Origin: Eggerthia catenaformis OT 569 = DSM 20559
Lineage (GTDB): Bacteria > Bacillota_I > Bacilli_A > Erysipelotrichales > Coprobacillaceae
Length of the DNA stretch: 64,000 nt
Assembly (NCBI RefSeq): GCF_000340375.1
Contig: NZ_KB446646.1
Span: 342,301 to 406,300 of the forward strand
Direction of reading: 5' to 3'
Positions 1-64,000 of this stretch are shown piece after piece (within the stretch, counting starts at the first letter, position 1; each line of letters opens with the position of its first letter). Made by a program: the position numbers and the translations under genes. A model generated the notes under the pieces. It was not told where the DNA came from, made no database searches, and saw only the letters and a program-made list of their open reading frames with translations.

Positions 1-491
1 GCATCATAGGTAGTATACTCATCGCTTGTATAGCTTGTTTTTCTTGTTTTATTGAATAATAGGCAATAATAGTAGTAAGAGTAGTTGCTGTAAGGGATAT
101 TCTCTACTCTAAAGTGTACTTTGTTTCCTTTCTGCTCGACAGAGAACTTCCCATATACTGCATAGTAATCAAAGGTATTGCGACCAAAAAGCTGAGGATT
201 ATCTTCTTTCCAAACCTGTTGATCTAGTGACTGATCTGTTGTCCATCCAAGGAAAATAACACCTTTCTTCTCCAATACAGGATGTGTAAGAGCACTATCA
301 TAAACTCCTAATTTTTTTGAATTGTTGAAGTGATAATCTTTTACAACTTTACCGCCATTGAGATGATAACGCAGTGTCTGCTTGCGATTTTTGTGAGAAA
401 GAGTCACTGTATACACCTCATCCTTTACTTTCTCTTTGGAGCATCCACAGAGAAGTGAAAGAATAATTAAGCTTAATAATATCTTTTTCAT
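1..491 (-). CDS. Lipoprotein with Listeria-Bacteroides-type repeat (3' end outside window)
   Basis: Open reading frame that starts at 491 and runs off the left edge, so only about 163 N-terminal residues are visible. The start is set by an AAGGAGG site a few bases upstream. The N-terminus is a lipoprotein signal (MKKILLSLIILSLLCGC) with Cys17 as the likely lipidated residue. Residues about 35-85 (YHLNGGKVV, then GVIFLGWTTD) match the pattern of the Listeria-Bacteroides (Flg_new, InlB B-) repeat, a small beta-rich module common in Gram-positive surface proteins. A Tyr-rich stretch follows. It lies 17 bases downstream of the helveticin-like gene on the same strand and may be co-transcribed with it. 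The function is unknown; a membrane-anchored surface protein is the safe reading. Confidence 0.8.
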   Translation of the reverse strand, partial: MKKILLSLIILSLLCGCSKEKVKDEVYTVTLSHKNRKQTLRYHLNGGKVVKDYHFNNSKKLGVYDSALTHPVLEKKGVIFLGWTTDQSLDQQVWKEDNPQLFGRNTFDYYAVYGKFSVEQKGNKVHFRVENIPYSNYSYYYYCLLFNKTRKTSYTSDEYTTYD

Positions 492-507
492 GTCAGGAAT
501 AACCTCC

Positions 508-2196
508 TTAATCTTTAATAAGTGCATTTCTATCAACTCTGCAAATATACTGTACTGTCTTTGTATGAACCGGACCATGGCGAAGGATATTATCAGTTTC
601 AACAAGTAATATTCTTATAAAATTACCACTTTTCGGTAGGCTAGGGGCTTCCATTTTCATCTTATCATTATAAAAGTTTTGTTTTATATGTCTGTCAGTA
701 CAGAATCTTCCACTACTTTCATATCTTTTGATTCCTAGGAAATGTTCAGCTTTATTCAATGGTAATGCACTATTTTGCTTATCTTCATCACCTAATGTCC
801 AGTAAATAGAAAAGAGTCCATTTGATTGCTTGTTTGATAATTCTATACCTTGACTTCTAGATAATGTATAGTCACCTTTCTTTGATGAGAATGATTGAAT
901 ACTTTTTATCTTGGTATTATGATGAAAAGTAGCTGTCTTATAGCCTTTACTTAATCTTGTATCTAATTCATTATTAACGGCTTTAAAATCATGAATTGTA
1001 CATTCAACCGCAGTTGTTGGATTGTTCTTCTTTTCTCTTCTTTTCCAGATAAGCAGATAATTTCTATCAGTAGAGAGAGCACCATCAGCACGTGATATTT
1101 TGCCAAAATCATCATAACCATTTTTAGAATCACATAAATACGTCAGGCGAGGGATATTCTCTCTTTTTATTGTTTTACCGGGCTGATATTCTACACGACC
1201 TAGCTGAGTTCCCCATTCAGCTGTATTATCTGTTGTATTTAGATCAACTAGGAAGTAAGTTTTTCCTTTATGATCAAAAAGTTCTAATGTTTGTCCATGA
1301 CCACCACCAATAATTTTCATTGATGATTCATAGGTAGCCTCTGTATCAGCTTTGTTTTTAATAAGTCTATGAATGTAGACGTTATAAATATTTCCAATCT
1401 TTTTTAAATTAGTAACATAAATATATTTACTGCCTACATGGTAGGCTTGAATCACCGGACTCTTTCTTACGGATTTTTTCCAGTATTCATCTTTTTTTAG
1501 ATAAATACAAGGATTATTTGGGTGATCCAACCTTAATGTATATTCAGGATTATTTATGACATAGTCACGTGCTTTCCATCTGATTCTTCTAGGTGTTTTT
1601 GGAGCTTTTTTAGTTTTTTCCTTTTCTTTACGTAAAAGTTTTTCATAAATAAGTCTTTCTTCACTGCCTAGAGTATCAATACCGTCTCTAACATCAAAAT
1701 CATCTAATGTTAAAGAGTTTTCTGCTTCTTTAGGAGTTTGTACTTCATCCGCTTCATATCCTGAATAATTTTCTATAGATTGAATCGAAGATATGAAGTT
1801 TTTAATGTCTTCTTGAATAAGCTCTTCATATTTAAATGAAAAGCTATGAGACTCTTTTTGTTTCCATACTTTATTCCATTGTTCAGAATTTCTTATCACA
1901 AGACCGTTATGGGGTGTATCAGCAATCGCAAAGGCATCATGAATAGAATCAGGATTTTTCTTACACTTTATTCTATAGGATATATTCTCTAAATTTTTAT
2001 TAGAAATATTTGTTAGAGTAAAAGTAAATATTGTATGATTATCTTCATACTTTTTTGAAATTGTAAATTCACATAATTTATCTTCACTCTGTCCTTTATG
2101 TATTTGATGATTATCAGTATTTACTATTATTGTTGAAGAGAGCAGAAGGGAAAGAGTAACAGATATAGAAGTGATTATTGAAATTATCTTCCTTAT
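508..2196 (-). CDS. Helveticin-J-like secreted protein (class III bacteriocin family), apparent ATA start
   Basis: The C-terminal two thirds resemble helveticin J of lactobacilli in order and wording: VGSKYIYVTNLKK, GGGHGQTLELF, a GRVEY...IPRLTYL block, then SRADGALSTDRNYLLIW and TIHDFKAVNNELD. Helveticin J is a large heat-labile bacteriocin; the action of this homologue is unproven. The first standard in-frame start is GTG at 1899 (463 residues), but the frame is open 99 codons further up and encodes a full secretion signal (MRKIISIITSISVTLSLLL...) starting at ATA 2194-2196, seven bases after AAAAGGAG. No ATG, GTG or TTG lies in frame in that stretch. I therefore extend the gene to 2196 (562 residues). 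An ATG-to-ATA mutation or a base error is the alternative. The segment before the helveticin region is beta-rich and then Lys/Glu-rich, of unknown role. Confidence 0.75.
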   Translation of the reverse strand: MRKIISIITSISVTLSLLLSSTIIVNTDNHQIHKGQSEDKLCEFTISKKYEDNHTIFTFTLTNISNKNLENISYRIKCKKNPDSIHDAFAIADTPHNGLVIRNSEQWNKVWKQKESHSFSFKYEELIQEDIKNFISSIQSIENYSGYEADEVQTPKEAENSLTLDDFDVRDGIDTLGSEERLIYEKLLRKEKEKTKKAPKTPRRIRWKARDYVINNPEYTLRLDHPNNPCIYLKKDEYWKKSVRKSPVIQAYHVGSKYIYVTNLKKIGNIYNVYIHRLIKNKADTEATYESSMKIIGGGHGQTLELFDHKGKTYFLVDLNTTDNTAEWGTQLGRVEYQPGKTIKRENIPRLTYLCDSKNGYDDFGKISRADGALSTDRNYLLIWKRREKKNNPTTAVECTIHDFKAVNNELDTRLSKGYKTATFHHNTKIKSIQSFSSKKGDYTLSRSQGIELSNKQSNGLFSIYWTLGDEDKQNSALPLNKAEHFLGIKRYESSGRFCTDRHIKQNFYNDKMKMEAPSLPKSGNFIRILLVETDNILRHGPVHTKTVQYICRVDRNALIKD

Positions 2197-2203
2197 TTTT
2201 TTA

Positions 2204-2211
2204 CTCCTTTT
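2204..2211 (-). promoter_or_regulatory. Ribosome binding site that points to the ATA start
   Basis: AAAAGGAG on the minus strand, seven bases before ATA 2196-2194. Its strength and spacing are like those of the other genes here, and the codons right after it encode a signal peptide. This is the main reason to accept the non-standard start. Confidence 0.6.
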
Positions 2212-2220
2212 GTTTAATGA

Positions 2221-2268
2221 ATAAACTAATCAATATAATATTCATCTCCTTTCACCGGATTAGTTTAT
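2221..2268 (-). repeat. 11-bp perfect inverted repeat in the leader of the helveticin-like gene
   Basis: ATAAACTAATC (2221-2231) and GATTAGTTTAT (2258-2268) are exact reverse complements around a 26-base loop. The repeat lies between the predicted -10 box and the ATA start. The loop, read on the minus strand, contains GAAAGGAG directly followed by ATG. It could form an RNA hairpin that shows or hides an upstream ribosome site, or be a protein-binding operator. Confidence 0.55.
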
Positions 2269-2279
2269 CTCTTTGCTAT

Positions 2280-2288
2280 ATTATATCA
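2280..2288 (-). promoter_or_regulatory. Extended -10 promoter for the helveticin-like gene
   Basis: Minus strand TGATATAAT, that is TG-n-TATAAT, about 85 bases before the ATA start. No convincing -35 hexamer lies at 17 bases, as expected for an extended -10 promoter. Transcription from here would include the inverted repeat at 2221-2268. Confidence 0.5.
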
Positions 2289-2327
2289 CTTTATTTTACT
2301 GATTAAAGAAAATCAAAATGTTTATAA

Positions 2328-2356
2328 AAAATAGCAGTCAATTTGACTGCTATTTT
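2328..2356 (-). terminator. Intrinsic terminator of the oligopeptide-binding gene
   Basis: 14-base arms AAAATAGCAGTCAA/TTGACTGCTATTTT with a minimal loop, followed on the minus strand by a run of T. The TAG stop codon of the upstream gene (2350-2352) sits inside the stem. It separates that gene from the helveticin-like gene. Confidence 0.8.
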
Positions 2357-3939
2357 ACTAATACATACTTTAAAATTAATGGAATACCAATATTTTTTTC
2401 GACTAGATAAGAAATGTTCGTTCCTTGAAGATATGATTTTGCTCCCTGAATAAGAGGAATTAATGCATAATCTTCTAATGCCATCTTTTCTAATTCAAGA
2501 ATAAGATCAAAACGATTGTTTTGGTTTTCCTGATTTGATACTTCATCCAGTTTATAATCATATTTTATATTATGATAAGAACCAAAGTTTTCCTTAGACT
2601 GTGATGCTAATAAAGAAAGAAAAGGTATAGCACTTAAATATTGAGCACGTTTGCTTACTAAATAGAGATCATAATTTCTATTTGAGAAATCATTAACCTT
2701 TTTTATCTTAAAATCAATATGACCAATAATATTTAATCTACTGGCAATTTTCTGAGCGATTACTTTACTTTCAGGAGAGTTATCCATATAGGCAATAGTA
2801 ACAGTAGGAAACTCTTTAGCTTTGATAACCTGTCTCATTAATTGTCTTGCTTTTCTTAAATTAGTTATAATCTCTGTTCTGGCACTATTCCTAATGAATT
2901 TTCCTGTTGAGTCAGCCTCTATTTCTGTCGGAACAAGCCCCGGCAAAGCCTTATATCCACCCTTTAATATATTTGTTGTATTTGTAGTAAAGGCTGTTCT
3001 GTCTAAAGCATAGGATAAGCTGGCTCTTAAATACTTATTTGACATATACCGGCTTTTAAAGTTAGGAGCAAGATACCAGGCTGTCTGATTTTCTTTGTTT
3101 ATAAAGGTATCTTTTTTTGAATATTTTTCAGTAATATTACCACTGATAGCCCCATAATCAATCTGATGCTTTTCAAACATTTTAGCAGTCTGTTTACTGG
3201 ATATATTAAAGAACATTTCGATTCTATCAGTAGGGATATTCTTTTTATCATAATAATTCTGATTCTTTTTAAAAGTTATCTTCTGATTATTCCACTGATC
3301 TATTAAATAGGCTCCATTAGATAGGATATATTCTTGAGAAGAAGCATATTTGTTTCCTGCTTTCTCTACAAACTTTCTATTTAAGGGATAGAAAGCAGGA
3401 AGAGTGAGATAACTCTTAAGATCATCAACAGGTTTAGTCAGTATTACTTTTAAAGTATCTTTGTTTTTAGCTTTAATACCTAAAGTATTTAAATCACTTT
3501 GAGAAACGGACTGAGATTTATAAAGCTTATCTGCTCCTTTAATATGAGCACCCAGAGAAGTAAAAAGATAAGTGTTAGGGGAATGAGAGGAAAAAGCTCT
3601 TTGCCAGCCATAAACAAAGTCATCAGCTGTAATATAATCCCCATTAGACCACTTAGCTTTCTTAATTTTAAAAGTATAGGTTAGTCCATCAGCACTTACT
3701 TCATAGTCTTTAGCAAGTTCCTCTTGAATATTACCGTACTTATCATAACCATATAATCCATCATTAATAGTATGTAAGGCAATGAATGATGATTCATCAT
3801 TCGCTAATGACGAATCAAGTGTTTTTACAGAAGTATATTGAGTCATTCTAAAGACTGTATCTTTATTTGAATATTTAGATCCCACACAACCGGAAAGCAT
3901 CAAGACCGATAATAATATAAGTAATAGTTGTTTTTTCAT
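2350..3939 (-). CDS. Oligopeptide ABC transporter substrate-binding lipoprotein
   Basis: Extracellular solute-binding protein family 5 (OppA type), 529 residues, the usual length. It captures peptides outside the membrane for an ABC importer. The N-terminus is a lipoprotein signal (MKKQLLLILLSVLMLSGC, Cys18 lipidated). The family pattern is clear: an early TLDSSLANDESSF block, a GLTYTFKIKKAKWSNGD stretch (PLxFTLR-WSDG-like), then ADDFVYGWQRAFS, the characteristic region of the family. The start at 3939 is chosen over an upstream one at 3966 because the lipoprotein signal begins there, preceded by GGGGGAAG. No opp permease or ATPase genes are next to it, so it is an orphan that must share a transporter coded elsewhere or act as a peptide receptor. 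I saw no clear promoter in the short gap upstream. Confidence 0.88.
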   Translation of the reverse strand: MKKQLLLILLSVLMLSGCVGSKYSNKDTVFRMTQYTSVKTLDSSLANDESSFIALHTINDGLYGYDKYGNIQEELAKDYEVSADGLTYTFKIKKAKWSNGDYITADDFVYGWQRAFSSHSPNTYLFTSLGAHIKGADKLYKSQSVSQSDLNTLGIKAKNKDTLKVILTKPVDDLKSYLTLPAFYPLNRKFVEKAGNKYASSQEYILSNGAYLIDQWNNQKITFKKNQNYYDKKNIPTDRIEMFFNISSKQTAKMFEKHQIDYGAISGNITEKYSKKDTFINKENQTAWYLAPNFKSRYMSNKYLRASLSYALDRTAFTTNTTNILKGGYKALPGLVPTEIEADSTGKFIRNSARTEIITNLRKARQLMRQVIKAKEFPTVTIAYMDNSPESKVIAQKIASRLNIIGHIDFKIKKVNDFSNRNYDLYLVSKRAQYLSAIPFLSLLASQSKENFGSYHNIKYDYKLDEVSNQENQNNRFDLILELEKMALEDYALIPLIQGAKSYLQGTNISYLVEKNIGIPLILKYVLVK

Positions 3940-3958
3940 ATATTCTTCCCCCTTAACG

Positions 3959-3983
3959 AAAAACATGGCTTAACCATGTTTTT
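3959..3983 (-). terminator. Intrinsic terminator after the BIG2 lipoprotein
   Basis: AAAAACATGG/CCATGTTTTT, a 10-bp perfect stem with a five-base loop and a T run on the minus strand. It overlaps the TAA stop of the upstream gene and lies just 20 bases before the start of the oligopeptide-binding gene, so it may attenuate rather than fully separate the two. Confidence 0.7.
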
Positions 3984-4674
3984 ATTCAGGTTTTACAATA
4001 GAGAATGATCCTTCTCCATATATTTTTATAATTTCATCTTTGTTTTCTTTAATCCATTGATCAATCGTTATTGAAGTAATAATCTCATCTACAATTACGA
4101 CAGGAATTGTATTATCAAACTGAGCAACAAGATGTCTCTTTTCATCTTGCTTTGTGATATAGAATAAACGATACATACTCTTATCTTCGTTTTTGATATT
4201 ATATTTATCTTCTGTCTTTTCTACCGTGAATAGTTTTGGCTTTTCTTCAGATTCTTTTTTCTGAGGTTCAGGATTGATTGTTTTCTTTTTATTTTTTTTT
4301 GTAGTCTTTTTTTTACTGACAGTATTTTTAGCTTTAACAGTAACATGACAAATTAAAGTTTTATCACTCACTTTTGCCTGAATATGTGTTTTTCCTTCAG
4401 ATATTCCCGTTACCAGACCGTTTTTTACAGAAGCAATCTTTTTATTTAAAGAAGTCCATGTAATAGATGAGGAAGTATTAACCTTTAAATGAGATGTGTT
4501 TCCTATATATAATGTAATATTTGTATAATTTAATTTTAAATTTTCTTTTTTCTTAGTTTTTGTTTTTTCTTCAGTTTTAGGAGTATTTAGACCCTTCTTT
4601 TCTTTTTTAGAAGAGCATCCCAACAGCTGAATAAGTAAAACAAAACATATTAAGAATGCCAATCCTTTTTTCAT
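3982..4674 (-). CDS. Ig-like (BIG2) domain lipoprotein
   Basis: 230 residues from ATG 4674, preceded by AGGTGAT; a longer frame from 4728 is rejected because the signal peptide starts here. The lipoprotein signal MKKGLAFLICFVLLIQLLGC is followed by a Lys-rich linker, then a bacterial Ig-like group 2 domain at about residues 45-115 (LYIGNTSHLKV, ITWTSLNKKIASVKNGLVTG, GKTHIQAKV). A second very Lys-rich linker (KKKTTKKNKKK) leads to a C-terminal domain of about 75 residues that I do not recognise. BIG2 domains are surface or adhesion modules, so this is probably a cell-surface lipoprotein. It is transcribed divergently from the glycopolymer locus. Confidence 0.8.
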   Translation of the reverse strand: MKKGLAFLICFVLLIQLLGCSSKKEKKGLNTPKTEEKTKTKKKENLKLNYTNITLYIGNTSHLKVNTSSSITWTSLNKKIASVKNGLVTGISEGKTHIQAKVSDKTLICHVTVKAKNTVSKKKTTKKNKKKTINPEPQKKESEEKPKLFTVEKTEDKYNIKNEDKSMYRLFYITKQDEKRHLVAQFDNTIPVVIVDEIITSITIDQWIKENKDEIIKIYGEGSFSIVKPE

Positions 4675-4727
4675 AGTTATCACCTGTATACATACTAACA
4701 TATTTTTTAGTGAATATAAATAAGACA

Positions 4728-4767
4728 TTGACAGAGTCTATTATAATTATTAAAAATATGTTATAGT
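4728..4767 (+). promoter_or_regulatory. Promoter region of the glycopolymer locus
   Basis: TTGACA at 4728-4733 and an extended -10 TGTTATAGT at 4759-4767 lie upstream of the first gene. They are too far apart to form one classical promoter. The extended -10, 23 bases before the ATG, is the likelier element. The same 116-base gap must also hold the divergent promoter of the BIG2 lipoprotein. Confidence 0.4.
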
Positions 4768-4790
4768 AAATTTAATTTAGAGGTGAGTTT

Positions 4791-6173
4791 ATGGCTAAAA
4801 AAATTTTTTCTATTATCCTTCTAATAGTAGAAGTAATAATATATTACCTATTATTTAGTCTTATGAAGATAAATTTAGGTTTATTACGTGAATCTTTAGG
4901 TCTTTATTTAATTTATATGTTTATTTTTGGTCATTATTATCTAAGAGATACTTTGGTATGGGATGAGATTCAGAGAGTTTTTAAGGCAACAGTTGTTTAT
5001 ATTGCTACATTTATTGTTGTGTTGCCATTGTCTTTATATCAGGATAAGAGAAGGTATATTATCTTTTTGGCTTTTATTATGTTCTTTGTATCAATCTTTG
5101 TATCTAGAACTTTAAGAATAATTATGAGGCAATTTATAAAGCGAAGAACGCTTGTGATTGGAACCGGGAAAGATGCTTTAAAATATGCCAGAACCGCAAA
5201 TAATAATAGATTTGCAGTAACTGAGATTATCGGTTTTGTGAATATGAATCATGAACCTGCTTTTAATCAGAAGTTTGAAAATGTAGTAGAAGGTTATGAA
5301 TATGACTATCTGAAATATGAAGTATTCTCATATCATGATTTAAAGAGAATTGTTGAAGAAAGACATATTGAGCAGATTGCGATTGTTGATCCTAATATTT
5401 CTCAGAAGGCTATTGATATAGTGATGAGAGATGTGATTACACTGGTCAATAAGATTAAATATATGGCTCAGGATAATCATATGATGAATTTCTCCAGTGA
5501 TATTAGAGATATTAATGGTTTCTTAATGATTTCTGCTTCTAGAAATGAAACGAATTATCTGACTGCTTTTGGCAAGAGGATGATAGATATTGTAACAGGC
5601 ATGATTGGTGTATTATGTACTCTTCCATTAGCTTTAATTGTAAAGATAATGAATTTAGTACATCATGATCATGCACCTATTTTTTATACTCAGAAAAGAG
5701 TAGGAAAGAATGGTAAGATTATTGATGTTTATAAGTTTAGGAGCATGATTCCTAATGCTGAAGAAAAGCTTAAGGAAATATTGGCTAATGATCCGGCTTT
5801 AAGAGAAGAATGGGAATATAGTGCAAAGCTAAGAAAGGATCCTCGTATTACTCCGGCCGGAAAGTTTTTAAGAAAGACATCATTAGATGAATTTCCACAG
5901 TTCTTTAATATCTTAAAAGGAGATATGAGTTTGATTGGACCACGTCCGGTTATTGAAGAAGAATTAAAATGGTATGGTGAAGATACTGATAAGTTCTTAT
6001 CAGTGAGACCGGGTCTGACCGGCTACTGGGCAAGTCATGGACGTAGTGAAGTAGATTATCCGGAAAGATGTGAATTGGAACTCTATTATGTAAGTCATCA
6101 AAGTATTCTGTTAGATTTAGAAATAGTTATTAAAACAGCTTTAGGTGTATTCTTAGGAGAAGGAGCAAGGTAA
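4791..6173 (+). CDS. Undecaprenyl-phosphate sugar-1-phosphate transferase (initiating transferase)
   Basis: 460-residue membrane enzyme that starts repeat-unit assembly by moving a sugar-1-phosphate from a nucleotide sugar to undecaprenyl phosphate at the inner membrane face. Four hydrophobic segments occupy about residues 1-120. A Rossmann-like central domain follows (RTLVIGTGKDALKYA). The C-terminal third is the bacterial sugar transferase catalytic domain (TQKRVGKNGKIIDVYKFRSM, LDEFPQFFNILKGDMSLIGP, RPGLTGYWASHGRSE). This is the full-length WbaP/CpsE architecture. The start is preceded by AGAGGTGAG. It heads the locus, as such genes usually do, and overlaps the next gene by one base (TAATG). 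The sugar transferred cannot be read from sequence. Confidence 0.9.
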   Translation: MAKKIFSIILLIVEVIIYYLLFSLMKINLGLLRESLGLYLIYMFIFGHYYLRDTLVWDEIQRVFKATVVYIATFIVVLPLSLYQDKRRYIIFLAFIMFFVSIFVSRTLRIIMRQFIKRRTLVIGTGKDALKYARTANNNRFAVTEIIGFVNMNHEPAFNQKFENVVEGYEYDYLKYEVFSYHDLKRIVEERHIEQIAIVDPNISQKAIDIVMRDVITLVNKIKYMAQDNHMMNFSSDIRDINGFLMISASRNETNYLTAFGKRMIDIVTGMIGVLCTLPLALIVKIMNLVHHDHAPIFYTQKRVGKNGKIIDVYKFRSMIPNAEEKLKEILANDPALREEWEYSAKLRKDPRITPAGKFLRKTSLDEFPQFFNILKGDMSLIGPRPVIEEELKWYGEDTDKFLSVRPGLTGYWASHGRSEVDYPERCELELYYVSHQSILLDLEIVIKTALGVFLGEGAR

Positions 6174-6955
6174 TGAGAGATATTAGAGTTATAGTGGCAA
6201 CACATAAAAAATATAGAATGCCAGGTGATTCTATGTATATACCTGTACATGTAGGAGCGGAAGGAAAAAAATCAATAGGATATCAGAGAGATGATCAGGG
6301 TGAGAATATTTCATCGCTTAATTCGGCATTTTGTGAATTAACAGGTTTATACTGGGCTTGGAAAAACTTAGATGCAGAGTATATAGGTCTTGCTCATTAT
6401 CGCAGACATTTTAAGGGATGGAAGAAATCAAAGGATTTATTTGAAGAGGTGCTTACGTTAGAAGAGGCCAATAGTATTTTAGATCATAGTGATACAGATA
6501 TTATTTTAACCAAAAAGAGAAAATATTATATTGAAACAATCTATGATCATTATGCACATACGATGTATGTAGAGCCTTTAGATGAAGCAGGCAGAATTAT
6601 TGCTGAGAAATATCCTGAGTATAAGCCTTATTTTGATAAGCATATGAAAGAAAGATCACAGCATGCTTTTAATATGTTTATTATGAGAAAGGATAAACTG
6701 GACGCTTATTGCAGCTGGCTATTTGATATTCTTTTTGAATTGGATAAGAAGTTTGAACAGGCAGATTATAGTGCTTTTCATAAGCGTTATCCCGGTAGAA
6801 TATCAGAACGATTATTAGATGTATGGCTTATGAAGAATAATGAGCATTATGTAGAAGTTCCTTTTCTATATATGGAAAAGATTAATAAAATAAAAAAGAT
6901 TACAGGATTTCTGAAAGCTAAATTATTTCATAAAAAGTATGGGGAGAGCTTTTAA
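6173..6955 (+). CDS. DUF4422 capsular polysaccharide glycosyltransferase-like protein
   Basis: 260 residues. The N-terminal text IRVIVATHKKY, then IPVHVGAE and ISSLNSAFCELTGLYWAWKN followed by YIGLAHYRRHF, is the hallmark of DUF4422 proteins, which occur in capsule and exopolysaccharide loci and are regarded as glycosyltransferases. There is no signal peptide or membrane segment, so it should act at the cytoplasmic face. It sits between the initiating transferase and the polymerase, joined to both by TAATG overlaps, and could add the second sugar. Substrate unknown. Confidence 0.8.
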   Translation: MRDIRVIVATHKKYRMPGDSMYIPVHVGAEGKKSIGYQRDDQGENISSLNSAFCELTGLYWAWKNLDAEYIGLAHYRRHFKGWKKSKDLFEEVLTLEEANSILDHSDTDIILTKKRKYYIETIYDHYAHTMYVEPLDEAGRIIAEKYPEYKPYFDKHMKERSQHAFNMFIMRKDKLDAYCSWLFDILFELDKKFEQADYSAFHKRYPGRISERLLDVWLMKNNEHYVEVPFLYMEKINKIKKITGFLKAKLFHKKYGESF

Positions 6956-8193
6956 TGGATAAAATTATTAATATATACAGTCAATACAAAGAAAAAATAT
7001 TTTATCTGACTTTAAGCATTTATACATTTTTACAGCTTATGACGATTACTATTATGACAAGTCTATGGAAATTTGATTTGATTTTTAAAATAGGAAGATA
7101 TCTCTGTTATGGTATATTTGCTTTAGGTGTTATAGATTATTTTCTTTGTGAGATTAAAACATATCAGGGGAATTTTATAGAGAAAACAATAAGATATATA
7201 AAATCACATTATTTATTAATCGTTTTTTTTCTGATAAGCCTTTTAACAGTTTTCGGTTCTAAAGGTTTTGGGGCACTCGTTATGTTTTTATTGTTTGTGA
7301 ATGCCAGCCGCTATGAATTTAGTAAATATCTGAAATATATTCTTGTTGTGAATACGGTTGTGATGCTGATGATATTATTTGGCGGAGTATTAGGGATACT
7401 TCCGGATGTTCTTATTTATCGGGGTCTGACTGTAAGACATTCTTATGGATATATTTATCCGACAGAATGTATGTCACATTTTCTTTTTATGGTACTTATG
7501 TATTTTTCATTATATAAAGAAAAATATACGATTAAAGAGTTTTTTATCATAAATATTATTAATATTTTGTTTTATGCAATTACAGATTCAAGAATGGATT
7601 TTATAATTCTATTAATGATATCTGTAATAGTTCTTATTTACCATTATAAGGAAAGAATAATTGTTTTCTTTATTAGACCATGGACTATTATCTCATTAGC
7701 TGTTTCATGTTTTGCTTTTTCTTTTATGACCGCATTATTCTATAATGGGAATAGTAATATATGGTCAAAGCTTAATGGCTTATTAAGCGGTCGTCTAAAG
7801 CTTGCTCAGAATGCGATTAAGTATTATGGTATTCCTTTATTAGGAAGAAAGATTTCATGGCTGGGATCAGGAAGCAATGGAATAATTAAGACTGTTAATT
7901 ATGCTGATTATAATTTTGTTGATTGCTCCTATATCCAGAATGTTTTAGATTATGGCATTATTTTCTTTTCATTATTATTTGTATGTTTACTGATGGCAAT
8001 GATTATCTATTTTCATAGAAAAGACTATGCAGTGATTATTTCAGTTATGATTATTTTTATTATTGCGATTATAGAACCTAGACTATTAAGTATTCAAATG
8101 AATCCTTATTTATTATTAATAGGATCAGTGATTACAATGTCTAATATAGAGATTAAGCAGATGTTTAAAAAGAAGGAGAAAAGTGATGAGTAA
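6955..8193 (+). CDS. Wzy-like polysaccharide polymerase
   Basis: 412-residue, strongly hydrophobic protein with about ten membrane segments and a larger loop near residues 265-325 that carries the less hydrophobic text SGRLKLAQNAIKYYG and GRKISWLGSG. This topology, with a large external loop before the last segments, is typical of O-antigen/capsule polymerases, which link lipid-borne repeat units outside the membrane. These proteins diverge strongly, so the call rests mainly on topology and on its place between the initiating transferase and glf. It is the only Wzy-like gene I recognise in the locus, although two flippases are present. The start follows GGGGAGAG; the end overlaps glf. Confidence 0.65.
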   Translation: MDKIINIYSQYKEKIFYLTLSIYTFLQLMTITIMTSLWKFDLIFKIGRYLCYGIFALGVIDYFLCEIKTYQGNFIEKTIRYIKSHYLLIVFFLISLLTVFGSKGFGALVMFLLFVNASRYEFSKYLKYILVVNTVVMLMILFGGVLGILPDVLIYRGLTVRHSYGYIYPTECMSHFLFMVLMYFSLYKEKYTIKEFFIINIINILFYAITDSRMDFIILLMISVIVLIYHYKERIIVFFIRPWTIISLAVSCFAFSFMTALFYNGNSNIWSKLNGLLSGRLKLAQNAIKYYGIPLLGRKISWLGSGSNGIIKTVNYADYNFVDCSYIQNVLDYGIIFFSLLFVCLLMAMIIYFHRKDYAVIISVMIIFIIAIIEPRLLSIQMNPYLLLIGSVITMSNIEIKQMFKKKEKSDE

Positions 8194-9289
8194 GTATGAT
8201 TATTTGGTTGTAGGAGCAGGTTTATTTGGTGCAATATTTGCTTATGAGGCAGCTAAAAAAGGAAAGCAAGTATTAGTTATTGATAAGAGAGACCATCTGG
8301 CCGGTAATATTTATACAAAAGAAATAGAAGGCATCAATATGCATGTCTATGGAGCACATATTTTTCATACATCTAATGAAGAAGTATGGAACTATGTGAA
8401 TAAGTTTGCAAAATTTAATAGATATACTAATAGTCCTGTTGCGTTTTATAAGGATGAAGTTTATAATTTACCTTTTAATATGAATACATTCAGTAAGCTA
8501 TGGGGAGTCAGAACACCTAAAGAAGCTATGGCTAAAATAGAACAACAGAAGAAAGCTTCCGGCATTACTGAACCTAAAAATTTAGAAGAACAGGCTATTA
8601 GTCTGATTGGAACAGATATTTATGAAAAGCTGATTAAAGGCTATACACAAAAACAATGGGGGAAGCTATGTTCTGATTTACCGGCTTTTATTATTAAGAG
8701 ACTGCCGGTTCGATTAACTTATGATAATAATTATTTTAATGATGATTATCAGGGGATTCCTATTGGCGGCTATACTCAGATTGTAGAGAAGATGCTTGCT
8801 GAGATAGAAGTAAAGCTTAACTATGATTTCTTTGATCATCGCCAGGAATTAGAAAGTATTGCTGATAAGATTGTTTTTACCGGTATGATTGATGAATACT
8901 ATGATTATAAGTTTGGAGAACTGGAGTATCGTTCATTAAGATTCGAAACTGAAGTATTGGATGAAGAAAATTTCCAGGGAAATGCGGTTGTTAATTATAC
9001 AGAATATGAAGTGCCTTATACAAGAATTATTGAACATAAGCATTTTGAATATGGAATACAATCAAAGACGATTATTACAAAAGAATATCCGGCTGATTGG
9101 CATAAGGGAGATGAACCTTATTATGCTATGAACAATGATAAGAACAATTCTCTTTATACTAAGTATAAAACTCTTGCAGATAATGAAGGAGAAGTTATTT
9201 TTGGCGGTCGATTGGGAATGTATAAATATTTTGATATGGATGATACAATTGCAGCGGCATTAGAGTGTGTAAAGAAAGAATTAGGATAA
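8186..9289 (+). CDS. glf: UDP-galactopyranose mutase
   Basis: Flavoenzyme of 367 residues that converts UDP-galactopyranose to UDP-galactofuranose in the cytoplasm. The FAD-binding motif YLVVGAGLFGAIFAYEAAKKGKQVLVIDKR is split here as GAGLFGA near the N-terminus plus VLVIDKRDHLAGN. GAHIFHTSNEEVW and YTQKQWG are conserved in the family. ATG 8186 is preferred to GTG 8183 by its spacing from AAGGAGAA. The start lies inside the last codons of the polymerase gene, so the two are probably translationally coupled. The product would feed a galactofuranosyltransferase, for which 15523-16596 is the best candidate. Confidence 0.93.
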   Translation: MSKYDYLVVGAGLFGAIFAYEAAKKGKQVLVIDKRDHLAGNIYTKEIEGINMHVYGAHIFHTSNEEVWNYVNKFAKFNRYTNSPVAFYKDEVYNLPFNMNTFSKLWGVRTPKEAMAKIEQQKKASGITEPKNLEEQAISLIGTDIYEKLIKGYTQKQWGKLCSDLPAFIIKRLPVRLTYDNNYFNDDYQGIPIGGYTQIVEKMLAEIEVKLNYDFFDHRQELESIADKIVFTGMIDEYYDYKFGELEYRSLRFETEVLDEENFQGNAVVNYTEYEVPYTRIIEHKHFEYGIQSKTIITKEYPADWHKGDEPYYAMNNDKNNSLYTKYKTLADNEGEVIFGGRLGMYKYFDMDDTIAAALECVKKELG

Positions 9290-9301
9290 GAGGAAATAAT
9301 A

Positions 9302-9626
9302 ATGCTAAACTTACGGTTGGTATTGTGATGTCTTCTGATAAAATTAGAAAAATAGGAGCAAAGCACGTGCCTTATTTTAGAACGGCAGAATTTCTAGCTG
9401 TAATGTTTGAAAATGAGAGACTTATATTAAAAATTATACAAAAGCAAAAAAAAAGAATCAAGAGCTGTTTTTATGACAAATTTCGGCACCGGATCAATTT
9501 GATATTAATGGCGGAGATATGAAGCATACAGTATTTAGAGTTGGACACATCGGATATTTAAATCATGATGATAATACAGTTTTAGTTAATGCCTTAAAAG
9601 ATTTACATCAAAAAGGAAAGTTTTAG
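9302..9626 (+). pseudogene. Remnant of a class-V aminotransferase (2-aminoethylphosphonate/serine-pyruvate type)
   Basis: The 356-base gap between glf and the first licD holds pieces of one protein. After a ribosome site and ATG 9302 (MLN...) a one-base loss near 9312 shifts the frame to read KLTVGIVMSSDKIRKIGAKH, then VPYFRTAEFLAVMFENERL, which looks like the N-terminus of class-V aminotransferases. Near the poly-A run at about 9450 the frame changes again to [15 protein letters not shown], the SGTGSME-type cofactor region. A large internal deletion then joins it to [20 protein letters not shown] and a stop at 9626, the typical FRIGH-containing C-terminus. About 250-280 residues including the PLP lysine are missing, so it cannot be active. 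Enzymes of this type make 2-aminoethylphosphonate or related compounds, which fits the cytidylyltransferase/LicD genes that follow. Confidence 0.8.
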
Positions 9627-9645
9627 AAGTTAAGAGGATAGATTG

Positions 9646-10470
9646 ATGAATGATTTAAGAAAACTACAATTAGAAGAGCTGTCAATTCTTAAGGAATTTG
9701 TAAGAATCTGTGAAGAGAATAATCTTAGATATTACCTTTTAGGAGGAACATTATTAGGAGCTATTAGACATCAGGGATTTATTCCCTGGGATGATGATGT
9801 GGATATCTGTATGCCAAGATGTGATTATAACAGGCTTCATCAGATTTATAGTAATCTAGATACAAATTATTCGTTAGTTAATTATCATCTTTCCGATACT
9901 TATAAGTATCCTTGGGCCAGAATGGAATCAAATAGTATGAAAATTATTAATCATTCTGCCAATATTCCTAGAATTGAAAAGGCTTGGATTGATATTATTC
10001 CTTTAGATGGTTTTCCTGATAAAGGAATAAAGAGAACCTTTCATAAACTTCATTTATCTTTTTGGTGGAATTTAAATCAGATTGTTCAGTTTGATGAACT
10101 GGTTGATCAAAAAAGAAAAAGAAGCTGGAAAGGAAAACTTTCTATCACATTAGCAAGTTGTTTTAAATGGTTAAATAAATGTATTTCTTTTAAGACAACT
10201 TTAAGGAAATTAAATCAGGTATTAGAAAAATATCCTTATAATAGTGATACTATAGATATTATTAATTTCTTAGCTGCTTATGGTTTTGATGAAGTTTTTC
10301 CAAGAAAATATTTTGAAGAAAGCAGAAAATATTCTTTTGAAGGAGAAAGCTTGGATGGTCCTATTGACGGAGAGAAAGTTTGTCAGATTATTTATGGAGA
10401 TTCTTATATGGAGCTTCCTCCATTAGAAGATAGAAACAAACATAATGCAGAAATCATTGTGAATAAGTAG
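9646..10470 (+). CDS. licD: LicD family phosphotransferase 1
   Basis: 274 residues. LicD proteins are nucleotidyltransferase-fold enzymes that transfer a phospho-alcohol, classically phosphocholine from CDP-choline, to a sugar of a surface glycan. The signature [20 protein letters not shown] is complete near residue 35-55, with the DxD metal-binding pair. The C-terminus has the family ending YGDSYMELPP. ATG 9646 is chosen over TTG 9643 because of spacing from AGAGG. It is followed after nine bases by a second licD. The local context (two cytidylyltransferases, an aminotransferase) suggests that the CDP donor may not be choline. Confidence 0.9.
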   Translation: MNDLRKLQLEELSILKEFVRICEENNLRYYLLGGTLLGAIRHQGFIPWDDDVDICMPRCDYNRLHQIYSNLDTNYSLVNYHLSDTYKYPWARMESNSMKIINHSANIPRIEKAWIDIIPLDGFPDKGIKRTFHKLHLSFWWNLNQIVQFDELVDQKRKRSWKGKLSITLASCFKWLNKCISFKTTLRKLNQVLEKYPYNSDTIDIINFLAAYGFDEVFPRKYFEESRKYSFEGESLDGPIDGEKVCQIIYGDSYMELPPLEDRNKHNAEIIVNK

Positions 10471-10479
10471 AGGGTCATT

Positions 10480-11328
10480 ATGGAAACAGAGAAGATTATA
10501 ACCATTAAAGAAATGCAGGCTGCATATATAGAAATGCTGGATGAGTTTGATGAATTATGCAAAGAGTATCATTTAAGATATGATCTGGCAGGAGGATCAC
10601 TGCTTGGAGCTATTAGACATCAGGGATTTATTCCCTGGGATAATGATATTGATATTTCAATGCCGCGACCGGATTATGAGAAATTAATAACTCTTACTAT
10701 TGAAAAGAAAATCAAGATGCATGAGGATAGAGATGTTATTTCGTGTAAGGATCATACTTTTCCTAGACATTATGCTCGTTATATTCGCTATGATTTAAGA
10801 AGAACATCGGAATTTATGGAAGATGATGATTGTCCTTTCATCGGTATTGATATTTTTACAGTAGATGGAGCACCGGAGAATTTAGAATCTTTTAAAAGAC
10901 AAACGAGAAGGATTCATTTTCTTAGAAGATTATTATTGATAAGCACTTCTAAACCTAATACCAGCAGTCGAGGCAGGTTAATGGCTGTATTAAAGAATAT
11001 TTTAAGACCACTTTTGAAAATGATGGGCTCTTATCGCATTGCCGGAAAAATGGATAAATTGTGTGCTCAATATAACTATGAGAATGCTGTTTATGTTGCT
11101 TCTCATAATGGTATGTATGGATTAAAAGAAAGATGGCTGAAAGAGGAGTATCTTCCTCAAGAATTATATAAATTTGGCAATCGAGAGTATTTAGGGTATA
11201 AGAATTATGATATCTATCTTTCTAATCTATATGGCGATTATATGAAACTTCCGCCATTGGAAAAGCAGATACCGCACTGTGATGACGGATATTATGTAGA
11301 CCCTAAAAAACAAATGAAATATCGTTAA
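10480..11328 (+). CDS. licD: LicD family phosphotransferase 2
   Basis: 282 residues with the LicD core [20 protein letters not shown] at about residues 38-57 and the C-terminal LYGDYMKLPP. One Asp of the usual WDDD run is Asn, but the DxD pair (DID) thought to hold the metal is kept. It is clearly a divergent paralogue of the gene just upstream rather than a recent duplicate. Two adjacent LicD enzymes could put the same phospho-group on two sugars or two different groups on one repeat unit. Confidence 0.9.
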   Translation: METEKIITIKEMQAAYIEMLDEFDELCKEYHLRYDLAGGSLLGAIRHQGFIPWDNDIDISMPRPDYEKLITLTIEKKIKMHEDRDVISCKDHTFPRHYARYIRYDLRRTSEFMEDDDCPFIGIDIFTVDGAPENLESFKRQTRRIHFLRRLLLISTSKPNTSSRGRLMAVLKNILRPLLKMMGSYRIAGKMDKLCAQYNYENAVYVASHNGMYGLKERWLKEEYLPQELYKFGNREYLGYKNYDIYLSNLYGDYMKLPPLEKQIPHCDDGYYVDPKKQMKYR

Positions 11329-11346
11329 AGAAAAGAGGAATGGAAT

Positions 11347-12405
11347 ATGTATTATTTAAATCCGAATATTAAAGATTTAAACAGAATATTTGATCAGAAT
11401 GAAAGAAAAGATTATTTAAGATTAGATCTTAATGAAAATCCCGGCGGATTACCGGAAGTATTTATTAAGAAAGTTTTAAATCAGGTAACACCTCAGATGA
11501 TTTCTCAATATCCTGAGACATTGCATTTTACTGAAGTGCTTGCTAAGCATCTTCATACAAACATTGAAAATATATGCTTAGTGAACGGTTCAGCAGAAGG
11601 AATCAGATACATTATTCAGGCATTTACTGCTCCAAAGGGAAAGATTGTAGGTGTTGTACCTTCTTATTTTATGTTTCAGATTTATTCTGAAATGTATGGC
11701 AGAGATTTTATTCAGGTTCCTTATCATGAAGATCTCACAATATCCGTTGAGGATATTATTTCTCATCTTTCAGAAGAAACACAAATGCTGATTCTTCTTA
11801 ATCCTAATAATCCTATGGGAAATGTTTATAGTGAAGAAGAATTTAAATGTATTTTTAAAGCTTGTCAGGAAAAGGAAATTACTTTACTGATTGATGAAGC
11901 TTATCATTATTTTTATCCTAAGACTTTTATTGATTATGCACTTGCTTCAAGACATGTTTTTGTTACTAGAACATTTTCAAAATTATTTTCAATGGCCGGA
12001 TGTCGTTTAGGATATGTGGCAGGACATCCTGAAGATATTAAAATGGTGCAGAAATTATGTACACCACATAATACTAATGCTTTCGCAATGAAATTTGCAG
12101 AAGAAATTCTTGAAACACCGGGGATGTTGGATTCATTAATTAGTAAGTTTATGGAGGGAAGACAATATCTTATAGATTCATTAGATTATTATGGCTATAG
12201 ACATAAAGGAGATGCGGGAAACTTTTTGTTTATTGAGCCTAAGACAGATGCCAATAAGATTGTAGAAAGAATGAAAGAAGAGAAAAAGATTCTTATTAAG
12301 TCTTACCCTCAGGTAGGGGAATTCGGTACTTGCTTAAGAGTTTCTATTGGGGAAAAGAAATATATGGAAATATTTATGAATGCATTGCGTGAATTGGATA
12401 AATAA
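11347..12405 (+). CDS. PLP-dependent class I/II aminotransferase (HisC/CobD-like)
   Basis: 352 residues, fold-type I PLP enzyme. Visible motifs are LRLDLNENPGGLP near residue 25, VNGSAEGIRYI near 79 (phosphate clamp), LNPNNPMGNVYS near 151, DEAYHYF near 183, and TRTFSKLFSMAGCRLGY with the PLP lysine at 212. It resembles histidinol-phosphate aminotransferase and threonine-phosphate decarboxylase. No his or cob genes are nearby. Set between licD and a TagD-like fusion, it probably makes or modifies the amino-alcohol phosphate that is then activated with CTP. Transamination and decarboxylation cannot be told apart by eye. Confidence 0.8.
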   Translation: MYYLNPNIKDLNRIFDQNERKDYLRLDLNENPGGLPEVFIKKVLNQVTPQMISQYPETLHFTEVLAKHLHTNIENICLVNGSAEGIRYIIQAFTAPKGKIVGVVPSYFMFQIYSEMYGRDFIQVPYHEDLTISVEDIISHLSEETQMLILLNPNNPMGNVYSEEEFKCIFKACQEKEITLLIDEAYHYFYPKTFIDYALASRHVFVTRTFSKLFSMAGCRLGYVAGHPEDIKMVQKLCTPHNTNAFAMKFAEEILETPGMLDSLISKFMEGRQYLIDSLDYYGYRHKGDAGNFLFIEPKTDANKIVERMKEEKKILIKSYPQVGEFGTCLRVSIGEKKYMEIFMNALRELDK

Positions 12406-12428
12406 TAGGTTCAGGAGAGGAGATTCTT

Positions 12429-13754
12429 ATGGTTAAGGTTATCACATATGGAACATATGATTTACTTCATTATGGCCATATTAAACTTCTTGAACGGGCA
12501 AAAGCTTTAGGAGATTATCTGATTGTTGGTGTGACAGCTGATGATTTTGATAAATCAAGAGGTAAGATTAATGTTCAGCAAACATTAATGGAAAGAATAG
12601 AAGCTGTCAGAGCAACAGGATTAGCAGATGAAATTATTGTTGAAGAATATGAAGGACAGAAGATAGACGATATTAGAAAATATGATATTGATATTTTTAC
12701 TGTTGGATCAGACTGGGAAGGACAGTTTGATTATCTTAATGAGTATTGTAAGGTTGTTTATTTAAAGCGTACTGAAGGTGTTTCCAGTTCTGAAATAAGA
12801 GAAAAAGTCAGAGAAATCAGATTCGGGGTTGTCGGTGAGTCAGCTTTTCTTAATAAGATACAAAGAGAAGTCAAGTATGTTAATGGGATTACTCTCAAAG
12901 GTGTATGTACTGCTGATGCTTCTTTATTATCAGATGATTTGAAGGAATTAGAAGTCGTAACTGATAATTTAGATGAATTATTAGATCAGACAGATGCTAT
13001 TTATATCCATTCTGATCCCGGCAGACATTATCAGGAAGCTTATCAGGCATTGCATAAAGGTAAGCATGTACTTTGTGAGTCTCCAATGACTTTAAAGGCG
13101 GAGGAATATAAAGAATTAAAAGACTATGCTTCTAAGCATCATTTAGTTTATATGGAAGCATTGAAGACTGCTTATATTACAGCTTATGAAAGAATATTAT
13201 TACTTGTAAAAGGCGGTATTATTGGGAATCCTGTTGCAGTAGATGCGGTATGTACAAGTATGGAAGGACTGCAAAAAAGTTGGAACAGCATCTGTGACTG
13301 GGGTCCCACAGCTTTGCTTCCTGTCTTTCAAATATTAGGGACGGATTATAGATATAAAAAAATTATATCTTTATTGGATCCTAATAAAAATATGTATGAT
13401 CAGTTCACAAAGATTAGTCTTATTTATGATCATGCGGTTGCTTCTATTAAAGTAGCTAAAGAAGCTAAATCAGAGGGAAGTCTTATTGTGACAGGAACAA
13501 AAGGATATATTTATGTACCTGCTCCTTGGTGGAAAACAGATTATTTTGAAATTAGATTTGAAGATTCTAATACTAATAAGAGGTATTTCTATCAGTTAGA
13601 TGGAGAAGGGATCAGATATGAACTTGTTGCTTTTACTCGAATGATTTCTGATCATGCGGAATATTTAGTTATTAATGAAAATATCAGTCAGGCCATTACC
13701 GGTATTATTGAAGATTTTTATAGAAAGAAAGATTTTATTGAAATAAAATCATAG
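12429..13754 (+). CDS. Fusion of TagD-like cytidylyltransferase and Gfo/Idh/MocA oxidoreductase-like domain
   Basis: 441 residues, two domains. Residues 1-130 are a TagD-type cytidylyltransferase (ITYGTYDLLHYGHIKLLERA, with the HxGH pair, and RTEGVSSSEIREK, the RTxGIS-type loop), which joins CTP to a phospho-alcohol such as glycerol-3-phosphate. Residues about 131-441 resemble Gfo/Idh/MocA oxidoreductases (RFGVVGESAFLNKI, IHSDPGRHYQEAYQALHKGK, HVLCESPMTLKAEE). The usual EKP motif reads ESP, so the lysine is missing, and the Gly-rich loop is weak; the domain may be catalytically changed. One polypeptide with both domains suggests that oxidation or reduction of the substrate or CDP product is coupled to activation. 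The substrate is unknown. Confidence 0.8.
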   Translation: MVKVITYGTYDLLHYGHIKLLERAKALGDYLIVGVTADDFDKSRGKINVQQTLMERIEAVRATGLADEIIVEEYEGQKIDDIRKYDIDIFTVGSDWEGQFDYLNEYCKVVYLKRTEGVSSSEIREKVREIRFGVVGESAFLNKIQREVKYVNGITLKGVCTADASLLSDDLKELEVVTDNLDELLDQTDAIYIHSDPGRHYQEAYQALHKGKHVLCESPMTLKAEEYKELKDYASKHHLVYMEALKTAYITAYERILLLVKGGIIGNPVAVDAVCTSMEGLQKSWNSICDWGPTALLPVFQILGTDYRYKKIISLLDPNKNMYDQFTKISLIYDHAVASIKVAKEAKSEGSLIVTGTKGYIYVPAPWWKTDYFEIRFEDSNTNKRYFYQLDGEGIRYELVAFTRMISDHAEYLVINENISQAITGIIEDFYRKKDFIEIKS

Positions 13755-13765
13755 AGGAAAGAATC

Positions 13766-14479
13766 ATGAATATTGCATTATTAACAGCGGCTGGTGTAGG
13801 TTCAAGAATGCATCAGGATATCCCTAAACAATTTATGAATGTAGAGAATAAGCCTATTATTATTTATACATTAGAAGCATTTCAGAATCATCCATCTATA
13901 GATGCTATTATAGTAGTTACTTTACCTAACTGGATAGATGTTTTACAGGCATATGCCAGACAGTTTAATATTACAAAATTAAAATGGATTGTTGCCGGCG
14001 GTGAGACAGGACAGGAATCCATTCATAATGGGCTGGTTAAGTTGCAAGAGGAATGTCATGAAGAAGATGTAGTAATGATTCATGATGGCAACAGATGTCT
14101 TGTATCAAGTGATATTATTTCTGACAGTTTAGCTGTTTTTAAGACACATGGCAGTGCGGTAGCTGCTATTCCATGTGTAGAAGCTGTTTTTAGGAGTAAA
14201 GATAATGGAGCTTCCTCAATTATTTCTATTCCTAGAGAACAGCTTTATAGAACACAGACGCCGCATACATATACTCTCAAAAAACTGTTATGGGCACATG
14301 AACAGGCGGAATTACAGAATATTGTTAATACTGCTGCAACATGTACATTGATGCAACAGCTGGGTGAAACAATTTATTTTTCAAAGGGTTCTGAAGAGAA
14401 TTTAAAGATTACGACAGTTGATGATATTATGATTTTTAAAGCATTATTACATACCAAGAAAGATGAATGGATAAAATAA
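13766..14479 (+). CDS. IspD/TarI-like CTP-dependent cytidylyltransferase
   Basis: 237 residues, the normal length. It carries the CTP-binding motif ALLTAAGVGSRMHQDIPKQF at the N-terminus, a GGETGQESIHNGL block, MIHDGNRCLV (the DGxR-like metal loop), RTQTPHTY and KITTVDDI near the end. IspD makes CDP-methylerythritol in isoprenoid synthesis; TarI and Bcs1-like enzymes make CDP-ribitol for teichoic acids and capsules. Because it is embedded in a glycopolymer locus and joined directly to an SDR gene (as TarI is to TarJ), a CDP-alditol role is preferred. It is the second cytidylyltransferase in this subcluster. Confidence 0.8.
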   Translation: MNIALLTAAGVGSRMHQDIPKQFMNVENKPIIIYTLEAFQNHPSIDAIIVVTLPNWIDVLQAYARQFNITKLKWIVAGGETGQESIHNGLVKLQEECHEEDVVMIHDGNRCLVSSDIISDSLAVFKTHGSAVAAIPCVEAVFRSKDNGASSIISIPREQLYRTQTPHTYTLKKLLWAHEQAELQNIVNTAATCTLMQQLGETIYFSKGSEENLKITTVDDIMIFKALLHTKKDEWIK

Positions 14480-15523
14480 ATGATAGATACAACATTTCAA
14501 GATGTCAAAAAAGTCATTAATCATATATCGGATATAGAAGAGTTATTTAACTCTTCTATTCTAATAACCGGAGCCACCGGCATGATTGGTATTTCTATCA
14601 GTGCCATATTGCTTTATTTAAATAAGATGAATCATGCTAATATTACTATTTATCTTGCCGGTCGTAATAAAGAGAAACTTATTAACAGATTCTTGCCTTT
14701 TACTGAAGGAAAAGATTATTTCTTTATTCAGTATGATGCTACAGCTTTATTAGATTTTAATCAGTCTTTTGATTTTATTATTCATGGGGCAAGTAATGCG
14801 AGTCCTGATTTATATACTTCTAAGCCTGTAGAGACAATGCTTGCGAATATTTTAGGTGTTCATAATCTTCTTAGCTATGCAGCAGAACATCATACAAAAA
14901 GATTACTCTATATATCGTCCAGTGAAGTTTATGGCAAGAAAGAAGATAATCAGCCTTATTTAGAAAATGATTACTGTTATCTCGATATATTAAATGATAG
15001 AGCCAGTTATCCAAGCGCAAAAAGAGCTTCTGAAACGTTATGTGTCTCTTATGCAAATGAGTATTCTATTGATACTGTTATTGTTAGACCGGGGCATATA
15101 TATGGACCTTCTATTCTTCCCGGTGATCAAAGAGCATCCGCTTCATTTTCCAGAAATGTGCTTAGGGGAGAGAATATTATTATGAAAAGTGCCGGTCATC
15201 AGTTAAGATCATATTGCTACAGTATGGACTGTGCTTCGGCTATTTTGACTGTTTTAATTAAAGGAGAGAATAAGCAGGCGTATAATATTTCTAATAAAGA
15301 TTCTATTGTAAGTATTAAAGATATTGCTTTTGCGATCGCAAAAGCAGGAAATAAAGAAGTTGTTTTTGAAAATCCTGATGATGCTGAAATGAAAGGATAT
15401 AATCTTATGTCAAATTCAAGTCTTAATTCAGATAAATTAGAAAAACTGGGATGGAAAGCATCATTCAGCCTTGAAGAAGGAACACAAAGAACAATTACTT
15501 TATTAGAAAGAGGAATGATATAA
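14480..15523 (+). CDS. NAD-dependent epimerase/dehydratase (extended SDR)
   Basis: 347 residues. The nucleotide-binding motif ILITGATGMIGISISAILL lies near residue 26, YISSSEVYGKK carries the catalytic Ser, and YPSAKRASETLCVSY has the YxxxK pair. The ATG follows the previous stop without a gap and without a clear ribosome site, so translation is probably coupled to the cytidylyltransferase. It resembles UDP-glucuronate decarboxylase/dTDP-glucose 4,6-dehydratase-like SDRs, but the substrate cannot be set. The pair could produce a CDP-linked reduced or epimerised polyol or sugar. Confidence 0.78.
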   Translation: MIDTTFQDVKKVINHISDIEELFNSSILITGATGMIGISISAILLYLNKMNHANITIYLAGRNKEKLINRFLPFTEGKDYFFIQYDATALLDFNQSFDFIIHGASNASPDLYTSKPVETMLANILGVHNLLSYAAEHHTKRLLYISSSEVYGKKEDNQPYLENDYCYLDILNDRASYPSAKRASETLCVSYANEYSIDTVIVRPGHIYGPSILPGDQRASASFSRNVLRGENIIMKSAGHQLRSYCYSMDCASAILTVLIKGENKQAYNISNKDSIVSIKDIAFAIAKAGNKEVVFENPDDAEMKGYNLMSNSSLNSDKLEKLGWKASFSLEEGTQRTITLLERGMI

Positions 15524-16596
15524 TGGATTATTTTATTAGTGAAACTCAGGAAGATGGCTTATCAAGAACGGCCGGAGTGAAAGCCAGAGATGATTTGGAG
15601 ACTCTATTATTATCTCAGGGATATTTAAAGATCAGTATACCGGTAAGTGCTTATGATAGAAAAAAAGCCGGCAGTATCAATAAATTAAGATGGCATTATA
15701 ATATTTATAAGATATGGAAAGATAAACTCTCTTTATTAAAAAAGAATGATAGGGTGATTGTTCAGTTTCCGATTATTGAGCATTCTCTACTGCTTCCGGG
15801 TTTATTAAAGAAACTGGTTAGAAAAGGTATTGACGTTAATCTTGTGATTCATGATTTAGAGCTTCTAAGAGCTGCTAAAAGAGATGATGTAAGCTTTAAG
15901 AATAAATTAAGACTAAGCATAGAAGAAAAGAACTGTTTAAAAAATGTATCACATATTATTGTTCATAATGAGCATATGAAAAAATTTTTAATGAATGAGT
16001 TTCAAATTCATGAAGATCAGCTTGTTTCATTAGAAATATTTGATTATTTAATAGATGATTTTGACAGTAATAAAATGAAAGTCTTTGATAAGTCATTACC
16101 GATTATTATTGCCGGGAATCTGCGTCAGCATAAAGCAGCTTATGTTTATGATTTACCGGATAATGTAAATTTTAATTTATATGGGATTGATTATACCGGT
16201 AAAGTTAATGATAAAATTCAATACCATGGTTCTTATCCTCCTGATGAATTACCTTATGCTTTATCAGGAAGTTTTGGATTGGTATGGGATGGTATATCCT
16301 CGCAGACATGTACCGGTGTATATGGTGAATATTTAAAGATTAATAATCCTCATAAAACATCATTATACTTAGCTTGTGGAATACCGGTCGTTATATGGAG
16401 TCAGGCAGCACTTGCTGATTTTATTATCCAAAATAAATGCGGTATTACTGTTGAAAATATTAAAGATATAGAAAATAAGCTTTCTTCTTTATCTGGTGAT
16501 GAATATAATACTATTAAGAAGAATGCAGAAAAAATAGGGAGGCTGCTAAGAGAAGGCTACTATACAAAACAAGCAGTCAAAAACTGTGTTTCTTAA
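15523..16596 (+). CDS. Glycosyltransferase, possible galactofuranosyltransferase
   Basis: 357 residues, soluble, GT-B-like pattern: N-terminal half with VIVQFPIIEH and VNLVIHDLELLR, C-terminal half with LPIIIAGNLRQHK, GSFGLVWDG and an NPHKTSLYLACGIPVV acceptor/donor block. This is the organisation of the small family annotated as beta-1,6-galactofuranosyltransferases in Gram-positive polysaccharide loci. The presence of glf upstream agrees with a UDP-Galf donor. The start overlaps the stop of the SDR (TAATG). Another donor is possible. Confidence 0.65.
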   Translation: MDYFISETQEDGLSRTAGVKARDDLETLLLSQGYLKISIPVSAYDRKKAGSINKLRWHYNIYKIWKDKLSLLKKNDRVIVQFPIIEHSLLLPGLLKKLVRKGIDVNLVIHDLELLRAAKRDDVSFKNKLRLSIEEKNCLKNVSHIIVHNEHMKKFLMNEFQIHEDQLVSLEIFDYLIDDFDSNKMKVFDKSLPIIIAGNLRQHKAAYVYDLPDNVNFNLYGIDYTGKVNDKIQYHGSYPPDELPYALSGSFGLVWDGISSQTCTGVYGEYLKINNPHKTSLYLACGIPVVIWSQAALADFIIQNKCGITVENIKDIENKLSSLSGDEYNTIKKNAEKIGRLLREGYYTKQAVKNCVS

Positions 16597-16623
16597 TAGA
16601 TGATGCTTATTAGGAGGTAATTT

Positions 16624-18570
16624 ATGGATTATTTAAAGGGATTTATATGGATTTTTTGTTATATATCATTCCTATATGTTATAGGGACTGCCTTGTTTCC
16701 TAAAAAGAGTGCACCTTATCGTTTTTTAGGAGGTTATTTTCTTTATTTAGCTTTATTAGCAGTTGTCGGTATTCCTTTACAGATGTTTAGAGGAAACTGG
16801 AAGATTTTCTTCTATTACCAAATATGTCTGATCATTATATTATTAATCTTTGCTTATTGGTATATTAAGAAAAAAGAGATTGTTTTATTTGAAGAGGGAA
16901 CTTTACAGTTTATTAAGACATATTGGTTTGTGATTGTACCGCCTGTTTTAATGATTTTTGTAAGTCTCTTCTATAATCATTATTTCTGGTTTAATGAAAG
17001 TGCTGATGGCGGTTTCTATCTTACCAGAATGGCCAGTATACCATATATTTCTAATCCGTTTGGTATTAATCCTAGTGTTGGCAATACTGTAGGATTCAGA
17101 TTGTTTGGTGCTTATACATTCTCTACTTTTGAGCTGAATGCTTCTTTTTTCATTTATTGTTTAGATATTATGCCTACTATTTTTGCGCGATGCTTCTTAT
17201 CTATGTTTAATTATTTCGTATATGCCTGTTCTCTCTATTGTTTAACTGAAGTTATTAATGAGAAAACAGGATCAAAGATAGCTAAGTTGCATCTTCAGTA
17301 TTTCACATTAAGTATGCTGATTTTCAGCTTTTGTGCCAGACAGATGCTAGATTTAGTAAAAGTTTATTTTCTTAGCGGCTGGGCTATTAATGTTGCTATG
17401 TATTATGGGTCTATGATTGTCAGAACAGCCGGACTGATTGTATTATTATTACCTATTCTTGATGGTGATAAGCCTAATCTTAAGAATGCTGTTATTTTCT
17501 TTGTAACTTCATTTGCCCTATTCTCACAATCACCTACCGCACTTCCATTTATAGCTTCTGTTATGATAGGCTATATCTTTGTTACTTTAAGAAAGAACTA
17601 TAGTAGAGAATTATTCTTTGTCAGTATATTCTTATTTGTATTATTCAATCTTCTTATTAAAGATACGAAAGTTGTAGATGATAAAGTATTATTTATTATG
17701 AAGTTGGACATGAAATCTTTTTTACCATTGATCTTTATAATAGGGTTCTATTATTTAGATAAATATAATGATGCTTTTAAGACATTAACTGAATATCTGA
17801 TTATTTTTTATGTTTTAATAGTCATTGAACCATTTAATTTTTTCTTAAAGAAAGTCAGTGGCTTTAGCTTTGTATTAGGAAGATATTTATCAAGCTATTA
17901 CATGTTGCTTCTTATTATCAGTGTCATAGTCATAATGATCTGTTTATATCAGCTTATCGCTCAGCTGCAATATCAGCAGATCTTTATCCCGGTGTCTTAT
18001 ATTTTGTTGGCACTATGCTTAACATTTGTCTCTGTTAAAGCAAAGACGCAATATAGTCATACAAGAATATCTTCTGAATTTAAGCTTTTCTTAAGACATC
18101 ATCAGTTTGCGAATAAGGCGGTTGTAAAATTGGGATACTCTTTAAATGGATTAAGCAAGAAACATAAAGAAAAGCTTATTGTAGCAGCACCTTATAAAGT
18201 TGGTAGATTTAGAGAACAGGTACATGATGGATATGTGCATACTTCTATTATGGTGGCATGTTCATTAAGACAGTTTGCACCTGATATTATCTCTTTAAAC
18301 GGACTGCAAAGATATCCGGATAATTCTGATCCGACATTTGAAGGATATGATGAGAATAAGATAAAGAGTTATCATCAATTTATTTTTCATCCATCAAAAA
18401 ATACATTTAAAAAATTTAAACAGGATATATTAGAGAAGTACCCAATTAATTGTATTGTAACAATCAATAAGAAATCTGATTCTTTCTTAAAGGGTATAGG
18501 TTATAAGCTTATTAATGTCAGCAGTGATCATGAACATATAACATTTTATACATATTGTAAGCTGTCTTAG
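16624..18570 (+). CDS. Large polytopic membrane protein, copy 1 (DUF6077-like, possible GT-C transferase)
   Basis: 648 residues with about 13 membrane segments over residues 1-480 and a C-terminal extracytoplasmic domain of about 160 residues. After the fourth segment there is a conserved loop (FNESADGGFYLTRM, with acidic residues), the kind of position that holds the catalytic Asp/Glu in GT-C glycosyltransferases. A clear paralogue lies at 22754-24685 with the same length, the same loop (FNEATDGGFYLTRI) and a matching tail (SLRQFAPDIISLNGLQRYP). I think it belongs with DUF6077-type proteins but cannot confirm. It precedes a flippase gene, so transfer or export of lipid-linked sugars at the outer membrane face is the plausible role. 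AGGAGGT precedes the start. Confidence 0.6.
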   Translation: MDYLKGFIWIFCYISFLYVIGTALFPKKSAPYRFLGGYFLYLALLAVVGIPLQMFRGNWKIFFYYQICLIIILLIFAYWYIKKKEIVLFEEGTLQFIKTYWFVIVPPVLMIFVSLFYNHYFWFNESADGGFYLTRMASIPYISNPFGINPSVGNTVGFRLFGAYTFSTFELNASFFIYCLDIMPTIFARCFLSMFNYFVYACSLYCLTEVINEKTGSKIAKLHLQYFTLSMLIFSFCARQMLDLVKVYFLSGWAINVAMYYGSMIVRTAGLIVLLLPILDGDKPNLKNAVIFFVTSFALFSQSPTALPFIASVMIGYIFVTLRKNYSRELFFVSIFLFVLFNLLIKDTKVVDDKVLFIMKLDMKSFLPLIFIIGFYYLDKYNDAFKTLTEYLIIFYVLIVIEPFNFFLKKVSGFSFVLGRYLSSYYMLLLIISVIVIMICLYQLIAQLQYQQIFIPVSYILLALCLTFVSVKAKTQYSHTRISSEFKLFLRHHQFANKAVVKLGYSLNGLSKKHKEKLIVAAPYKVGRFREQVHDGYVHTSIMVACSLRQFAPDIISLNGLQRYPDNSDPTFEGYDENKIKSYHQFIFHPSKNTFKKFKQDILEKYPINCIVTINKKSDSFLKGIGYKLINVSSDHEHITFYTYCKLS

Positions 18571-18594
18571 TGTTATAGTATGAAGGAGGATTTT

Positions 18595-20055
18595 ATGTCT
18601 AAACAAAGATCATTAAAAATGAATTTTATAATGAATGCATTACTTACAATGTCTTCCTTCATTTTCCCATTAATTACTTTTCCTTATATCTCCAGAATAT
18701 TATTACCTATAGGAATGGGAAAAGTAAATTTTGCGACTTCAATTATTAATTATTTTCTGCTTTTTTCTCAATTAGGGATACCAACCTACGGAATCAGAGC
18801 CTGTGCCAGAGTAAGAGATAATAAAGAAGAATTAACAAGAGTTACTCATGAATTATTATTTATTAATATTGTGATTAGTATTCTATCATATATTGTTTTC
18901 TTTATTACTGTTTTTACTGTTCCTCGTCTTTATAATGATAAGACTTTATTTATCTTAATGAGTTTTACTATTATTTTAACAGCAATAGGAATGGAATGGC
19001 TTTATCGGGCATTAGAACAATATACTTATATTACTGTCAGATCTATTATTTTTAAGTTTATTGCTTTAGCTGCCATGTTCTTATTAATACATAAACAAAG
19101 TGATTATGTGATTTATGGTGCTATTACTATTTTTGCATCAAGTGCTTCCAGTATACTGAATTTTATTAATGCCGGAAAATATATCAGTTTTAAGCCGGTA
19201 GGTCATTATCAGCCTCAAAGACATTTAAGAGCTGTTGCTACTTTTTTTGCGATGAGCTGTGCAGTTACTATATATACTAATTTAGATTCAGTTATGCTGG
19301 GATTTATGAAAACTGATGCAGATGTAGGATACTATGGAGCTGCGGTTAAGATCAAATCGATTTTAGTATCAATAGTGACTTCATTAGGAACAGTCTTATT
19401 GCCAAGAGCTTCTTATTATATTCAGACAAATGAGATAGATAAGTTTAAGGCACTTACTAAGAAAGCATTAAATTTTGTGTTTTTAATTGCTTTGCCTTTA
19501 ATGATTTATTTTATCTTATTCGCAAAAGAAGGCATTTATTTCTTATCAGGGCAAGCTTTTAAGAATTCTATCATACCTATGCAGATTATTATGCCAACAT
19601 TACTTATTATTGGTATTTCAAATATTACAGGTATACAGATTCTTGTTCCGTTGGGCTATGAGAAAGCGGTTCTTTACTCTGAGATAGTAGGTTCGATAGT
19701 TGATATTCTTCTTAACTGGCTATTAATACCTTGTTTTGCTTCTGCCGGAGCGGCATTTGGAACGCTGGTAGCTGAAGCTTCTGTTTTATTGGTTCAGTAT
19801 CTTTATATTAGAAATGAATTTCCGAATCTTTTTAAAGGCATTAAGTATTTGAAACTTTTGATCGCAAATATTTTTGCTTTACTCCTATCATTCTGGGTAC
19901 CTTTGTTAGGACAGAGTCATTTTATAACGTTGCTCATTTCAGCTATTCTTTATTTCAGTGTTTATGGTATAACTCTCATATTATTAAAAGAAAGTTTAGC
20001 TCATGAGATCTTTAATCAGCTGAAAGCTAAGTTATTATATATTATAAAACGCTAA
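18595..20055 (+). CDS. Polysaccharide repeat-unit flippase 1 (Wzx/RfbX type)
   Basis: 486 residues, 12-14 membrane segments, polysaccharide biosynthesis/MATE-like exporter. Conserved features are ITFPYISRILLPIGMGKVNF near the N-terminus, GIPTYGIRACARVRDN, and MEWLYRALEQYTYITVRS. It moves undecaprenyl-diphosphate-linked repeat units to the outer face. The start is ATG 18595, six bases after AAGGAGGA; an upstream ATG at 18580 overlaps that site and is rejected. A terminator follows the gene, so it ends the first transcription block of the locus. Confidence 0.88.
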   Translation: MSKQRSLKMNFIMNALLTMSSFIFPLITFPYISRILLPIGMGKVNFATSIINYFLLFSQLGIPTYGIRACARVRDNKEELTRVTHELLFINIVISILSYIVFFITVFTVPRLYNDKTLFILMSFTIILTAIGMEWLYRALEQYTYITVRSIIFKFIALAAMFLLIHKQSDYVIYGAITIFASSASSILNFINAGKYISFKPVGHYQPQRHLRAVATFFAMSCAVTIYTNLDSVMLGFMKTDADVGYYGAAVKIKSILVSIVTSLGTVLLPRASYYIQTNEIDKFKALTKKALNFVFLIALPLMIYFILFAKEGIYFLSGQAFKNSIIPMQIIMPTLLIIGISNITGIQILVPLGYEKAVLYSEIVGSIVDILLNWLLIPCFASAGAAFGTLVAEASVLLVQYLYIRNEFPNLFKGIKYLKLLIANIFALLLSFWVPLLGQSHFITLLISAILYFSVYGITLILLKESLAHEIFNQLKAKLLYIIKR

Positions 20056-20060
20056 TTTAT

Positions 20061-20094
20061 ACACTTAATAGTTTTTATTAGGTGTTTTTCTTTT
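20061..20094 (+). terminator. Internal intrinsic terminator of the locus
   Basis: ACACTTAATA (20061-20070) pairs with TATTAGGTGT (20076-20085), one G-T pair, loop GTTTT, followed by TTTTCTTTT. It splits the long gene array after the first flippase. Confidence 0.7.
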
Positions 20095-20145
20095 AAGAAA
20101 TTCCACTATGCCCTTTATAGAATGCTAGTTTTATATTTGTATTTG

Positions 20146-20154
20146 TGGTATATT
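20146..20154 (+). promoter_or_regulatory. Extended -10 promoter restarting transcription
   Basis: TGGTATATT (TG-n-TATATT) 24 bases before the chosen start of the next gene and about 50 bases after the internal terminator. The -35 region is weak. It is the natural place for a second promoter. Confidence 0.45.
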
Positions 20155-20178
20155 GTGTTTATGAAAAGGGAGAGGATT

Positions 20179-20868
20179 ATGTTAAAGACTTTAGTGATAT
20201 TGCCTGCCTATAATGAAGAACTTAATATTGTAAAAACAGTAGAAGATATCCTGACTAATGAGCCTCATGTTGATTATATAGTTGTTAATGACGGGTCTGG
20301 AGATAATACTTTAAATATCTTAGAAGAACATCATTATAATTATATTAACGGCTTTTTAAATCAGGGTCTTTTTGGTGCTGTACAAACAGGATTTAAGGTT
20401 GCATTGGAAGAAAACTATGATGTAGCTGTTCAGTTTGATGGTGATGGGCAGCATTTGGCAGAATATATTAAAGATTTGGTTGCTGAGATTGAAAAAGGAA
20501 ATGATATTGTGATAGGCTCTCGTTTTGTTTCTAAAAAGAAGCCGATAACTGCCAGAATGCTGGGAAGTAGATTAATCAGTTTCTGTATACGATTAGTTAC
20601 AGGAAAGAAGATTACAGATCCTACCAGCGGCTTTAGAGCCTATGGCAGAGAGTGTATTAAATTATATGCTAAGGATATGAATAATCCTCCTGAACCTGAT
20701 ACATTGGTTTATATGATGAAATCAGGCAAGAAAATAAAAGAAGTACAGGTACAGATGAAAGAAAGAGAATTTGGTGAATCTTATTTGAATCTTGCTAATA
20801 CTATTAAGTATATGTCAAGAATGATTGTTTCTATATTCTTTATTCAGCCATTTAGAAAGGGGGAATAA
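20179..20868 (+). CDS. GT2 glycosyltransferase, polyprenyl-phosphate (DPM1-like) type
   Basis: 229 residues from ATG 20179, chosen because GGGAGAGG precedes it and the catalytic fold begins at once (LKTLVILPAYNEE); upstream ATGs at 20122 and 20161 lie in promoter sequence. GT-A motifs: VVNDGSGDNT, VQFDGDGQH (DxD) and DPTSGFRAYGREC. This pattern is that of dolichol-phosphate-mannose-synthase-like enzymes that load a sugar onto undecaprenyl phosphate or act in rhamnan/capsule loci. It is followed after two bases by a DUF2304 gene, its usual partner. Confidence 0.82.
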   Translation: MLKTLVILPAYNEELNIVKTVEDILTNEPHVDYIVVNDGSGDNTLNILEEHHYNYINGFLNQGLFGAVQTGFKVALEENYDVAVQFDGDGQHLAEYIKDLVAEIEKGNDIVIGSRFVSKKKPITARMLGSRLISFCIRLVTGKKITDPTSGFRAYGRECIKLYAKDMNNPPEPDTLVYMMKSGKKIKEVQVQMKEREFGESYLNLANTIKYMSRMIVSIFFIQPFRKGE

Positions 20869-20870
20869 TA

Positions 20871-21218
20871 ATGGGTCTAAAACAGCAGATGTTTTTCATT
20901 ATTATTAGTGTAATTACTTTTATATTTATTATTAGAAAGATTCAAAAAAATCATTTAAATATAGAACAGGCTATTTCATGGATTTTATGGTCCATTGCTT
21001 TACTTATTGTTAGTATATTTCCCGATATTGCCGCTTTTTTAGCACGGATGCTGGGATTTATATCAACCAGTAATTTTATTTTTTCTATGTTTATTTTCTT
21101 TTTATATATTATGCTTTTTAGTCAGACCATTACGATCTCTAAAATGAAGGAAAGAGAATTGGAAATGATACAGAAATTGAGCATTGAAGAATATAAGAAT
21201 AAAAAGAAAGGTGAATAA
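20871..21218 (+). CDS. DUF2304 small membrane protein
   Basis: 115 residues with three hydrophobic segments (about 7-25, 35-55, 65-90) and a charged C-terminal tail (KMKERELEMIQ). Size, topology and the middle text ISWILWSIALLIVSIFPDI fit DUF2304, which typically sits beside DPM1-like GT2 genes as here. It is often regarded as a partner or membrane anchor of that transferase; no activity is known to me. Confidence 0.78.
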   Translation: MGLKQQMFFIIISVITFIFIIRKIQKNHLNIEQAISWILWSIALLIVSIFPDIAAFLARMLGFISTSNFIFSMFIFFLYIMLFSQTITISKMKERELEMIQKLSIEEYKNKKKGE

Positions 21219-21219
21219 T

Positions 21220-21621
21220 ATGAAAATAAAGAAATATTACTTTCAGTCACATGGCGATGAAAGGGGTAATTTAGTAGCTTTAGAAGAATTTAAGGATATT
21301 CCTTTTCAAATTAAAAGAGTCTATTATATTTATGAGACTGCTCATGGTGTAACAAGAGGATATCATGCACATAAGAGTCTTGAACAGATTCTTATCTGTG
21401 TTAAGGGATCATGTGTTATTAAATTAGATAATGGAGAAGAAATTGAACATGTACTTCTTAATTCTCCTAAAGAAGGACTTTATGTAGCTAATAATATTTG
21501 GCGAGAAATGTCGGATTTTTCTGATGATGCAGTCTTAGTAGTCTTAGCTTCAAAGCCTTATGATGAAAATGATTATATTAGAAACTATGATGAGTTTTTA
21601 AAGTATGTAAGAGGAGAATAA
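21220..21621 (+). CDS. dTDP-4-dehydro-6-deoxyglucose 3,4-ketoisomerase (FdtA/QdtA family)
   Basis: 133-residue cupin. It has [20 protein letters not shown] then [15 protein letters not shown], with the conserved His pair, and ends with [16 protein letters not shown], the family C-terminus. Such enzymes move the keto group of dTDP-4-keto-6-deoxyglucose from C4 to C3. ATG 21220 is chosen over 21184 because AAAGGTG precedes it and it follows the stop of DUF2304 by one base. The next gene is the matching C3 aminotransferase, and rmlA/rmlB for the substrate are at 32.7-34.6 kb. FdtA (galacto) and QdtA (gluco) cannot be told apart by eye. Confidence 0.88.
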
Positions 21622-21622
21622 T

Positions 21623-22723
21623 ATGAGAGTACCATTTGTAGATTTAAAGCCCATGCATAATGAATTGAATACAAAACTTCATCATGCTTTTGATGACGTT
21701 TTAGATGAAAGTAATTATATTCAGGGCGAGCAGCTGCATCAGTTTGAAAAAGAATATGCTGATTATATTGGCACTAAATATTGTGTTGGTGTCGCTACGG
21801 GTTTAGATGCATTGTATTTATTATTAAAAGCTATGGATATTCAATCAGGTGATGAAGTTATTATTCCTTCAAATACTTATATTGCGACTGCTCTGGCTGT
21901 ATCATATGTAGGAGCATTGCCGGTATTTGTAGAACCTGATATCAATACTTTTAATATTGATGTTTCAAGAATTGAAGAAAAGATTAATGAACATACAAAA
22001 GCGATTATTGCGGTTCATCTACAAGGCAGACCTGCTGATATGGACGCTATTCATGAGATTGCCGATAGATACCATTTAAAGGTGATAGAAGATGCTGCTC
22101 AGGCACATGGAGCTTTATATAAAGGTCATAAGGTCGGATCATTATCTGATGGAGCAGGATGGAGTTTTTATCCGGGCAAGAATTTGGGGGCTTTAGGTGA
22201 TGGCGGCTGTATTACTACAAATAATAAAGAAATAGCTGATAAAGTCAGAGCTTTAGGTAATTATGGTTCTGATTATAAATATCATCATATCTATCAGGGA
22301 ACTAATAGCCGTCTGGATGAAATACAGGCTGCATTTTTAAGAGTTAAGTTACCTGAACTTGATAAATGGAATCAGGCAAGAAAACATATTGCGGAAAGAT
22401 ATTTTAATGAGATTACAAATCCTTTTATTCATCTGCCGCAAAAGCCGAATGAAGTATTTGATCATATTTATCATGTATTTGTGATTAGATGTGATAAAAG
22501 AGATGAATTAGAAACTTATCTTAATGAAAAGGGTATTGGGACAGTTAAGCATTATCCTATTCCCATGCATTTACAAAAAGCTTATGAGAATTTGAATATT
22601 AAAGAAGGAGAACTTCCTATCGCTGAAGAAATCAGTAAGACAGTATTAAGTATTCCTATTTATTATGGTATGAATGAGGATCAGATTTCTTATGTTATCA
22701 AATGTCTTAATGATTTCAAGTAA
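21623..22723 (+). CDS. DegT/DnrJ/EryC1 aminotransferase for dTDP-3-amino-3,6-dideoxyhexose (FdtB/QdtB type)
   Basis: 366 residues. The [11 protein letters not shown]-terminus, [43 protein letters not shown] and [15 protein letters not shown] with the PLP lysine are all as in the C3 sugar aminotransferases. It should convert dTDP-3-keto-6-deoxyhexose plus glutamate to the 3-amino sugar. It starts one base after the ketoisomerase gene, a pairing that strongly supports the assignment. An N-acetyltransferase for the next step could be the GNAT protein at 29007-29513. Confidence 0.88.
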
Positions 22724-22753
22724 TAGTATTAAATAAAAAGGAAAGGTTATCTC

Positions 22754-24685
22754 ATGAATTATTTAAAGGGAATAGTATGGATTATTATATTTTCATTCTA
22801 TCTATTTACGATTGGAACCGCTATTTTTCCTAAGAAGAAAGCTCCTTATAGATTTATTGCCGGCTATATTGTTTATCTAAGTGCATCCGCAATTGTCGGT
22901 ATTCTTCTTCAGGTGCTTCAAGGAGAATGGAAAATCTTTTATTATTATGAACTTATATTGATATCTGTTTCTTTACTGATATCAGTTATCCGAATATTAA
23001 AAAGAAAGATATCTTTATTTGAAAAAGGAATGATAAGTCATTACTGGTTTGTCTTTCTGCCAGCCATTGCAATGATTTTTATCAGCCTTTTTTATAATCA
23101 TTATTATTGGTTTAATGAAGCTACTGATGGCGGCTTCTATCTTACCAGAATCGCAACATTACCTTATATAAAAAATCCTTTTATTACTAATTCCAGTGTT
23201 GGAAATATTGCTTACCCGAAGTTATTAGATGTTTATAATTATTCGGTTTTTGAACTGAATGCCTCATTCTTTGTTTATTTATTAGATATGATACCGACTC
23301 TTTTTGCGAGAGGATTCCTATCTTTGTTTAATTATTTTTTGTTTTCTTGTTCTATTTACTGTTTAGCAGATTATATCAATAGCCAATTAAAGAAACCTGT
23401 TGAAGATTATTATCTTCAATATGCTTCTGTTTCCTTGCTTATCTTCGGTTTCTGTGCAAGACAGGTTTTAGATATATTAGGAATATATTTTTATAGCGGA
23501 TGGGCTATGAATGTAGCGATGTACTATGGTTCTATGGTTGTAAGAAGCTGTGGGATGATTTGGCTTATTATTCCTTTATTAGAAGAGAAGAGTTTTTCCA
23601 TAAGATCTCTATCAGTTTATTTAATAACAGCATTTGCTTTATTTTCTTTATCTCCTACATCATTGCCTTATAGTATAAGTATTTTTCTTTGTGGCATATT
23701 TATTAATTTGCTGAAAGAAAAGAGATATTTATTATTTGTCTATATTATCATATTAGCTTTAATAGGTTTATTGATTGGAAATAACACTCATGTTGATAAA
23801 GATGTTCATTATATTATTTCATTAAATATAAAAACGATCCTTCCTTTTTTGATGGCTTTAGGTATTGCTTATCTTTTTTATCATTATCAGGAATTACAGG
23901 ATATGCTTTTCTGTTCTATCGGTATTTGCCTATTCTGTATTCTTCCGCCATTTAATTATATAATTAAACAGGTAAGTGCGTATGGATTTGTGATGGCAAG
24001 ATTTATTTCCAGTTATTATATGTTCAGTATTTTAATCAGTTTAATAGGATGTTTATTTATACTTTATCATTTAATAATGAAATTAAGGTTTCATAAAGTC
24101 ATGATCAGTTGTCTGTCTGTCATACTGATGATAGCTGTCAGCATGACGGCTATCTCTTTAAAAGTAGACTACAGTCAGACGACTGTTCTAGATGAACTGA
24201 GATTATTTTTAAGACATCGTTATTTTGCGGCTGATTCAGTTATAAAGATGAGTCAAAGAATCAATCAGCTGGATATTAAAAAAGATCAGAATTTTGTTGT
24301 GCTGGCACCTGTTTATGTCCGTTCTTTTATAGAAAAAGTGAATGAGACTGAAAATACCGCTTCTATTGCGGTGGCTAATTCAATACGTCAGTTTGCTCCC
24401 TATTGTATCAGTCTTAACGGTTTAGCTCGTTATCCTGCTAACAGTGATCCTCGCTTTGATAAATATAATAAGAAATGTATTTCTATTTATAATGATTTTA
24501 TATATCACCCGTCAGAAAAAACATATCAGAAATTTGTAAAAGAAATATTAAATAAGTTTCCTGTATCAGTTGTTGTTTCTACTGATGAAAATATAAGTAA
24601 GTATATGAAAAGATCTCATTATAGGCTTTCTTATATAGAAGGAGATAGGGATACAGTTTATTTTTGTATTTATGTAAAGGATTAA
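22754..24685 (+). CDS. Large polytopic membrane protein, copy 2 (DUF6077-like)
   Basis: 643 residues, paralogue of the protein at 16624-18570 along its whole length: same start (MNYLKGIVWI), the loop FNEATDGGFYLTRIATLPYI after the fourth membrane segment, the block FCARQVLDILGIYFYSGWAM and the soluble tail with SIRQFAPYCISLNGLARYP. Sequence drift between the two is considerable, so this is not a recent copy. Each lies beside a separate set of transferases and each set has its own flippase, which suggests one such protein per repeat-unit pathway. AAAGG precedes the start. Confidence 0.6.
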   Translation: MNYLKGIVWIIIFSFYLFTIGTAIFPKKKAPYRFIAGYIVYLSASAIVGILLQVLQGEWKIFYYYELILISVSLLISVIRILKRKISLFEKGMISHYWFVFLPAIAMIFISLFYNHYYWFNEATDGGFYLTRIATLPYIKNPFITNSSVGNIAYPKLLDVYNYSVFELNASFFVYLLDMIPTLFARGFLSLFNYFLFSCSIYCLADYINSQLKKPVEDYYLQYASVSLLIFGFCARQVLDILGIYFYSGWAMNVAMYYGSMVVRSCGMIWLIIPLLEEKSFSIRSLSVYLITAFALFSLSPTSLPYSISIFLCGIFINLLKEKRYLLFVYIIILALIGLLIGNNTHVDKDVHYIISLNIKTILPFLMALGIAYLFYHYQELQDMLFCSIGICLFCILPPFNYIIKQVSAYGFVMARFISSYYMFSILISLIGCLFILYHLIMKLRFHKVMISCLSVILMIAVSMTAISLKVDYSQTTVLDELRLFLRHRYFAADSVIKMSQRINQLDIKKDQNFVVLAPVYVRSFIEKVNETENTASIAVANSIRQFAPYCISLNGLARYPANSDPRFDKYNKKCISIYNDFIYHPSEKTYQKFVKEILNKFPVSVVVSTDENISKYMKRSHYRLSYIEGDRDTVYFCIYVKD

Positions 24686-24724
24686 GAGAAATTGTATAGA
24701 AATAAGAGAAAGGATATATCTAAG

Positions 24725-25639
24725 ATGAAGATCAGTGTACTTATGTCAACTTATAAAGAGGATATTTCTTTATTAAGAGAATCTATAGAATCTATTTTAA
24801 ATCAGACATATAAAGATTTTGAGTTTATTATTATTTTAGATAATCCTGATAATAAGGAACATATAAAGTGTATTCAGGAGTATGTAGAGAAGGATTCCAG
24901 AATAAGGTTCTCTATTAATGAAATGAATATGGGATTAACACCTACATTAAATAAGGGTATTCAATTAGCTAAAGGAGAGTATATATGCCGGATGGATGCT
25001 GATGATATATCGGAAATTGATAGAATAGAAAAAGAATATGATTATTTAGTATCTCATCAGCTTGATTTAGTAGGATGTTTATCTATGATGATAGATGAAC
25101 AGGGGAATACTCTTTATCAGATAAAAAAGGTTCCTTCTTCTGTTCAGAAGATTAAAAAATGTTTAAAGTATAATCAGGTTATTTCTCACCCGACATGGCT
25201 TGGTAAAAAGGAGATGTTTAAAGATCTTAATGGCTATCGTCAGATACCTTTATGTGAGGATACTGATTTTACTTTAAGAGCAGTATTAAAAGGATATAAG
25301 ATAGGAAATATTAATCAGTGTTTATTAAGATATAGACTTACAAAAGATAGTATTTCCAGAACACATCTATATGAACAGTATCTTTATCTAAAGTATATTA
25401 CCAAAGCTTATCGTAAAAATGAAATTGCTGATATTAAGAATGCTAAGGAATATGTAGAAAGACATAAGAGTGAAAAGAAGATAAACAGATTCTTAAAAGC
25501 GAATCAGGTTTTTAATGAAGCGTTATATGCTCTTGAGAATAAAAATTATCTGACGGTTATTGGAAAATGTTTTCATTTATTATTTATTTCTAAGGATTAT
25601 CTTGGAAAGATATATAGATTAGTAAGAGTATCTTTATAG
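24725..25639 (+). CDS. GT2 glycosyltransferase
   Basis: 304 residues from ATG 24725; a TTG 33 bases upstream is in frame but the GT-A fold begins at 24725 (MKISVLMSTYKED) and AGAAAGGA lies before it. Motifs: SILNQTYKDFEFIIILDNPD, NMGLTPTLNKGIQLAKGEY, RMDADDISEIDRIEKEY (DxD) and CEDTDFTLRA, the ED catalytic-base region. This is the common EpsE/WaaE-like cytoplasmic transferase type. Donor and acceptor unknown. Confidence 0.85.
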   Translation: MKISVLMSTYKEDISLLRESIESILNQTYKDFEFIIILDNPDNKEHIKCIQEYVEKDSRIRFSINEMNMGLTPTLNKGIQLAKGEYICRMDADDISEIDRIEKEYDYLVSHQLDLVGCLSMMIDEQGNTLYQIKKVPSSVQKIKKCLKYNQVISHPTWLGKKEMFKDLNGYRQIPLCEDTDFTLRAVLKGYKIGNINQCLLRYRLTKDSISRTHLYEQYLYLKYITKAYRKNEIADIKNAKEYVERHKSEKKINRFLKANQVFNEALYALENKNYLTVIGKCFHLLFISKDYLGKIYRLVRVSL

Positions 25640-25653
25640 AATTGGGGCAATGT

Positions 25654-26778
25654 ATGAAAAAGTTATATTTTGTATTTGATCAGTTTCCCAGACCTCAAAG
25701 CGGCGGGTTATTAGGAATGTATAAGAATATTTTTAAAGAATTAAAAGATCAGTATGATATTTGTATTGTAGAAGTATTTAAATCACCTGATTTTCATAAG
25801 GATGCTTTTTCAGATTATCAGTTTATTACGCTTCATCATTATTCTATAGATAGTGATTTTGTTGATCTGCTAAGTTATTTAAAAGCCTTAAGACTCATTG
25901 AGTTTATTAAAGCATTATGGAATATGATGATATACTTTATAAGTATTCCTTTTTCCAGAAGAAAAGCAAAGCATTTATTTGAAAAGGATGCTTTGATAGT
26001 TGCTACTTCACCTAGTGCTGCAATATTCTTACATCATACAAATCGGTTTATATTAGAGATACATACAAAATATGAATATTTCTTTGAAGGAACATTGGCT
26101 TCCAGACTTCAGATAAAGTTTATGACGGCTCCTTCGTTGATTATTTTTAGATCAGCTGCTGATGCATTAAAAGCGAAAAATAAGGGATTAAATGCTGATT
26201 ATATTTATAATTTTGCTGACAGTCCTCTAAGAGAAGATGAATTACCTGATTTGAGAAAGGGATATCTTTTTTTAGGACGTTTAGCTCAAAGTAAGAATTT
26301 ATTTGAATTAGCAGATATATTTAATCAGATTCATAAAGAGAATCAGGAGATCTATTTAGATATTTATGGAACCGGAGTTGTAGAAGAGAGCTTAAAAGCT
26401 TATATTGATGATCACCGGTTTAATGATTTTATTCATTTAAAAGGATTTACAGTAGATAAAGAAGTGTATCTGAATTATAAAGCATTAGTCTCTGCTTCCA
26501 GATTAGAAGGGTTGCCTCTTAATATTTTAGAGGCTAAAAGATGTGGTATACCTGTTGTTTCTTATAGCTGGGGTGAATCAACAGCAGAGGTTATTCATAA
26601 TGGAAAAGATGGTTATATATTGGAGAATCAAAATGATTTTAAGGATAAGGTTTTACTGCTTGATCAGAATGATCAGTTATTGATGGAATTATCTAAGAAT
26701 GCTTTTGATGATTATCAGAGATTTTCACCAAAATCTTTTATTGTAAAATATATTGAGTTTTTAGAAAATTATAAATAG
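25654..26778 (+). CDS. GT4-type glycosyltransferase (GT-B fold)
   Basis: 374 residues from ATG 25654. The C-terminal domain has YLFLGRLAQSKNLFELADIF, DIYGTGVVEESLKAYI, and SASRLEGLPLNILEAKRCG with the E-x7-E donor-binding motif of retaining group-1 transferases. The N-terminus contains the acceptor-side motif RPQSGGLLGMY. A TTG-initiated form from 25642 is possible but has no better ribosome site. It lies in a run of three transferases that would build part of the repeat unit. Confidence 0.85.
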   Translation: MKKLYFVFDQFPRPQSGGLLGMYKNIFKELKDQYDICIVEVFKSPDFHKDAFSDYQFITLHHYSIDSDFVDLLSYLKALRLIEFIKALWNMMIYFISIPFSRRKAKHLFEKDALIVATSPSAAIFLHHTNRFILEIHTKYEYFFEGTLASRLQIKFMTAPSLIIFRSAADALKAKNKGLNADYIYNFADSPLREDELPDLRKGYLFLGRLAQSKNLFELADIFNQIHKENQEIYLDIYGTGVVEESLKAYIDDHRFNDFIHLKGFTVDKEVYLNYKALVSASRLEGLPLNILEAKRCGIPVVSYSWGESTAEVIHNGKDGYILENQNDFKDKVLLLDQNDQLLMELSKNAFDDYQRFSPKSFIVKYIEFLENYK

Positions 26779-26789
26779 GTAGGTATCAT

Positions 26790-27701
26790 ATGGATGTATC
26801 TGTAGTCATTATCACATATAATCAGGAAAATTATATAAGAGAGACACTTATGTCAATTATTAATCAGGATATTGATTTTTCGATGGAAATTATTATTGGT
26901 GATGATTGCTCAAAGGATCATACCGGAGATATTATTAATTCTATTGATCAAAAATATCCGGGATATATTAAAAAGATTTTTAATAAGAAAAACTTAGGTG
27001 TTATTAAGAATTATTTTAATGCAGTGAGAATGGCTCAAGGTCGATATATTATGGTCTGTGGCGGTGATGATTACTGGCTACCGGGAAAGATGAAGATTCA
27101 GTATGATTTTATGGAATCTCATCAGGATATTGGAATGTGTTATGGGAAAGTAAAGGTTTTTGACGATTATTTGTCTAAGATGAGAAAGCATACTATTGGC
27201 AGTTCAAGAGAAAAAAGGGAAGATCTGATTTTCTCTAATGGGATTCCTGCCTGTACATCTTGTTTTAAAAGATCTCTGATAGAAGAGTATATTAATGATA
27301 TTAATCCGGAAACAAAAGATTGGCTGATGGAAGACTATCCATTCTGGATCTGGTTATCTAATCATACAAAGCTTGCTTTTATTGATCAGGAGCTTGCGGT
27401 TTATCGCTATATTAAGAATTCATTAAGTCATCAGGCTTCATTAGATAAGCTTGAGAGATTTGAAAATTCTATCTATGAAATACAGTCTTTTTATTCTTAT
27501 CAGGAAGAAAAAGAAAAGCTAAGAAAACAGCATATGTCTAGATTATTTAATTTGTATAATCGTTATGGTAATAGAAAGAAATATCAGTTACTGGCGATTA
27601 AAGAATCTGATTTATTTAATAAGATAATAGGATATATACCTTTACTTTTTAAAATCAGACAATTATTATTAATATTCATGATTAGATGTAATGAAAGATA
27701 A
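26790..27701 (+). CDS. GT2 glycosyltransferase
   Basis: 303 residues. MDVSVVIITYNQENYIRETL, EIIIGDDCSKDHTG, MVCGGDDYWLPGKM and WLMEDYPFW are the successive GT-A motifs. The GGDDYW version of the DxD region is usual for capsule transferases of this subtype. Start preceded by AGGTAGG. The specific sugar cannot be inferred. Confidence 0.84.
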   Translation: MDVSVVIITYNQENYIRETLMSIINQDIDFSMEIIIGDDCSKDHTGDIINSIDQKYPGYIKKIFNKKNLGVIKNYFNAVRMAQGRYIMVCGGDDYWLPGKMKIQYDFMESHQDIGMCYGKVKVFDDYLSKMRKHTIGSSREKREDLIFSNGIPACTSCFKRSLIEEYINDINPETKDWLMEDYPFWIWLSNHTKLAFIDQELAVYRYIKNSLSHQASLDKLERFENSIYEIQSFYSYQEEKEKLRKQHMSRLFNLYNRYGNRKKYQLLAIKESDLFNKIIGYIPLLFKIRQLLLIFMIRCNER

Positions 27702-27716
27702 ACAAGAGGGATCATT

Positions 27717-28979
27717 ATGAGATTATTAAGATTTATTTATCAGAAGCTATCAAGATTTTCTTTAATTAGAAATATGGGTAAAAAAATCTATTTTCATGGT
27801 TTTATATGGGATAATGCGAAAGCTTATTTTCGTATGAAAAAACAGTATATGAATAGAAAAAAATCTGATACTATCAGAGTTGTTTTCATGATTCAGAATA
27901 AGATCAGCTGGGATGTTATTAAAACGGTGTATGAAAAAATGATGTTGGATAAAACCTTTGATCTCTTAATTCTAACAGTTAAAGATTTTAATGAAACGTA
28001 TAATTCAAGTTATTCTTATTTTAAGAAAATGTATCCTTCTTCACATATTATACAAGCAGAAGAAGGTCAGGAACTTTTTGATTTAAAGTCTATTCATCCG
28101 GATTATGTGTTTATTGCTCGTCCTTATGATTTTTATTTGCCTGAGCAATATAAGAGTTCCAGTGTTTCTGCATATGCCAGAGTTTGTTACTGTTCCTATG
28201 GATTCGGACCAATGGTTATGAGTATTCTTGATGATTGCTATAGCGGGAGATTCTTTAGAAATGTAGCCATTTTCTTTGCTGAATCGGAGTTTTTAAAACA
28301 GTATAATATCAGAAGATTTCGGATTGCTCATAAGCAAGGTGTTAAAAAAACAGTAAACTGCGGTTATCCGAGTCTTGATCATTTCAGCCATATTCAAAAT
28401 ATTCAAACAGATTCTTTTAATATTTTATGGACACCAAGATGGAATGATGATAAAGAAATGGGGGGAAGCAGTTTCTTTGATTATAAAGATAAGATAGTAT
28501 CTTTTGTTAAAGATAATAAAGATCTTTATCTTATTTTTAGACCTCATCCACTATTATTTGATAACTTTATTTCTAAAAATAAGATTACCGGAGAAGAGGC
28601 GGATAAGTATCTGAATTCTATTACTATTTCTAAGCTGATGTGCTATGATAACAGCAGTGATTATACTGAGAGTTTCGCAAATTCAGATGTTCTTGTCACT
28701 GACCCTTCTTCTATCCTGGTTCAGTATTTTATGACGGAGAAGCCTATTATTTATTGTGATACGGGAGTAGAACTTGATGATATTTTTACTGCGATTGTTG
28801 ATGCTAATTATATTGCTAAAGATTTTGAGGAAGTAAAGAAGTATATTCAATTGCTTAAAGAAGGGCATGATCCTAAAAAAGAAGCGAGAAAAAATCTGAA
28901 AAGACAGCTTTTCTGCCATGATGGAAGACCATCTGCCGACAGATTTATAGAGGTTATTAAAGATGACTATATCCATTAG
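27717..28979 (+). CDS. CDP-glycerol glycerophosphotransferase-like protein (TagB/TagF family)
   Basis: 420 residues. The C-terminal half matches the glycerophosphotransferase fold: FNILWTPRWNDDKEMGG, LYLIFRPHPLLFDNF with the conserved RPHP motif, and SDVLVTDPSSILVQYFMTEK. The N-terminal half (YVFIARPYDFYLP, YCSYGFGP) is also typical of members in capsule loci. The family transfers polyol phosphates from CDP-glycerol or CDP-ribitol, which would agree with the TagD/IspD-like enzymes at 12.4-14.5 kb. The gene ends inside an 11-bp inverted repeat. Confidence 0.75.
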   Translation: MRLLRFIYQKLSRFSLIRNMGKKIYFHGFIWDNAKAYFRMKKQYMNRKKSDTIRVVFMIQNKISWDVIKTVYEKMMLDKTFDLLILTVKDFNETYNSSYSYFKKMYPSSHIIQAEEGQELFDLKSIHPDYVFIARPYDFYLPEQYKSSSVSAYARVCYCSYGFGPMVMSILDDCYSGRFFRNVAIFFAESEFLKQYNIRRFRIAHKQGVKKTVNCGYPSLDHFSHIQNIQTDSFNILWTPRWNDDKEMGGSSFFDYKDKIVSFVKDNKDLYLIFRPHPLLFDNFISKNKITGEEADKYLNSITISKLMCYDNSSDYTESFANSDVLVTDPSSILVQYFMTEKPIIYCDTGVELDDIFTAIVDANYIAKDFEEVKKYIQLLKEGHDPKKEARKNLKRQLFCHDGRPSADRFIEVIKDDYIH

Positions 28980-28987
28980 TCATCTTT
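28959..28987 (+). repeat. Inverted repeat at the end of the TagB-like gene (weak terminator or processing hairpin)
   Basis: AAAGATGACTA (28959-28969) and TAGTCATCTTT (28977-28987) are perfect complements with a seven-base loop, and the TAG stop starts the right arm. Only three T follow, so termination would be inefficient; mRNA stabilisation or attenuation are alternatives. Confidence 0.5.
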
Positions 28988-29006
28988 AATAGGGAATGGA
29001 GGCTTT

Positions 29007-29513
29007 ATGAAGATAAGGGAATTAAAAGAGAAAGATGCTCCTTTTATGTTAGAATGGATGCATGATTTATCTGTTGTAGAACCGTTAGGAAGAGATTTTA
29101 TGCATATGAAGCTTGAAGACTGTTTGAACTTTATTAGCAGTCATGATGCCGGAAATATTCATCTTGCGATTGCTGATGAGAATGATGAATATATGGGGAC
29201 AGTATCTTTAAAGAATATAGATAAAGAAGAGGGATTTGCTGAATTTGCGATTACTATAAGAAAATGTGCTATGGGTAAGGGCTATTCATCTTATGGAATG
29301 AATAAAATTATTTGGTATGGCTTAGAAGAGCTAGGATTGAAGTCTATTTACTGGTGTGTAAGGAAAACAAATCAGCGTGCTATCAGATTCTATGATAAAA
29401 ATCATTATCATAGAATTGTTGATAGAGATGTGCCTTCTGCTATTATCAGCTTATATGATAAAGATTCTTTAAATGAGCTTTTGTGGTATCAAGCCAATAA
29501 TCGGGAGTTATGA
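29007..29513 (+). CDS. GNAT family N-acetyltransferase
   Basis: 168 residues, RimJ/RimL-like GNAT. MKIRELKEKDAPFMLEWMHD at the start, YMGTVSLKNIDKEEGFAEFA, the acetyl-CoA loop region around RKCAMGKGYSSYG and the C-terminal NQRAIRFYDKNHYHR (the AIRxYEKxGF-type motif). In this locus a likely substrate is the 4- or 3-amino group of a dTDP-amino sugar, as for the acetyltransferases WecD, FdtC or QdtC; that link is inferred from context only. GGAGG precedes the start. It is followed after one base by a flippase gene. Confidence 0.8.
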   Translation: MKIRELKEKDAPFMLEWMHDLSVVEPLGRDFMHMKLEDCLNFISSHDAGNIHLAIADENDEYMGTVSLKNIDKEEGFAEFAITIRKCAMGKGYSSYGMNKIIWYGLEELGLKSIYWCVRKTNQRAIRFYDKNHYHRIVDRDVPSAIISLYDKDSLNELLWYQANNREL

Positions 29514-29514
29514 T

Positions 29515-30954
29515 ATGATTCAATCATTATGGCATAAGTATAAAGATGTTCCTATTACTGTTAAGGCATCTATTGCTTATACTTTATGCAGTATTTTACA
29601 GAATGCATTAGGATTTATTACTTTACCCTTATTTACAAGACTGCTTACAACTAAACAGTTTGGTCAATATAGTATCTATGCATCATGGGGAGCTATCTTA
29701 GTTATTTTTACGACATTTAATCTGCCCTATGGTTCTTTTAATACAGCGATGATTAAGTTTGAGAATGATAGAGACAAATATATTTCTAATGTACAGAATA
29801 TCTGTTTATTATTCAGTATGATCTTTCTTATTATTTATTTACCTTTTAGTCAATTATGGAATAAAGTCTTTGAGCTGCCGACTCTGATTATGGTTACTCT
29901 TGTGATTGAAACATTAGGTAAAACCGTTCTTCAATTCTGGATGGGAAAAGAACGTTTTGATTATCATTATAAGAAGGTTATCTTTATTACATTGCTTATT
30001 GCGATTATTTCACCTATTCTGTCATTTTCTCTGATTATGAACTTTAGTGAAAAGGGATATGCCAGAATAGCCGGCTATGCGATCGTCAATATTATTGTTG
30101 GTGCTATCTTTTTCGTATATAACTATTCAAAAGGAAAAGAGTTTTTTAATAAGAAATACTGGATTTATGCACTTAAATTTAATATTCCTTTAATTCCTTA
30201 TTATCTTTCTCAGACTATTTTTAATCAGAGTGATAAGTTAATGATTAATGCTTTTTCGGGAACGGAAAAAGCAGGTATCTATAGTCTGGCGTATTCACTT
30301 GGGATAGTATTAGTCTTTGTCTTAAATGCGATTAATAATTCTTATGTGCCGTGGTTTTATAAGAAGCTTAAGAGCCATCAGGGTTCTGATAATATAAAAA
30401 TTGCGAACTTAATAAGTATATTAATGGCTGTCTTATTATTGGGGGTCATTATTACAACTCCTGAATTAATTGCTATATTAGGAGGAGAACAGTATCAAGA
30501 AGCAATCTGGGTTGTACCTCCGGTTGCTATGAGTCTATTGCTTCAATTCTATTCACAACTCTTTATTAATGTAGAATTTTATTATGAAAAACGTGGCTTG
30601 CTTGTTTTAGGGACAATCGGAGCAGCTGTTTTAAATATTGTCTTAAATGCGATTTTGATTCCTATTGCCGGCTATATTGCAGCAGGATATACAACGCTTG
30701 CTTCTTATCTGTTTTTTGCTTTAGCTAATTATTATGGCTATCTTAAAACAAAAGAACAGGCACATATTGATCAGAAACTCTTTAATCTTAGACAGCTTAT
30801 ATTAATCTTTATAGTCTTTATGACTCTGACATTTATTTGTATGCTGTTCTATAAGTTTATTATGATAAGATATATCATTGTATTTATTGCATTTATATTT
30901 ATTGTCATTTTTAGAACTAAGATTATCGGACTATTAAAACTATTAAAAGAATAA
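29515..30954 (+). CDS. Polysaccharide repeat-unit flippase 2 (Wzx type)
   Basis: 479 residues from ATG 29515 (GGGAG upstream; the frame open further upstream lies in the GNAT gene). 12-14 membrane segments; the N-terminal NALGFITLPLFTRLLTTKQF and the QSDKLMINAFSGTEKAGIYS region are typical of the polysaccharide biosynthesis exporter family. It differs strongly from the flippase at 18595, so the two probably serve different lipid-linked units. Confidence 0.88.
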   Translation: MIQSLWHKYKDVPITVKASIAYTLCSILQNALGFITLPLFTRLLTTKQFGQYSIYASWGAILVIFTTFNLPYGSFNTAMIKFENDRDKYISNVQNICLLFSMIFLIIYLPFSQLWNKVFELPTLIMVTLVIETLGKTVLQFWMGKERFDYHYKKVIFITLLIAIISPILSFSLIMNFSEKGYARIAGYAIVNIIVGAIFFVYNYSKGKEFFNKKYWIYALKFNIPLIPYYLSQTIFNQSDKLMINAFSGTEKAGIYSLAYSLGIVLVFVLNAINNSYVPWFYKKLKSHQGSDNIKIANLISILMAVLLLGVIITTPELIAILGGEQYQEAIWVVPPVAMSLLLQFYSQLFINVEFYYEKRGLLVLGTIGAAVLNIVLNAILIPIAGYIAAGYTTLASYLFFALANYYGYLKTKEQAHIDQKLFNLRQLILIFIVFMTLTFICMLFYKFIMIRYIIVFIAFIFIVIFRTKIIGLLKLLKE

Positions 30955-30968
30955 TTAAGGAGATAGAT

Positions 30969-31796
30969 ATGGAATTAGTTAAAATGACTCACGAGCAGAT
31001 TCAGTCATGTATGCTGGAGATGCTGATAGAATTTCATGATTTCTGTTTAAAATATAAGATTGACTATTCTCTGATGGGAGGAACATTACTGGGAGCTATT
31101 AGACATAAAGGATTTATCCCATGGGATGATGATGTAGATGTTGCTGTGAAGGCTGAAGATTATGATAAGCTATTAGAAATTATTAAGAAGCATCCTTATC
31201 TTAATGAAAAAAAGAAATATAAATTCTTATATCCGTCAACTATCCCGAGCTGTTATCCATTTATAAAGATAATAGATGAGAATACTATTGTTTATGAGAA
31301 GAATATTTCTCATAAATATAGAACAGGTGTTTGGATAGATGTTTTTAAAATGTCCTATTTACCGGATGATGAACATCAGATGCAATCTGCTTTTAAGAAG
31401 GTTTCATGGTATAAGAGAATGAATCAGATTTGTATAGCCGGTAATATTAAAGATTTAAAGTTTAAGCTTATTTATCCTTTTATTCTTCCCATTCGTTTTA
31501 TTTTCAGTCTTTTTGGTATTGATAGTCGGTATTGTTGTCGAAAAATGATGAGTTTTGATACCTGTTTTGATACAGAAACATATGGTCTTTTATGCTGGCC
31601 TGAGAATATTCTTATTGATACATTTAAAAAAGAATGGTTTGATGAGCTGATTGAAGGTACCTTTGAAGGATATCCGTTTCTGATCCCCAAAGCTTATGAT
31701 CAAGTTCTCTCTCATGCCTATGGTGATTATATGAAGTTGCCTGATGAAAAAGATAGATTAATTCATGGGTTTGATGCATTTTATATTGAGAATTAG
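30969..31796 (+). CDS. licD: LicD family phosphotransferase 3
   Basis: 275 residues with the complete LicD core MGGTLLGAIRHKGFIPWDDD near residues 37-56, followed by DVDVAVKAEDYDKLL, and the C-terminal YGDYMKLPDEKDR. AAGGAGA precedes the start. It lies between the second flippase and another licD. Its last codons contain a good promoter sequence for the next block. Confidence 0.9.
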   Translation: MELVKMTHEQIQSCMLEMLIEFHDFCLKYKIDYSLMGGTLLGAIRHKGFIPWDDDVDVAVKAEDYDKLLEIIKKHPYLNEKKKYKFLYPSTIPSCYPFIKIIDENTIVYEKNISHKYRTGVWIDVFKMSYLPDDEHQMQSAFKKVSWYKRMNQICIAGNIKDLKFKLIYPFILPIRFIFSLFGIDSRYCCRKMMSFDTCFDTETYGLLCWPENILIDTFKKEWFDELIEGTFEGYPFLIPKAYDQVLSHAYGDYMKLPDEKDRLIHGFDAFYIEN

Positions 31797-31814
31797 AGAT
31801 TATTTTAATATAAT
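31786..31814 (+). promoter_or_regulatory. Internal sigma-A-type promoter before licD 4 / rmlA / rmlB
   Basis: TTGAGA (31786-31791), 17 bases, TATAAT (31809-31814). The -35 lies inside the end of the preceding licD and the -10 in one of the few larger gaps of the locus, 40 bases before the next ATG. It could give extra expression of licD 4, rmlA, rmlB and the genes that follow. Confidence 0.6.
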
Positions 31815-31853
31815 GGGTTAAACAATAAAAATTTAAGGGGTTGTTTTATAAAA

Positions 31854-32732
31854 ATGATTATAGACCGACAGTTATTACGTAGAATACAGCAGGAAAATCT
31901 TAAAAGCTTAAAAGAATTAGATAGAATATGTAAGAAATATAATATTCAATACTGGATAGCTTATGGCTCACTTATTGGTACAGTTAGACATCAAGGATTT
32001 ATTCCTTGGGATGGTGATATTGATATTGGTATGTTAAGAGAAGATTATAATAAGCTTATTAATGTTCCTAAAGAGGAATGGAAAGAAGGAATTCTCTTTT
32101 TAACAGGTTATTCTGATGAAGAAATGCATGATAAGGTTATTGGCAGAGTTTATAATACCAATGTAACTGTGCAGAGTCCTATTGATCTTAGCTGGATCAG
32201 ACCTTCTGATAATAAGCTTTGGTATACACATCTTATGCTGGATATTTTTATTTATGATCATGTAGATAGTATTGAGCATTATAATGAAATCTATGCAATG
32301 AATTGTAAATATGTTAATAGGTATAAACTTTATAAGTTGAAAAATAAGATAGCCGGATCTTTTATACAGAAGGTTAAAGGATATCTTAAAAGAATATATG
32401 TATGTATTTATTCAAGGAACTATAAGAAATTACTTGATCAGTTTATTAAGAATGCTTCAAGGTACCCTGAGGGAAAGTTAATAGGATCTTATGATAGTGA
32501 TGATACAAATGTTTATGCTTTAGATGAAGTATTCCCATTAATTGAAAAGAAATATGAAGATATGACGGTTCCTGTACCCAAGAATTATGATCAGATATTA
32601 AGAGATTATTATGGTGATTATATGGAGTTTCCACCGGAAAATGAAAGATATCATCTGAATCTTATTTATCTTAAGATTAATGATGATGAATATATTATAA
32701 ATCCAATGAAAGGATCTTTAGGAGATAAGTAG
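31854..32732 (+). CDS. licD: LicD family phosphotransferase 4 (divergent core)
   Basis: 292 residues. The core reads [20 protein letters not shown] then IDIGML; compared with the other three copies, GGTLLGAIRH has become [10 protein letters not shown] and the middle Asp is Gly, while the DID metal pair is kept. C-terminus [16 protein letters not shown] is typical. AAGGGG lies 13 bases before the ATG, a rather long spacing. It starts the block that continues with rmlA and rmlB. Confidence 0.87.
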
Positions 32733-32733
32733 T

Positions 32734-33609
32734 ATGAAAGGAATTATATTAGCAGGAGGAAGCGGTACAAGATTGTATCCGCTTACAATGGTGACCAGTA
32801 AACAGTTATTACCTATTTATGATAAGCCTATGATTTATTATCCGTTAAGTATTTTAATGCTTGCCGGTATTAGAGAAATACTGATTATCAGTACGCCCAA
32901 CGATACACCAAGATTTAAAGAATTATTAGGTGACGGTCATCAGTTCGGGATTGAATTGTCTTATCAGGTACAGCCTAGTCCGGATGGTTTGGCACAGGCT
33001 TTTCTTTTAGGAGAAGAATTTATTAATGGTGACAGCTGTGCCTTGATTTTAGGAGATAATATTTTCCATGGTCATGGCATGACTAAAAGATTAAGAAATG
33101 CAGTATCAAGAAAGGATGGTGCTACTGTTTTTGGCTATTATGTAGAAGATCCGGAAAGATTTGGTATTGTTGAGTTTGATGAGAACGGAAAAGCTATTTC
33201 TATTGAAGAAAAGCCTGAACATCCTAAATCAAATTATTGTGTTACAGGATTATATTTTTATGATAAGAATGTTGTAAAATATGCTAAGATGATTAAGCCA
33301 AGCCGAAGAGGAGAATTAGAGATTACTGATTTAAATAGAATTTATCTTGAGCAAGGAAAACTTAATGTAGAAATCTTACAAAGAGGATTTACATGGCTTG
33401 ATACAGGAACACATGAATCTCTTGTGGATGCAACAAACTTTGTAAAAACTATTGAACAGCACTCACATCGTAAGATTGCCTGTCTTGAAGAGATTGCTTA
33501 TCGGAATGACTGGATTACTAAAGATGATCTTGAAAAGATGTATCAGATGTTAAAGAAGAATCAGTATGGTGCTTATTTAAAGAATATAATTGATGGAAAG
33601 ATAGCTTAA
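32734..33609 (+). CDS. rmlA: Glucose-1-phosphate thymidylyltransferase
   Basis: 291 residues, full length. [18 protein letters not shown], then [42 protein letters not shown] and [20 protein letters not shown] are textbook RmlA motifs. It makes dTDP-glucose from dTTP and glucose-1-phosphate, the entry to all dTDP-sugars in the locus. It is followed by rmlB; rmlC and rmlD, needed for rhamnose, are absent, so the pathway here leads to amino sugars instead. Confidence 0.96.
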
Positions 33610-33619
33610 GGAGAAAGAT

Positions 33620-34648
33620 ATGAATATAATTGTAACCGGTGGAGCAGGATTTATAGGATCAAATTTTGTTTTTCATATGTTAAAAAAATATCCTAATTAC
33701 AGAATTGTATGTGTAGATAAATTAACCTATGCAGGTAATTTATCTACATTGGAACCTGTCATGAGTAATCCGAATTTTAGATTTGTAAAGTTGGATATTT
33801 GTGATAGAGCTCGTGTTGATAAGCTTTTTGAGGAAGAACATCCGGATATGGTTGTTAATTTTGCAGCTGAATCACATGTTGACAGATCAATTGAAAATCC
33901 GGAAATTTTCTTGCAGACTAATATTATTGGAACATCTGTATTGATGGATGCCTGTAGAAAATATGGTATTCAAAGATATCATCAGGTATCAACTGATGAA
34001 GTCTATGGTGATCTTCCTTTAGATAGACCGGATCTATTCTTTACCGAAGAAACACCAATTCATACATCAAGTCCTTATTCATCTTCTAAGGCAAGTGCAG
34101 ATTTATTAGTACTTGCTTATTATCGGACTTATGGACTTCCAATTACTGTATCCAGGTGTTCTAATAACTATGGTCCCTATCATTTTCCGGAAAAACTGAT
34201 TCCTTTAATGATTGCGAATGCTCTAAATGATAAGCCTTTACCGGTTTATGGAGAAGGATTAAATGTCAGAGACTGGCTATATGTTGAAGATCATTGTAAA
34301 GCAATTGATCTGATTATTCATAAAGGAAGAGTTGGAGAAGTTTATAATGTAGGCGGACATAATGAGAAAACAAATATTGATATCGTAAGAATGATCTGTA
34401 AAGAACTTGGAAAGAGTGAAGATCTTATTACTCATGTAGAAGATAGAAAGGGTCATGATATGAGATATGCGATTGATCCGACTAAGATTCATAACGAATT
34501 AGGATGGTTGCCGGAAACAAAATTTGAAGATGGGATAAAGAAAACCATTAAGTGGTATTTAGACAATAAGAAATGGTGGAAAGATATTATTTCCGGAGAT
34601 TACCAGAATTATTATCAAGAAATGTATGGTAATAGAAAAGAAGTATAA
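33620..34648 (+). CDS. rmlB: dTDP-glucose 4,6-dehydratase
   Basis: 342 residues. NIIVTGGAGFIGSNFVFHML, VDKLTYAGNL, AAESHVDRSIENPEIF, STDEVYGDL, YSSSKASADLL (YxxxK) and CSNNYGPYHFPEKLIPLMI define RmlB. The product, dTDP-4-keto-6-deoxyglucose, is the common substrate of the C3 route (ketoisomerase plus aminotransferase at 21.2-22.7 kb) and of the C4 aminotransferase at 37338. AAGGAGA precedes the start. Confidence 0.96.
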   Translation: MNIIVTGGAGFIGSNFVFHMLKKYPNYRIVCVDKLTYAGNLSTLEPVMSNPNFRFVKLDICDRARVDKLFEEEHPDMVVNFAAESHVDRSIENPEIFLQTNIIGTSVLMDACRKYGIQRYHQVSTDEVYGDLPLDRPDLFFTEETPIHTSSPYSSSKASADLLVLAYYRTYGLPITVSRCSNNYGPYHFPEKLIPLMIANALNDKPLPVYGEGLNVRDWLYVEDHCKAIDLIIHKGRVGEVYNVGGHNEKTNIDIVRMICKELGKSEDLITHVEDRKGHDMRYAIDPTKIHNELGWLPETKFEDGIKKTIKWYLDNKKWWKDIISGDYQNYYQEMYGNRKEV

Positions 34649-34666
34649 AAAGGAAGGAAGAGGACT

Positions 34667-37351
34667 ATGTTAAATAGATTACGGAAACATAAAAAGTTTA
34701 TATTTATTTATACAGTCCTCTTTCTTATTCTTTATTTTTTAGGTATTCAAATATGGTTTATGTTAAATAATAAATCATATATATGGTATTTGGATGGTTT
34801 ACAACAGCAGTATGTTTCATTTATTTATGTAGGAAAATGGTTAAGAAGTATTATTAAAAATCTATTTATTCATCATCGCTTTATTATTCCTATATGGAGT
34901 ATGTCCATGGGTTATGGCAGTGATATAATCACAACTTTAGGTGGTGTTTTTATGGATCCTTTTAATTATCTGTCTGTATTAGTGCCTACATCTTTAACTG
35001 AATTTCTTTTTAGTTTTATAGTCTTTTTTAAAATTTATCTAGCTGGGATTTCTTTTTATGCTTTTTGTGCATATAAGAAAAAAGATCAAAGATCCTCATT
35101 AGTCGGATCTCTTCTTTATTGTTTTTCTCCAGCTTTTTTAATTGTTTTCAAACAAGCAGCATTTGCGAATCTTTTTATTTATTTTCCAATGATTATGCTT
35201 GGCTGTGAGAAAGTTTGGTATGAAAAGAAAGGAACGCTCTTATTCATCTCTTTATTCTTAATGAGTGCATATTCCTTTTATTTTACTTATATGATTGTGA
35301 TTGGAATAATTATTTATTATGCAATTAAATTTTTCTTTGATAATGATGAAAAAACATGGAGAAGATTTTTTGAGTTAATATATCATTTTTCCTTTCACGG
35401 TATTTTTGGTGTTGCCTGCGGTTTATTAGCGAATTTATCTATTATTATTAATTTAGCAGCAGCCTCTAGACTCTCTATTCAGCGTATTATCCCTCTTTTC
35501 TATAATTGGGAAACAATTAAAATATACTTTACGAATTATTTTCAGATTATTGATGTAGGAGCGGACGCACTGTTGGGTTTTTCGATAGTGACATTTCTAA
35601 GTATTATGATCCTTTTCTTAAGTAAGGGTAACAAGCATTTAAAGATTAGTTTTATTTTACTTACAACAGCGTTATTTTCTAGTAAAGCAGGAAGTATTTT
35701 TAATGGCTTTAATTATGCAACTTATAGATGGAATTTTCTTTATAATTTTTTGATTATGTATATAGTGGTTGAAACATTTCCATTACTTTTAAAAATAAAC
35801 AAAAAGGATCTTTTAAAATTAGTAATAGGATTTAGTATTTATTCAATGTCTTTTTTGTTTTTAACTCATTTCAGCTTTCATAATTTCTGGATGAATCTTA
35901 TGCTTATGAGTATACTGTTCATTTTATTATTGTTTAATAGGGAAAAGCTAAATAAATATAAGAATCAATGTATTGCGGTCATATTTATTTTTTCTTTGCT
36001 TATTAATACAACAATTTATTTTAGCCCTGATAAAAATGACTTTATTAATCAAGAATTAAATAGAAATGAAGCTTTATATAAAATAAGAGCTGATGGTAAA
36101 GGACTTATTGAAAATAAGTATAAGACGAATAATATTAGGTTTGATGAGATTGGGACATCCCATTATAGAAATTCTGATATGATCACTTCTCTAAATAGCT
36201 ATAATTTTTATTTCAGTTACTATAATAATAATATAGATAATTTTCATAATTCAATGGGATATAGTTCTATTCAAGGGGCAAATTTCAATTTTAGCTATTT
36301 AGGACTCGGGTATTATGAATACTTACATCTTCTTAATGGTACAAAGTATATAATCATGCCTTCTGATTATTATAAAGCCCCCCCTTATCCCTATAACAAA
36401 TTAATGAAGCAAGAAGGTTCTTATGGAAAAAAATATAGTTTATATACTACAGATAAAAAAGTTTCTATGGCTCATTTTTATAAAGATGTGATTAGTGAAA
36501 GCGATTATGATCAGTTAGGTGAGTTTAATAGATACCAGACATTATTAAGGGCTATTAGCTTAGATAATCAGTATAAAAACTGTAATGTTAAAAAAGCTAT
36601 TGGACAATATGGTTATCTTAATTATCAATTAACTTTGGATAAGGGTATAAAAAATAATCAAAATTATTATGAAACAGAAAAGGATAATGTATCATTTCAT
36701 CTGAAAATAAACAAGATTAAAGATAAACAGATTTATTTACAAATAAATAATCTTGATTTTTTATCAAATAACAGTGATTGGTATGGGGTAACTATAGAAG
36801 CTTATCATCAAAATAAAAAGATTAATACGATGATGTATAATCTTTATAGTCAAACGCTAAAATCTCATTTATATGCTAATAAGCATAATTGGCTTATTAA
36901 TTTAGGATATGCCGACAAGAATGTAGATGATATTAAAATTACATTATCTCATAAGGGAAAGTATAAGATTTCCAATATCTCTTTATACACAAAAACACGC
37001 CGGCAAATAGCGAATGATATAAGCCATTTAGATAGTGAAAATATTGATTTTGAATATAATACAAATAAAATAGATATTCTTACAAATAAAAATGAAGCCG
37101 GTTATCTTTATATAGCAGTTCCGTATTCTAAAAACTGGGAAGCAAAAGTTGATGGAATTAAAAGTGAAGTCTTAAAAGCAAATAAAGCTTTCATGGCTAT
37201 TAAGTTATCTAAAGGAAAACATAAAATTCAATTAACTTACAAGCAAAAAAATGTTTTAATTGGTATAAGTGGGATGTTTCTTGTATTATGTTTCTATACA
37301 GTATTAAATTTTATCTTTAAAAGGAGAAGGGTTAATTATGATATCATTTAA
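34667..37351 (+). CDS. YfhO family membrane protein, copy 1 (GT-C type)
   Basis: 894 residues: about 13 membrane segments, then a large extracytoplasmic domain of about 400 residues and a final membrane segment. YfhO signature WYLDGLQQQYVSFIYVGKWL after the first segment, and GYGSDIITTLGG, are clear. In Bacillus and Listeria, YfhO proteins work with an undecaprenyl-phosphate glycosyltransferase (CsbB/GtlA-like) and a flippase to glycosylate lipoteichoic or wall teichoic acid outside the cell. The paralogue at 43329-45983 is similar throughout. Here the partner could be the GT2 at 38477 and the flippase pair at 42.6-43.3 kb. It overlaps the next gene by 14 bases. Confidence 0.83.
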   Translation: MLNRLRKHKKFIFIYTVLFLILYFLGIQIWFMLNNKSYIWYLDGLQQQYVSFIYVGKWLRSIIKNLFIHHRFIIPIWSMSMGYGSDIITTLGGVFMDPFNYLSVLVPTSLTEFLFSFIVFFKIYLAGISFYAFCAYKKKDQRSSLVGSLLYCFSPAFLIVFKQAAFANLFIYFPMIMLGCEKVWYEKKGTLLFISLFLMSAYSFYFTYMIVIGIIIYYAIKFFFDNDEKTWRRFFELIYHFSFHGIFGVACGLLANLSIIINLAAASRLSIQRIIPLFYNWETIKIYFTNYFQIIDVGADALLGFSIVTFLSIMILFLSKGNKHLKISFILLTTALFSSKAGSIFNGFNYATYRWNFLYNFLIMYIVVETFPLLLKINKKDLLKLVIGFSIYSMSFLFLTHFSFHNFWMNLMLMSILFILLLFNREKLNKYKNQCIAVIFIFSLLINTTIYFSPDKNDFINQELNRNEALYKIRADGKGLIENKYKTNNIRFDEIGTSHYRNSDMITSLNSYNFYFSYYNNNIDNFHNSMGYSSIQGANFNFSYLGLGYYEYLHLLNGTKYIIMPSDYYKAPPYPYNKLMKQEGSYGKKYSLYTTDKKVSMAHFYKDVISESDYDQLGEFNRYQTLLRAISLDNQYKNCNVKKAIGQYGYLNYQLTLDKGIKNNQNYYETEKDNVSFHLKINKIKDKQIYLQINNLDFLSNNSDWYGVTIEAYHQNKKINTMMYNLYSQTLKSHLYANKHNWLINLGYADKNVDDIKITLSHKGKYKISNISLYTKTRRQIANDISHLDSENIDFEYNTNKIDILTNKNEAGYLYIAVPYSKNWEAKVDGIKSEVLKANKAFMAIKLSKGKHKIQLTYKQKNVLIGISGMFLVLCFYTVLNFIFKRRRVNYDII

Positions 37352-38468
37352 CATACCGCCATGTACCGGCGATGAAATAAAATATGTTAAGGAAGCTATT
37401 GATGCTCATAAGATATGTGGGGATGGCATGTTTACAAAGAAATGTAATCAATGGCTGGAGGAGAGATTCAATGCACAAAAAGTGCTTTTAACGACTAGTG
37501 GAACAACAGCTTTAGATATGGCGGCTATTCTTTGTGAATTTAATGAAGGTGATGAAGTTATTCTTCCGAGCTTCACTTTTTCCAGTACAGCAACTTCAGC
37601 AGTGCTGGGAGGAGCTAAGCTGGTATTTGTTGATATTAGACCAGATACAATGAATATTGATGAAACAAAGATAGAATCGGCTATTACTGATCAGACAAAG
37701 GCTATTATTGTGGTTCATTATGCGGGAGTTCCCTGTGAAATGGATACTATTATGGATATAGCTGAAAAATATAATCTTATTGTGATTGAGGATGCAGCTC
37801 AAGGTGTTATGAGCAGTTATAAAGGAAAACCGTTAGGAACTATTGGTGATTTTGGATGTTATTCATTCCATGAAACTAAGAATTATTCAATGGGTGAGGG
37901 CGGAGCTATTGTTGTTAATAATCCGAAATATAATGATAGAGCAGAGATTATTAGAGAAAAGGGAACAAACAGATCTCGTTTCTTAAGAGGTCAGATAGAT
38001 AAATATACTTGGGTAGACTTTGGAGATAGTTTTTTGCCTAGTGAATTAAATGCTGCTTATTTATGGGGACAGCTGATTCATGCTGATGAGATTAATAATG
38101 ACAGATTAGCGACATGGAATGCTTATTATGATGCTTTTAAGCCATTAGAAGAGGAAGGATTATGTGAACTTCCTGTTATTCCTAATGGATGTATTCATAA
38201 TGCTCATATGTTTTATCTTAAGTTAAAAGACTTAAAGCAGAGAACAGAGTTTATTCAATATTTAAAGGAACATAATGTATTAAGTGTATTCCATTATATT
38301 CCATTACATTCAGCACCTGCCGGGCTTAAGTTTGGAAGATTTCATGGAGTAGATGAATATACAACTAAAGATAGTAACAGACTGACAAGATTACCTCTTT
38401 ATTATGGTATGACTAAAGAAGACAGAGAGACAGTGATTCAAACTGTTAGAGAGTTTTTTAAGAAGTAG
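37338..38468 (+). CDS. dTDP-4-amino-4,6-dideoxygalactose transaminase (WecE/RffA-like)
   Basis: 376 residues. ISFNIPPCTGDEIKYVKEAI, HKICGDGMFTKKCNQWLE, LLTTSGTTALDMAA, LPSFTFSSTATSAVL, VVHYAGVPCEMDTI, EDAAQGVMSSYKGKPLG and SFHETKNYSMGEGGA (PLP lysine) follow WecE/RffA almost block by block. It aminates C4 of dTDP-4-keto-6-deoxyglucose to give a dTDP-4-amino-6-deoxy sugar, competing with the C3 route encoded at 21.2 kb. The preceding YfhO gene overlaps it; AAAAGGAG lies inside that gene. Confidence 0.9.
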   Translation: MISFNIPPCTGDEIKYVKEAIDAHKICGDGMFTKKCNQWLEERFNAQKVLLTTSGTTALDMAAILCEFNEGDEVILPSFTFSSTATSAVLGGAKLVFVDIRPDTMNIDETKIESAITDQTKAIIVVHYAGVPCEMDTIMDIAEKYNLIVIEDAAQGVMSSYKGKPLGTIGDFGCYSFHETKNYSMGEGGAIVVNNPKYNDRAEIIREKGTNRSRFLRGQIDKYTWVDFGDSFLPSELNAAYLWGQLIHADEINNDRLATWNAYYDAFKPLEEEGLCELPVIPNGCIHNAHMFYLKLKDLKQRTEFIQYLKEHNVLSVFHYIPLHSAPAGLKFGRFHGVDEYTTKDSNRLTRLPLYYGMTKEDRETVIQTVREFFKK

Positions 38469-38476
38469 GTGATAGT

Positions 38477-39409
38477 ATGGAAATATCGGTTGTTATTCCG
38501 GTATATGGATGCAGAGCAGCATTATTTGAATTGCATAAAAGATTAGTCTCATCTCTTTCTACAATAACTGATAGTTTTGAGATTATCCTTGTAGATGATA
38601 ATTGTCCACAAAATTCATGGGAAGATATTGAAACAATATGTCATAGAGATCATAGAGTTGTAGGTATTCATTTATCAAGAAACTTTGGTCAGATTAAAGC
38701 TATCACAGCAGGACTTGATCATGCTAAGGGTGAATGGGTTGTAGTTATGGATTGTGATTTACAGGATAGACCGGAGGCTATTATAGATTTATACGATAAG
38801 GCTCAGGAAGGCTTTGATGTAGTATTTGGAAGACGTATTGATAGAAAGGACACGGCTATTACGAAGTTTCTTTCCCGTTCATTCTATAAAGTTTATGATT
38901 ATTTTACTGAAGGGAATTTTGACAGCACTATTTGTAATTTTAGTATTTCAAAAAGAAAAGTTATTAATTACTATAGTCAGATGCGTGAACAAAATAGAGC
39001 ATATACTTTATTTATTAAATGGCTAGGTTTTAAACAGGCAGCGATTGATTTACAAGCGGATGAAAGATTTGCAGGAAAAAGTTCATACAATTTAAAAAGA
39101 AAATTAACAATGGCATTTGAATTTATCACTTCACAGTCAAATAAACCTTTACGTTTTTCAATTAAGACCGGGTTTATGATGGCTTTAGTTTCTTTTGTGT
39201 ACATCTTGTATTTGATTATTAAGGCTAGTTTAGGTGGAGTCATTATCGGCTGGACAACAATTGTAGCATCTATTTATTTAATGGGTGGACTGTTATTAGT
39301 TTCTATTGGTATTATGGGGATTTATGTAGGTAATATATTTAACGAAACAAAAAACAGACCACTTTATGCAATATCAGAAATATTAAATGAAGAAAGAAGG
39401 GAGAAATAA
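38477..39409 (+). CDS. Undecaprenyl-phosphate glycosyltransferase, ArnC/GtrB-like GT2
   Basis: 310 residues: GT2 domain (EISVVIPVYGCRAALFELHK, EIILVDDNCPQNSWEDI, HLSRNFGQIKAITAGLDHAK, VVMDCDLQDRPEAI) followed by two membrane helices at about residues 230-290 and a cytoplasmic tail. This is the ArnC/GtrB/CsbB layout, enzymes that place one sugar on undecaprenyl phosphate. The gene follows the C4 aminotransferase, as arnC sits with arnB, so the sugar may be the 4-amino-6-deoxyhexose. AGGTGAT precedes the start. Confidence 0.86.
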   Translation: MEISVVIPVYGCRAALFELHKRLVSSLSTITDSFEIILVDDNCPQNSWEDIETICHRDHRVVGIHLSRNFGQIKAITAGLDHAKGEWVVVMDCDLQDRPEAIIDLYDKAQEGFDVVFGRRIDRKDTAITKFLSRSFYKVYDYFTEGNFDSTICNFSISKRKVINYYSQMREQNRAYTLFIKWLGFKQAAIDLQADERFAGKSSYNLKRKLTMAFEFITSQSNKPLRFSIKTGFMMALVSFVYILYLIIKASLGGVIIGWTTIVASIYLMGGLLLVSIGIMGIYVGNIFNETKNRPLYAISEILNEERREK

Positions 39410-39410
39410 G

Positions 39411-40409
39411 ATGATTTTAGTTATTGGGGCAACTGGATATATAGGAAGATATTTATGTCCGTATTTAAAAGGTAAAGGATACGATATATTAGCTTTAGGA
39501 AGATCAGAGAAAGGTAAGAAATTTCTTGAAAAAAGGAATATTAAGTTTAAATACTTTGATTTAGATAATGATAAAGCTTTTGACGGTATTGACGCATCTA
39601 AAGTAGAAGCTATTATTGATTTGTCAGCTTGTTTAGCTGAACTAGAGACACCTGTTCAGAAGTTTTTTGATGTTAATACATTAGGTGTATACAAAACATT
39701 GGAATACGCTAGAAATAATGGAATTAAGAAAGTAGTTATTACATCTTCTCATAAAGTGTATAATGATGTTTATAAGGATATTATTTCTGAAGAAGATCCG
39801 ATATCATTTACAGGAGATCATTCGCCTTATATTATTTCTAAGATTGCTGCTGAAAACTTTATAACATACTATAATAAAGATTTTAAAATGAATGCTGTTG
39901 CATTAAGGCTGACAGGTGTACATGGATATGGAGAAATATTGGGAAGCTTAAAGACAGATGGATCATATAAAAAGAGCAGTTTTGAAATATTTTTTGAAAA
40001 AGCTATTAAAGGTGAATCTATAGAGATATGGGGAGATCAATCTATAAAAAGAGATCATGTTTATATTAAAGATGTTTTAAAAGCAATTGAAGCTGCTGTT
40101 AATGTAAAAGAGGCAAAAGGTATCTATAATATTGCCTCAGGAGTAGGATACTCACAATATGAAGAAGCTCTAGCTTTGGCTAAAGTGTTTGCAGAAGATA
40201 AAGTTTCTCAAGTAATTTTAGTTCCTGAAAAAAAGGGTCTTCCTAGAGGTTATGTTTATAGTATTGAAAAGGCAAAAAAAGAGCTTCATTGGGAACCTCA
40301 ATATGCTGATTTAGAAGATATGTTGACTGATTATAAAAAAGAATGGATATCAAAAGAATATCATAATTTTCATCAGTTTAAAGAAGAAGATAAGCCACTA
40401 ACATTATGA
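39411..40409 (+). CDS. NAD-dependent epimerase/dehydratase (SDR)
   Basis: 332 residues from ATG 39411 (AAGAAGGGAG upstream). MILVIGATGYIGRYLCPYLK is the nucleotide-binding loop, ITSSHKVYNDVY holds the Ser position, and SPYIISKIAAENF the YxxxK pair. GDQSIKRDHVYIKDVLKAIE is typical of sugar-nucleotide 4-epimerases and reductases. Its place between the ArnC-like transferase and a DegT-like gene suggests that it modifies the amino-sugar precursor. It overlaps the next gene by four bases. Confidence 0.8.
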   Translation: MILVIGATGYIGRYLCPYLKGKGYDILALGRSEKGKKFLEKRNIKFKYFDLDNDKAFDGIDASKVEAIIDLSACLAELETPVQKFFDVNTLGVYKTLEYARNNGIKKVVITSSHKVYNDVYKDIISEEDPISFTGDHSPYIISKIAAENFITYYNKDFKMNAVALRLTGVHGYGEILGSLKTDGSYKKSSFEIFFEKAIKGESIEIWGDQSIKRDHVYIKDVLKAIEAAVNVKEAKGIYNIASGVGYSQYEEALALAKVFAEDKVSQVILVPEKKGLPRGYVYSIEKAKKELHWEPQYADLEDMLTDYKKEWISKEYHNFHQFKEEDKPLTL

Positions 40410-41443
40410 TAGATATATTAAATATTAAAAAGAATCATTTGTTTATAAGCAGAGCTGCTACAGGAATATATTTAATATTAAGGTATCAAAATATAGAGAA
40501 TAAAAAAATACTTATTCCTGGAAATATTTGTTATGCTGCTGTTTATCCGATTATTTATAGCAGTAATATACCGGTATTTTGCGATACAGATAATTTAGGA
40601 AATGTAAGTTATGATATTTTTATAAGTAGTATTAAAGAATGTAAGGCAGCTATCATTCCTCATATGTATGGAAATCCCAATCAGGATATAATTAGGATTG
40701 CAGAATATTGTAAAAAACATCATATATTACTTATTGAAGATTGTGCTTCTTCAATGGGAGCAGTACTAGATCATAAATTTTGTGGTACTTGGGGAGATTA
40801 TAGTTTATTTAGTACAGGATATTCAAAGACAATAGATTTAGGATATGGAGGAATTATTGTTTCTAATAATGATTTATCATCTATAGATCAGGCATATAAA
40901 AGCCTTCCGGTTAAAAATGCTGAGACTGATGTTAATGATGCTTTCTTCTCAAAATTATATAGACTTATAAGAAATAATAAAAACCAGTCTATATCACCTT
41001 TTATATGGGCAGGATTAAGAAATAATTTAAAGAACATTTATATACACTATACAGATTTAAAAGATTATCAGGTTAAATTATCTAAGCAATTAATATCTCT
41101 TCAGGAGAATATAGATGAAAGGATTAGAAAAGCACATCTTTATCGGTCAGCTATTCATATTAATGAGAATATAAAACATTATTCATTTAATAAAGGTGCT
41201 GTTCCATGGAGATATATTTTATTTGTTAATCCACATTTCAAATATAATTTTATTAATTATTTACTTAAAAATAATGTTCCGGTAAGTGACTGGTATCCTA
41301 ATGTTACAGAAATTTTTGGAAATAAGATTTCTTTATTAAATATAGATTTAATAGAATGTTCTATTATTAATTTACCGATTACTATTGAAGATAGTGAGAT
41401 TATAAGAATTATAAATATTATCAATAAGTATAAGTTTATATAG
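40406..41443 (+). CDS. DegT/DnrJ/EryC1-like PLP aminotransferase (divergent)
   Basis: 345 residues. The PLP fold is recognisable from FISRAATGIYLIL, KKILIPGNICYAAVYPII, AAIIPHMYGNPNQDI, LLIEDCASSMGAVLD and FSTGYSKTIDLGYGG with the lysine that binds PLP. Its N-terminus is shorter and the sequence far more divergent than the two sugar aminotransferases at 21623 and 37338, so the substrate could differ. The composition is slightly more A+T-rich than its neighbours. The start overlaps the SDR stop (ATGA), which argues for a joint function. Confidence 0.75.
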   Translation: MIDILNIKKNHLFISRAATGIYLILRYQNIENKKILIPGNICYAAVYPIIYSSNIPVFCDTDNLGNVSYDIFISSIKECKAAIIPHMYGNPNQDIIRIAEYCKKHHILLIEDCASSMGAVLDHKFCGTWGDYSLFSTGYSKTIDLGYGGIIVSNNDLSSIDQAYKSLPVKNAETDVNDAFFSKLYRLIRNNKNQSISPFIWAGLRNNLKNIYIHYTDLKDYQVKLSKQLISLQENIDERIRKAHLYRSAIHINENIKHYSFNKGAVPWRYILFVNPHFKYNFINYLLKNNVPVSDWYPNVTEIFGNKISLLNIDLIECSIINLPITIEDSEIIRIINIINKYKFI

Positions 41444-41452
41444 GGGGATAAT

Positions 41453-42595
41453 ATGAAAAAACTGGCAATTATAGGAGCATCCTATCTACAGCTTCCATTA
41501 ATTAAGAAAGCAAAAGAAATGAAATTGGAAACCCATGTTTTTGCTTGGGCAGCTAATGATGTAGGAGAAAAAGAAGCCGATTATTTTTATCCGATCAGTA
41601 TTATAGAGAAAGAAAAAATATTAAAGAAATGTCAGGAAATAAGTATTGATGGTATCTGTACTATTGCTTCTGATTTGGCAGTTATTACGGTTAATTATGT
41701 TGCCTCTGTAATGAATTTGCCGGGTAACAGTATGGAATGTACAGAGCTTTCTACTAATAAGCATTTAATGAGACAGGCATTCTTTTTAAATCATGATCCT
41801 TCTCCTAAGAGTTTATTGGCAGCAGGCATTGATGATTTAAAAGATATATCATTAGATTATCCGGTTATCGTAAAACCGATAGATAGATCAGGAAGCAGAG
41901 GCATTACGAAGCTGGAGTCTTCAGAAGGATTAAAAGAAGCGATTGAAGATGCTAAAAAACAAGGCTTTGATAAGCATGTCTTAGTAGAGGAATATGTATC
42001 AGGACAGGAATATAGTATTGAATGTATTTCCAATAATGGAAAGCATCATTTTCTAGCTGCTACTAAGAAATATACAACCGGAACACCTCATTTTATTGAA
42101 ACCGGACATCTTGAACCTGCACCATTAAGTGATGAGCTGCTAGAGAAAATAAAGAATAGTGTATTTCATGCTTTAGATTCATTAAAAATTAAAAATGGTG
42201 CTTCTCATAGTGAGCTCAAGATATCTGATACAGGAGATATTAAGATTATTGAAATAGGTGGCAGAATGGGAGGAGACTTTATTGGCAGTACACTTGTAGC
42301 TTCTTCCACCGGCATTGACTTTGTAAGAGGGGTTATTGATATTGCTTTAGGAAATCCGATTGATTTAAAGCCTATGTACACCGGCTGTCCAACAGGAATT
42401 AGATTTATTTTTACTGATCAGGATCTTAAAGTATTAGAAGAGTTAAAGAAAGATGATCATATTGTTTTAGTAGATAGTGAAGTACATATTATCAAAGAAG
42501 GAACTGTCACAGACAGTTCTACCAGATTTGGATATTATATATTTAAGGCAAAGAGAATAGAAGATTTAGAGAAGTATCTTCCTAAAGGAGAATGA
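41453..42595 (+). CDS. ATP-grasp ligase
   Basis: 380 residues. N-terminal Rossmann-like part (KKLAIIGASYLQLPLIKKA), then the ATP-grasp fold: YPVIVKPIDRSGSRGITKLE (ATP-binding lysine and Gly-rich loop), LVEEYVSGQEYSIECIS and the metal site IKIIEIGGRMGGDF. This arrangement is that of the PurK/BtrJ/carbamoyl-phosphate-synthase-like group, which joins a carboxylate to an amine or to another acceptor with ATP. In an amino-sugar context, attaching an amino acid to the sugar amine is an attractive guess. It is directly followed by the two small flippase-like genes. GGGGGAT precedes the start. Confidence 0.82.
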   Translation: MKKLAIIGASYLQLPLIKKAKEMKLETHVFAWAANDVGEKEADYFYPISIIEKEKILKKCQEISIDGICTIASDLAVITVNYVASVMNLPGNSMECTELSTNKHLMRQAFFLNHDPSPKSLLAAGIDDLKDISLDYPVIVKPIDRSGSRGITKLESSEGLKEAIEDAKKQGFDKHVLVEEYVSGQEYSIECISNNGKHHFLAATKKYTTGTPHFIETGHLEPAPLSDELLEKIKNSVFHALDSLKIKNGASHSELKISDTGDIKIIEIGGRMGGDFIGSTLVASSTGIDFVRGVIDIALGNPIDLKPMYTGCPTGIRFIFTDQDLKVLEELKKDDHIVLVDSEVHIIKEGTVTDSSTRFGYYIFKAKRIEDLEKYLPKGE

Positions 42596-42597
42596 TA

Positions 42598-42960
42598 ATG
42601 AATAAATCAACAGTTAAAACTTTAATCTTATTACATTTGATGCTGATGATTTATTCATTAAGCGGAATATGTTCAAAAATGGCTTCTAAGCAGACGTTTT
42701 TAAGTATCCCTTTTATTCTTTATTATGGAGCTATTATTCTTCTTTTAGGCTTTTATGCAATAGGATGGCAGCAGATTATTAAAAGACTGCCTCTTACTAC
42801 AGCTTTCTCCAATAAAGCTGTTACGGTTGTATGGGGATTAGTATGGGGAGTTTTATTCTTTCATGAATCTATTACATTAGGTAAGATTATAGGGATTATA
42901 CTTATTATCAGCGGTATAGTTATTTTTGCTTCATCAGATCAGGAGGAAACAAATGAATAG
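42598..42960 (+). CDS. Small EamA/SMR-like membrane protein, flippase subunit 1 (ArnE-like)
   Basis: 120 residues with four membrane segments, half the size of a normal EamA transporter. The end GVLFFHESITLGKIIGIILI then ISGIVIFAS is the typical EamA/ArnE tail. ATG 42598 is preferred to ATG 42592 because GGAG lies eight bases upstream. In E. coli the ArnE/ArnF heterodimer flips undecaprenyl-phosphate-aminoarabinose. This gene overlaps its partner (42953) by eight bases, so a heterodimer is likely. It lacks the Glu in the first segment found in multidrug SMR pumps, which speaks against drug export. Confidence 0.78.
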   Translation: MNKSTVKTLILLHLMLMIYSLSGICSKMASKQTFLSIPFILYYGAIILLLGFYAIGWQQIIKRLPLTTAFSNKAVTVVWGLVWGVLFFHESITLGKIIGIILIISGIVIFASSDQEETNE

Positions 42961-43306
42961 TACAGTTATTTTTTATTCATGTTTTCTTTTGTTAGGCGTA
43001 TTTGTAAGTGCTATTTCTCAGGTTATGTTAAAAAAAGCATCACAAAAGAATTATGATAGTTTTATTCAGGAATATACTAACCCATTAGTATTCTTTGCTT
43101 ATGTATTATTTGTAGGGACTACCTTTTTATCAATCTTGGCTTATAAAGGCATTCCTTTATCAATGGGGCCGGTATTAGAAGCAACAAGCTATATTTATGT
43201 AACATTCTTTGGTGTTAAAATATTTCATGAAAAGATTAATAAACAAAGAATAATAGCATTAGTATTGATTATTTCAGGAATCATTGTTTTCTCATTATTA
43301 GGATAG
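42953..43306 (+). CDS. Small EamA/SMR-like membrane protein, flippase subunit 2 (ArnF-like)
   Basis: 117 residues, four membrane segments. VFVSAISQVMLKKASQK at the N-terminus corresponds to the SQVLLKxA start of ArnF/SMR proteins; LEATSYIYVTFFGVKIFHEK and LIISGIIVFSLLG close it. The start at 42953 follows AGGAGGAAAC exactly and lies within the end of the subunit 1 gene. Together with subunit 1 it probably forms a flippase for the undecaprenyl-phosphate sugar made by the ArnC-like enzymes, feeding the YfhO protein encoded next. Confidence 0.78.
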   Translation: MNSTVIFYSCFLLLGVFVSAISQVMLKKASQKNYDSFIQEYTNPLVFFAYVLFVGTTFLSILAYKGIPLSMGPVLEATSYIYVTFFGVKIFHEKINKQRIIALVLIISGIIVFSLLG

Positions 43307-43328
43307 TATAAACAGAAAGGAGCATTTT

Positions 43329-45983
43329 ATGTTAAAAATAATAAAGAAACATAAAAAATTTCTTTTTATATATACTTTAATTTTTTTAATACTATTTCTA
43401 TTAAATATTCAATTCTGGTTTATAAAATATAATAAATCATTTATATGGAAATATGATGGTCTGGAACAGCAGTTTACAGGTTTTATCTATGTAGGAAAAT
43501 GGATAAGAACAGTATTCTCAAATATTTTTATTCATCATCAGTTTACTATTCCTTTATGGGATCTGTCTATTGGATATGGCAGTGATGTCATGTCAACACT
43601 CTGTGATTACTTCTATGATCCATTTAATTATTTATCGGCATTTATATCACCATTATATGCTGAATATCTTTTTGATTTTTTAATAGTATTAAGATTATAT
43701 TTGACAGGTCTTTCTTTCTATGCTTTTTGTTTTTATAAGAAACATAGCTATAAAGCATCATTATTAGGATCTGTTTTATATGTCTTTGCTCCGGCAGTCA
43801 TGATTGTATTCAAACAGCCAAATTTTATTAACTTATTTATATATTTTCCACTTATCATGCTAGGATGTGAAAAATTATGGTATGAAAAGAAAGGAACTTT
43901 ATTATTTATTAGTTTTCTTTTAACAACAATCTATAATTTTTATTTTTCATATATGATTTCTATAATGATTGTTGTCTATGCAGTTATTAACTTTATATTT
44001 ATAGAAAAAGAGAAAACAGGAAAAAGATTTATAGAGCTTTTTAGACAGTTTAGCTATCATTGTGGCTTAAGTGTTAGTGCAGGACTGGTATTATATCTTC
44101 CTGTTATTATGAATTTAATGAATACCAGCAGATTATCTTATCAAAGAAAATTATTTTTCTTCTTTCGATTTGATAAGATACAGACTTATTTCACCTATTA
44201 TTTCTTATCTTATGATACAGGAACAGATGCTATCTTGGGATTTTCTATTCTTACATTAGTAAGTATTATGGTATTAATGCTAAGAAAAGGCTATAAAGAT
44301 CTTAAACTATATTATATCTTACTTACAGTCAGTCTTTTTTCAGCACAGATCAGCAGTTTATTTAATGGCTTTAATTATCCGGCTTATCGTTGGAATTTTG
44401 CTTATCAGTTTTTAATATCTTATATTATGGTTGTAACATTTAATAAACTGTTTGAATTAAGTAAGAAAGAAATTCTTATCATTATTTCTTTTTTTACAGG
44501 ATATCTTATCTTATTCTCTCAAACTAAAAATTATCAGTTTAATGTCTTTCTTTATCATTATAGAGTAGTATTCTCAATACTATTCATTTTATGTATAAGT
44601 CTTTTCTTTATCGTGACACTAATTAAAAAAATTCCAAAGACTCTTAAAGAGAATCTTATTATTATGTTGTTTTCATTATCTACAGTTATTAATTCAACAG
44701 TTTGCTTTAGTGCTAGAATGTCTTCACTGGTAACAAAAGAAGTTAATAGAGGAAAAGCATTTTCTCTTTTGACAGAAAGCAAAAAGATTCTTCATGAGAT
44801 TAAAGATAAGAAAGATTACCGATATGATGAAATAGGTACAAATAGATATAGAAATGCCGGTATGATAGAATCTCTAAACAGTTATGATTTCTATTATAGC
44901 TATTATAATGAGAATATTGATCATTTTCATAAATCTATCGGATTAACTAACAGTTCGTTTAGTTTTACATATGCCGGATTAGGATATCTCTCTTACCTTC
45001 ACTTATTAAATGGAACAAAGTATATTATTACTCCATCTGATTATAAGAAGATGAACCCTTATCCTTATAACAGACTGATCAGAAAAGAAAAGAACTATCA
45101 TCTTTATCAGTCATCAATAGATACATCAATAGCTCATTTCTTTACTCATAATATCAATGAGCAGGATTATGATTTATTCAATGAATTTGAAAGATATCAG
45201 ATATTGACTCGGGCAATTGTATCTAAAGAAAAGAGTGATTATCAAAAAACTCAAAAGAATTATGAACAAATGAATTATCAGACTCTATTTAATAACAGTT
45301 CTTCTTATAAAGATTCTATTTATAAGGCGAACTGGGATAATGCTTCTGTTGATTTCAAGTTTAAAGAGATTAGGAATCGGACTCTTTATCTTCAGATAAA
45401 GGATCTTGATGTGATATCAGAATGGATACAGTCATATAGAATTAAAATAGAAGGATATTATCGGGGCAAGAAAATTGATAATATCAATGAGTATATTGAT
45501 TCACAAACAATTCGTTCAAATCTTTATGGTCATAAGCATAATTGGCTTATGAGTCTTGGTATGATGACAGGTATTGATACAATACGTATTATTTTTCCTT
45601 ATAGGGCTCAATATAAGATATCTTCCTTAAATCTTTATACAAAATCAAAGGAACAGACAAATAAAGATATCAGTCATCTGGATTGTACAAATATTGATTT
45701 TCACTATGATACAAATAGGCTTAGTATTCATACAAATAAAGATCAGGATGGCTATTTATATGTGGCAGTACCATATGATAAGAATTGGCAAGCCTTTATA
45801 GATGGTAAGAAAACTGACATATTAAAAGCAAATAAAGCTTTTATGGCAGTGAAATTACCGAAGGGCAGACATACTATATTATTTAAATATCATCAGAAAG
45901 AATTATTTATTGCTTTCTTTGGTTCAATAGGTATAGTGTGTTTATATGTGATATTAAATAGAATGACAGGAAAAAGGAATTAG
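43329..45983 (+). CDS. YfhO family membrane protein, copy 2 (GT-C type)
   Basis: 884 residues, paralogue of the protein at 34667 from end to end: WKYDGLEQQFTGFIYVGKWI, GYGSDVMSTLCDYFYDPFNY, and in the external domain YEYLHLLNGTKYII-like text (LSYLHLLNGTKYIITPSDY) and VAVPYDKNWQAFIDG. About 13 N-terminal membrane segments, a large outer domain and one C-terminal segment. Expected to transfer a sugar from undecaprenyl phosphate to a surface polymer. It sits directly after the flippase pair and before an ArnC-like GT2, a complete three-part set. AAAGGAG precedes the start. Confidence 0.83.
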   Translation: MLKIIKKHKKFLFIYTLIFLILFLLNIQFWFIKYNKSFIWKYDGLEQQFTGFIYVGKWIRTVFSNIFIHHQFTIPLWDLSIGYGSDVMSTLCDYFYDPFNYLSAFISPLYAEYLFDFLIVLRLYLTGLSFYAFCFYKKHSYKASLLGSVLYVFAPAVMIVFKQPNFINLFIYFPLIMLGCEKLWYEKKGTLLFISFLLTTIYNFYFSYMISIMIVVYAVINFIFIEKEKTGKRFIELFRQFSYHCGLSVSAGLVLYLPVIMNLMNTSRLSYQRKLFFFFRFDKIQTYFTYYFLSYDTGTDAILGFSILTLVSIMVLMLRKGYKDLKLYYILLTVSLFSAQISSLFNGFNYPAYRWNFAYQFLISYIMVVTFNKLFELSKKEILIIISFFTGYLILFSQTKNYQFNVFLYHYRVVFSILFILCISLFFIVTLIKKIPKTLKENLIIMLFSLSTVINSTVCFSARMSSLVTKEVNRGKAFSLLTESKKILHEIKDKKDYRYDEIGTNRYRNAGMIESLNSYDFYYSYYNENIDHFHKSIGLTNSSFSFTYAGLGYLSYLHLLNGTKYIITPSDYKKMNPYPYNRLIRKEKNYHLYQSSIDTSIAHFFTHNINEQDYDLFNEFERYQILTRAIVSKEKSDYQKTQKNYEQMNYQTLFNNSSSYKDSIYKANWDNASVDFKFKEIRNRTLYLQIKDLDVISEWIQSYRIKIEGYYRGKKIDNINEYIDSQTIRSNLYGHKHNWLMSLGMMTGIDTIRIIFPYRAQYKISSLNLYTKSKEQTNKDISHLDCTNIDFHYDTNRLSIHTNKDQDGYLYVAVPYDKNWQAFIDGKKTDILKANKAFMAVKLPKGRHTILFKYHQKELFIAFFGSIGIVCLYVILNRMTGKRN

Positions 45984-45987
45984 AGGT

Positions 45988-46947
45988 ATGGATGGCGAGA
46001 AAATAAGTTTTATTATTCCTTGTTATGGGGGAGAAGAAAGTATAAAAGAAGTGATTAATGAAATAGATCAGGTTATCTCTATGTCATCATATGACTATGA
46101 AGTAATAGCTGTTAATGATTGTTCACCGGATCATGAATGGGATATGATTCAACAGGCAGCTCAGAAAAATCATCATGTGACCGGTATTAATCTTTCAAAA
46201 AATGGTGGCAAGGATAATGCGATTATATGTGGTATGAGCTATGTAAAAGGAGACTATATAGTCATTATTGATGATGATTTACAGTGTCCTGTAGATCATC
46301 TTTTTGAACTGATGGAACCTCTTATAAATGAGAATTATGATGTATCAATCGCAAAATATAAAGAAAAGAAAGAAAGCAAATTTAAGCGTTTCGGTTCTAA
46401 AGTTAATGATATGATGGTTAATCTTTTTTTGCAGAAAGATAAAAATCTTGTTTTATCTAACTTTGTAGTGATGAAAGCCTATATCAAAGATGAGATCCTT
46501 CATTATAAGAACCCTTATACTTATTTGGATGGATTATTAATCAGAAGCACAAGATATATTAAGAATGTATTATTAGAAGAAAGAGAAAGACCTTATGGTA
46601 AAGGGAATTTCACTTTCTATAAATCTTTTCAGATGTGGATTAATGGCTTAACTTCATTTTCAGTCAAGCCATTAAGATTTACAACAATACTGGGATTTAT
46701 CTTTGCTTTTATAGGGGCTATTTTGGTTTTATATACTGTTTTTAGAAAGATTTTTATTGGTGGAGTAGAGATAGGATTTAGTTCATTATTCTCTATTAAT
46801 CTGATTATTGGCGGTATTATTATGATTATGTTAGGTATAATCGGAGAATATATTGGAAGAATATATATCTGTTTAAATAATTCACCTCAGTATGTTGTTA
46901 AGGAAGTTATTAAAAAGGAGAAATCTCAAAGTGAAGATATTTCATAA
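45988..46947 (+). CDS. Undecaprenyl-phosphate glycosyltransferase 2, ArnC/GtrB-like GT2
   Basis: 319 residues with the same layout as the protein at 38477: GT2 domain (ISFIIPCYGGEESIKEVINE, VIAVNDCSPDHEWDMI, INLSKNGGKDNAIICGMSYV, VIIDDDLQCPVDHLFEL) and two membrane helices at about residues 235-295. The DDDLQ motif is the DxD metal site of this family. The two copies clearly differ, so they may load different sugars. AGAGGT precedes the start; the next gene starts inside this one. Confidence 0.86.
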   Translation: MDGEKISFIIPCYGGEESIKEVINEIDQVISMSSYDYEVIAVNDCSPDHEWDMIQQAAQKNHHVTGINLSKNGGKDNAIICGMSYVKGDYIVIIDDDLQCPVDHLFELMEPLINENYDVSIAKYKEKKESKFKRFGSKVNDMMVNLFLQKDKNLVLSNFVVMKAYIKDEILHYKNPYTYLDGLLIRSTRYIKNVLLEERERPYGKGNFTFYKSFQMWINGLTSFSVKPLRFTTILGFIFAFIGAILVLYTVFRKIFIGGVEIGFSSLFSINLIIGGIIMIMLGIIGEYIGRIYICLNNSPQYVVKEVIKKEKSQSEDIS

Positions 46948-48592
46948 AATAGAAAAGAAATATTTTATCATTTTGGGTATATGTGTAGTATTCTTTTTAG
47001 GTTATCTCTTACTGGGTAGAATATTTTATGAAGAAAATGATGACTTTGCTTTGAATCTTATTGCGAACGGAACATATACACCACATAGTGAATATTTAGT
47101 TTTTAATAATATTATCTATGGTTATATTTTGAAAATTCTTTATAAGATTACAGGACGTGTGAATTGGTATTTATTTGTAATGCTTTTTATGAATTTTGTT
47201 TCTATTACTCTGTTATGCTTAATGGTTTCTAAGAAAACTATTCTTCCAATATCAATCGGATTAACAGTATTTATAAATATCTTATTGGACTATGATTTTT
47301 ATAATTGTCTTCAGTTTACTAAGAATGCTGCCTTATATAGTATGATTGGCTTCTTAATTCTTTATTTTGTAATGATTGAAGATATATCTAAGAAAATGAT
47401 ACCAATAGGTATAATACTCATGATATTAGGTGCGTTAGTTCGTTTTGATAGTTTTAAAGCGGTTCTTCCGTTTGGATTATGTTTACTCATTGTTGAAATG
47501 TTTGGGAGTCCTATTAAAAAATATTTAAAAAAGCTAATACCTCTAGGTATATCATTATTAATGATATTCAGTTTTCAAATGTTTCATGAATATTTTTATA
47601 ATTCTCAACCGGAATGGAATTATGCTCTTCAATATAATCATCAAAGAAGCTTACTGTTAGATTATGGAGTACCTCCTTATGAAGAGAATAAAAAGCTATA
47701 TAAAAGCCTTGATATTGAGTTACTTGATTTAAATATGCTTAAAAGCTGGGCATATTCAGACTTTGATAAATTTACTCTTAAACGATTAGAAATGATTAAT
47801 AATAATAAGAAAGCGGTTAGTTATGATTTAAGTCTTATTACTAAAAGTTTTTCTAATATTTATGCTGCTATTAGAAATCATTTATTACCGGCAATGTGGC
47901 TGATCGGCTTATTAGTTTTATTATTTTTGGATACAAAATCCTGCTTTTTATACCTGCTTTTAAGTGGTGTTATATGTGCAGAATATATACTATTAAGTTC
48001 CGTTAATAGAGTAATATGGCGTGTTGTCTATATGATTTGGTTATCTTTTTTTATAATTTTTTATCCTTTTATTTTGAATAGATATTCTAAAAAAATAAAT
48101 GATCTCTCTTTTGATAAAACTTATAAAAAATATGTTTATTATGTAATCATTCTTTGTTTGCTAGTAAGTAATGGATTAAATCTGCTGTCAAATACTTTTA
48201 ATGATAAAGATTTGGGTAAAGATTATTTTTTATTTTTTCATAATATCAAACAACAAAAAGATAAGGTTTATGTTGCTGATGCACTTACATTTGGTTGTAT
48301 AGCTCCGGCAACTAAGATATACAGAATTAATAGGCGGTATAAAGATGTTTATAGAAATACTCTTTTTTTAGGGGGATGGTCTGTACCTTCACCGCTTAAT
48401 AATAGAATAGATAAGAGTATTTTAAAAAATCCTGTCAAATCATTAATAAAATCAGATGTTTATTTTGCTTGTAACAGTGGCAGTAAAGATACAATATTGA
48501 AATACCTGCAAAAAGAATACAGTAAAAAGGTTAAAATAAAATATATAGAAACAATAGAAAATATTCAAATCTGGAAATATTATATTGACTAA
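46931..48592 (+). CDS. Polytopic membrane protein, probable GT-C glycosyltransferase
   Basis: 553 residues from GTG 46931. This start is chosen because AAAAGGAG lies ten bases upstream and a Lys-rich N-terminus then a membrane segment follow; a longer frame from 46892 lies inside the previous gene. About 11-12 membrane segments. After the first one comes FYEENDDFALNLIANG, an acidic loop in the position of the catalytic Asp of GT-C enzymes, then HSEYLVFNNIIYGYILKILY. The C-terminal part is a soluble domain (YVADALTFGCIAPA). I do not recognise a named family. Overlap with the ArnC-like gene suggests that it uses that lipid-linked sugar. It is the last gene of the locus. Confidence 0.65.
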   Translation: MKIFHKIEKKYFIILGICVVFFLGYLLLGRIFYEENDDFALNLIANGTYTPHSEYLVFNNIIYGYILKILYKITGRVNWYLFVMLFMNFVSITLLCLMVSKKTILPISIGLTVFINILLDYDFYNCLQFTKNAALYSMIGFLILYFVMIEDISKKMIPIGIILMILGALVRFDSFKAVLPFGLCLLIVEMFGSPIKKYLKKLIPLGISLLMIFSFQMFHEYFYNSQPEWNYALQYNHQRSLLLDYGVPPYEENKKLYKSLDIELLDLNMLKSWAYSDFDKFTLKRLEMINNNKKAVSYDLSLITKSFSNIYAAIRNHLLPAMWLIGLLVLLFLDTKSCFLYLLLSGVICAEYILLSSVNRVIWRVVYMIWLSFFIIFYPFILNRYSKKINDLSFDKTYKKYVYYVIILCLLVSNGLNLLSNTFNDKDLGKDYFLFFHNIKQQKDKVYVADALTFGCIAPATKIYRINRRYKDVYRNTLFLGGWSVPSPLNNRIDKSILKNPVKSLIKSDVYFACNSGSKDTILKYLQKEYSKKVKIKYIETIENIQIWKYYID

Positions 48593-48596
48593 CTAA

Positions 48597-48623
48597 AAAA
48601 GAAGATCATTATGATCTTCTTTT
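48597..48623. terminator. Bidirectional terminator between convergent genes
   Basis: AAAAGAAGATCA/TGATCTTCTTTT, 12-bp stem with a three-base loop, flanked by A and T runs on both sides. It ends the glycopolymer locus on the plus strand and the choline-binding LRR gene on the minus strand. Confidence 0.82.
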
Positions 48624-48624
48624 C

Positions 48625-49629
48625 TTATCTTGTTTTATTCCATTCTCCGTTAGAATTAACATGATATCTGCCGATCCATGTATTTGCCGCCATTTCACCG
48701 CTGCCTTTTAAGAAATACCATTTATTCTTAATCTTTTGCCAGCCTGTCAGCATAGCGCCGGAATCACCAAGATAATACCATTTGTTTTCAGATTTAATCC
48801 AGCCTGTCAGCATTTTTCCATCATTATTAAAGAAATACCATTTATTGTTTATTTTTTGCCAGTTATATACTAAACCGGAATCATAAGAGTAATACCATCT
48901 ATCCTGATTATTCTTTCTATCATTAATCCAGCCGGTCTGTAAGAAATTATCTTTATTAAAATAATACCATTTCTTATTAATATAATGCCATGCTGTTTTA
49001 TTAATACCGTTTTTGTTTCCGGCAAATTCAATATCTGTTTCATGATCAGTATACTTTCCTTCCTTCTTTAGAGTATACTGCCACTTATAACCGACATGAA
49101 TCCATCTGTAAGGAAGATGATTAAAAGTATTAATATTCAGTTTCAGCTGAGTGTTCCCAAAATGAATAGAACCGGGTAAAGATTTACAGTTTTCAAAAGC
49201 ATATTCTCCTACTTCAGTAACAGAAGATGGAATTGTAATTGAGTTAAGTTTCATACAATCTCTGAAAACTGATTCATGGATTTCTTTTAAAGTAGAAGGC
49301 AATTCTACTTTTTCCAAGTTCTTACAGCGAGCAAAAGCGACATCCCGGATTATTTTAATACCATTTTTTAATACAACAGTTTTAATAGTTTGATTTCCTG
49401 CAAAAGCAAATGCACCGATTACAGTTACCTTTTTACCTTCAATTGTATTCGGTACTACTACATTCTCGTTTTTGTTATCTTTAAATTTGTCAATAGTAAC
49501 AGTATTGTCATTATTGACAGTATATTCCCATTTATTGTCATGGGCATAAGTTTCTATAGACGATAAAGTAAAGATCCCGCTTAACATTGAAATACACAGT
49601 ATTGATTTGAAAGTTTTCCTTAAATTCAT
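48625..49629 (-). CDS. Secreted leucine-rich-repeat protein with choline-binding repeats
   Basis: 334 residues. A signal peptide (about 1-29, ending SIETYA) is followed by about four BspA-like leucine-rich repeats at residues 45-150 (VIGAFAFAGNQTIKTVVL, IIRDVAFARCKNLEKVEL, EIHESVFRDCMKLNSITI, EVGEYAFENCKSL). The C-terminal half has five choline-binding-type repeats (WHYINKKWYYFNKDNFLQTG, WQKINNKWYFFNNDGKMLTG and so on) with the aromatic pairs that form choline pockets. It should be held on phosphocholine-bearing polymer and may bind host or matrix proteins. Its last residues (NSNGEWNKTR) nearly match those of the muramidase at 54842. AGGAGG precedes the start; it is transcribed away from the choline operon. 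Confidence 0.88.
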   Translation of the reverse strand: MNLRKTFKSILCISMLSGIFTLSSIETYAHDNKWEYTVNNDNTVTIDKFKDNKNENVVVPNTIEGKKVTVIGAFAFAGNQTIKTVVLKNGIKIIRDVAFARCKNLEKVELPSTLKEIHESVFRDCMKLNSITIPSSVTEVGEYAFENCKSLPGSIHFGNTQLKLNINTFNHLPYRWIHVGYKWQYTLKKEGKYTDHETDIEFAGNKNGINKTAWHYINKKWYYFNKDNFLQTGWINDRKNNQDRWYYSYDSGLVYNWQKINNKWYFFNNDGKMLTGWIKSENKWYYLGDSGAMLTGWQKIKNKWYFLKGSGEMAANTWIGRYHVNSNGEWNKTR

Positions 49630-49663
49630 TTATTTTATTACCTCCTAGAAAATTTTCTTTGAT

Positions 49664-49692
49664 ATTCTAACAAATAATACTTATTAATGCAA
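49664..49692 (-). promoter_or_regulatory. Promoter of the choline-binding LRR gene
   Basis: Minus strand TTGCAT (49692-49687), 17 bases, TAGAAT (49669-49664), with TG in the extended -10 position. It lies 35 bases upstream of the ATG. Confidence 0.65.
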
Positions 49693-49730
49693 TAGAAATG
49701 ATTAAATATAAAATGAAGATAATAAGTTTG

Positions 49731-49759
49731 TTGATTTTATTAAGATATATGGGTATAAT
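49731..49759 (+). promoter_or_regulatory. Promoter of the choline (lic) operon
   Basis: TTGATT (49731-49736), 17 bases, TATAAT (49754-49759), 28 bases before the ATG. It is divergent from the LRR gene promoter, 38 bases away, so a single regulator could act on both. The HTH domain of the first operon protein is a candidate. Confidence 0.68.
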
Positions 49760-49787
49760 GTTCATATAAATAAGGAAGTGAAATATA

Positions 49788-51557
49788 ATGAACAAGCATA
49801 TTTTAGATGTTTTTAAACAAATAGTCATTCATAAAATAATAACGCAAAGGCAAATAGCTGTTAATGAGAATCTTTCGATTGGAATGGTTAATAAATGTAT
49901 TAAATATTTAAGAGATAATGATTTTATAGATAAATACAGTAAGATTACTGCTAAAGGAAGCCACCTTTTAAAAGTATCTAAGCCTAAAAATGCGATTATA
50001 TTAGCATCCGGTTATGGGATGAGGATGGTTCCTATTAATACAGAAGTCTCTAAAGGAATGCTGGAAATTCATGGTGAACCTCTTATTGAAAGACTTATCG
50101 GACAGTTAAAAGAAAAAGGCATTAATGATATTTATATTGTTGTTGGATTCTTAAAAGAACAGTATGAATATTTGATTGATAAATATAATGTTTACCTTAT
50201 TGTGAATGACTGCTATTCTATAAAGAATAATCTTTATTCATTATCATTGGCTACTACTTATATAGATCATAGTTATATTATCCCCTGTGATATGTATGCT
50301 TATGAAAATCCATTTTCAGAATATGAGCTTTATTCATGGTATATGGTAAGTGACGAGACGAAACTATCATCAGATGTGAGAGTTAATAAAAAAGGTGAAA
50401 TTGTTAGAATAAAAGCACATGAAAGAGGTCAAGATATGCTGGGAATTGCTTATCTTGATAAAGATGCATCTTTAGCGGTTAAAAGGAAATTAAAAGAATA
50501 TTCGGAAAGCAATGAGTATGATCAGGATTTCTGGGAAAAGACCTTAGTTAATCATGATAAATATCTTGTTTATGCGAATGTTGTAGATCATTTAAAATAT
50601 GTTGAAATTAATACCTATGAACAGTTAAGAGAATTGGATGAAAACTCTAATCAACTGAATACGGAGGCTATTTCTATTATTAAGGAATCATTACATGCAG
50701 AAGATAAAGATATTAAGAATATAACTGTCTTAAAGAAAGGCATGACAAATAGATCTTTCTTGTTTGAATGCCGTGATGAAAAATATATTATGAGAATTCC
50801 CGGAGAAGGAACTGATCAGCTTATTAATAGATTACAGGAAGCTGATGTTTATCATACGATAGAAAATAAAGGGATATGTGATAATAATATTTATTTAAAT
50901 CCTCAGAACGGCTATAAGATCACAAAGTTTATCAATCATTCAAGAAACTGTGATCCTTCTAATGAGGATGATGTGAAGAAATGTATGAAGAAACTTAAGA
51001 AGTTTCATGATATGAATTTGCAGGTTTCTTATTATTTTGATATTTTTAAGCAGATTGATTTTTATGAAAGTCTCCGAGATAATCAAAAATCAGCATATAA
51101 AGATTATCTGACTACTAAAGAACATGTTTTTGAGTTAAAAGAGTATATAGATAAGCATGTTCAAAAGAAATGCTTAACTCATATTGATGCAGTATGTGAC
51201 AACTTTATGTTTTCTACAGATGAAAAAGGACATGAGAAGATTGATCTTATTGATTGGGAATATGCGAGTATGCAGGATCCTCATGTAGATATTGCAATGT
51301 TCAGTATTTATGCTTTTTATGATAAACAACAGATAGATCATCTGATAGATATATATTTTAGTAATCAGTGTGATAAAACTGATAGAATCAAGATATATGC
51401 TTATGTATCGGCTTGCGGATTATTATGGAGTAATTGGTGTGAATATAAGAGAAATATCGGTATTGATTTTGGAGAATACTCTTTAAGACAATATCGTTAT
51501 GCAAAAGACTATTATAAAATTGTAAAAAATGAATTGGAGAAGAGGAATAGAATTTGA
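49788..51557 (+). CDS. Three-domain fusion: winged HTH, LicC-like nucleotidyltransferase, LicA-like choline kinase
   Basis: 589 residues. Residues 1-65 form a winged HTH (TQRQIAVNENLSIGMVNKCI). Residues 70-290 are a nucleotidyltransferase of the LicC type (NAIILASGYGMRMVPINTEV, KGINDIYIVVGFLKEQYEYL, YIIPCDMYAYENPF). Residues about 300-589 are a choline/ethanolamine kinase with CLTHIDAVCDNFMF (HxDx4N) and IDLIDWEYASM (the DWE metal motif). It should phosphorylate choline and perhaps activate it, with the HTH part sensing or regulating the operon. A second LicC-like enzyme is encoded right behind it with a four-base overlap, so the internal nucleotidyltransferase (ASGYG instead of AAGLG) may have another role. 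Confidence 0.85.
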   Translation: MNKHILDVFKQIVIHKIITQRQIAVNENLSIGMVNKCIKYLRDNDFIDKYSKITAKGSHLLKVSKPKNAIILASGYGMRMVPINTEVSKGMLEIHGEPLIERLIGQLKEKGINDIYIVVGFLKEQYEYLIDKYNVYLIVNDCYSIKNNLYSLSLATTYIDHSYIIPCDMYAYENPFSEYELYSWYMVSDETKLSSDVRVNKKGEIVRIKAHERGQDMLGIAYLDKDASLAVKRKLKEYSESNEYDQDFWEKTLVNHDKYLVYANVVDHLKYVEINTYEQLRELDENSNQLNTEAISIIKESLHAEDKDIKNITVLKKGMTNRSFLFECRDEKYIMRIPGEGTDQLINRLQEADVYHTIENKGICDNNIYLNPQNGYKITKFINHSRNCDPSNEDDVKKCMKKLKKFHDMNLQVSYYFDIFKQIDFYESLRDNQKSAYKDYLTTKEHVFELKEYIDKHVQKKCLTHIDAVCDNFMFSTDEKGHEKIDLIDWEYASMQDPHVDIAMFSIYAFYDKQQIDHLIDIYFSNQCDKTDRIKIYAYVSACGLLWSNWCEYKRNIGIDFGEYSLRQYRYAKDYYKIVKNELEKRNRI

Positions 51558-52264
51558 ATACTGTAAAAAGAGCTATTATAATGGCTGCCGGTCTTGGTAT
51601 GAGACTACAGCCATTAACACTGGTAACACCTAAACCTTTAATTAAGGTTCATGATGAACCGATGATTGAAAATGTGATTAAGGGATTATATGCTCAAAAT
51701 ATAAATGAGATTTATATTGTATGCGGATATTTAAAAGAGCAGTTCTATTATTTGGAAGAGAAGTATACGGGAATTGTGATTATAGAAAATCCTTATTACA
51801 AGACTTGTAATAACATTTCATCACTTTATGTGGCAAGAGATTATTTGGAAGAAGCGATGATCTTGGACGGTGATCAGATAATATTAAATAATGATGTTCT
51901 CAGTCCTCAGTTTAATCTTTCCGGATATAATGCGATTTATACTGATAAGATCACTGATGAATGGCTGATGCAGATTAATGAGAAAGAAGAAGTGATCAGC
52001 TGCTCTCGTACAGGCGGTCAGAAAGGATGGCAACTATATAGTGTTTCCAGATGGACTAAGGATGATGGCAGAAAGCTGAAGAAACATCTGGAAATAGAAT
52101 TTGAAAAAGGCAATACACAGATTTATTGGGATGATGTTGCAATGTTCTGTTATCCTGATGAATATAAATTAGGTATTTATAAAATGAATAAGAATGATGT
52201 GATTGAAATAGACAGCATTGAGGAATTAAAAGCGATTGATTATTCGTATAGGGGAAGGATATAG
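51554..52264 (+). CDS. licC: CTP:phosphocholine cytidylyltransferase (LicC-like)
   Basis: 236 residues from TTG 51554; the TTG overlaps the previous stop (TTGA) and is preceded by AGAGG at good spacing. RAIIMAAGLGMRLQPLTLVT then PKPLIKVHDEPMIENVI, IYIVCGYLKEQFYYLEEKY, MILDGDQIIL (metal site) and YWDDVAMFCY are LicC motifs. It makes CDP-choline from phosphocholine for LicD enzymes, of which four are encoded between 9.6 and 32.7 kb. Confidence 0.88.
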   Translation: MNTVKRAIIMAAGLGMRLQPLTLVTPKPLIKVHDEPMIENVIKGLYAQNINEIYIVCGYLKEQFYYLEEKYTGIVIIENPYYKTCNNISSLYVARDYLEEAMILDGDQIILNNDVLSPQFNLSGYNAIYTDKITDEWLMQINEKEEVISCSRTGGQKGWQLYSVSRWTKDDGRKLKKHLEIEFEKGNTQIYWDDVAMFCYPDEYKLGIYKMNKNDVIEIDSIEELKAIDYSYRGRI

Positions 52265-52266
52265 TT

Positions 52267-53790
52267 ATGGAAAAGGAAAAATTAAGCAAACAGATAGATT
52301 GGTTTTCAATTGTTGTTCCATTGATAGGAGTTGTTGGATTATGTCTTATTTTTATGCTGATACCTGATCAATCGAAAATTATATTAGAAAAAGTAAGAGG
52401 CTTTATCGGAAATGATCTGGGACTCTATTATGCTCTTTTAGGAGTAGGGATATTCGGATCAACGCTTTATATGGCTTTTTCAAAGTTTGGTAATATTAAA
52501 TTGGGTAATCTTAAAAAACCTGAGTATTCATCATTTGCCTGGGGAACAATGATTTTTACATCTACAATGGCGGCAGATATATTATTCTATTCATTATGTG
52601 AATGGGCATTATATGCTAATGAAGGATATATACAGGAATTGGGAGGAGTTCAGAAATGGGCTTCTACATTTCCTTTATTTCATTGGGGTCCTATTGCCTG
52701 GAGCTTCTATATTGCTTTAGCTGTTGCTTTTGGCTTTATGCTTCATGTCAGAGGACGAAATAAGCAGAAATTCTCAGAAGGCTGTCGGCCTTTATTAGGA
52801 AAGAAGGTAGATGGCTTTTTTGGAAAAGTTATTGATTTAATTGCAATCTTTGCTTTAATCGCCGGTACGGCTACAACTTTTTCCCTTGCAACACCATTAT
52901 TATCACAAGCTATTTCAAAAATCTTTCATATTCCTAATGGCAGATTTCTCACAATCGGTATCTTAATACTTATTGCAATTGTCTATACTGTAACAGTTCT
53001 TTTAGGAATGGAAGGTGTTTCTAAATTAGCTGTTTATTGCACATACTTATTCTTTGGTTTACTTGTTTATTTCTTATTCTTAGGCGGAGAAACAAGATAT
53101 ATTTTAGAAACCGGATTCAGTGCTATGGGTAATATGATTCAAAATTTTACCGGTCTGGTGACTAATATGGATCCTTTAAGAAAAACATCATTTCCGCAAA
53201 ACTGGACTATTTATTATTGGGCATACTGGATGGTATGGTGTGTTGCAACACCGTTCTTTGTGGGTAAGATATCAAAAGGAAGAACAGTTCGAAATACTGT
53301 TTTAGGAGGATACAGCTGGGGTCTGGCAGGTACTTTTACTTCTTTTATTGTCTTAGGAAACTATGGCTTAGCTCAGCAGTTGAAACATGGTGTAGATGTT
53401 GCCGGCTTTATTGCTAAGGGAGGCAGCTATTCAGAGGCTATTATGAAGATTTTTGATACATTGCCTTTGCCGGCATTGGGACTATTGTTATTAGTAATCA
53501 CAATGATTGCTTTTTACTCTACAACTTTTGATTCAATCACAATGGTTATTTCTTCCTATTCATATAAGAAGCTTGATACAGATAAAGAACCGGATAAACG
53601 TATTCGTACTTTCTGGTCTGTTATGTTTATTCTTTTTCCTATCGCATTAATATTTGCTGAAAATTCTATGTACAGCTTACAATCTGTTTCTATCATAGCT
53701 GCTTTTCCGATAGGTATTATTATCATTATTATTGTTGCTTCTTTCTTTAAAGATGCTAAGTCTTATCTTCAGGAAAACGAGAAAGAATAG
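52267..53790 (+). CDS. BCCT family choline/betaine transporter
   Basis: 507 residues, 12 membrane segments, the usual size. The family signature is seen in TIYYWAYWMVWCVATPFFVG then KISKGRTVRN, and the FHWGPIAWSFYIALAVAFGF block is typical. BCCT proteins import choline, carnitine or betaine with Na+ or H+. Its place directly after LicA- and LicC-like genes suggests choline uptake, in place of the LicB permease of streptococci and Haemophilus, which belongs to another family. A terminator follows. Confidence 0.9.
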   Translation: MEKEKLSKQIDWFSIVVPLIGVVGLCLIFMLIPDQSKIILEKVRGFIGNDLGLYYALLGVGIFGSTLYMAFSKFGNIKLGNLKKPEYSSFAWGTMIFTSTMAADILFYSLCEWALYANEGYIQELGGVQKWASTFPLFHWGPIAWSFYIALAVAFGFMLHVRGRNKQKFSEGCRPLLGKKVDGFFGKVIDLIAIFALIAGTATTFSLATPLLSQAISKIFHIPNGRFLTIGILILIAIVYTVTVLLGMEGVSKLAVYCTYLFFGLLVYFLFLGGETRYILETGFSAMGNMIQNFTGLVTNMDPLRKTSFPQNWTIYYWAYWMVWCVATPFFVGKISKGRTVRNTVLGGYSWGLAGTFTSFIVLGNYGLAQQLKHGVDVAGFIAKGGSYSEAIMKIFDTLPLPALGLLLLVITMIAFYSTTFDSITMVISSYSYKKLDTDKEPDKRIRTFWSVMFILFPIALIFAENSMYSLQSVSIIAAFPIGIIIIIIVASFFKDAKSYLQENEKE

Positions 53791-53797
53791 CTAAGTA

Positions 53798-53828
53798 TCT
53801 CTTATTCGTATGAGTAAGAGATTTTTTT
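53798..53828 (+). terminator. Intrinsic terminator of the choline operon
   Basis: TCTCTTATTC (53798-53807) pairs with GAGTAAGAGA (53812-53821) with one G-T pair and a four-base loop, followed by seven T. Confidence 0.88.
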
Positions 53829-53829
53829 C

Positions 53830-53858
53830 TTGCTCGGCTGATAAAATATTGTTATTAT
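53830..53858 (+). promoter_or_regulatory. Promoter before the nucleotidyltransferase-muramidase pair
   Basis: TTGCTC (53830-53835), 17 bases, TATTAT (53853-53858), about 60 bases before the next ATG and immediately after the terminator. Confidence 0.45.
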
Positions 53859-53918
53859 GAGGGTGGTTTCCATTCATAAATATGATAGACTGATAAAAGA
53901 AATAAAGGAGTATATAAT

Positions 53919-54830
53919 ATGAAAACAACATTAGTAATTATGGCAGCCGGTATCGGTTCAAGATTTGGTGGCGGGATTAAACAGTTAGAACCTGTTGGTA
54001 TGCATGATGAGATTATCATGGATTATTCTATTCATGATGCTATAGAAGCGGGATTTAATAAGATTGTCTTTATTATTCGTAAAGATATTGAGAATGATTT
54101 TAAAGAAAGAATAGGAAATCGTATTGAGAATGTAGCTAAAAAAGCGAATGTAGAAGTCGCTTATTGCTTTCAGGCATTAGATAATCTTCCATCAGGATAT
54201 AAAGTGCCGGAAGGAAGAAATAAGCCTTGGGGAACAGGACAGGCTGTCTTAGCTGCTAAAGAACTTGTTCATGAACCATTTATTGTAATTAATGCTGATG
54301 ACTATTATGGCAAACAAGCATTTGTATCATTGCATGCATTTTTAGAGGAAGGTCATGATGCTTATGAATTTGCAATGGCAGGATTTATCCTGAAGAATAC
54401 ATTAAGCGATAATGGCGCAGTTACCAGAGGAATATGTGAAGTTAATGGTCAGGGCTATTTAACTGATATTTGTGAAACATCAAATATTATAAAGACAGCA
54501 ACAGGAGCATCAGTTGAAGGAAAAGATATTGATGCTAATAGTTATTGTTCTATGAATACATGGGCTTTAACACCTGAATTTATGAATGTATTGGAAGAAC
54601 AGTTTACCGGTTTCTTAAATAATCTTTCTAATCCGTTAAAGGATGAATATTTATTACCAACAATTATTGGTAATTTATTAGATGAAAAGAAAGCGACAGT
54701 TAAAGTATTGGAAACAAAGGATAAATGGTTTGGAGTTACTTATAAAGAAGACAAACAGACAGTAGTAGATAGTTTTAAGTATCTGATTGAAACAGGTGTT
54801 TATAAAGAAGATTTATATAGTGATTTATAA
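53919..54830 (+). CDS. Sugar-phosphate nucleotidyltransferase-like protein
   Basis: 303 residues. The N-terminus TLVIMAAGIGSRFGGGIKQL is the Gly-rich nucleotide-binding loop; later come PWGTGQAVLAAKELV, VINADDYYGKQAF (metal-binding Asp) and SYCSMNTWALTPEFMNVL. The fold is that of GlmU/RmlA-like pyrophosphorylases, but the GGGIKQLEPVG variant and the C-terminal part belong to a less studied subgroup. The substrate (sugar-1-phosphate or phosphocholine-like) is open. AAAGGAG precedes the start; it is 11 bases from the muramidase gene and probably co-transcribed. Confidence 0.78.
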   Translation: MKTTLVIMAAGIGSRFGGGIKQLEPVGMHDEIIMDYSIHDAIEAGFNKIVFIIRKDIENDFKERIGNRIENVAKKANVEVAYCFQALDNLPSGYKVPEGRNKPWGTGQAVLAAKELVHEPFIVINADDYYGKQAFVSLHAFLEEGHDAYEFAMAGFILKNTLSDNGAVTRGICEVNGQGYLTDICETSNIIKTATGASVEGKDIDANSYCSMNTWALTPEFMNVLEEQFTGFLNNLSNPLKDEYLLPTIIGNLLDEKKATVKVLETKDKWFGVTYKEDKQTVVDSFKYLIETGVYKEDLYSDL

Positions 54831-54841
54831 GGAGAGCCGGT

Positions 54842-56497
54842 TTGAAAAAGATTTTAGCAATTATTGTAAGCTTAACCGTTGTTTTTTCGGTCATTTTACC
54901 TGCTTATGCAAGAAGCGGTCATTGGAAAGAAAATAAGATTGGCTGGTGGTATCAGTATGATGATGGAACATGGGTTCAAGGATCATTTTTAAAAATAGGG
55001 TATCATACATTTTATTTTAATAAGAAAGGATATGCAGTTAAAGGATGGCATTTCATAGATAATAACTGGTATTATTTTGATGATAACTGTTATATGCTTA
55101 AAGGAAAACAATCTATTAAGAGTTTATCTTTTCTATTTGATAATGAAGGTAAATTAGTTAATCAGAGTACTTCTTATCAGGGTGCTGTAGGAACAACAGT
55201 CAAAGCTTATAAGGCTTTTAATGACCCTTTATTAGCTGTTTTAGATAATGCTCATTTCAGTACTGATAAGTATCATGTTTGTCAGACAGATAAGGAAGGT
55301 TTACTTATGCCTACCGGAAAAGGTTATGCAACAGTGACTGTTAAAGGAACCTTAAACGGTTATTCTTTTAGTAAGAAATATGGTGTAAGCATTACTTCAT
55401 CATCAGCTAAAATAGGTGCTGATTTCTCAGCTTATCAGGGAAATATTGATTTTAATAAGGTTAAGAAATCAGGTATACAGTATGTTATTTTACGTGGAGG
55501 ACATGGTTTTCATACAACGGGTAATTTAATAGATGGAGTGGATAGAAAAATCTATGATAATCTAAAGCTTGTTTCTGATGCTAAGATGAATTTCGGGCTT
55601 TACTGGTATTTAGATTCTTCTACTGCTGATAAGATCTCCATACAGGATTCTATTGATCAGGCTAATAAGCTAGTTAATATCTTAGATCATAATAAATCTT
55701 ATTTATCTAAGATGGTTTATCCTATTTATCTTGACTTGGAAACTAATCAGTTAGTAAAAGGCATACCTGCTTCAAAGAGAGCATCTTATTTAGAAAGTAT
55801 TGTTAAAGCTTTTATAGATGTTCTTCATGCTCATAATTATAAAAATATTGGTATCTATGCAAATACAAACTGGTTTAAAAACTATATTAATAGTACTTAT
55901 TTTACACAATTTCCAATCTGGCAGGCTCATTATAGCTTAGAAACATCTCAGCCTTCATTTATGATAGGCAATAAGCTTATTAAAGCTCATATGTATCAGA
56001 CAGGATCAAGCTATTATATAGAGGGAGTCAATGGAAGAGTAGATTTGAATTATGATTATAGCACGCCTCTTACTATAAAACAGGCAGGATGGCATTATAC
56101 CGGGAAATACTGGTATTATCTCAACACTCACAATCAGAGAGTTACAGGCTGGGTTCAATATAAGAATAAATGGTATTTTATGGATAAAGAAGGTATTATG
56201 CAGACAGGCTGGGTTAAGCCTAAAAAATCATGGTATTATCTTAATGATTCCGGCGCTATGCTGAGAGGATGGCAAAAGATTAAGAATAAATGGTATTATC
56301 TGGGTGACAGCGGAGCGATGTTGACAGGATGGCAGAAAATCAACAAGAAATGGTATTTCCTGGAAGACAGCGGTAAGATGTCATCTAACAGATGGATTGG
56401 CAATTACTATGTAACTGATAGCGGGGCAATGGCTGTTAGTACGTGGATTGGTAAATATCATGTAGATTCTAATGGTAAATGGAATAAGACACGTTAA
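54842..56497 (+). CDS. Choline-binding GH25 muramidase (lysozyme)
   Basis: 551 residues from TTG 54842, set by AAGGAGAG five bases upstream and the signal peptide that follows (MKKILAIIVSLTVVFSVILP, cleaved near AYA). Residues 28-100 hold three choline-binding-type repeats, 105-185 an unassigned beta-rich stretch, 190-395 a GH25 domain (IGADFSAYQGNIDFNKV with the first Asp, YPIYLDLETN with the DxE pair, WQAHYS), and 400-551 six more repeats (WVQYKNKWYFMDKEGIMQTG etc.). GH25 enzymes cut the glycan strand of peptidoglycan. Repeats on both sides of the catalytic domain are unusual; choline repeats are normally at one end. It would sit on phosphocholine polymer and remodel the wall. Confidence 0.92.
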   Translation: MKKILAIIVSLTVVFSVILPAYARSGHWKENKIGWWYQYDDGTWVQGSFLKIGYHTFYFNKKGYAVKGWHFIDNNWYYFDDNCYMLKGKQSIKSLSFLFDNEGKLVNQSTSYQGAVGTTVKAYKAFNDPLLAVLDNAHFSTDKYHVCQTDKEGLLMPTGKGYATVTVKGTLNGYSFSKKYGVSITSSSAKIGADFSAYQGNIDFNKVKKSGIQYVILRGGHGFHTTGNLIDGVDRKIYDNLKLVSDAKMNFGLYWYLDSSTADKISIQDSIDQANKLVNILDHNKSYLSKMVYPIYLDLETNQLVKGIPASKRASYLESIVKAFIDVLHAHNYKNIGIYANTNWFKNYINSTYFTQFPIWQAHYSLETSQPSFMIGNKLIKAHMYQTGSSYYIEGVNGRVDLNYDYSTPLTIKQAGWHYTGKYWYYLNTHNQRVTGWVQYKNKWYFMDKEGIMQTGWVKPKKSWYYLNDSGAMLRGWQKIKNKWYYLGDSGAMLTGWQKINKKWYFLEDSGKMSSNRWIGNYYVTDSGAMAVSTWIGKYHVDSNGKWNKTR

Positions 56498-56518
56498 AGA
56501 TGCTTAGGCATCTTTTTT
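56496..56518 (+). terminator. Intrinsic terminator of the muramidase gene
   Basis: AAAGATGC/GCATCTTT with loop TTAG, followed by T. It overlaps the TAA stop. Confidence 0.88.
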
Positions 56519-56564
56519 ATTAAATAGAGTTATAAAATTTTAGTATAGAATACTTTATAGTATT

Positions 56565-56573
56565 TGCTATAAT
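56565..56573 (+). promoter_or_regulatory. Extended -10 promoter of the unknown membrane protein
   Basis: TGCTATAAT (TG-n-TATAAT), 26 bases before the ATG. The -35 is poor. Confidence 0.55.
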
Positions 56574-56599
56574 AAATATACAGTGAGAGGAGTTTTTAA

Positions 56600-57616
56600 A
56601 TGGGAAGATTAATAATTTTAGGATTACTTTTATTTTTAGCTGTTTCATTTATTGCGATTTGCGTAGGCATGTATATTTATATGAAAAGAACAGTTAAAAA
56701 TGGACAGACATTAATGGAAGAAACTGTTAATAAACAAACAAGAGAAAGTAAATTAAGTATTAAGGAAATATTGATATATCTTTCTATGATTATAGTTGCT
56801 GTATTATTTTCTTTATATCTGATGAGAAAACTGGGACACGGTTTTGCTCCGCTGGCAAGTGCTATTGTGACACCATTTGTTTTAGCTTTCTTTAATGCCA
56901 GAAGACGTACAGGAAGATCTGTATTTATATTTACAGTGACCGCCGTTTTAGCTTTATTTTTGTTTTTTGTTTATATATTTATTGATATTCCTCCTACTGT
57001 TCCTAATATTACTATAAATAATACAAAAATTACTCTAGCAAAGACAAAAGCATCTGATGTATTAAAAGACGGCTTTGATATATATGTTAATCAGAAAGAT
57101 AATTATTATATAAGATATCAGGACTTATTAACTTCAGGAAAACTGAAAAAATATGAAATCAGTCAGAATATCTTAGTAAAAAAGGGCTTTAGGAGATATT
57201 ATATGTCCGATTGTCTATATTATCTTGCTAAAGGTAATACGATAATTGGAAGTATTGGATTATATGGAGATTTAAATAAAGATACTCTTTTAAAAGATTG
57301 TCGGATAGTACATTTTTATTTAGATCAGGATTGTGTTCAAGTATTAAAAAGAAACTCTATATCATTTCAATTAAATGGAGTGAATCTACTTGATACTTTA
57401 AATATAGAGGTGTTAAGAAAAACATTTGGCAAGAAGCTATGGTCTGTTCCTAACAATCCTCAGGATATTACCCAGTTATATTATGGCATTAAGTGGACAT
57501 CACACAGCAGTCATTTATTCTGGAATGAGTATTATTCATATATTCATTTTGATGAAAACAATAATATGACTTCTTTTGAAATGATGAGTGAAATAGCCAG
57601 AGACCGGAAAGAATAA
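56600..57616 (+). CDS. Membrane protein of unknown function
   Basis: 338 residues. Membrane segments at about 3-25, 52-72, 78-95 and 105-128, then an external domain of about 200 residues starting at IDIPPTVPNITIN. The outer part contains ITLAKTKASDVLKDGFDIYV and a C-terminal YYSYIHFDENNNMTSFEMM stretch; I recognise no family. GAGAGGAG precedes the start. It has its own promoter and stands between the muramidase and a decayed region, so context gives little about its job. Confidence 0.75.
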   Translation: MGRLIILGLLLFLAVSFIAICVGMYIYMKRTVKNGQTLMEETVNKQTRESKLSIKEILIYLSMIIVAVLFSLYLMRKLGHGFAPLASAIVTPFVLAFFNARRRTGRSVFIFTVTAVLALFLFFVYIFIDIPPTVPNITINNTKITLAKTKASDVLKDGFDIYVNQKDNYYIRYQDLLTSGKLKKYEISQNILVKKGFRRYYMSDCLYYLAKGNTIIGSIGLYGDLNKDTLLKDCRIVHFYLDQDCVQVLKRNSISFQLNGVNLLDTLNIEVLRKTFGKKLWSVPNNPQDITQLYYGIKWTSHSSHLFWNEYYSYIHFDENNNMTSFEMMSEIARDRKE

Positions 57617-57624
57617 AAAAGTAA

Positions 57625-58060
57625 GATTGATGATAAATTTATTATCTCCTGTTTTAGTATTCCTTTCTTATTAATAATGGGTTCATATAAAGTATATGCT
57701 CAAAGTAAGAAAGCATAAAAAGCGATTATTATTTATAAAGTTACAGGATGGTATCAACTGGAAAGTAAATGAAATATGATGATATATTAGTTTAATGCTT
57801 GAAGATGAATGATCTCTACCTGAAAAATATACTTATAGTAATTCAGAAGATATTTCTGGTAGAAATGATAATCTTTATGTTACTTTTGAATCAATATAAA
57901 AGCTATGAGAAAAATAAAAGTAAAGAATCCGACAGATAAGTTTTTAGTTATAAATATTGAGATATTTAAGTGGTTAAAAGCAAAGGAAAACAGTTGATAT
58001 TGGAAGGGTAAGGATAAAAAATAGCTTCTAATAGAAAATACTTTATAGATAGAATCTTTT
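57625..58060 (+). pseudogene. Possible decayed choline-binding surface protein gene
   Basis: This 511-base gap has no intact gene. Fragments in different frames read as one secreted protein: a hydrophobic stretch FIISCFSIPFLLIMGSYKVYA like a signal peptide is given here only by its ends, FIISCF to VYAQSKKA (57638-57715); then TGWYQLES (57742-57770), SLPEKYTYSNSEDISGRNDN (57815-57870) and IASNRKYFID (58021-58050). TGWYQ and the IASN-R-KYFID pattern recall the aromatic repeats of the choline-binding proteins nearby (MSSNRWIGNYYV). Several stops and frame changes would be needed, so the call is tentative. Confidence 0.35.
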
Positions 58061-58100
58061 AAACATTAAAATTTATTCTTTTGTTTTTCTTTAATAGGCT

Positions 58101-58106
58101 TATAAT
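58101..58106 (+). promoter_or_regulatory. Possible -10 of the beta-helix protein gene
   Basis: TATAAT 21 bases before the ATG; no good -35 at 16-18 bases. Confidence 0.35.
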
Positions 58107-58127
58107 AAAGCTAAGGAGATAGAGTGT

Positions 58128-58790
58128 ATGTATACAATTAAAGAGTTATATGATTTAGATCATACCCTTGCAAAAGATTATTTGTCACAATTTACATATC
58201 CATGGGAAGCATTGAAAGGAATTAAGGATTTTATTATTTCTTTAGGTAAAACATTGGATAAAGATGAATATCAAGAGATTAAAGAACATGTCTGGGTTCA
58301 TAAGACAGCTGTTATCTTTGATACAGCTTATTTAGGAGCACCATGTATTATTGGCAGGAATACTGAGGTAAGACAATGTGCTTTTATTAGAGGAAGTGCA
58401 TTAGTAGGAGAAGATTGTGTTGTAGGGAATAGTACAGAATTAAAGAATGTTATTTTGTTTGATCATGTGCAGACACCACATTATAATTATATAGGAGATA
58501 GTATTCTGGGATACTATTCACATACAGGAGCCGGAGCGATTACTTCTAATGTAAAAAGTGATAAGAAGTTGATTGTGATTCATGATGGTCATCAGCATAT
58601 TGAAACAGGATTAAAGAAGATTGGAGCAATGTTGGGAGATTATGTAGAAGTAGGATGTAATTCAGTACTCAATCCGGGGACTGTTATTGGTAGGCATTCT
58701 AATGTTTATCCAACTTCCTGTGTGAGAGGTGTTATCCCTGAGAATTCTATTTATAAGAATAATGGAAATATTGTTGTTAAGAGATTATAG
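58128..58790 (+). CDS. Left-handed beta-helix protein (GlmU C-terminus-like)
   Basis: 220 residues. After an N-terminal helical part (IKELYDLDHTLAKDYL, PWEALKGIKDFI) the protein is made of hexapeptide repeats ([LIV]-G-x-x-x-x): AYLGAPCIIGRNTEVRQCAF, SALVGEDCVVGNSTELKNVI, YIGDSILGYYSHTGAGAITS and GDYVEVGCNSVLNPGTVIGR. The order resembles the acetyltransferase half of GlmU without its uridylyltransferase half. Such stand-alone proteins are annotated as UDP-GlcNAc pyrophosphorylase-like; a sugar or amino-sugar acyltransferase is plausible. It is monocistronic, with its own terminator. Confidence 0.8.
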   Translation: MYTIKELYDLDHTLAKDYLSQFTYPWEALKGIKDFIISLGKTLDKDEYQEIKEHVWVHKTAVIFDTAYLGAPCIIGRNTEVRQCAFIRGSALVGEDCVVGNSTELKNVILFDHVQTPHYNYIGDSILGYYSHTGAGAITSNVKSDKKLIVIHDGHQHIETGLKKIGAMLGDYVEVGCNSVLNPGTVIGRHSNVYPTSCVRGVIPENSIYKNNGNIVVKRL

Positions 58791-58807
58791 AAATATAATC
58801 TTTTTTT
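58782..58807 (+). terminator. Intrinsic terminator of the beta-helix protein gene
   Basis: AGATTATA/TATAATCT with loop GAAA, followed by seven T. The TAG stop lies in the stem-loop. Confidence 0.8.
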
Positions 58808-58823
58808 ATATCATTTATTTGAT

Positions 58824-58851
58824 TTGACATTAAAAATAATGGGAGTACAAT
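58824..58851 (+). promoter_or_regulatory. Promoter of the radical SAM gene
   Basis: TTGACA (58824-58829), 16 bases, TACAAT (58846-58851). Perfect -35; strong promoter candidate. Confidence 0.72.
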
Positions 58852-58861
58852 ATATTATATA

Positions 58862-58882
58862 AAAATGACTATTAGTCATTTT
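58862..58882. repeat. Palindrome between promoter and start of the radical SAM gene (possible operator)
   Basis: AAAATGACT (58862-58870) and AGTCATTTT (58874-58882) are exact complements around ATT. It begins about ten bases after the -10 box, right where transcription would start, and touches the ribosome site. A repressor operator or a small RNA hairpin that blocks the ribosome site would both fit. Confidence 0.5.
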
Positions 58883-58894
58883 GAGGAGGGATGT

Positions 58895-60316
58895 ATGATG
58901 ACCGTGCTAAGCAATGTATCTCATAGTGTGGAAAGAAAAGTTATGAGTGGTATTATTGATAAGGTATTAAAGGGATTAGAGAAGGATAGAGAGAAGGAAT
59001 TCTTAAAGATTGTAGATATTGCTAAAAGATTTTATGGAGATGGCTTTAGTGATGAGAATTATGAAAATATTAAGAATGCGATTAAAGATCCTGATAATAG
59101 ATGGATAAAGTTTATTAATAGAGTTATTGATGAAAGTGATCAGAATGTTTTAAAAATGACTGCTTTAAATCTTGGCTATGAAGCATTTTTAAGAGGAACA
59201 AAGATGATCAGAGAGAATCGAAAGAAATATCACTGTAATATACCGTGGTTGATTCTTTTTGATCCAACAGATGCCTGTAATATGCATTGTGTGGGATGTT
59301 GGAGCGGTACTTATGGACATAAGCATAATCTTAGTTTTGAAGATATGGATAAGATAGTGACACAAGGTAAAGAATTAGGTGTATATCTTTATATGATGAC
59401 AGGCGGAGAACCGTTAGTTAGAAAGAAAGATATCTTAAAGCTTGCTGAGAAACATCATGACTGTTATTTTTCTATCTATACAAATTCTTCATTAATAGAT
59501 GAGAAATTTTGTCAGGATGTTGTCAGACTAGGAAATATTACTTTTCAATTATCTATTGAAGGAACACCGGAAACAAATGATTCAAGACGAGGAAATGGGC
59601 ATTATGATGCAGTTATGAATGCTATGGATTTATTAAAGAAATATGGTATTATCTTTGGTACATCTATCTGTTATACAAAAGCAAATATAGAAGCTGTGAC
59701 TAATGATGACTTCTTAAATATGATTGCTGATAGAGGAGCAAGATTTGGCTTCTATTTCCATTATATGCCGGTAGGCAATAATGCTGCGGTAGAATTGTTA
59801 CCAACTTGCCACCAAAGAGAATATATGATTAACCGTATTCGTTATATCCGTTCAGATCAGTGTCAGATAGGATTCTTCCCGATGGATTTCCAGAATGATG
59901 GAGAATATGTAGGAGGGTGTATTGCCGGAGGAAGAAACTATTTCCATATTAATTCAGCAGGTGATGCAGAGCCATGTGTATTTATTCATTATTCTAATAC
60001 TAATATTCATGAGCATTCTATTTTAGAAATGCTTCAGAGTCCATTGTTTATGGCATACCATCAGGAACAGCCCTTTAATAAAAATCATTTAAGACCATGT
60101 CCGATGCTTGAAAATCCGGAGATATTAAAAAGATTGGTTCATCAGACACATGCTCATGATACAAATTATGAAGCGGCTGAATCAGTAGAACATTTATGCG
60201 AGAAATGTTATGATTATGCTCAAAATTGGAAAGCTCCAGCTGATGAAATCTGGAATTCAGAAGTTCATAAAAAACCACGTTATGAAAACTATGCACCGGA
60301 TAGACAAATTCATTAA
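58895..60316 (+). CDS. Radical SAM protein with C-terminal SPASM-like cysteines
   Basis: 473 residues from ATG 58895 (the next codon is also ATG; GAGGAGG upstream suits either). An N-terminal helical domain of about 115 residues precedes the radical SAM barrel: LFDPTDACNMHCVGCWSGTY has the CxxxCxxC cluster ligands at about 128, 132 and 135, and YLYMMTGGEPLVRKKDIL the GGEP motif that holds SAM. After the barrel come GGCIAGGRNYFHINSAGDAE followed by PCVFIHYS, RPCPML and HLCEKCYDYA, the Cys pattern of an auxiliary-cluster (SPASM/twitch-like) region. No RiPP precursor or peptide transporter is adjacent. The substrate is unknown; a group with a similar N-terminal extension is widespread in gut Firmicutes. 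Confidence 0.85.
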   Translation: MMTVLSNVSHSVERKVMSGIIDKVLKGLEKDREKEFLKIVDIAKRFYGDGFSDENYENIKNAIKDPDNRWIKFINRVIDESDQNVLKMTALNLGYEAFLRGTKMIRENRKKYHCNIPWLILFDPTDACNMHCVGCWSGTYGHKHNLSFEDMDKIVTQGKELGVYLYMMTGGEPLVRKKDILKLAEKHHDCYFSIYTNSSLIDEKFCQDVVRLGNITFQLSIEGTPETNDSRRGNGHYDAVMNAMDLLKKYGIIFGTSICYTKANIEAVTNDDFLNMIADRGARFGFYFHYMPVGNNAAVELLPTCHQREYMINRIRYIRSDQCQIGFFPMDFQNDGEYVGGCIAGGRNYFHINSAGDAEPCVFIHYSNTNIHEHSILEMLQSPLFMAYHQEQPFNKNHLRPCPMLENPEILKRLVHQTHAHDTNYEAAESVEHLCEKCYDYAQNWKAPADEIWNSEVHKKPRYENYAPDRQIH

Positions 60317-60337
60317 GGATCTGCGGATCCTTTTTTT
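60315..60337 (+). terminator. Intrinsic terminator of the radical SAM gene
   Basis: AAGGATC/GATCCTT with loop TGCG and a run of seven T overlapping the right arm. Confidence 0.88.
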
Positions 60338-60615
60338 GTAAGCATAATTGCAATATAGATAGGTATAAAGGATAAAGTGAAAAACAGATTTTCCTGAACT
60401 TCACTAGATTGACTAATATTATGTATCTTTTAATGGTATCCAAATATAAGCGATCATTACTTGTGTACCTATATTTGGCTTACTGAGAACAGTTATAACT
60501 GTTTTTAGAGAAGATTCTTAATTGTGTTGACTTAGAGAAATCAGCTAATAATGAGTCAGGAAGATTTATTTTGGGAATATGAAAGGAAAAACAAAAAATG
60601 GTAGTATTTATTTCC
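60338..60615. other. Intergenic region with two inverted repeats
   Basis: No coding sequence is supported here. It holds CCAAATATA (60440-60448) and TATATTTGG (60470-60478), a 9-bp inverted repeat with a 21-base loop, and a perfect 16-base palindrome at 60488-60503 (AACAGTTATAACTGTT) followed by TT. The palindrome could be an operator or a weak hairpin terminator of an unannotated small transcript. Confidence 0.5.
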
Positions 60616-60644
60616 TTGAAAGCTAAGTACTAAACATTTATAAT
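60616..60644 (+). promoter_or_regulatory. Promoter of the TagB-like pair
   Basis: TTGAAA (60616-60621), 17 bases, TATAAT (60639-60644), 24 bases before the ATG, with GGGAGG as ribosome site between. Confidence 0.78.
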
Positions 60645-60668
60645 GAATATGGTTTCCGGGAGGATATT

Positions 60669-61853
60669 ATGAAACAAGTTAAGCAATTCATTAGTAAAAC
60701 AATTAAGCTTATCTATAAGCTGTTATATAAATTGATCCCTATAGATTCTCATATGATTCTTTTTATTTCTTTTCATGGAAGAGGATACTCGGATAATCCG
60801 ATGGCATTGCATCAATATCTTATCAATTATCCTGAATATAAGGATTATAAGCTTATTTATGCGATTAAGAATCATAAAAAAAAGAACTTATCTATTCCGG
60901 GAAATACAAAGGTTATAGAGTACTTTAGTATACCTTATTTCTTTTATCTTGCTAGAGCAAAGTACTGGTTTGTTAATTGTAAGCTTCCTAAATATGTTTT
61001 AAAGAAAGATAATCAGGTTTATTTACAGACATGGCATGGTACACCGTTAAAGAAATTAGCACATGATATTGATGTGCCTGATGATACTACATTTTATCGT
61101 AGCGGCATGAATTTTGAAGAAATGGCAAATACTTATGATAATGATGTTTCTAAATATAATTATATGATATCTCCATCTCACTTTACGACGGAAGTTTTTC
61201 AGACAGCTTTTCAGATTAATAAAGAAAGATTGATTGAAACCGGATATCCTAGAAACGATATCTTATCTAATTATACTAAGGAAGATATTGTCAGAATTAA
61301 ACAACAGATGCATCTTCCGTCAGATAAAAAAATTATTCTTTATGCACCGACATGGCGTGATAATTCTTTTAATATGCAGGGCTATACTTTTAATCTTGAA
61401 GTAAATTTTAAGAAATGGTATGAGATTTTAAAAGAGGATTATATTGTGATTTTTAAGCCTCATTATTTAATTGTAAATGATTTTGATCTGACAGGATTAG
61501 AAGATTTTGTTTATTATGTAGATCCTATTGTAGATATCAGTTCCTTATATCTGATTTCAGATCTTCTTATTACTGATTATTCAAGTGTATTCTTTGATTA
61601 TGCGATCTTAAAAAGACCGATTTATTTCTATATGTATGATTTAGAAGATTATCGTGACGCCTTGCGTGGCTTTTATTTAGATATTTATCATGATCTTCCC
61701 GGTGATATTATAGAAGATGAAGATATTTTATTAGATAAGATAAAGAATAGTATCTATGATTATTCAAAACAGAGTCTATTTAATCAGAGATTTAATAATA
61801 ATGAAGACGGTCATGCTTCATCTCGTGTAATAGATATTGTCTTAGGTGATTAA
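60669..61853 (+). CDS. CDP-glycerol glycerophosphotransferase family protein (TagB/TagF-like) A
   Basis: 394 residues. An amphipathic basic N-terminus (KTIKLIYKLLYKLIP) suits membrane attachment. Motifs: LFISFHGRGYSDNPMALHQY, VYLQTWHGTPLKKLAHDID (the conserved WHGTxLK), YMISPSHFTTEVF, LIETGYPRNDIL, IILYAPTWRDN, IVIFKPHYLIV and DLLITDYSSVFFDYAILKRP. This is the complete set for teichoic-acid primases and polymerases, which transfer glycerol-3-phosphate from CDP-glycerol. Whether it primes or polymerises is open. No dedicated TagD is nearby other than the fusion at 12429. The next gene starts one base after its stop. Confidence 0.88.
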   Translation: MKQVKQFISKTIKLIYKLLYKLIPIDSHMILFISFHGRGYSDNPMALHQYLINYPEYKDYKLIYAIKNHKKKNLSIPGNTKVIEYFSIPYFFYLARAKYWFVNCKLPKYVLKKDNQVYLQTWHGTPLKKLAHDIDVPDDTTFYRSGMNFEEMANTYDNDVSKYNYMISPSHFTTEVFQTAFQINKERLIETGYPRNDILSNYTKEDIVRIKQQMHLPSDKKIILYAPTWRDNSFNMQGYTFNLEVNFKKWYEILKEDYIVIFKPHYLIVNDFDLTGLEDFVYYVDPIVDISSLYLISDLLITDYSSVFFDYAILKRPIYFYMYDLEDYRDALRGFYLDIYHDLPGDIIEDEDILLDKIKNSIYDYSKQSLFNQRFNNNEDGHASSRVIDIVLGD

Positions 61854-61854
61854 T

Positions 61855-62943
61855 ATGGGACTTAAAAAGATAATCTTAAATATTATACTTTCTTTTATGA
61901 ATCTTTTTGTTAAGCCATTAAAGATTAAAAAGAACCGCATAGCTTTTATTTCATTAGAATCAGATCACTTAGAATCAGATCTTAAGCTGATTTATGATCA
62001 GCTTAAGAATAAAGAATATGATTTAAAGACGGTTCTTATTCATTATAATAAGAAATCATTAATTACTAATTTTCTTTATATGATAAATACTATTCATCAG
62101 TTATTTGTGATTAATACAAGTGCTGTAGTTCTGATTACCGATAATAATTATGTGATTGCCAAGTTTAAGAAACCGGGTGTAAAAGTTATAGAATTATGGC
62201 ATGCCGCCGGAGCGATTAAAAAGTTTGGCAATGTGATTAAAAGAGAGTATCCAATCAGAAATTATGATTATGTTATTAGTAATAGTGAATACTGGAAAGA
62301 GCCTTATAGCAAGGCATTCTCTGTAGATAAAGAGAATGTTAAGGTGTTGGGTATGCCAAGAGTAGATCATTTATCTGATTTAGAATATCTGAAAACAACA
62401 AGAAGAAAGATGTTTGATAAATATCCTTATCTTAAGGATAAGAACATTATTCTTTATGCTCCTACGTTTAGAGGTAATCTTTATGAAGGATTTAGAAGTG
62501 TGTCGTTAGATGCTTTAAGACTTATTGAGTCATTTGATGAAAATACAATACTGCTTTATAAGTTTCATCCTTTACTGCTTGATACCTCATTGCCTGATCA
62601 TTCTCGTATTATCAATATGAATCATGAAGATACACATGATTTATTTACTGTCTCAGACTGCCTGATTTCGGACTTTTCTTCCATTATTTTTGATTATTCA
62701 TTATTGGATAAGCCAATGTATTTCTATGTTCCCGATTTGGAAGATTATTTTAAAGATGTCGGTGTCTTTGTAGATTACCGAAAGACGATGCCGGGTGCTA
62801 TCTGCTATGATACAGATGAATTGATAAAAGCATTAAAAAGTCAGGATAGATATGATATTAAATCATTTAGTGATTTATTTTTTACTTATAGAGATGGTAA
62901 AAATATAGATAGAGTGATTGAGTTTATAAAAAGCATCTTATGA
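61855..62943 (+). CDS. CDP-glycerol glycerophosphotransferase family protein (TagB/TagF-like) B
   Basis: 362 residues from ATG 61855; the ribosome site TAGGTGAT lies in the end of the previous gene, and a GTG in that gene (61846) is less likely. Motifs: IAFISLESDHLESDLKLIYD, VIELWHAAGAIKKFG (WHxxG variant of the family motif), VISNSEYWKEPYSKAF, VLGMPRVDHL, IILYAPTFRGN, LLYKFHPLL and DCLISDFSSIIFDYSLLDKP. It is the AAGAIKKFG subtype often found beside a WHGTPLKK protein; together they may make a primer and a chain. Confidence 0.87.
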   Translation: MGLKKIILNIILSFMNLFVKPLKIKKNRIAFISLESDHLESDLKLIYDQLKNKEYDLKTVLIHYNKKSLITNFLYMINTIHQLFVINTSAVVLITDNNYVIAKFKKPGVKVIELWHAAGAIKKFGNVIKREYPIRNYDYVISNSEYWKEPYSKAFSVDKENVKVLGMPRVDHLSDLEYLKTTRRKMFDKYPYLKDKNIILYAPTFRGNLYEGFRSVSLDALRLIESFDENTILLYKFHPLLLDTSLPDHSRIINMNHEDTHDLFTVSDCLISDFSSIIFDYSLLDKPMYFYVPDLEDYFKDVGVFVDYRKTMPGAICYDTDELIKALKSQDRYDIKSFSDLFFTYRDGKNIDRVIEFIKSIL

Positions 62944-62952
62944 TGCTTTTTT
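62928..62952 (+). terminator. Intrinsic terminator of the TagB-like pair
   Basis: AAAAAGCATC/GATGCTTTTT with a four-base loop and T run; overlaps the TGA... end of the gene. Confidence 0.85.
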
Positions 62953-62991
62953 CATATTTTGATGTTTTTTTATTTGTTAAAAAAAACTATA

Positions 62992-62997
62992 TATAAT
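62992..62997 (+). promoter_or_regulatory. Possible -10 of the HAD hydrolase gene
   Basis: TATAAT 23 bases before the ATG. A TTGTTA at 62974 is too close for a standard spacing, so the -35 is uncertain. Confidence 0.35.
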
Positions 62998-63020
62998 AGG
63001 TCAAAAGGAGATGTTATAGA

Positions 63021-63866
63021 ATGAGCAAAGTTATATTTTTAGATGTAGATGGAACATTAATCAATTATCAGACATATTTGCCAAAGTCGGCAGAAAAAGC
63101 AGTTAATGAAGCCAGAAGGAATGGTCATCGTGTTTATATCTGCACGGGATGCGGTAAGGATGAAATCAGTCATAGGGATTTTAGAACTATGGAAATAGAT
63201 GGTATGATTGGCGGTAATGGTGTTTATGTGGAAGATCATGATCATGTTGTCTACTTTAATCCTTTAAGTGCTGATGATACAAGAAATATTGTTGACTGGT
63301 GCTATAAAAGAGGACTGGGAGTTATTTTAGAAAGTAACGCCGGTATGTTTGTAGATGATTTGTTTTTAAAGCAGGGGGCAGAAGCAATGGCTAAATATGC
63401 TTCCGGTAAAGGAAAAGTTATTGCTGATATAGAAGAATTTAATAAGAATGTTATGAAGCAGTATACACCTCTTTCAAGAAAAGAACTGTATCGTAATGAT
63501 ATTAATAAGATCAGCTATATTTTAGGAAGTTATCAGGATCATTTAGATGCTAAAAGAGATTTTCCTCACTTAGTAGAAAATACTTGGGGAGGCAAGGGAG
63601 AAATGGCACTCTTCGGAGATATTGGACCTAGCGGTATTGATAAGAAGTATGCGATTAAGATATTATTAGATTATCTTAATATAGATCCTAAAGATACTAT
63701 AGCTTTTGGCGATGCTAATATTGATATATCTATGTTTGAAGTATGCGGGTATGGAGTAGCTATGGGTAATGGCGGTGAAGGTATTAAGAAAGCTGCTGAT
63801 TACATTACAGATGATGTAGATCATGATGGATTATATAATGCTTTTAAATATTTAAAGCTTATTTAG
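63021..63866 (+). CDS. Cof-type HAD family hydrolase
   Basis: 281 residues. KVIFLDVDGTLINYQTYLPK holds motif I (DxDGT) with the nucleophilic Asp; VYICTGCGKDEI is the motif II region; GGNGVYVEDHDHVV and the C2B-type cap follow; IDKKYAIKILLDYL gives the motif III lysine; IAFGDANIDISMFEVCGYGV then AMGNGGEGIKKAADYIT is motif IV. Such enzymes dephosphorylate sugar phosphates or flavin phosphates. There is no functional tie to the neighbours apart from position. AAAAGGAG precedes the start. Confidence 0.9.
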   Translation: MSKVIFLDVDGTLINYQTYLPKSAEKAVNEARRNGHRVYICTGCGKDEISHRDFRTMEIDGMIGGNGVYVEDHDHVVYFNPLSADDTRNIVDWCYKRGLGVILESNAGMFVDDLFLKQGAEAMAKYASGKGKVIADIEEFNKNVMKQYTPLSRKELYRNDINKISYILGSYQDHLDAKRDFPHLVENTWGGKGEMALFGDIGPSGIDKKYAIKILLDYLNIDPKDTIAFGDANIDISMFEVCGYGVAMGNGGEGIKKAADYITDDVDHDGLYNAFKYLKLI

Positions 63867-63890
63867 CAGACTTGCAGTCTGCTTTTCTTT
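63865..63890 (+). terminator. Intrinsic terminator of the HAD hydrolase gene
   Basis: AGCAGACT/AGTCTGCT with loop TGC, followed by TTTCTTTT; overlaps the stop codon. Confidence 0.85.
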
Positions 63891-63907
63891 TCTTTATCGA
63901 TGGTTTG

Positions 63908-63916
63908 TGGTAAAAT
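63908..63916 (+). promoter_or_regulatory. Extended -10 promoter of the last gene
   Basis: TGGTAAAAT (TG-n-TAAAAT), 25 bases before the ATG; -35 weak. Confidence 0.4.
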
Positions 63917-63941
63917 CTAACAGATAAAGGAGTTAATGATT

Positions 63942-64000
63942 ATGCAGTATATGACAAGTGAAGAACGTTTAATTACGTTAGATAGAATGCTTAATACTCG
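63942..64000 (+). CDS. Start of an unidentified gene (truncated by window end)
   Basis: ATG 63942 after AAAGGAG, open to the window end: MQYMTSEERLITLDRMLNTR. Only about 20 residues are visible, too few to assign a family. The promoter and ribosome site make it a real start. Confidence 0.55.
   Translation, partial: MQYMTSEERLITLDRMLNT

Follow-up and report, generated by a model that had tools for sequence, protein, structure and literature searches.

Initiation at AUA codons is documented in Staphylococcus aureus, where ribosome profiling and reporters have demonstrated it for infC and ccpN and, in the NCTC 8325 lineage, for citZ; when preceded by a strong extended Shine–Dalgarno sequence, such starts give about 10% of the output of an ATG reporter, rising to 30% for ccpN in rich medium (PMC13009471). 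In Listeria monocytogenes, a change of the rsbW start codon from ATG to ATA, seen in derivatives obtained by acid selection as well as in two natural strains, lowers translation but does not abolish it (PMC13068326). For the helveticins, a 2021 review listed the mechanism of immunity as undescribed (PMC8538875), while an immunity function has been demonstrated for the TspA/TsaI and EsaD/EsaG pairs of S. aureus, which are built around type VII secretion substrates (PMC9484751).

Here we describe a locus in a 64,000-nucleotide stretch of the Eggerthia catenaformis OT 569 genome (hereafter the window). The stretch lies on contig C1, one of 8 in the 1.94-Mb assembly (100% complete, 0.2% contamination). 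The features discussed below all lie on the minus strand of the window:

508–2196, minus: helveticin-like secreted protein gene, 562 amino acids, ATA to TAA (frame read and homology)
2194–2196, minus: ATA at the initiation position (no in-frame standard start above the GTG at 1899)
2204–2211, minus: Shine–Dalgarno AAAAGGAG, followed by T, with a 7-nt spacer to the ATA
1897–1899, minus: GTG, first in-frame standard start, lacking a Shine–Dalgarno sequence; the likely gene-finder call
2122–2196, minus: basic-hydrophobic N-terminal segment, residues 1–25, signal peptide or membrane anchor by hydropathy
1492–2121, minus: lineage-specific N-terminal domain and charged linker, residues 26–235, with no detected relatives
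508–1491, minus: helveticin-like domain, residues 236–562, a predicted β-propeller (alignment and predicted structure)
2201–2245, minus: 14-codon upstream open reading frame (ORF), ATG to TAA, in another frame, ending between the Shine–Dalgarno sequence and the ATA
2220–2269, minus: 5′ leader hairpin with a 12-bp stem, leaving the Shine–Dalgarno sequence and the ATA unpaired in the predicted fold
2280–2288, minus: extended −10-like element TGATATAAT, identified by eye and absent from the consensus scan list
1–491, minus: lipoprotein gene with a Flg_new-like repeat (sequence and domain match), the first of three tandem copies, running off the window

A direct read of the frame places the ATA (2196–2194) in frame with the helveticin-like gene and seven bases 3′ of AAAAGGAG (2211–2204). 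The frame is closed upstream by a TGA at 2232–2230, and none of the 11 codons between this stop and the ATA is ATG, GTG or TTG, confirming the coordinates, frame, spacing and lack of an in-frame standard start above the GTG that had been reported in a first-pass annotation of this DNA. The window contains 49 frames of 200 codons or more; the helveticin-like frame runs for 110 codons before its first standard start (GTG 1899, codon 100), the next longest such run is 22 codons, and the median is 5. Upstream of GTG 1899, the 99 codons from the ATA contain no stop in frame, versus 9 and 16 in the two other frames, and their GC content falls to 0.16 at third positions from 0.32 at positions 1 and 2; base shuffles of the same stretch stay open in about 1 in 10,000 cases. 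The long open stretch is thus not due to chance, and its codons carry a coding signature. A Shine–Dalgarno sequence is absent from all four in-frame standard starts within the first 320 codons, and the ATA is the only start in the frame that has one at a working distance. With a strong, well-spaced Shine–Dalgarno sequence and no usable standard start, the ATA is well supported as the initiation position, in line with the earlier proposal, and translation would be expected to begin there. A gene finder restricted to standard starts would return a truncated cytoplasmic protein beginning at codon 100, as had also been anticipated, and the case illustrates how secreted proteins could be misannotated as cytoplasmic.

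The leader AAAAGGAGT upstream of the ATA fits the extended Shine–Dalgarno pattern AGGNGT (PMC13009471), with AGGAGT formed by AAAAGGAG and the T that follows it. This motif is not special to the locus, since 12 of the 47 Shine–Dalgarno-preceded frames in the window, about a quarter, share it. The predicted stability of the leader hairpin does not exceed that of shuffled sequences (z = −1.1), a search for RNA families in the leader gave a single match at E 0.63, far under its threshold, and a search of the leader DNA against its own genome for repeated elements returned, besides itself, just short, weak matches. Elsewhere in the genome, infC (L044, about 1498–2061, minus strand) has a probable ATC start after GGAGGTGGCTTTT; a non-standard start is typical of infC elsewhere and ordinary for that gene, so all that it shows is that non-standard starts exist in this genome.

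The encoded protein has one strongly hydrophobic stretch, residues 1–25 (Kyte–Doolittle 2.11; best elsewhere 0.52). The signal peptide proposed in the first-pass annotation therefore stands as a hydrophobic N-terminus but has to be softened, because no clear A-X-A cleavage site is present there and the stretch might instead stay uncleaved and anchor the protein in the membrane. Searches of Pfam and NCBIfam gave no match for the protein, the gathering score of PF17312 not being reached. Translated searches with tblastn recovered plasmid-borne genes annotated as bacteriocins of the helveticin J family (best three, E 1e-13 to 2e-6), two plasmid homologues match PF17312 at 97–124 bits, and an hhalign comparison of a C-terminal-domain profile built from 10 homologues with a Lactobacillus crispatus helveticin reached 99.8% probability (E 2e-29). 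Homology to annotated helveticins extends across the propeller domain, and the GHGQT and QG motifs are common to the window protein and the ten homologues of the alignment (A3). By sequence, the protein is a divergent helveticin homologue, which bears out the original helveticin-like assignment; any antibacterial activity is putative and follows from this homology.

Named homologues include those of Lentilactobacillus, Paenibacillus and Eubacterium uniforme. Judged by eye, the E. uniforme homologue (L026) combines a signal-peptide-like N-terminus, a lysine-rich linker and a helveticin domain, and three Paenibacillus homologues (L024, L025 and L027) also have signal-peptide-like N-termini, suggesting that a secreted version is not unusual outside the lactobacilli. 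The Lentilactobacillus diolivorans homologue (L033 3989–4732, plus strand) has no in-frame standard start above the match and is possibly another 5′-damaged copy.

Structure prediction for the helveticin-like domain gave a pLDDT of 73 and a pTM of 0.79 (pLDDT 31 when folded without an alignment). The best structural matches of the predicted domain are the receptor-binding proteins of the staphylococcal phages phi11 and 80alpha (E 1.5e-9 to 5e-8; TM-score 0.54–0.56), one of the Paenibacillus homologues gave a match to the Pfam family of phage five-bladed propellers, and a sequence search of solved structures with the window protein gave nothing useful. From these phage receptor-binding matches to a predicted model, a propeller that binds surface glycopolymers can reasonably be inferred.

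The same genome holds two further helveticin-like copies on contig C1, both broken relics. The relic at C1:19302–19808 (L007) retains a Shine–Dalgarno sequence and ATG, after which the frame is lost and residues 380–562 alone remain; that at C1:196517–196729 (L008) likewise begins with a Shine–Dalgarno sequence and ATG and then preserves residues 308–332 in one frame and 483–559 in another. The window gene, by comparison, shows no internal stop, frameshift or deletion in its 562 codons, and its conserved motifs are intact. It is the last full-length member of a decaying three-copy helveticin-like family whose other members are being lost within the same genome. The same locus was not found among 60 relatives, in the family, in the class, in a phylum sample, in viral contigs and phages or in genome-contig scans, which also gave no close relative; the genus-level comparison consisted of the window's own genome alone. 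Two marginal, short class-level matches (E 0.007–0.008) were treated as chance.

Lipoprotein genes carrying Flg_new-like repeats lie directly behind every helveticin-like copy, on the same strand. The relics have a single such gene each, and the window gene has a tandem array of three (L006 5662–7794, minus strand; window 1–491). All five genes of this lipoprotein family lie directly downstream of a helveticin-like copy, across all three loci, and a whole-genome search with one of the lipoproteins found none elsewhere. One further Flg_new match, a weak one on contig C4, was set aside as part of a different protein, which by eye looks like a polysaccharide deacetylase. In the window, the Shine–Dalgarno sequence of the first lipoprotein gene shares bases with the helveticin-like stop codon, which suggests that the two genes share one message. 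The outer tandem copies, A and C, are 92.6% identical in nucleotide sequence with a dN/dS of about 0.2–0.3 over a comparison of 163 codons, part of both copies being masked; the ratio points to purifying selection on the lipoprotein, and the identity suggests that the array grew fairly recently. The lipoprotein near the first relic, close to C1:19830 (L007 9830–10531, plus strand), carries a tyrosine at the lipobox cysteine position (LLPGY), which may have cost it lipidation and adds to the signs of decay at that locus. The lipoprotein at the other relic (L008 7653–9491, minus strand), of 612 amino acids, matches BspA-type leucine-rich repeats and Flg_new weakly and appears to contain an internal duplication.

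We propose that the ATA derives from a recently weakened standard start in the last intact copy of this decaying family and permits low, leaky translation, an account to which we assign a probability of roughly 0.6. The standard start would have become ATA most simply by a single transition, while the other two copies would have been deleted and frameshifted internally with their Shine–Dalgarno sequences and ATG codons retained. Transcription of the operon would probably persist thanks to the lipoprotein genes that it also carries, which would remain useful, and the strong, correctly spaced Shine–Dalgarno sequence would help the ATA, so that a small fraction of normal translation probably passes. 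Of the two readings offered in the first-pass annotation, recent loss of the start is favoured because the other two genomic copies are broken relics, and an ATA selected to limit toxicity finds no support of its own, none of the relatives searched carrying the gene. We infer the direction and age of the base change from this single strain.

That the gene is instead a complete pseudogene, with no initiation at the ATA, no protein and the lipoproteins alone of consequence, is unlikely. The destruction of two of the three copies and the lack of any alternative Shine–Dalgarno-supported in-frame start would fit such an outcome, but S. aureus reporters that combine ATA with a strong Shine–Dalgarno sequence reach about 10–30% of the ATG level (PMC13009471), and expression from ATA is detectable in Listeria (PMC13068326). 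The reduced but real translation from these published starts makes leaky expression likelier than silence, and the earlier description of the gene as secretion-less or silent was probably too strong. The 562 codons free of internal stops and frameshifts also argue against complete inactivity; if the gene is a pseudogene, its undamaged body means that it arose very recently or that some selection still acts on it.

Similarly doubtful is the idea that selection has long maintained the ATA as a weak start to limit the output of a bacteriocin harmful to its own producer, in the way that ATA acts in S. aureus ccpN and infC. The ideally spaced Shine–Dalgarno sequence of strong, extended type, the intact 562-codon frame and the probable non-standard infC start of the same genome would all suit selection. 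Against it, no searched relative carries the gene in which conservation of the ATA could be seen, the sister copies are relics that point to decay, and the extended motif is shared with many other starts in the window.

That the assembly conceals a true standard start at the ATA position, through a base error or a mixed culture, is very unlikely given its near-completeness, although one wrong base would be enough. Substitution errors are rare in assemblies of such quality, and a miscount in the neighbouring A run could not by itself create a standard start there. A homopolymer miscount, with the upstream ORF truly continuous with the main frame, was also placed low, because the existing Shine–Dalgarno sequence already points at the ATA. 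Entry of translation from the 14-codon upstream ORF, by re-initiation at the ATA or by frameshifting into the main frame, is highly improbable: its TAA (2203–2201) does lie only 4 nt before the ATA, between the Shine–Dalgarno sequence and the ATA, but its own AAAGGAG abuts its ATG without a spacer, so that poor initiation is expected, inspection by eye revealed no recognised slippery motif ahead of its stop, and the main Shine–Dalgarno sequence has good spacing of its own and stays unpaired in the predicted fold. The ORF is probably incidental.

In three places, then, members of one lipoprotein family absent from the rest of the genome come directly after a helveticin-like gene, whether that gene is whole or broken. 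The lipoproteins are probably immunity or surface partners of the helveticin-like protein. Linkage at all three loci and the lack of any unlinked family member would fit a toxin–immunity locus, with protection as a candidate role of the lipoproteins. We tentatively suggest, as a possibility short of an even chance, that the helveticin-like protein and the lipoproteins form a bacteriocin–immunity module, in which surface lipoproteins, retained and tandemly duplicated while the toxin copies decayed or were weakened by the ATA, would protect the cell from helveticin-type propellers. The ATA adds one more case to a documented route, the loss or weakening of a start codon; the linked lipoproteins are the more useful lead, a concrete candidate, amenable to testing, for the so far undescribed protection against helveticin-type bacteriocins.

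Set beside the described systems, the C-terminal 330 residues of the window protein align over nearly the whole domain of the helveticin J family (PF17312) of Lactobacillus and Lentilactobacillus, but at about 23–29% identity and below a PF17312 match, and the gene adds an N-terminal hydrophobic segment, a further domain, a linker and a downstream lipoprotein operon. The closest structure to its predicted domain is the propeller of the phi11/80alpha receptor-binding protein (PDB 5EFV and 6V8I), from which it differs in a TM-score of just 0.54–0.56 of the query, about 15% identity and a non-phage setting. Like infC, ccpN and citZ of S. aureus, the gene combines an ATA with a strong Shine–Dalgarno sequence fitting AGGNGT, whereas its ATA start is read from the DNA alone and lies within a decaying gene family. 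As in the Listeria rsbW mutants (PMC13068326), the exchange of one base in the start codon would lower expression, although the parental allele is known for rsbW and the ancestral base is deduced here. As at the TspA/TsaI and EsaD/EsaG loci (PMC9484751), (candidate) immunity genes are tandemly duplicated, those of E. catenaformis being candidates recognised purely by sequence, and the TspA locus, where a fragment of a toxin gene lies beside immunity genes, resembles the relic loci, where the candidate immunity genes would have outlived the toxin.

Follow-up and report, generated by a model that had tools for sequence, protein, structure and literature searches.

In Escherichia coli and Salmonella, the Arn (L-Ara4N) pathway comprises ArnB, formylation by ArnA, ArnC, ArnD, ArnEF and ArnT. 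The synthesis of dTDP-Fuc4N by WecE is also a step of the enterobacterial common antigen branch. Within the SMR family, the drug, guanidinium and polyamine pumps require a central glutamate in TM1, and opposite charge biases are expected of the two members of a heterodimeric antiparallel flippase pair. For CsbB/GtcA/YfhO-type multi-component systems, the consulted passages of one review name GtrA- or Wzx-type flippases and mention neither an SMR pair nor an amino-sugar donor of the kind considered here (PMC8035078). A three-component system for ribofuranose side chains uses a lipid-phosphate sugar, the ArnE-like ORF14 and GT-C transfer to the polysaccharide (PMC11127046). Predicted ATP-grasp aminoacyl ligases, such as CA_C2189 of Clostridium acetobutylicum, are described in surface-polysaccharide clusters (PMC4000134).

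Gene run and predicted sugar donor

The window of Eggerthia catenaformis DNA (the whole stretch that was analysed, 64,000 nucleotides) contains a single co-directional run with overlapping genes on the + strand, extending from rfbA at 32734 to a hairpin at 48597:

32734..33609, +, rfbA, glucose-1-phosphate thymidylyltransferase (TIGR01207, 496 bits, cut-off 361)
33620..34648, +, rfbB, dTDP-glucose 4,6-dehydratase (TIGR01181, 501 bits, cut-off 365)
34667..37351, +, YfhO1, GT-C-type membrane transferase (PF09586, 266 bits; 14-nt overlap with wecE)
37338..38468, +, wecE, dTDP-4-dehydro-6-deoxyglucose transaminase (TIGR02379, 627 bits, cut-off 435)
38477..39409, +, GT2a, ArnC/GtrB/PgfS-type polyprenyl-phosphate sugar synthase (family matches)
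39411..40409, +, SDR, GalE-like, YxxxK retained (PF01370, 151 bits)
40406..41443, +, DegT2, divergent sugar aminotransferase, catalytic Lys retained (PF01041, 83 bits)
41453..42595, +, core ATP-grasp, predicted amino-acid ligase for the 4-amino group (PF13535; nearest solved relative BL00235)
42592..42960, +, SMRa, first half of the split SMR flippase (EamA/ArnE-like; no central Glu; positive charge bias)
42953..43306, +, SMRb, second half of the split SMR flippase (EamA/SMR-type; 8-nt overlap with SMRa; ATG start at 42953 behind its own Shine-Dalgarno, AGGAGG)
43329..45983, +, YfhO2, second YfhO-type GT-C transferase (PF09586, 296 bits)
45988..46947, +, GT2b, second ArnC-type polyprenyl-phosphate sugar synthase (ArnC model, 154 bits)
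46931..48592, +, GTC566, GT-C-fold membrane protein with an Asp-Asp motif in the first outer loop (probable GTG start at 46931, AAGGAG ahead; fold matches)
48597..48623, +, terminator-like hairpin with a 12-bp stem, right-hand end of the unit

A sequence-only reading had described an amino-sugar decoration system at 37338-48592. ORF and family searches recovered every gene that it had listed there, in the order given, and placed the start of the unit further upstream, since rfbA and rfbB, both outside that interval, and a second YfhO gene belong to the same run. The grouping is real and not a product of chance, because the same genes occur together in dozens of other genomes; a chance neighbourhood was ruled out by the locus counts and the genome-wide co-occurrence with WecE given below.

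RfbA and RfbB would produce dTDP-4-keto-6-deoxyglucose, which WecE would aminate to dTDP-Fuc4N. These steps are established for the families and are predicted here by homology. The WecE protein shares 61% identity with that of E. coli along its entire length, retains SFHETKN with the catalytic Lys motif SFHETK, and scores far above the cut-off of the curated model. In six further loci DegT2 again has an SDR beside it, and the SDR of the window is 60-69% identical to these. In DegT2, K141 is invariant in 7 of 7 sequences, and the predicted fold (pLDDT 84) matches WlaRG, QdtB, ArnB and WecE; a dead or non-sugar enzyme is thus unsupported, and DegT2 is predicted to be an intact but divergent sugar aminotransferase. 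Together, the SDR and DegT2 may be an exchangeable module, either for additional tailoring of Fuc4N or for the supply of another amino sugar.

The predicted core ATP-grasp ligase

The nearest solved relative of the ATP-grasp protein is the L-amino-acid ligase BL00235 (3vot, E = 2.6e-41), whose metal-binding block HxE...IExGxRxGG is retained. The family is sharply bounded, with members at 392-689 bits and the next ATP-grasps at no more than 292 bits. Homologues were found with an alignment query of genome contigs (a single-sequence query gave none), and genes in the homologous loci were called family-first. At least 80 loci were obtained. WecE lay within 10 kb of the ATP-grasp in 69 of 80 and was its immediate neighbour in 31, and an ArnC-like GT2 and the SMR pair lay within the same 10 kb in 54 and 53, respectively; about one third of the loci, some of them on broken-off contigs, had no SMR pair within that distance. 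Across 250 Lachnospiraceae genomes, WecE was present in 18 of the 20 that carry the ATP-grasp compared with 63 of the 230 others (P = 3.9e-8). Conservation of the ATP-grasp gene with the block in relatives, which the sequence-only reading had set as a test of itself, was therefore observed.

At one locus (L061), RfbB and the ATP-grasp are fused as a single ORF, and in Blautia the ATP-grasp is fused to a D-cysteine-desulfhydrase/ACC-deaminase-like PLP domain. At other loci, WbqC or GNAT acyltransferases occupy the ATP-grasp slot. At yet another (L042), an SbnB-like enzyme adjoins the ligases. The earlier proposal that the ATP-grasp amidates the amino sugar keeps its modifying role, but N-aminoacylation of Fuc4N is likelier than amidation in view of the relationship to BL00235 and of the fusion to an amino-acid PLP enzyme. 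We infer that the ATP-grasp would ligate an amino acid, via an acyl phosphate, to the 4-amino group of the Fuc4N made by WecE. Alternatively, it could make a free dipeptide or another metabolite and have become a neighbour of these genes through island shuffling, as free-standing L-amino-acid ligases do make dipeptides and further ATP-grasps are present in 27 of the 80 loci. We regard this as improbable, given that the single RfbB-ATP-grasp ORF, the frequency with which wecE is the immediate neighbour and the genome-wide co-occurrence with WecE all argue for a shared pathway.

The putative split flippase and the proposed lipid-linked route

All 108 homologues, 54 each of SMRa and SMRb, lack glutamate at the column of EmrE E14, and the best reference for the small pair was ArnE. 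The pair thus stands apart from the drug SMR pumps, the other comparison on which the sequence-only reading had been made to depend. The Arg/Lys bias averaged +3.5 for SMRa and -7.1 for SMRb, with opposite signs in 51 of 54 pairs; the window pair has +1 and -6. With the ArnE model, SMRa and SMRb reached 31 and 29 bits, below the equivalog cut-off of 92, and by sequence they are a subtype related to ArnE rather than ArnE orthologues. For SMRb, the EbrA and MdtJ scores come close to the ArnE score, as might be expected if the pair were a drug, polyamine or guanidinium pump lying in the cluster by accident. Given the missing glutamate and the genome-wide link to WecE, such an accident seems very improbable. 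Strong sequence evidence instead suggests that SMRa and SMRb would form an antiparallel heterodimer of the ArnE/ArnF kind that flips a lipid-linked sugar.

In the 250 Lachnospiraceae genomes the SMR family and WecE co-occurred (55/66, P = 2.5e-24), and they lay within 20 kb of each other in 30 cases. Some SMR pairs accompany WecE at loci that lack the core ATP-grasp and carry WbqC genes, GNAT genes or ATP-grasps of another kind. A strict dependence of the pair on the core ATP-grasp was accordingly rejected, and these loci indicate that the flippase is not restricted to one acyl group. The suggestion that an ArnEF-like pair replaces GtcA is valid within the locus but not genome-wide, as one GtrA-family gene, the sole GtrA match in the genome, is retained outside the locus on contig C2.

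The window also encodes an initiating sugar transferase (4791), other glycosyltransferases, two Wzx-like proteins read from the sequence (18580 and 29473), and QdtA/B for a second amino sugar. The Wzx-like proteins count against a lipid-phosphate route, since they would allow incorporation of the sugar into a repeat unit. On the strength of these genes, the amino sugar might be built into a Wzx/Wzy-type polymer while the lipid-phosphate GT2s, the SMR pair and the GT-C proteins decorate with a different sugar. This arrangement is unlikely in view of the genome-wide association of the SMR family with WecE and of the position of SMRa, which overlaps the ATP-grasp gene in this locus and adjoins it in others.

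For the lipid-phosphate route that we favour, both GT2a and GT2b have the layout of lipid-carrier GT2s with C-terminal membrane segments. GT2a, the only GT2 of this kind in the same-order cassette of L069, probably loads the Fuc4N-derived sugar onto the lipid, and from its family would move aminoacyl-Fuc4N to undecaprenyl phosphate. GT2b is 29% identical to E. coli ArnC. GT-C-fold transferases with an acidic outer-loop motif are represented by both YfhO proteins and GTC566 (fold and DD motif). All top PDB fold matches of GTC566 are GT-C enzymes, including ArnT with undecaprenyl phosphate, and D50/D51, R184, R252, D257 and R373 are conserved (numbered from the longer ORF start at 46892). YfhO had been named as the transferase; its gene also lies directly 5′ of wecE in L026 and L069 and adjoins it in L147 and L154, but it is one of several GT-C proteins that relatives use, alongside DUF2142 and GTC566-like proteins. 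We suggest that transfer of the sugar to a polymer of the wall or surface takes place outside the cell and is carried out by a GT-C enzyme, most likely YfhO1 or YfhO2, and that GT2b and GTC566 are probably a second decoration arm. The pairing is uncertain, because the locus has two GT2s and three GT-C-type proteins but a single flippase pair.

The same donor chemistry could instead serve a surface protein, as in Pgf-like protein O-glycosylation. A GT2 with two YfhO-type proteins resembles PgfS, PgfM1 and PgfM2 of Streptococcus mutans; the best NCBIfam match of GT2a is PgfS (ArnC also matched), and the C-terminus of YfhO2 weakly matches PgfM2. Both scores nevertheless fall well under the curated cut-offs (223 versus 500 bits for PgfS and 42 versus 1500 bits for PgfM2), and the surroundings in the window are polysaccharide and choline-phosphate genes, not adhesin genes. 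We therefore doubt a protein acceptor.

Proposed pathway and its relation to described systems

Overall, we consider it moderately likely, from the sequence comparisons, that the locus encodes a lipid-carried, Arn-like amino-sugar decoration pathway, with aminoacylation of Fuc4N where the Arn pathway has formylation and with extracytoplasmic transfer; the amino acid, acceptor and transfer enzyme are putative. The main proposal of the sequence-only reading is thus supported by the comparative tests, with its amidation, GtcA and YfhO points adjusted. The core recurs, reshuffled, in many other gut bacteria. More tentatively, undecaprenyl-phosphate-linked N-aminoacyl or peptidyl 4-amino-6-deoxy sugars may be widespread in gut Firmicutes and in some Saccharibacteria and spirochaetes, with a fixed core of WecE, ATP-grasp, GT2 and split SMR flippase, around which exchangeable cassettes for making amino acids or for further ligation would diversify the surface group between strains. 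If the pathway of this locus is as proposed, it would bring Arn-like flipping to Gram-positive gut bacteria and assign a role to orphan SMR pairs and to a large ATP-grasp family that has no name. Aminoacylated Fuc4N should then be detectable by mass spectrometry on the surface of the culturable Longicatena caecimuris or Blautia schinkii, and such caps would be expected to affect phage adsorption, antimicrobial-peptide resistance and immune recognition of commensals.

A literature search, in which subscription journals were little covered, found no description of this gene combination, and the locus would be a previously undescribed form of multi-component transmembrane glycosylation. For the CA_C2189 cluster (PMC4000134), too, ATP-grasp ligases are proposed to attach amino acids or peptides to amino sugars, but it is a nonulosonic-acid cluster, with neither WecE nor an SMR pair in the consulted part of its gene table. 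The ribofuranose system (PMC11127046) has in common a lipid-phosphate sugar, a small ArnE-like flippase and GT-C transfer, but differs in its sugar chemistry, its single small flippase and its lack of an amino sugar or ligase. With the enterobacterial common antigen branch (RffG/RffH/WecE/RffC), the locus shares WecE-made dTDP-Fuc4N; there, Fuc4N is acetylated by RffC and built into an Und-PP repeat unit, whereas here an ATP-grasp takes the place of the acylating enzyme. CsbB/GtcA/YfhO-type systems likewise combine a lipid-carrier GT2, a small flippase and a YfhO-type GT-C protein, whereas this locus has a split SMR pair and predicted aminoacylation, and no GtrA/GtcA-type flippase within it. 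Neither the ArnA formyltransferase/decarboxylase nor the ArnD deformylase was seen among the window ORFs, by reading, or among the domains of the ten locus proteins searched. Compared with the Arn pathway, the locus has in common a C4 aminotransferase, predicted N-acylation of the 4-amino group, an ArnC-type GT2, a split SMR flippase without the central Glu and a GT-C transferase; it differs in acting on a dTDP-6-deoxyhexose (Fuc4N) rather than a UDP-pentose, in having a predicted amino-acid ligase in place of the formyltransferase with its temporary formyl group, and in using YfhO or GTC566 in place of ArnT in a Gram-positive-type host.

Extent and surroundings of the gene run

The genes placed at 37338-48592 by the sequence-only reading, which had proposed an amino-sugar glycan-decoration system there, are real and lie on one strand, with overlaps or gaps of a few bases between them. 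The extent given to the unit was too short, since rfbA, rfbB and a YfhO gene (YfhO1) precede wecE without a break; in a family model search, rfbA and rfbB each score above the curated cut-off. A terminator-like hairpin (48597-48623) marks the right end. The gene for the second subunit of the predicted split SMR-type flippase, SMRb, starts at ATG 42953 with AGGAGG ahead of it, and the last gene, encoding GTC566, probably starts at GTG 46931. The window spans positions 342301-406300 on contig C1 (genome size 1.94 Mb), and the G+C content of the cassette (0.28-0.30) is near that of the remainder of the window.

A choline-phosphate set adjoins the run (48625-53790 and 54842-56497) and, judged from its genes, suggests a surface decorated with phosphocholine:
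choline-binding-repeat LRR protein
winged-HTH/nucleotidyltransferase/choline-kinase fusion, LicC-LicA-like
second LicC-like gene
BCCT-type transporter, identified by reading the sequence
GH25-like protein with cell-wall-binding repeats, after the choline genes, read from sequence

Four LicD-like proteins, recognized by motif, lie in one surface-polysaccharide region (9643-11328 and 30969-32732). In the same region, a GT2, a DUF2304-like small protein and a QdtA/QdtB-like pair (20122-22723) would form a second, 3-amino sugar pathway. A HisC-like aminotransferase, a cytidylyltransferase-Gfo/Idh oxidoreductase fusion and an IspD-family gene stand in a row at 11347-14479, where a CDP-activated precursor is possible. 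Two DUF6077-like large membrane proteins of ~645 aa (16624-18570 and 22754-24685) are possibly further GT-C enzymes.

The likely amino sugar and its putative ligase

WecE scores 627 bits against a curated cut-off of 435 and is an orthologue of E. coli WecE (61% identity); with RfbA and RfbB adjoining, its product is likely dTDP-Fuc4N. Active sites are intact: the second DegT-like enzyme, DegT2, keeps its catalytic lysine and has a predicted fold resembling nucleotide-sugar aminotransferases, and the ATP-grasp enzyme, whose nearest solved structure is the L-amino-acid ligase BL00235, keeps the metal-binding block of that protein. The SDR and DegT2 pair recurs in six further loci (L030, L049, L059, L068, L069 and L078), and its carriers are dispersed across the ATP-grasp tree.

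The window ATP-grasp (41453-42595) groups with that of a spirochaete, Treponema ruminis (L100; 58% identity, support 96/94), and not with those of Firmicutes from the same order as its host, a placement that may point to horizontal exchange. Gene fusions connect the ATP-grasp with other enzymes. In a MAG filed as Saccharibacteria (0.8-Mb genome), RfbB (dTDP-glucose 4,6-dehydratase) and ATP-grasp share a single ORF (L061, 8996-11149), and in Blautia and its kin (e.g. L098:9905-12115) one protein combines the ATP-grasp with a PLP fold-type II domain belonging to the D-cysteine-desulfhydrase/ACC-deaminase group. A relative of SbnB, an enzyme serving diaminopropionate synthesis, stands beside the ligases of L042. 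A second ATP-grasp occurs in 27 of 80 loci. Loci L014-L016 carry two or three each, a ketopantoate-reductase-like gene (L014 and L016), and an NDP-hexose 2,3-dehydratase and Gfo/Idh ketoreductase upstream of wecE; the latter two suggest a 2-deoxy variant of the sugar, and the whole set looks like a peptidyl 2,4,6-trideoxy amino-sugar variant.

Linkage across genomes and the putative split flippase

Of 60 relatives, four, belonging to two families, encode the ATP-grasp (48-52% identity), and all four have WecE adjoining and an SMR pair near. Searching genome contigs with an alignment query gave 244 encoding stretches, 80 of which were retained as loci; these are not independent, some being near copies, and L024, L025 and L052 are the same loci as L014, L015 and L016, relatives used in building the query. 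The survey bore out the expectation that the ATP-grasp is kept with the block: within 10 kb, WecE was present in 69 of the 80 loci, the SMR pair in 53, both in 48 and an ArnC-like GT2 in 54, several loci without these neighbours being truncated contigs. The pair always comprised two genes with ≤60 bp between them. In a less biased sample of 250 Lachnospiraceae genomes, WecE accompanied the ATP-grasp in 18 of 20 genomes, versus 63 of the 230 others (P = 3.9e-8), and the SMR family in 55 of 66 (P = 2.5e-24), both P values being inflated by shared ancestry; 30 SMR-WecE pairs lay within 20 kb. At WecE-SMR loci lacking the core ATP-grasp, the neighbours include WbqC, GNAT acetyltransferases or further ATP-grasp proteins, of which one carries the C-terminal domain of L-amino-acid ligases. 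Overall, the sugar/flippase core is constant and the N-acylation slot varies.

The glutamate of EmrE, Gdx and MdtIJ is absent from all 54 SMRa and all 54 SMRb sequences. According to a review of the SMR family, this residue is frequently missing from lipid SMRs, and paired subunits carry opposite Arg/Lys biases (PMC9574504). Here, the mean bias is +3.5 for SMRa and -7.1 for SMRb, with opposite signs in 51 of 54 pairs. ArnE is the top-scoring E. coli reference for both subunits; orthology with ArnE was rejected, at ~30 bits versus 92 required.

Putative mechanism and known systems

We propose that the ATP-grasp enzyme would aminoacylate the 4-amino group of the sugar, GT2a would load it, SMRa/b would flip it, and YfhO or GTC566 would transfer it. 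The cassette would allow more than one pairing of its two GT2s and three GT-C proteins with the single flippase. Both GT2s are of the ArnC/PgfS type; GT2a is favoured over GT2b because a GT2a-type enzyme is the sole GT2 of the same-order cassette in Pseudobutyrivibrio UBA1225 (L069). YfhO1 is favoured because YfhO lies immediately 5′ of wecE in L069 and L026. YfhO is not universal, and relatives carry DUF2142 or GTC566-like proteins. A Pfam search with GTC566 gave no match. Its predicted structure (pLDDT 78, pTM 0.81) has confident PDB fold matches to GT-C enzymes only, including ArnT with undecaprenyl phosphate; with E-values of ~1e-3 and TM-scores of ~0.4, the model shows the GT-C class, not orthology. 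For a second decoration arm, the flippase may be a GtrA protein encoded outside this locus in the same genome.

No published description of this gene combination was found in a literature search that was thin on subscription journals. ArnE-like small flippases are already known in polysaccharide decoration (PMC11127046), and ATP-grasp aminoacyl ligases in surface-polysaccharide clusters have been proposed (PMC4000134). The locus would work like the Arn (L-Ara4N) pathway, yet it is no member, as the ArnA and ArnD steps are absent and the sugar differs. Multi-component transmembrane glycosylation, as defined in PMC8035078, fits this locus in all but the flippase class.
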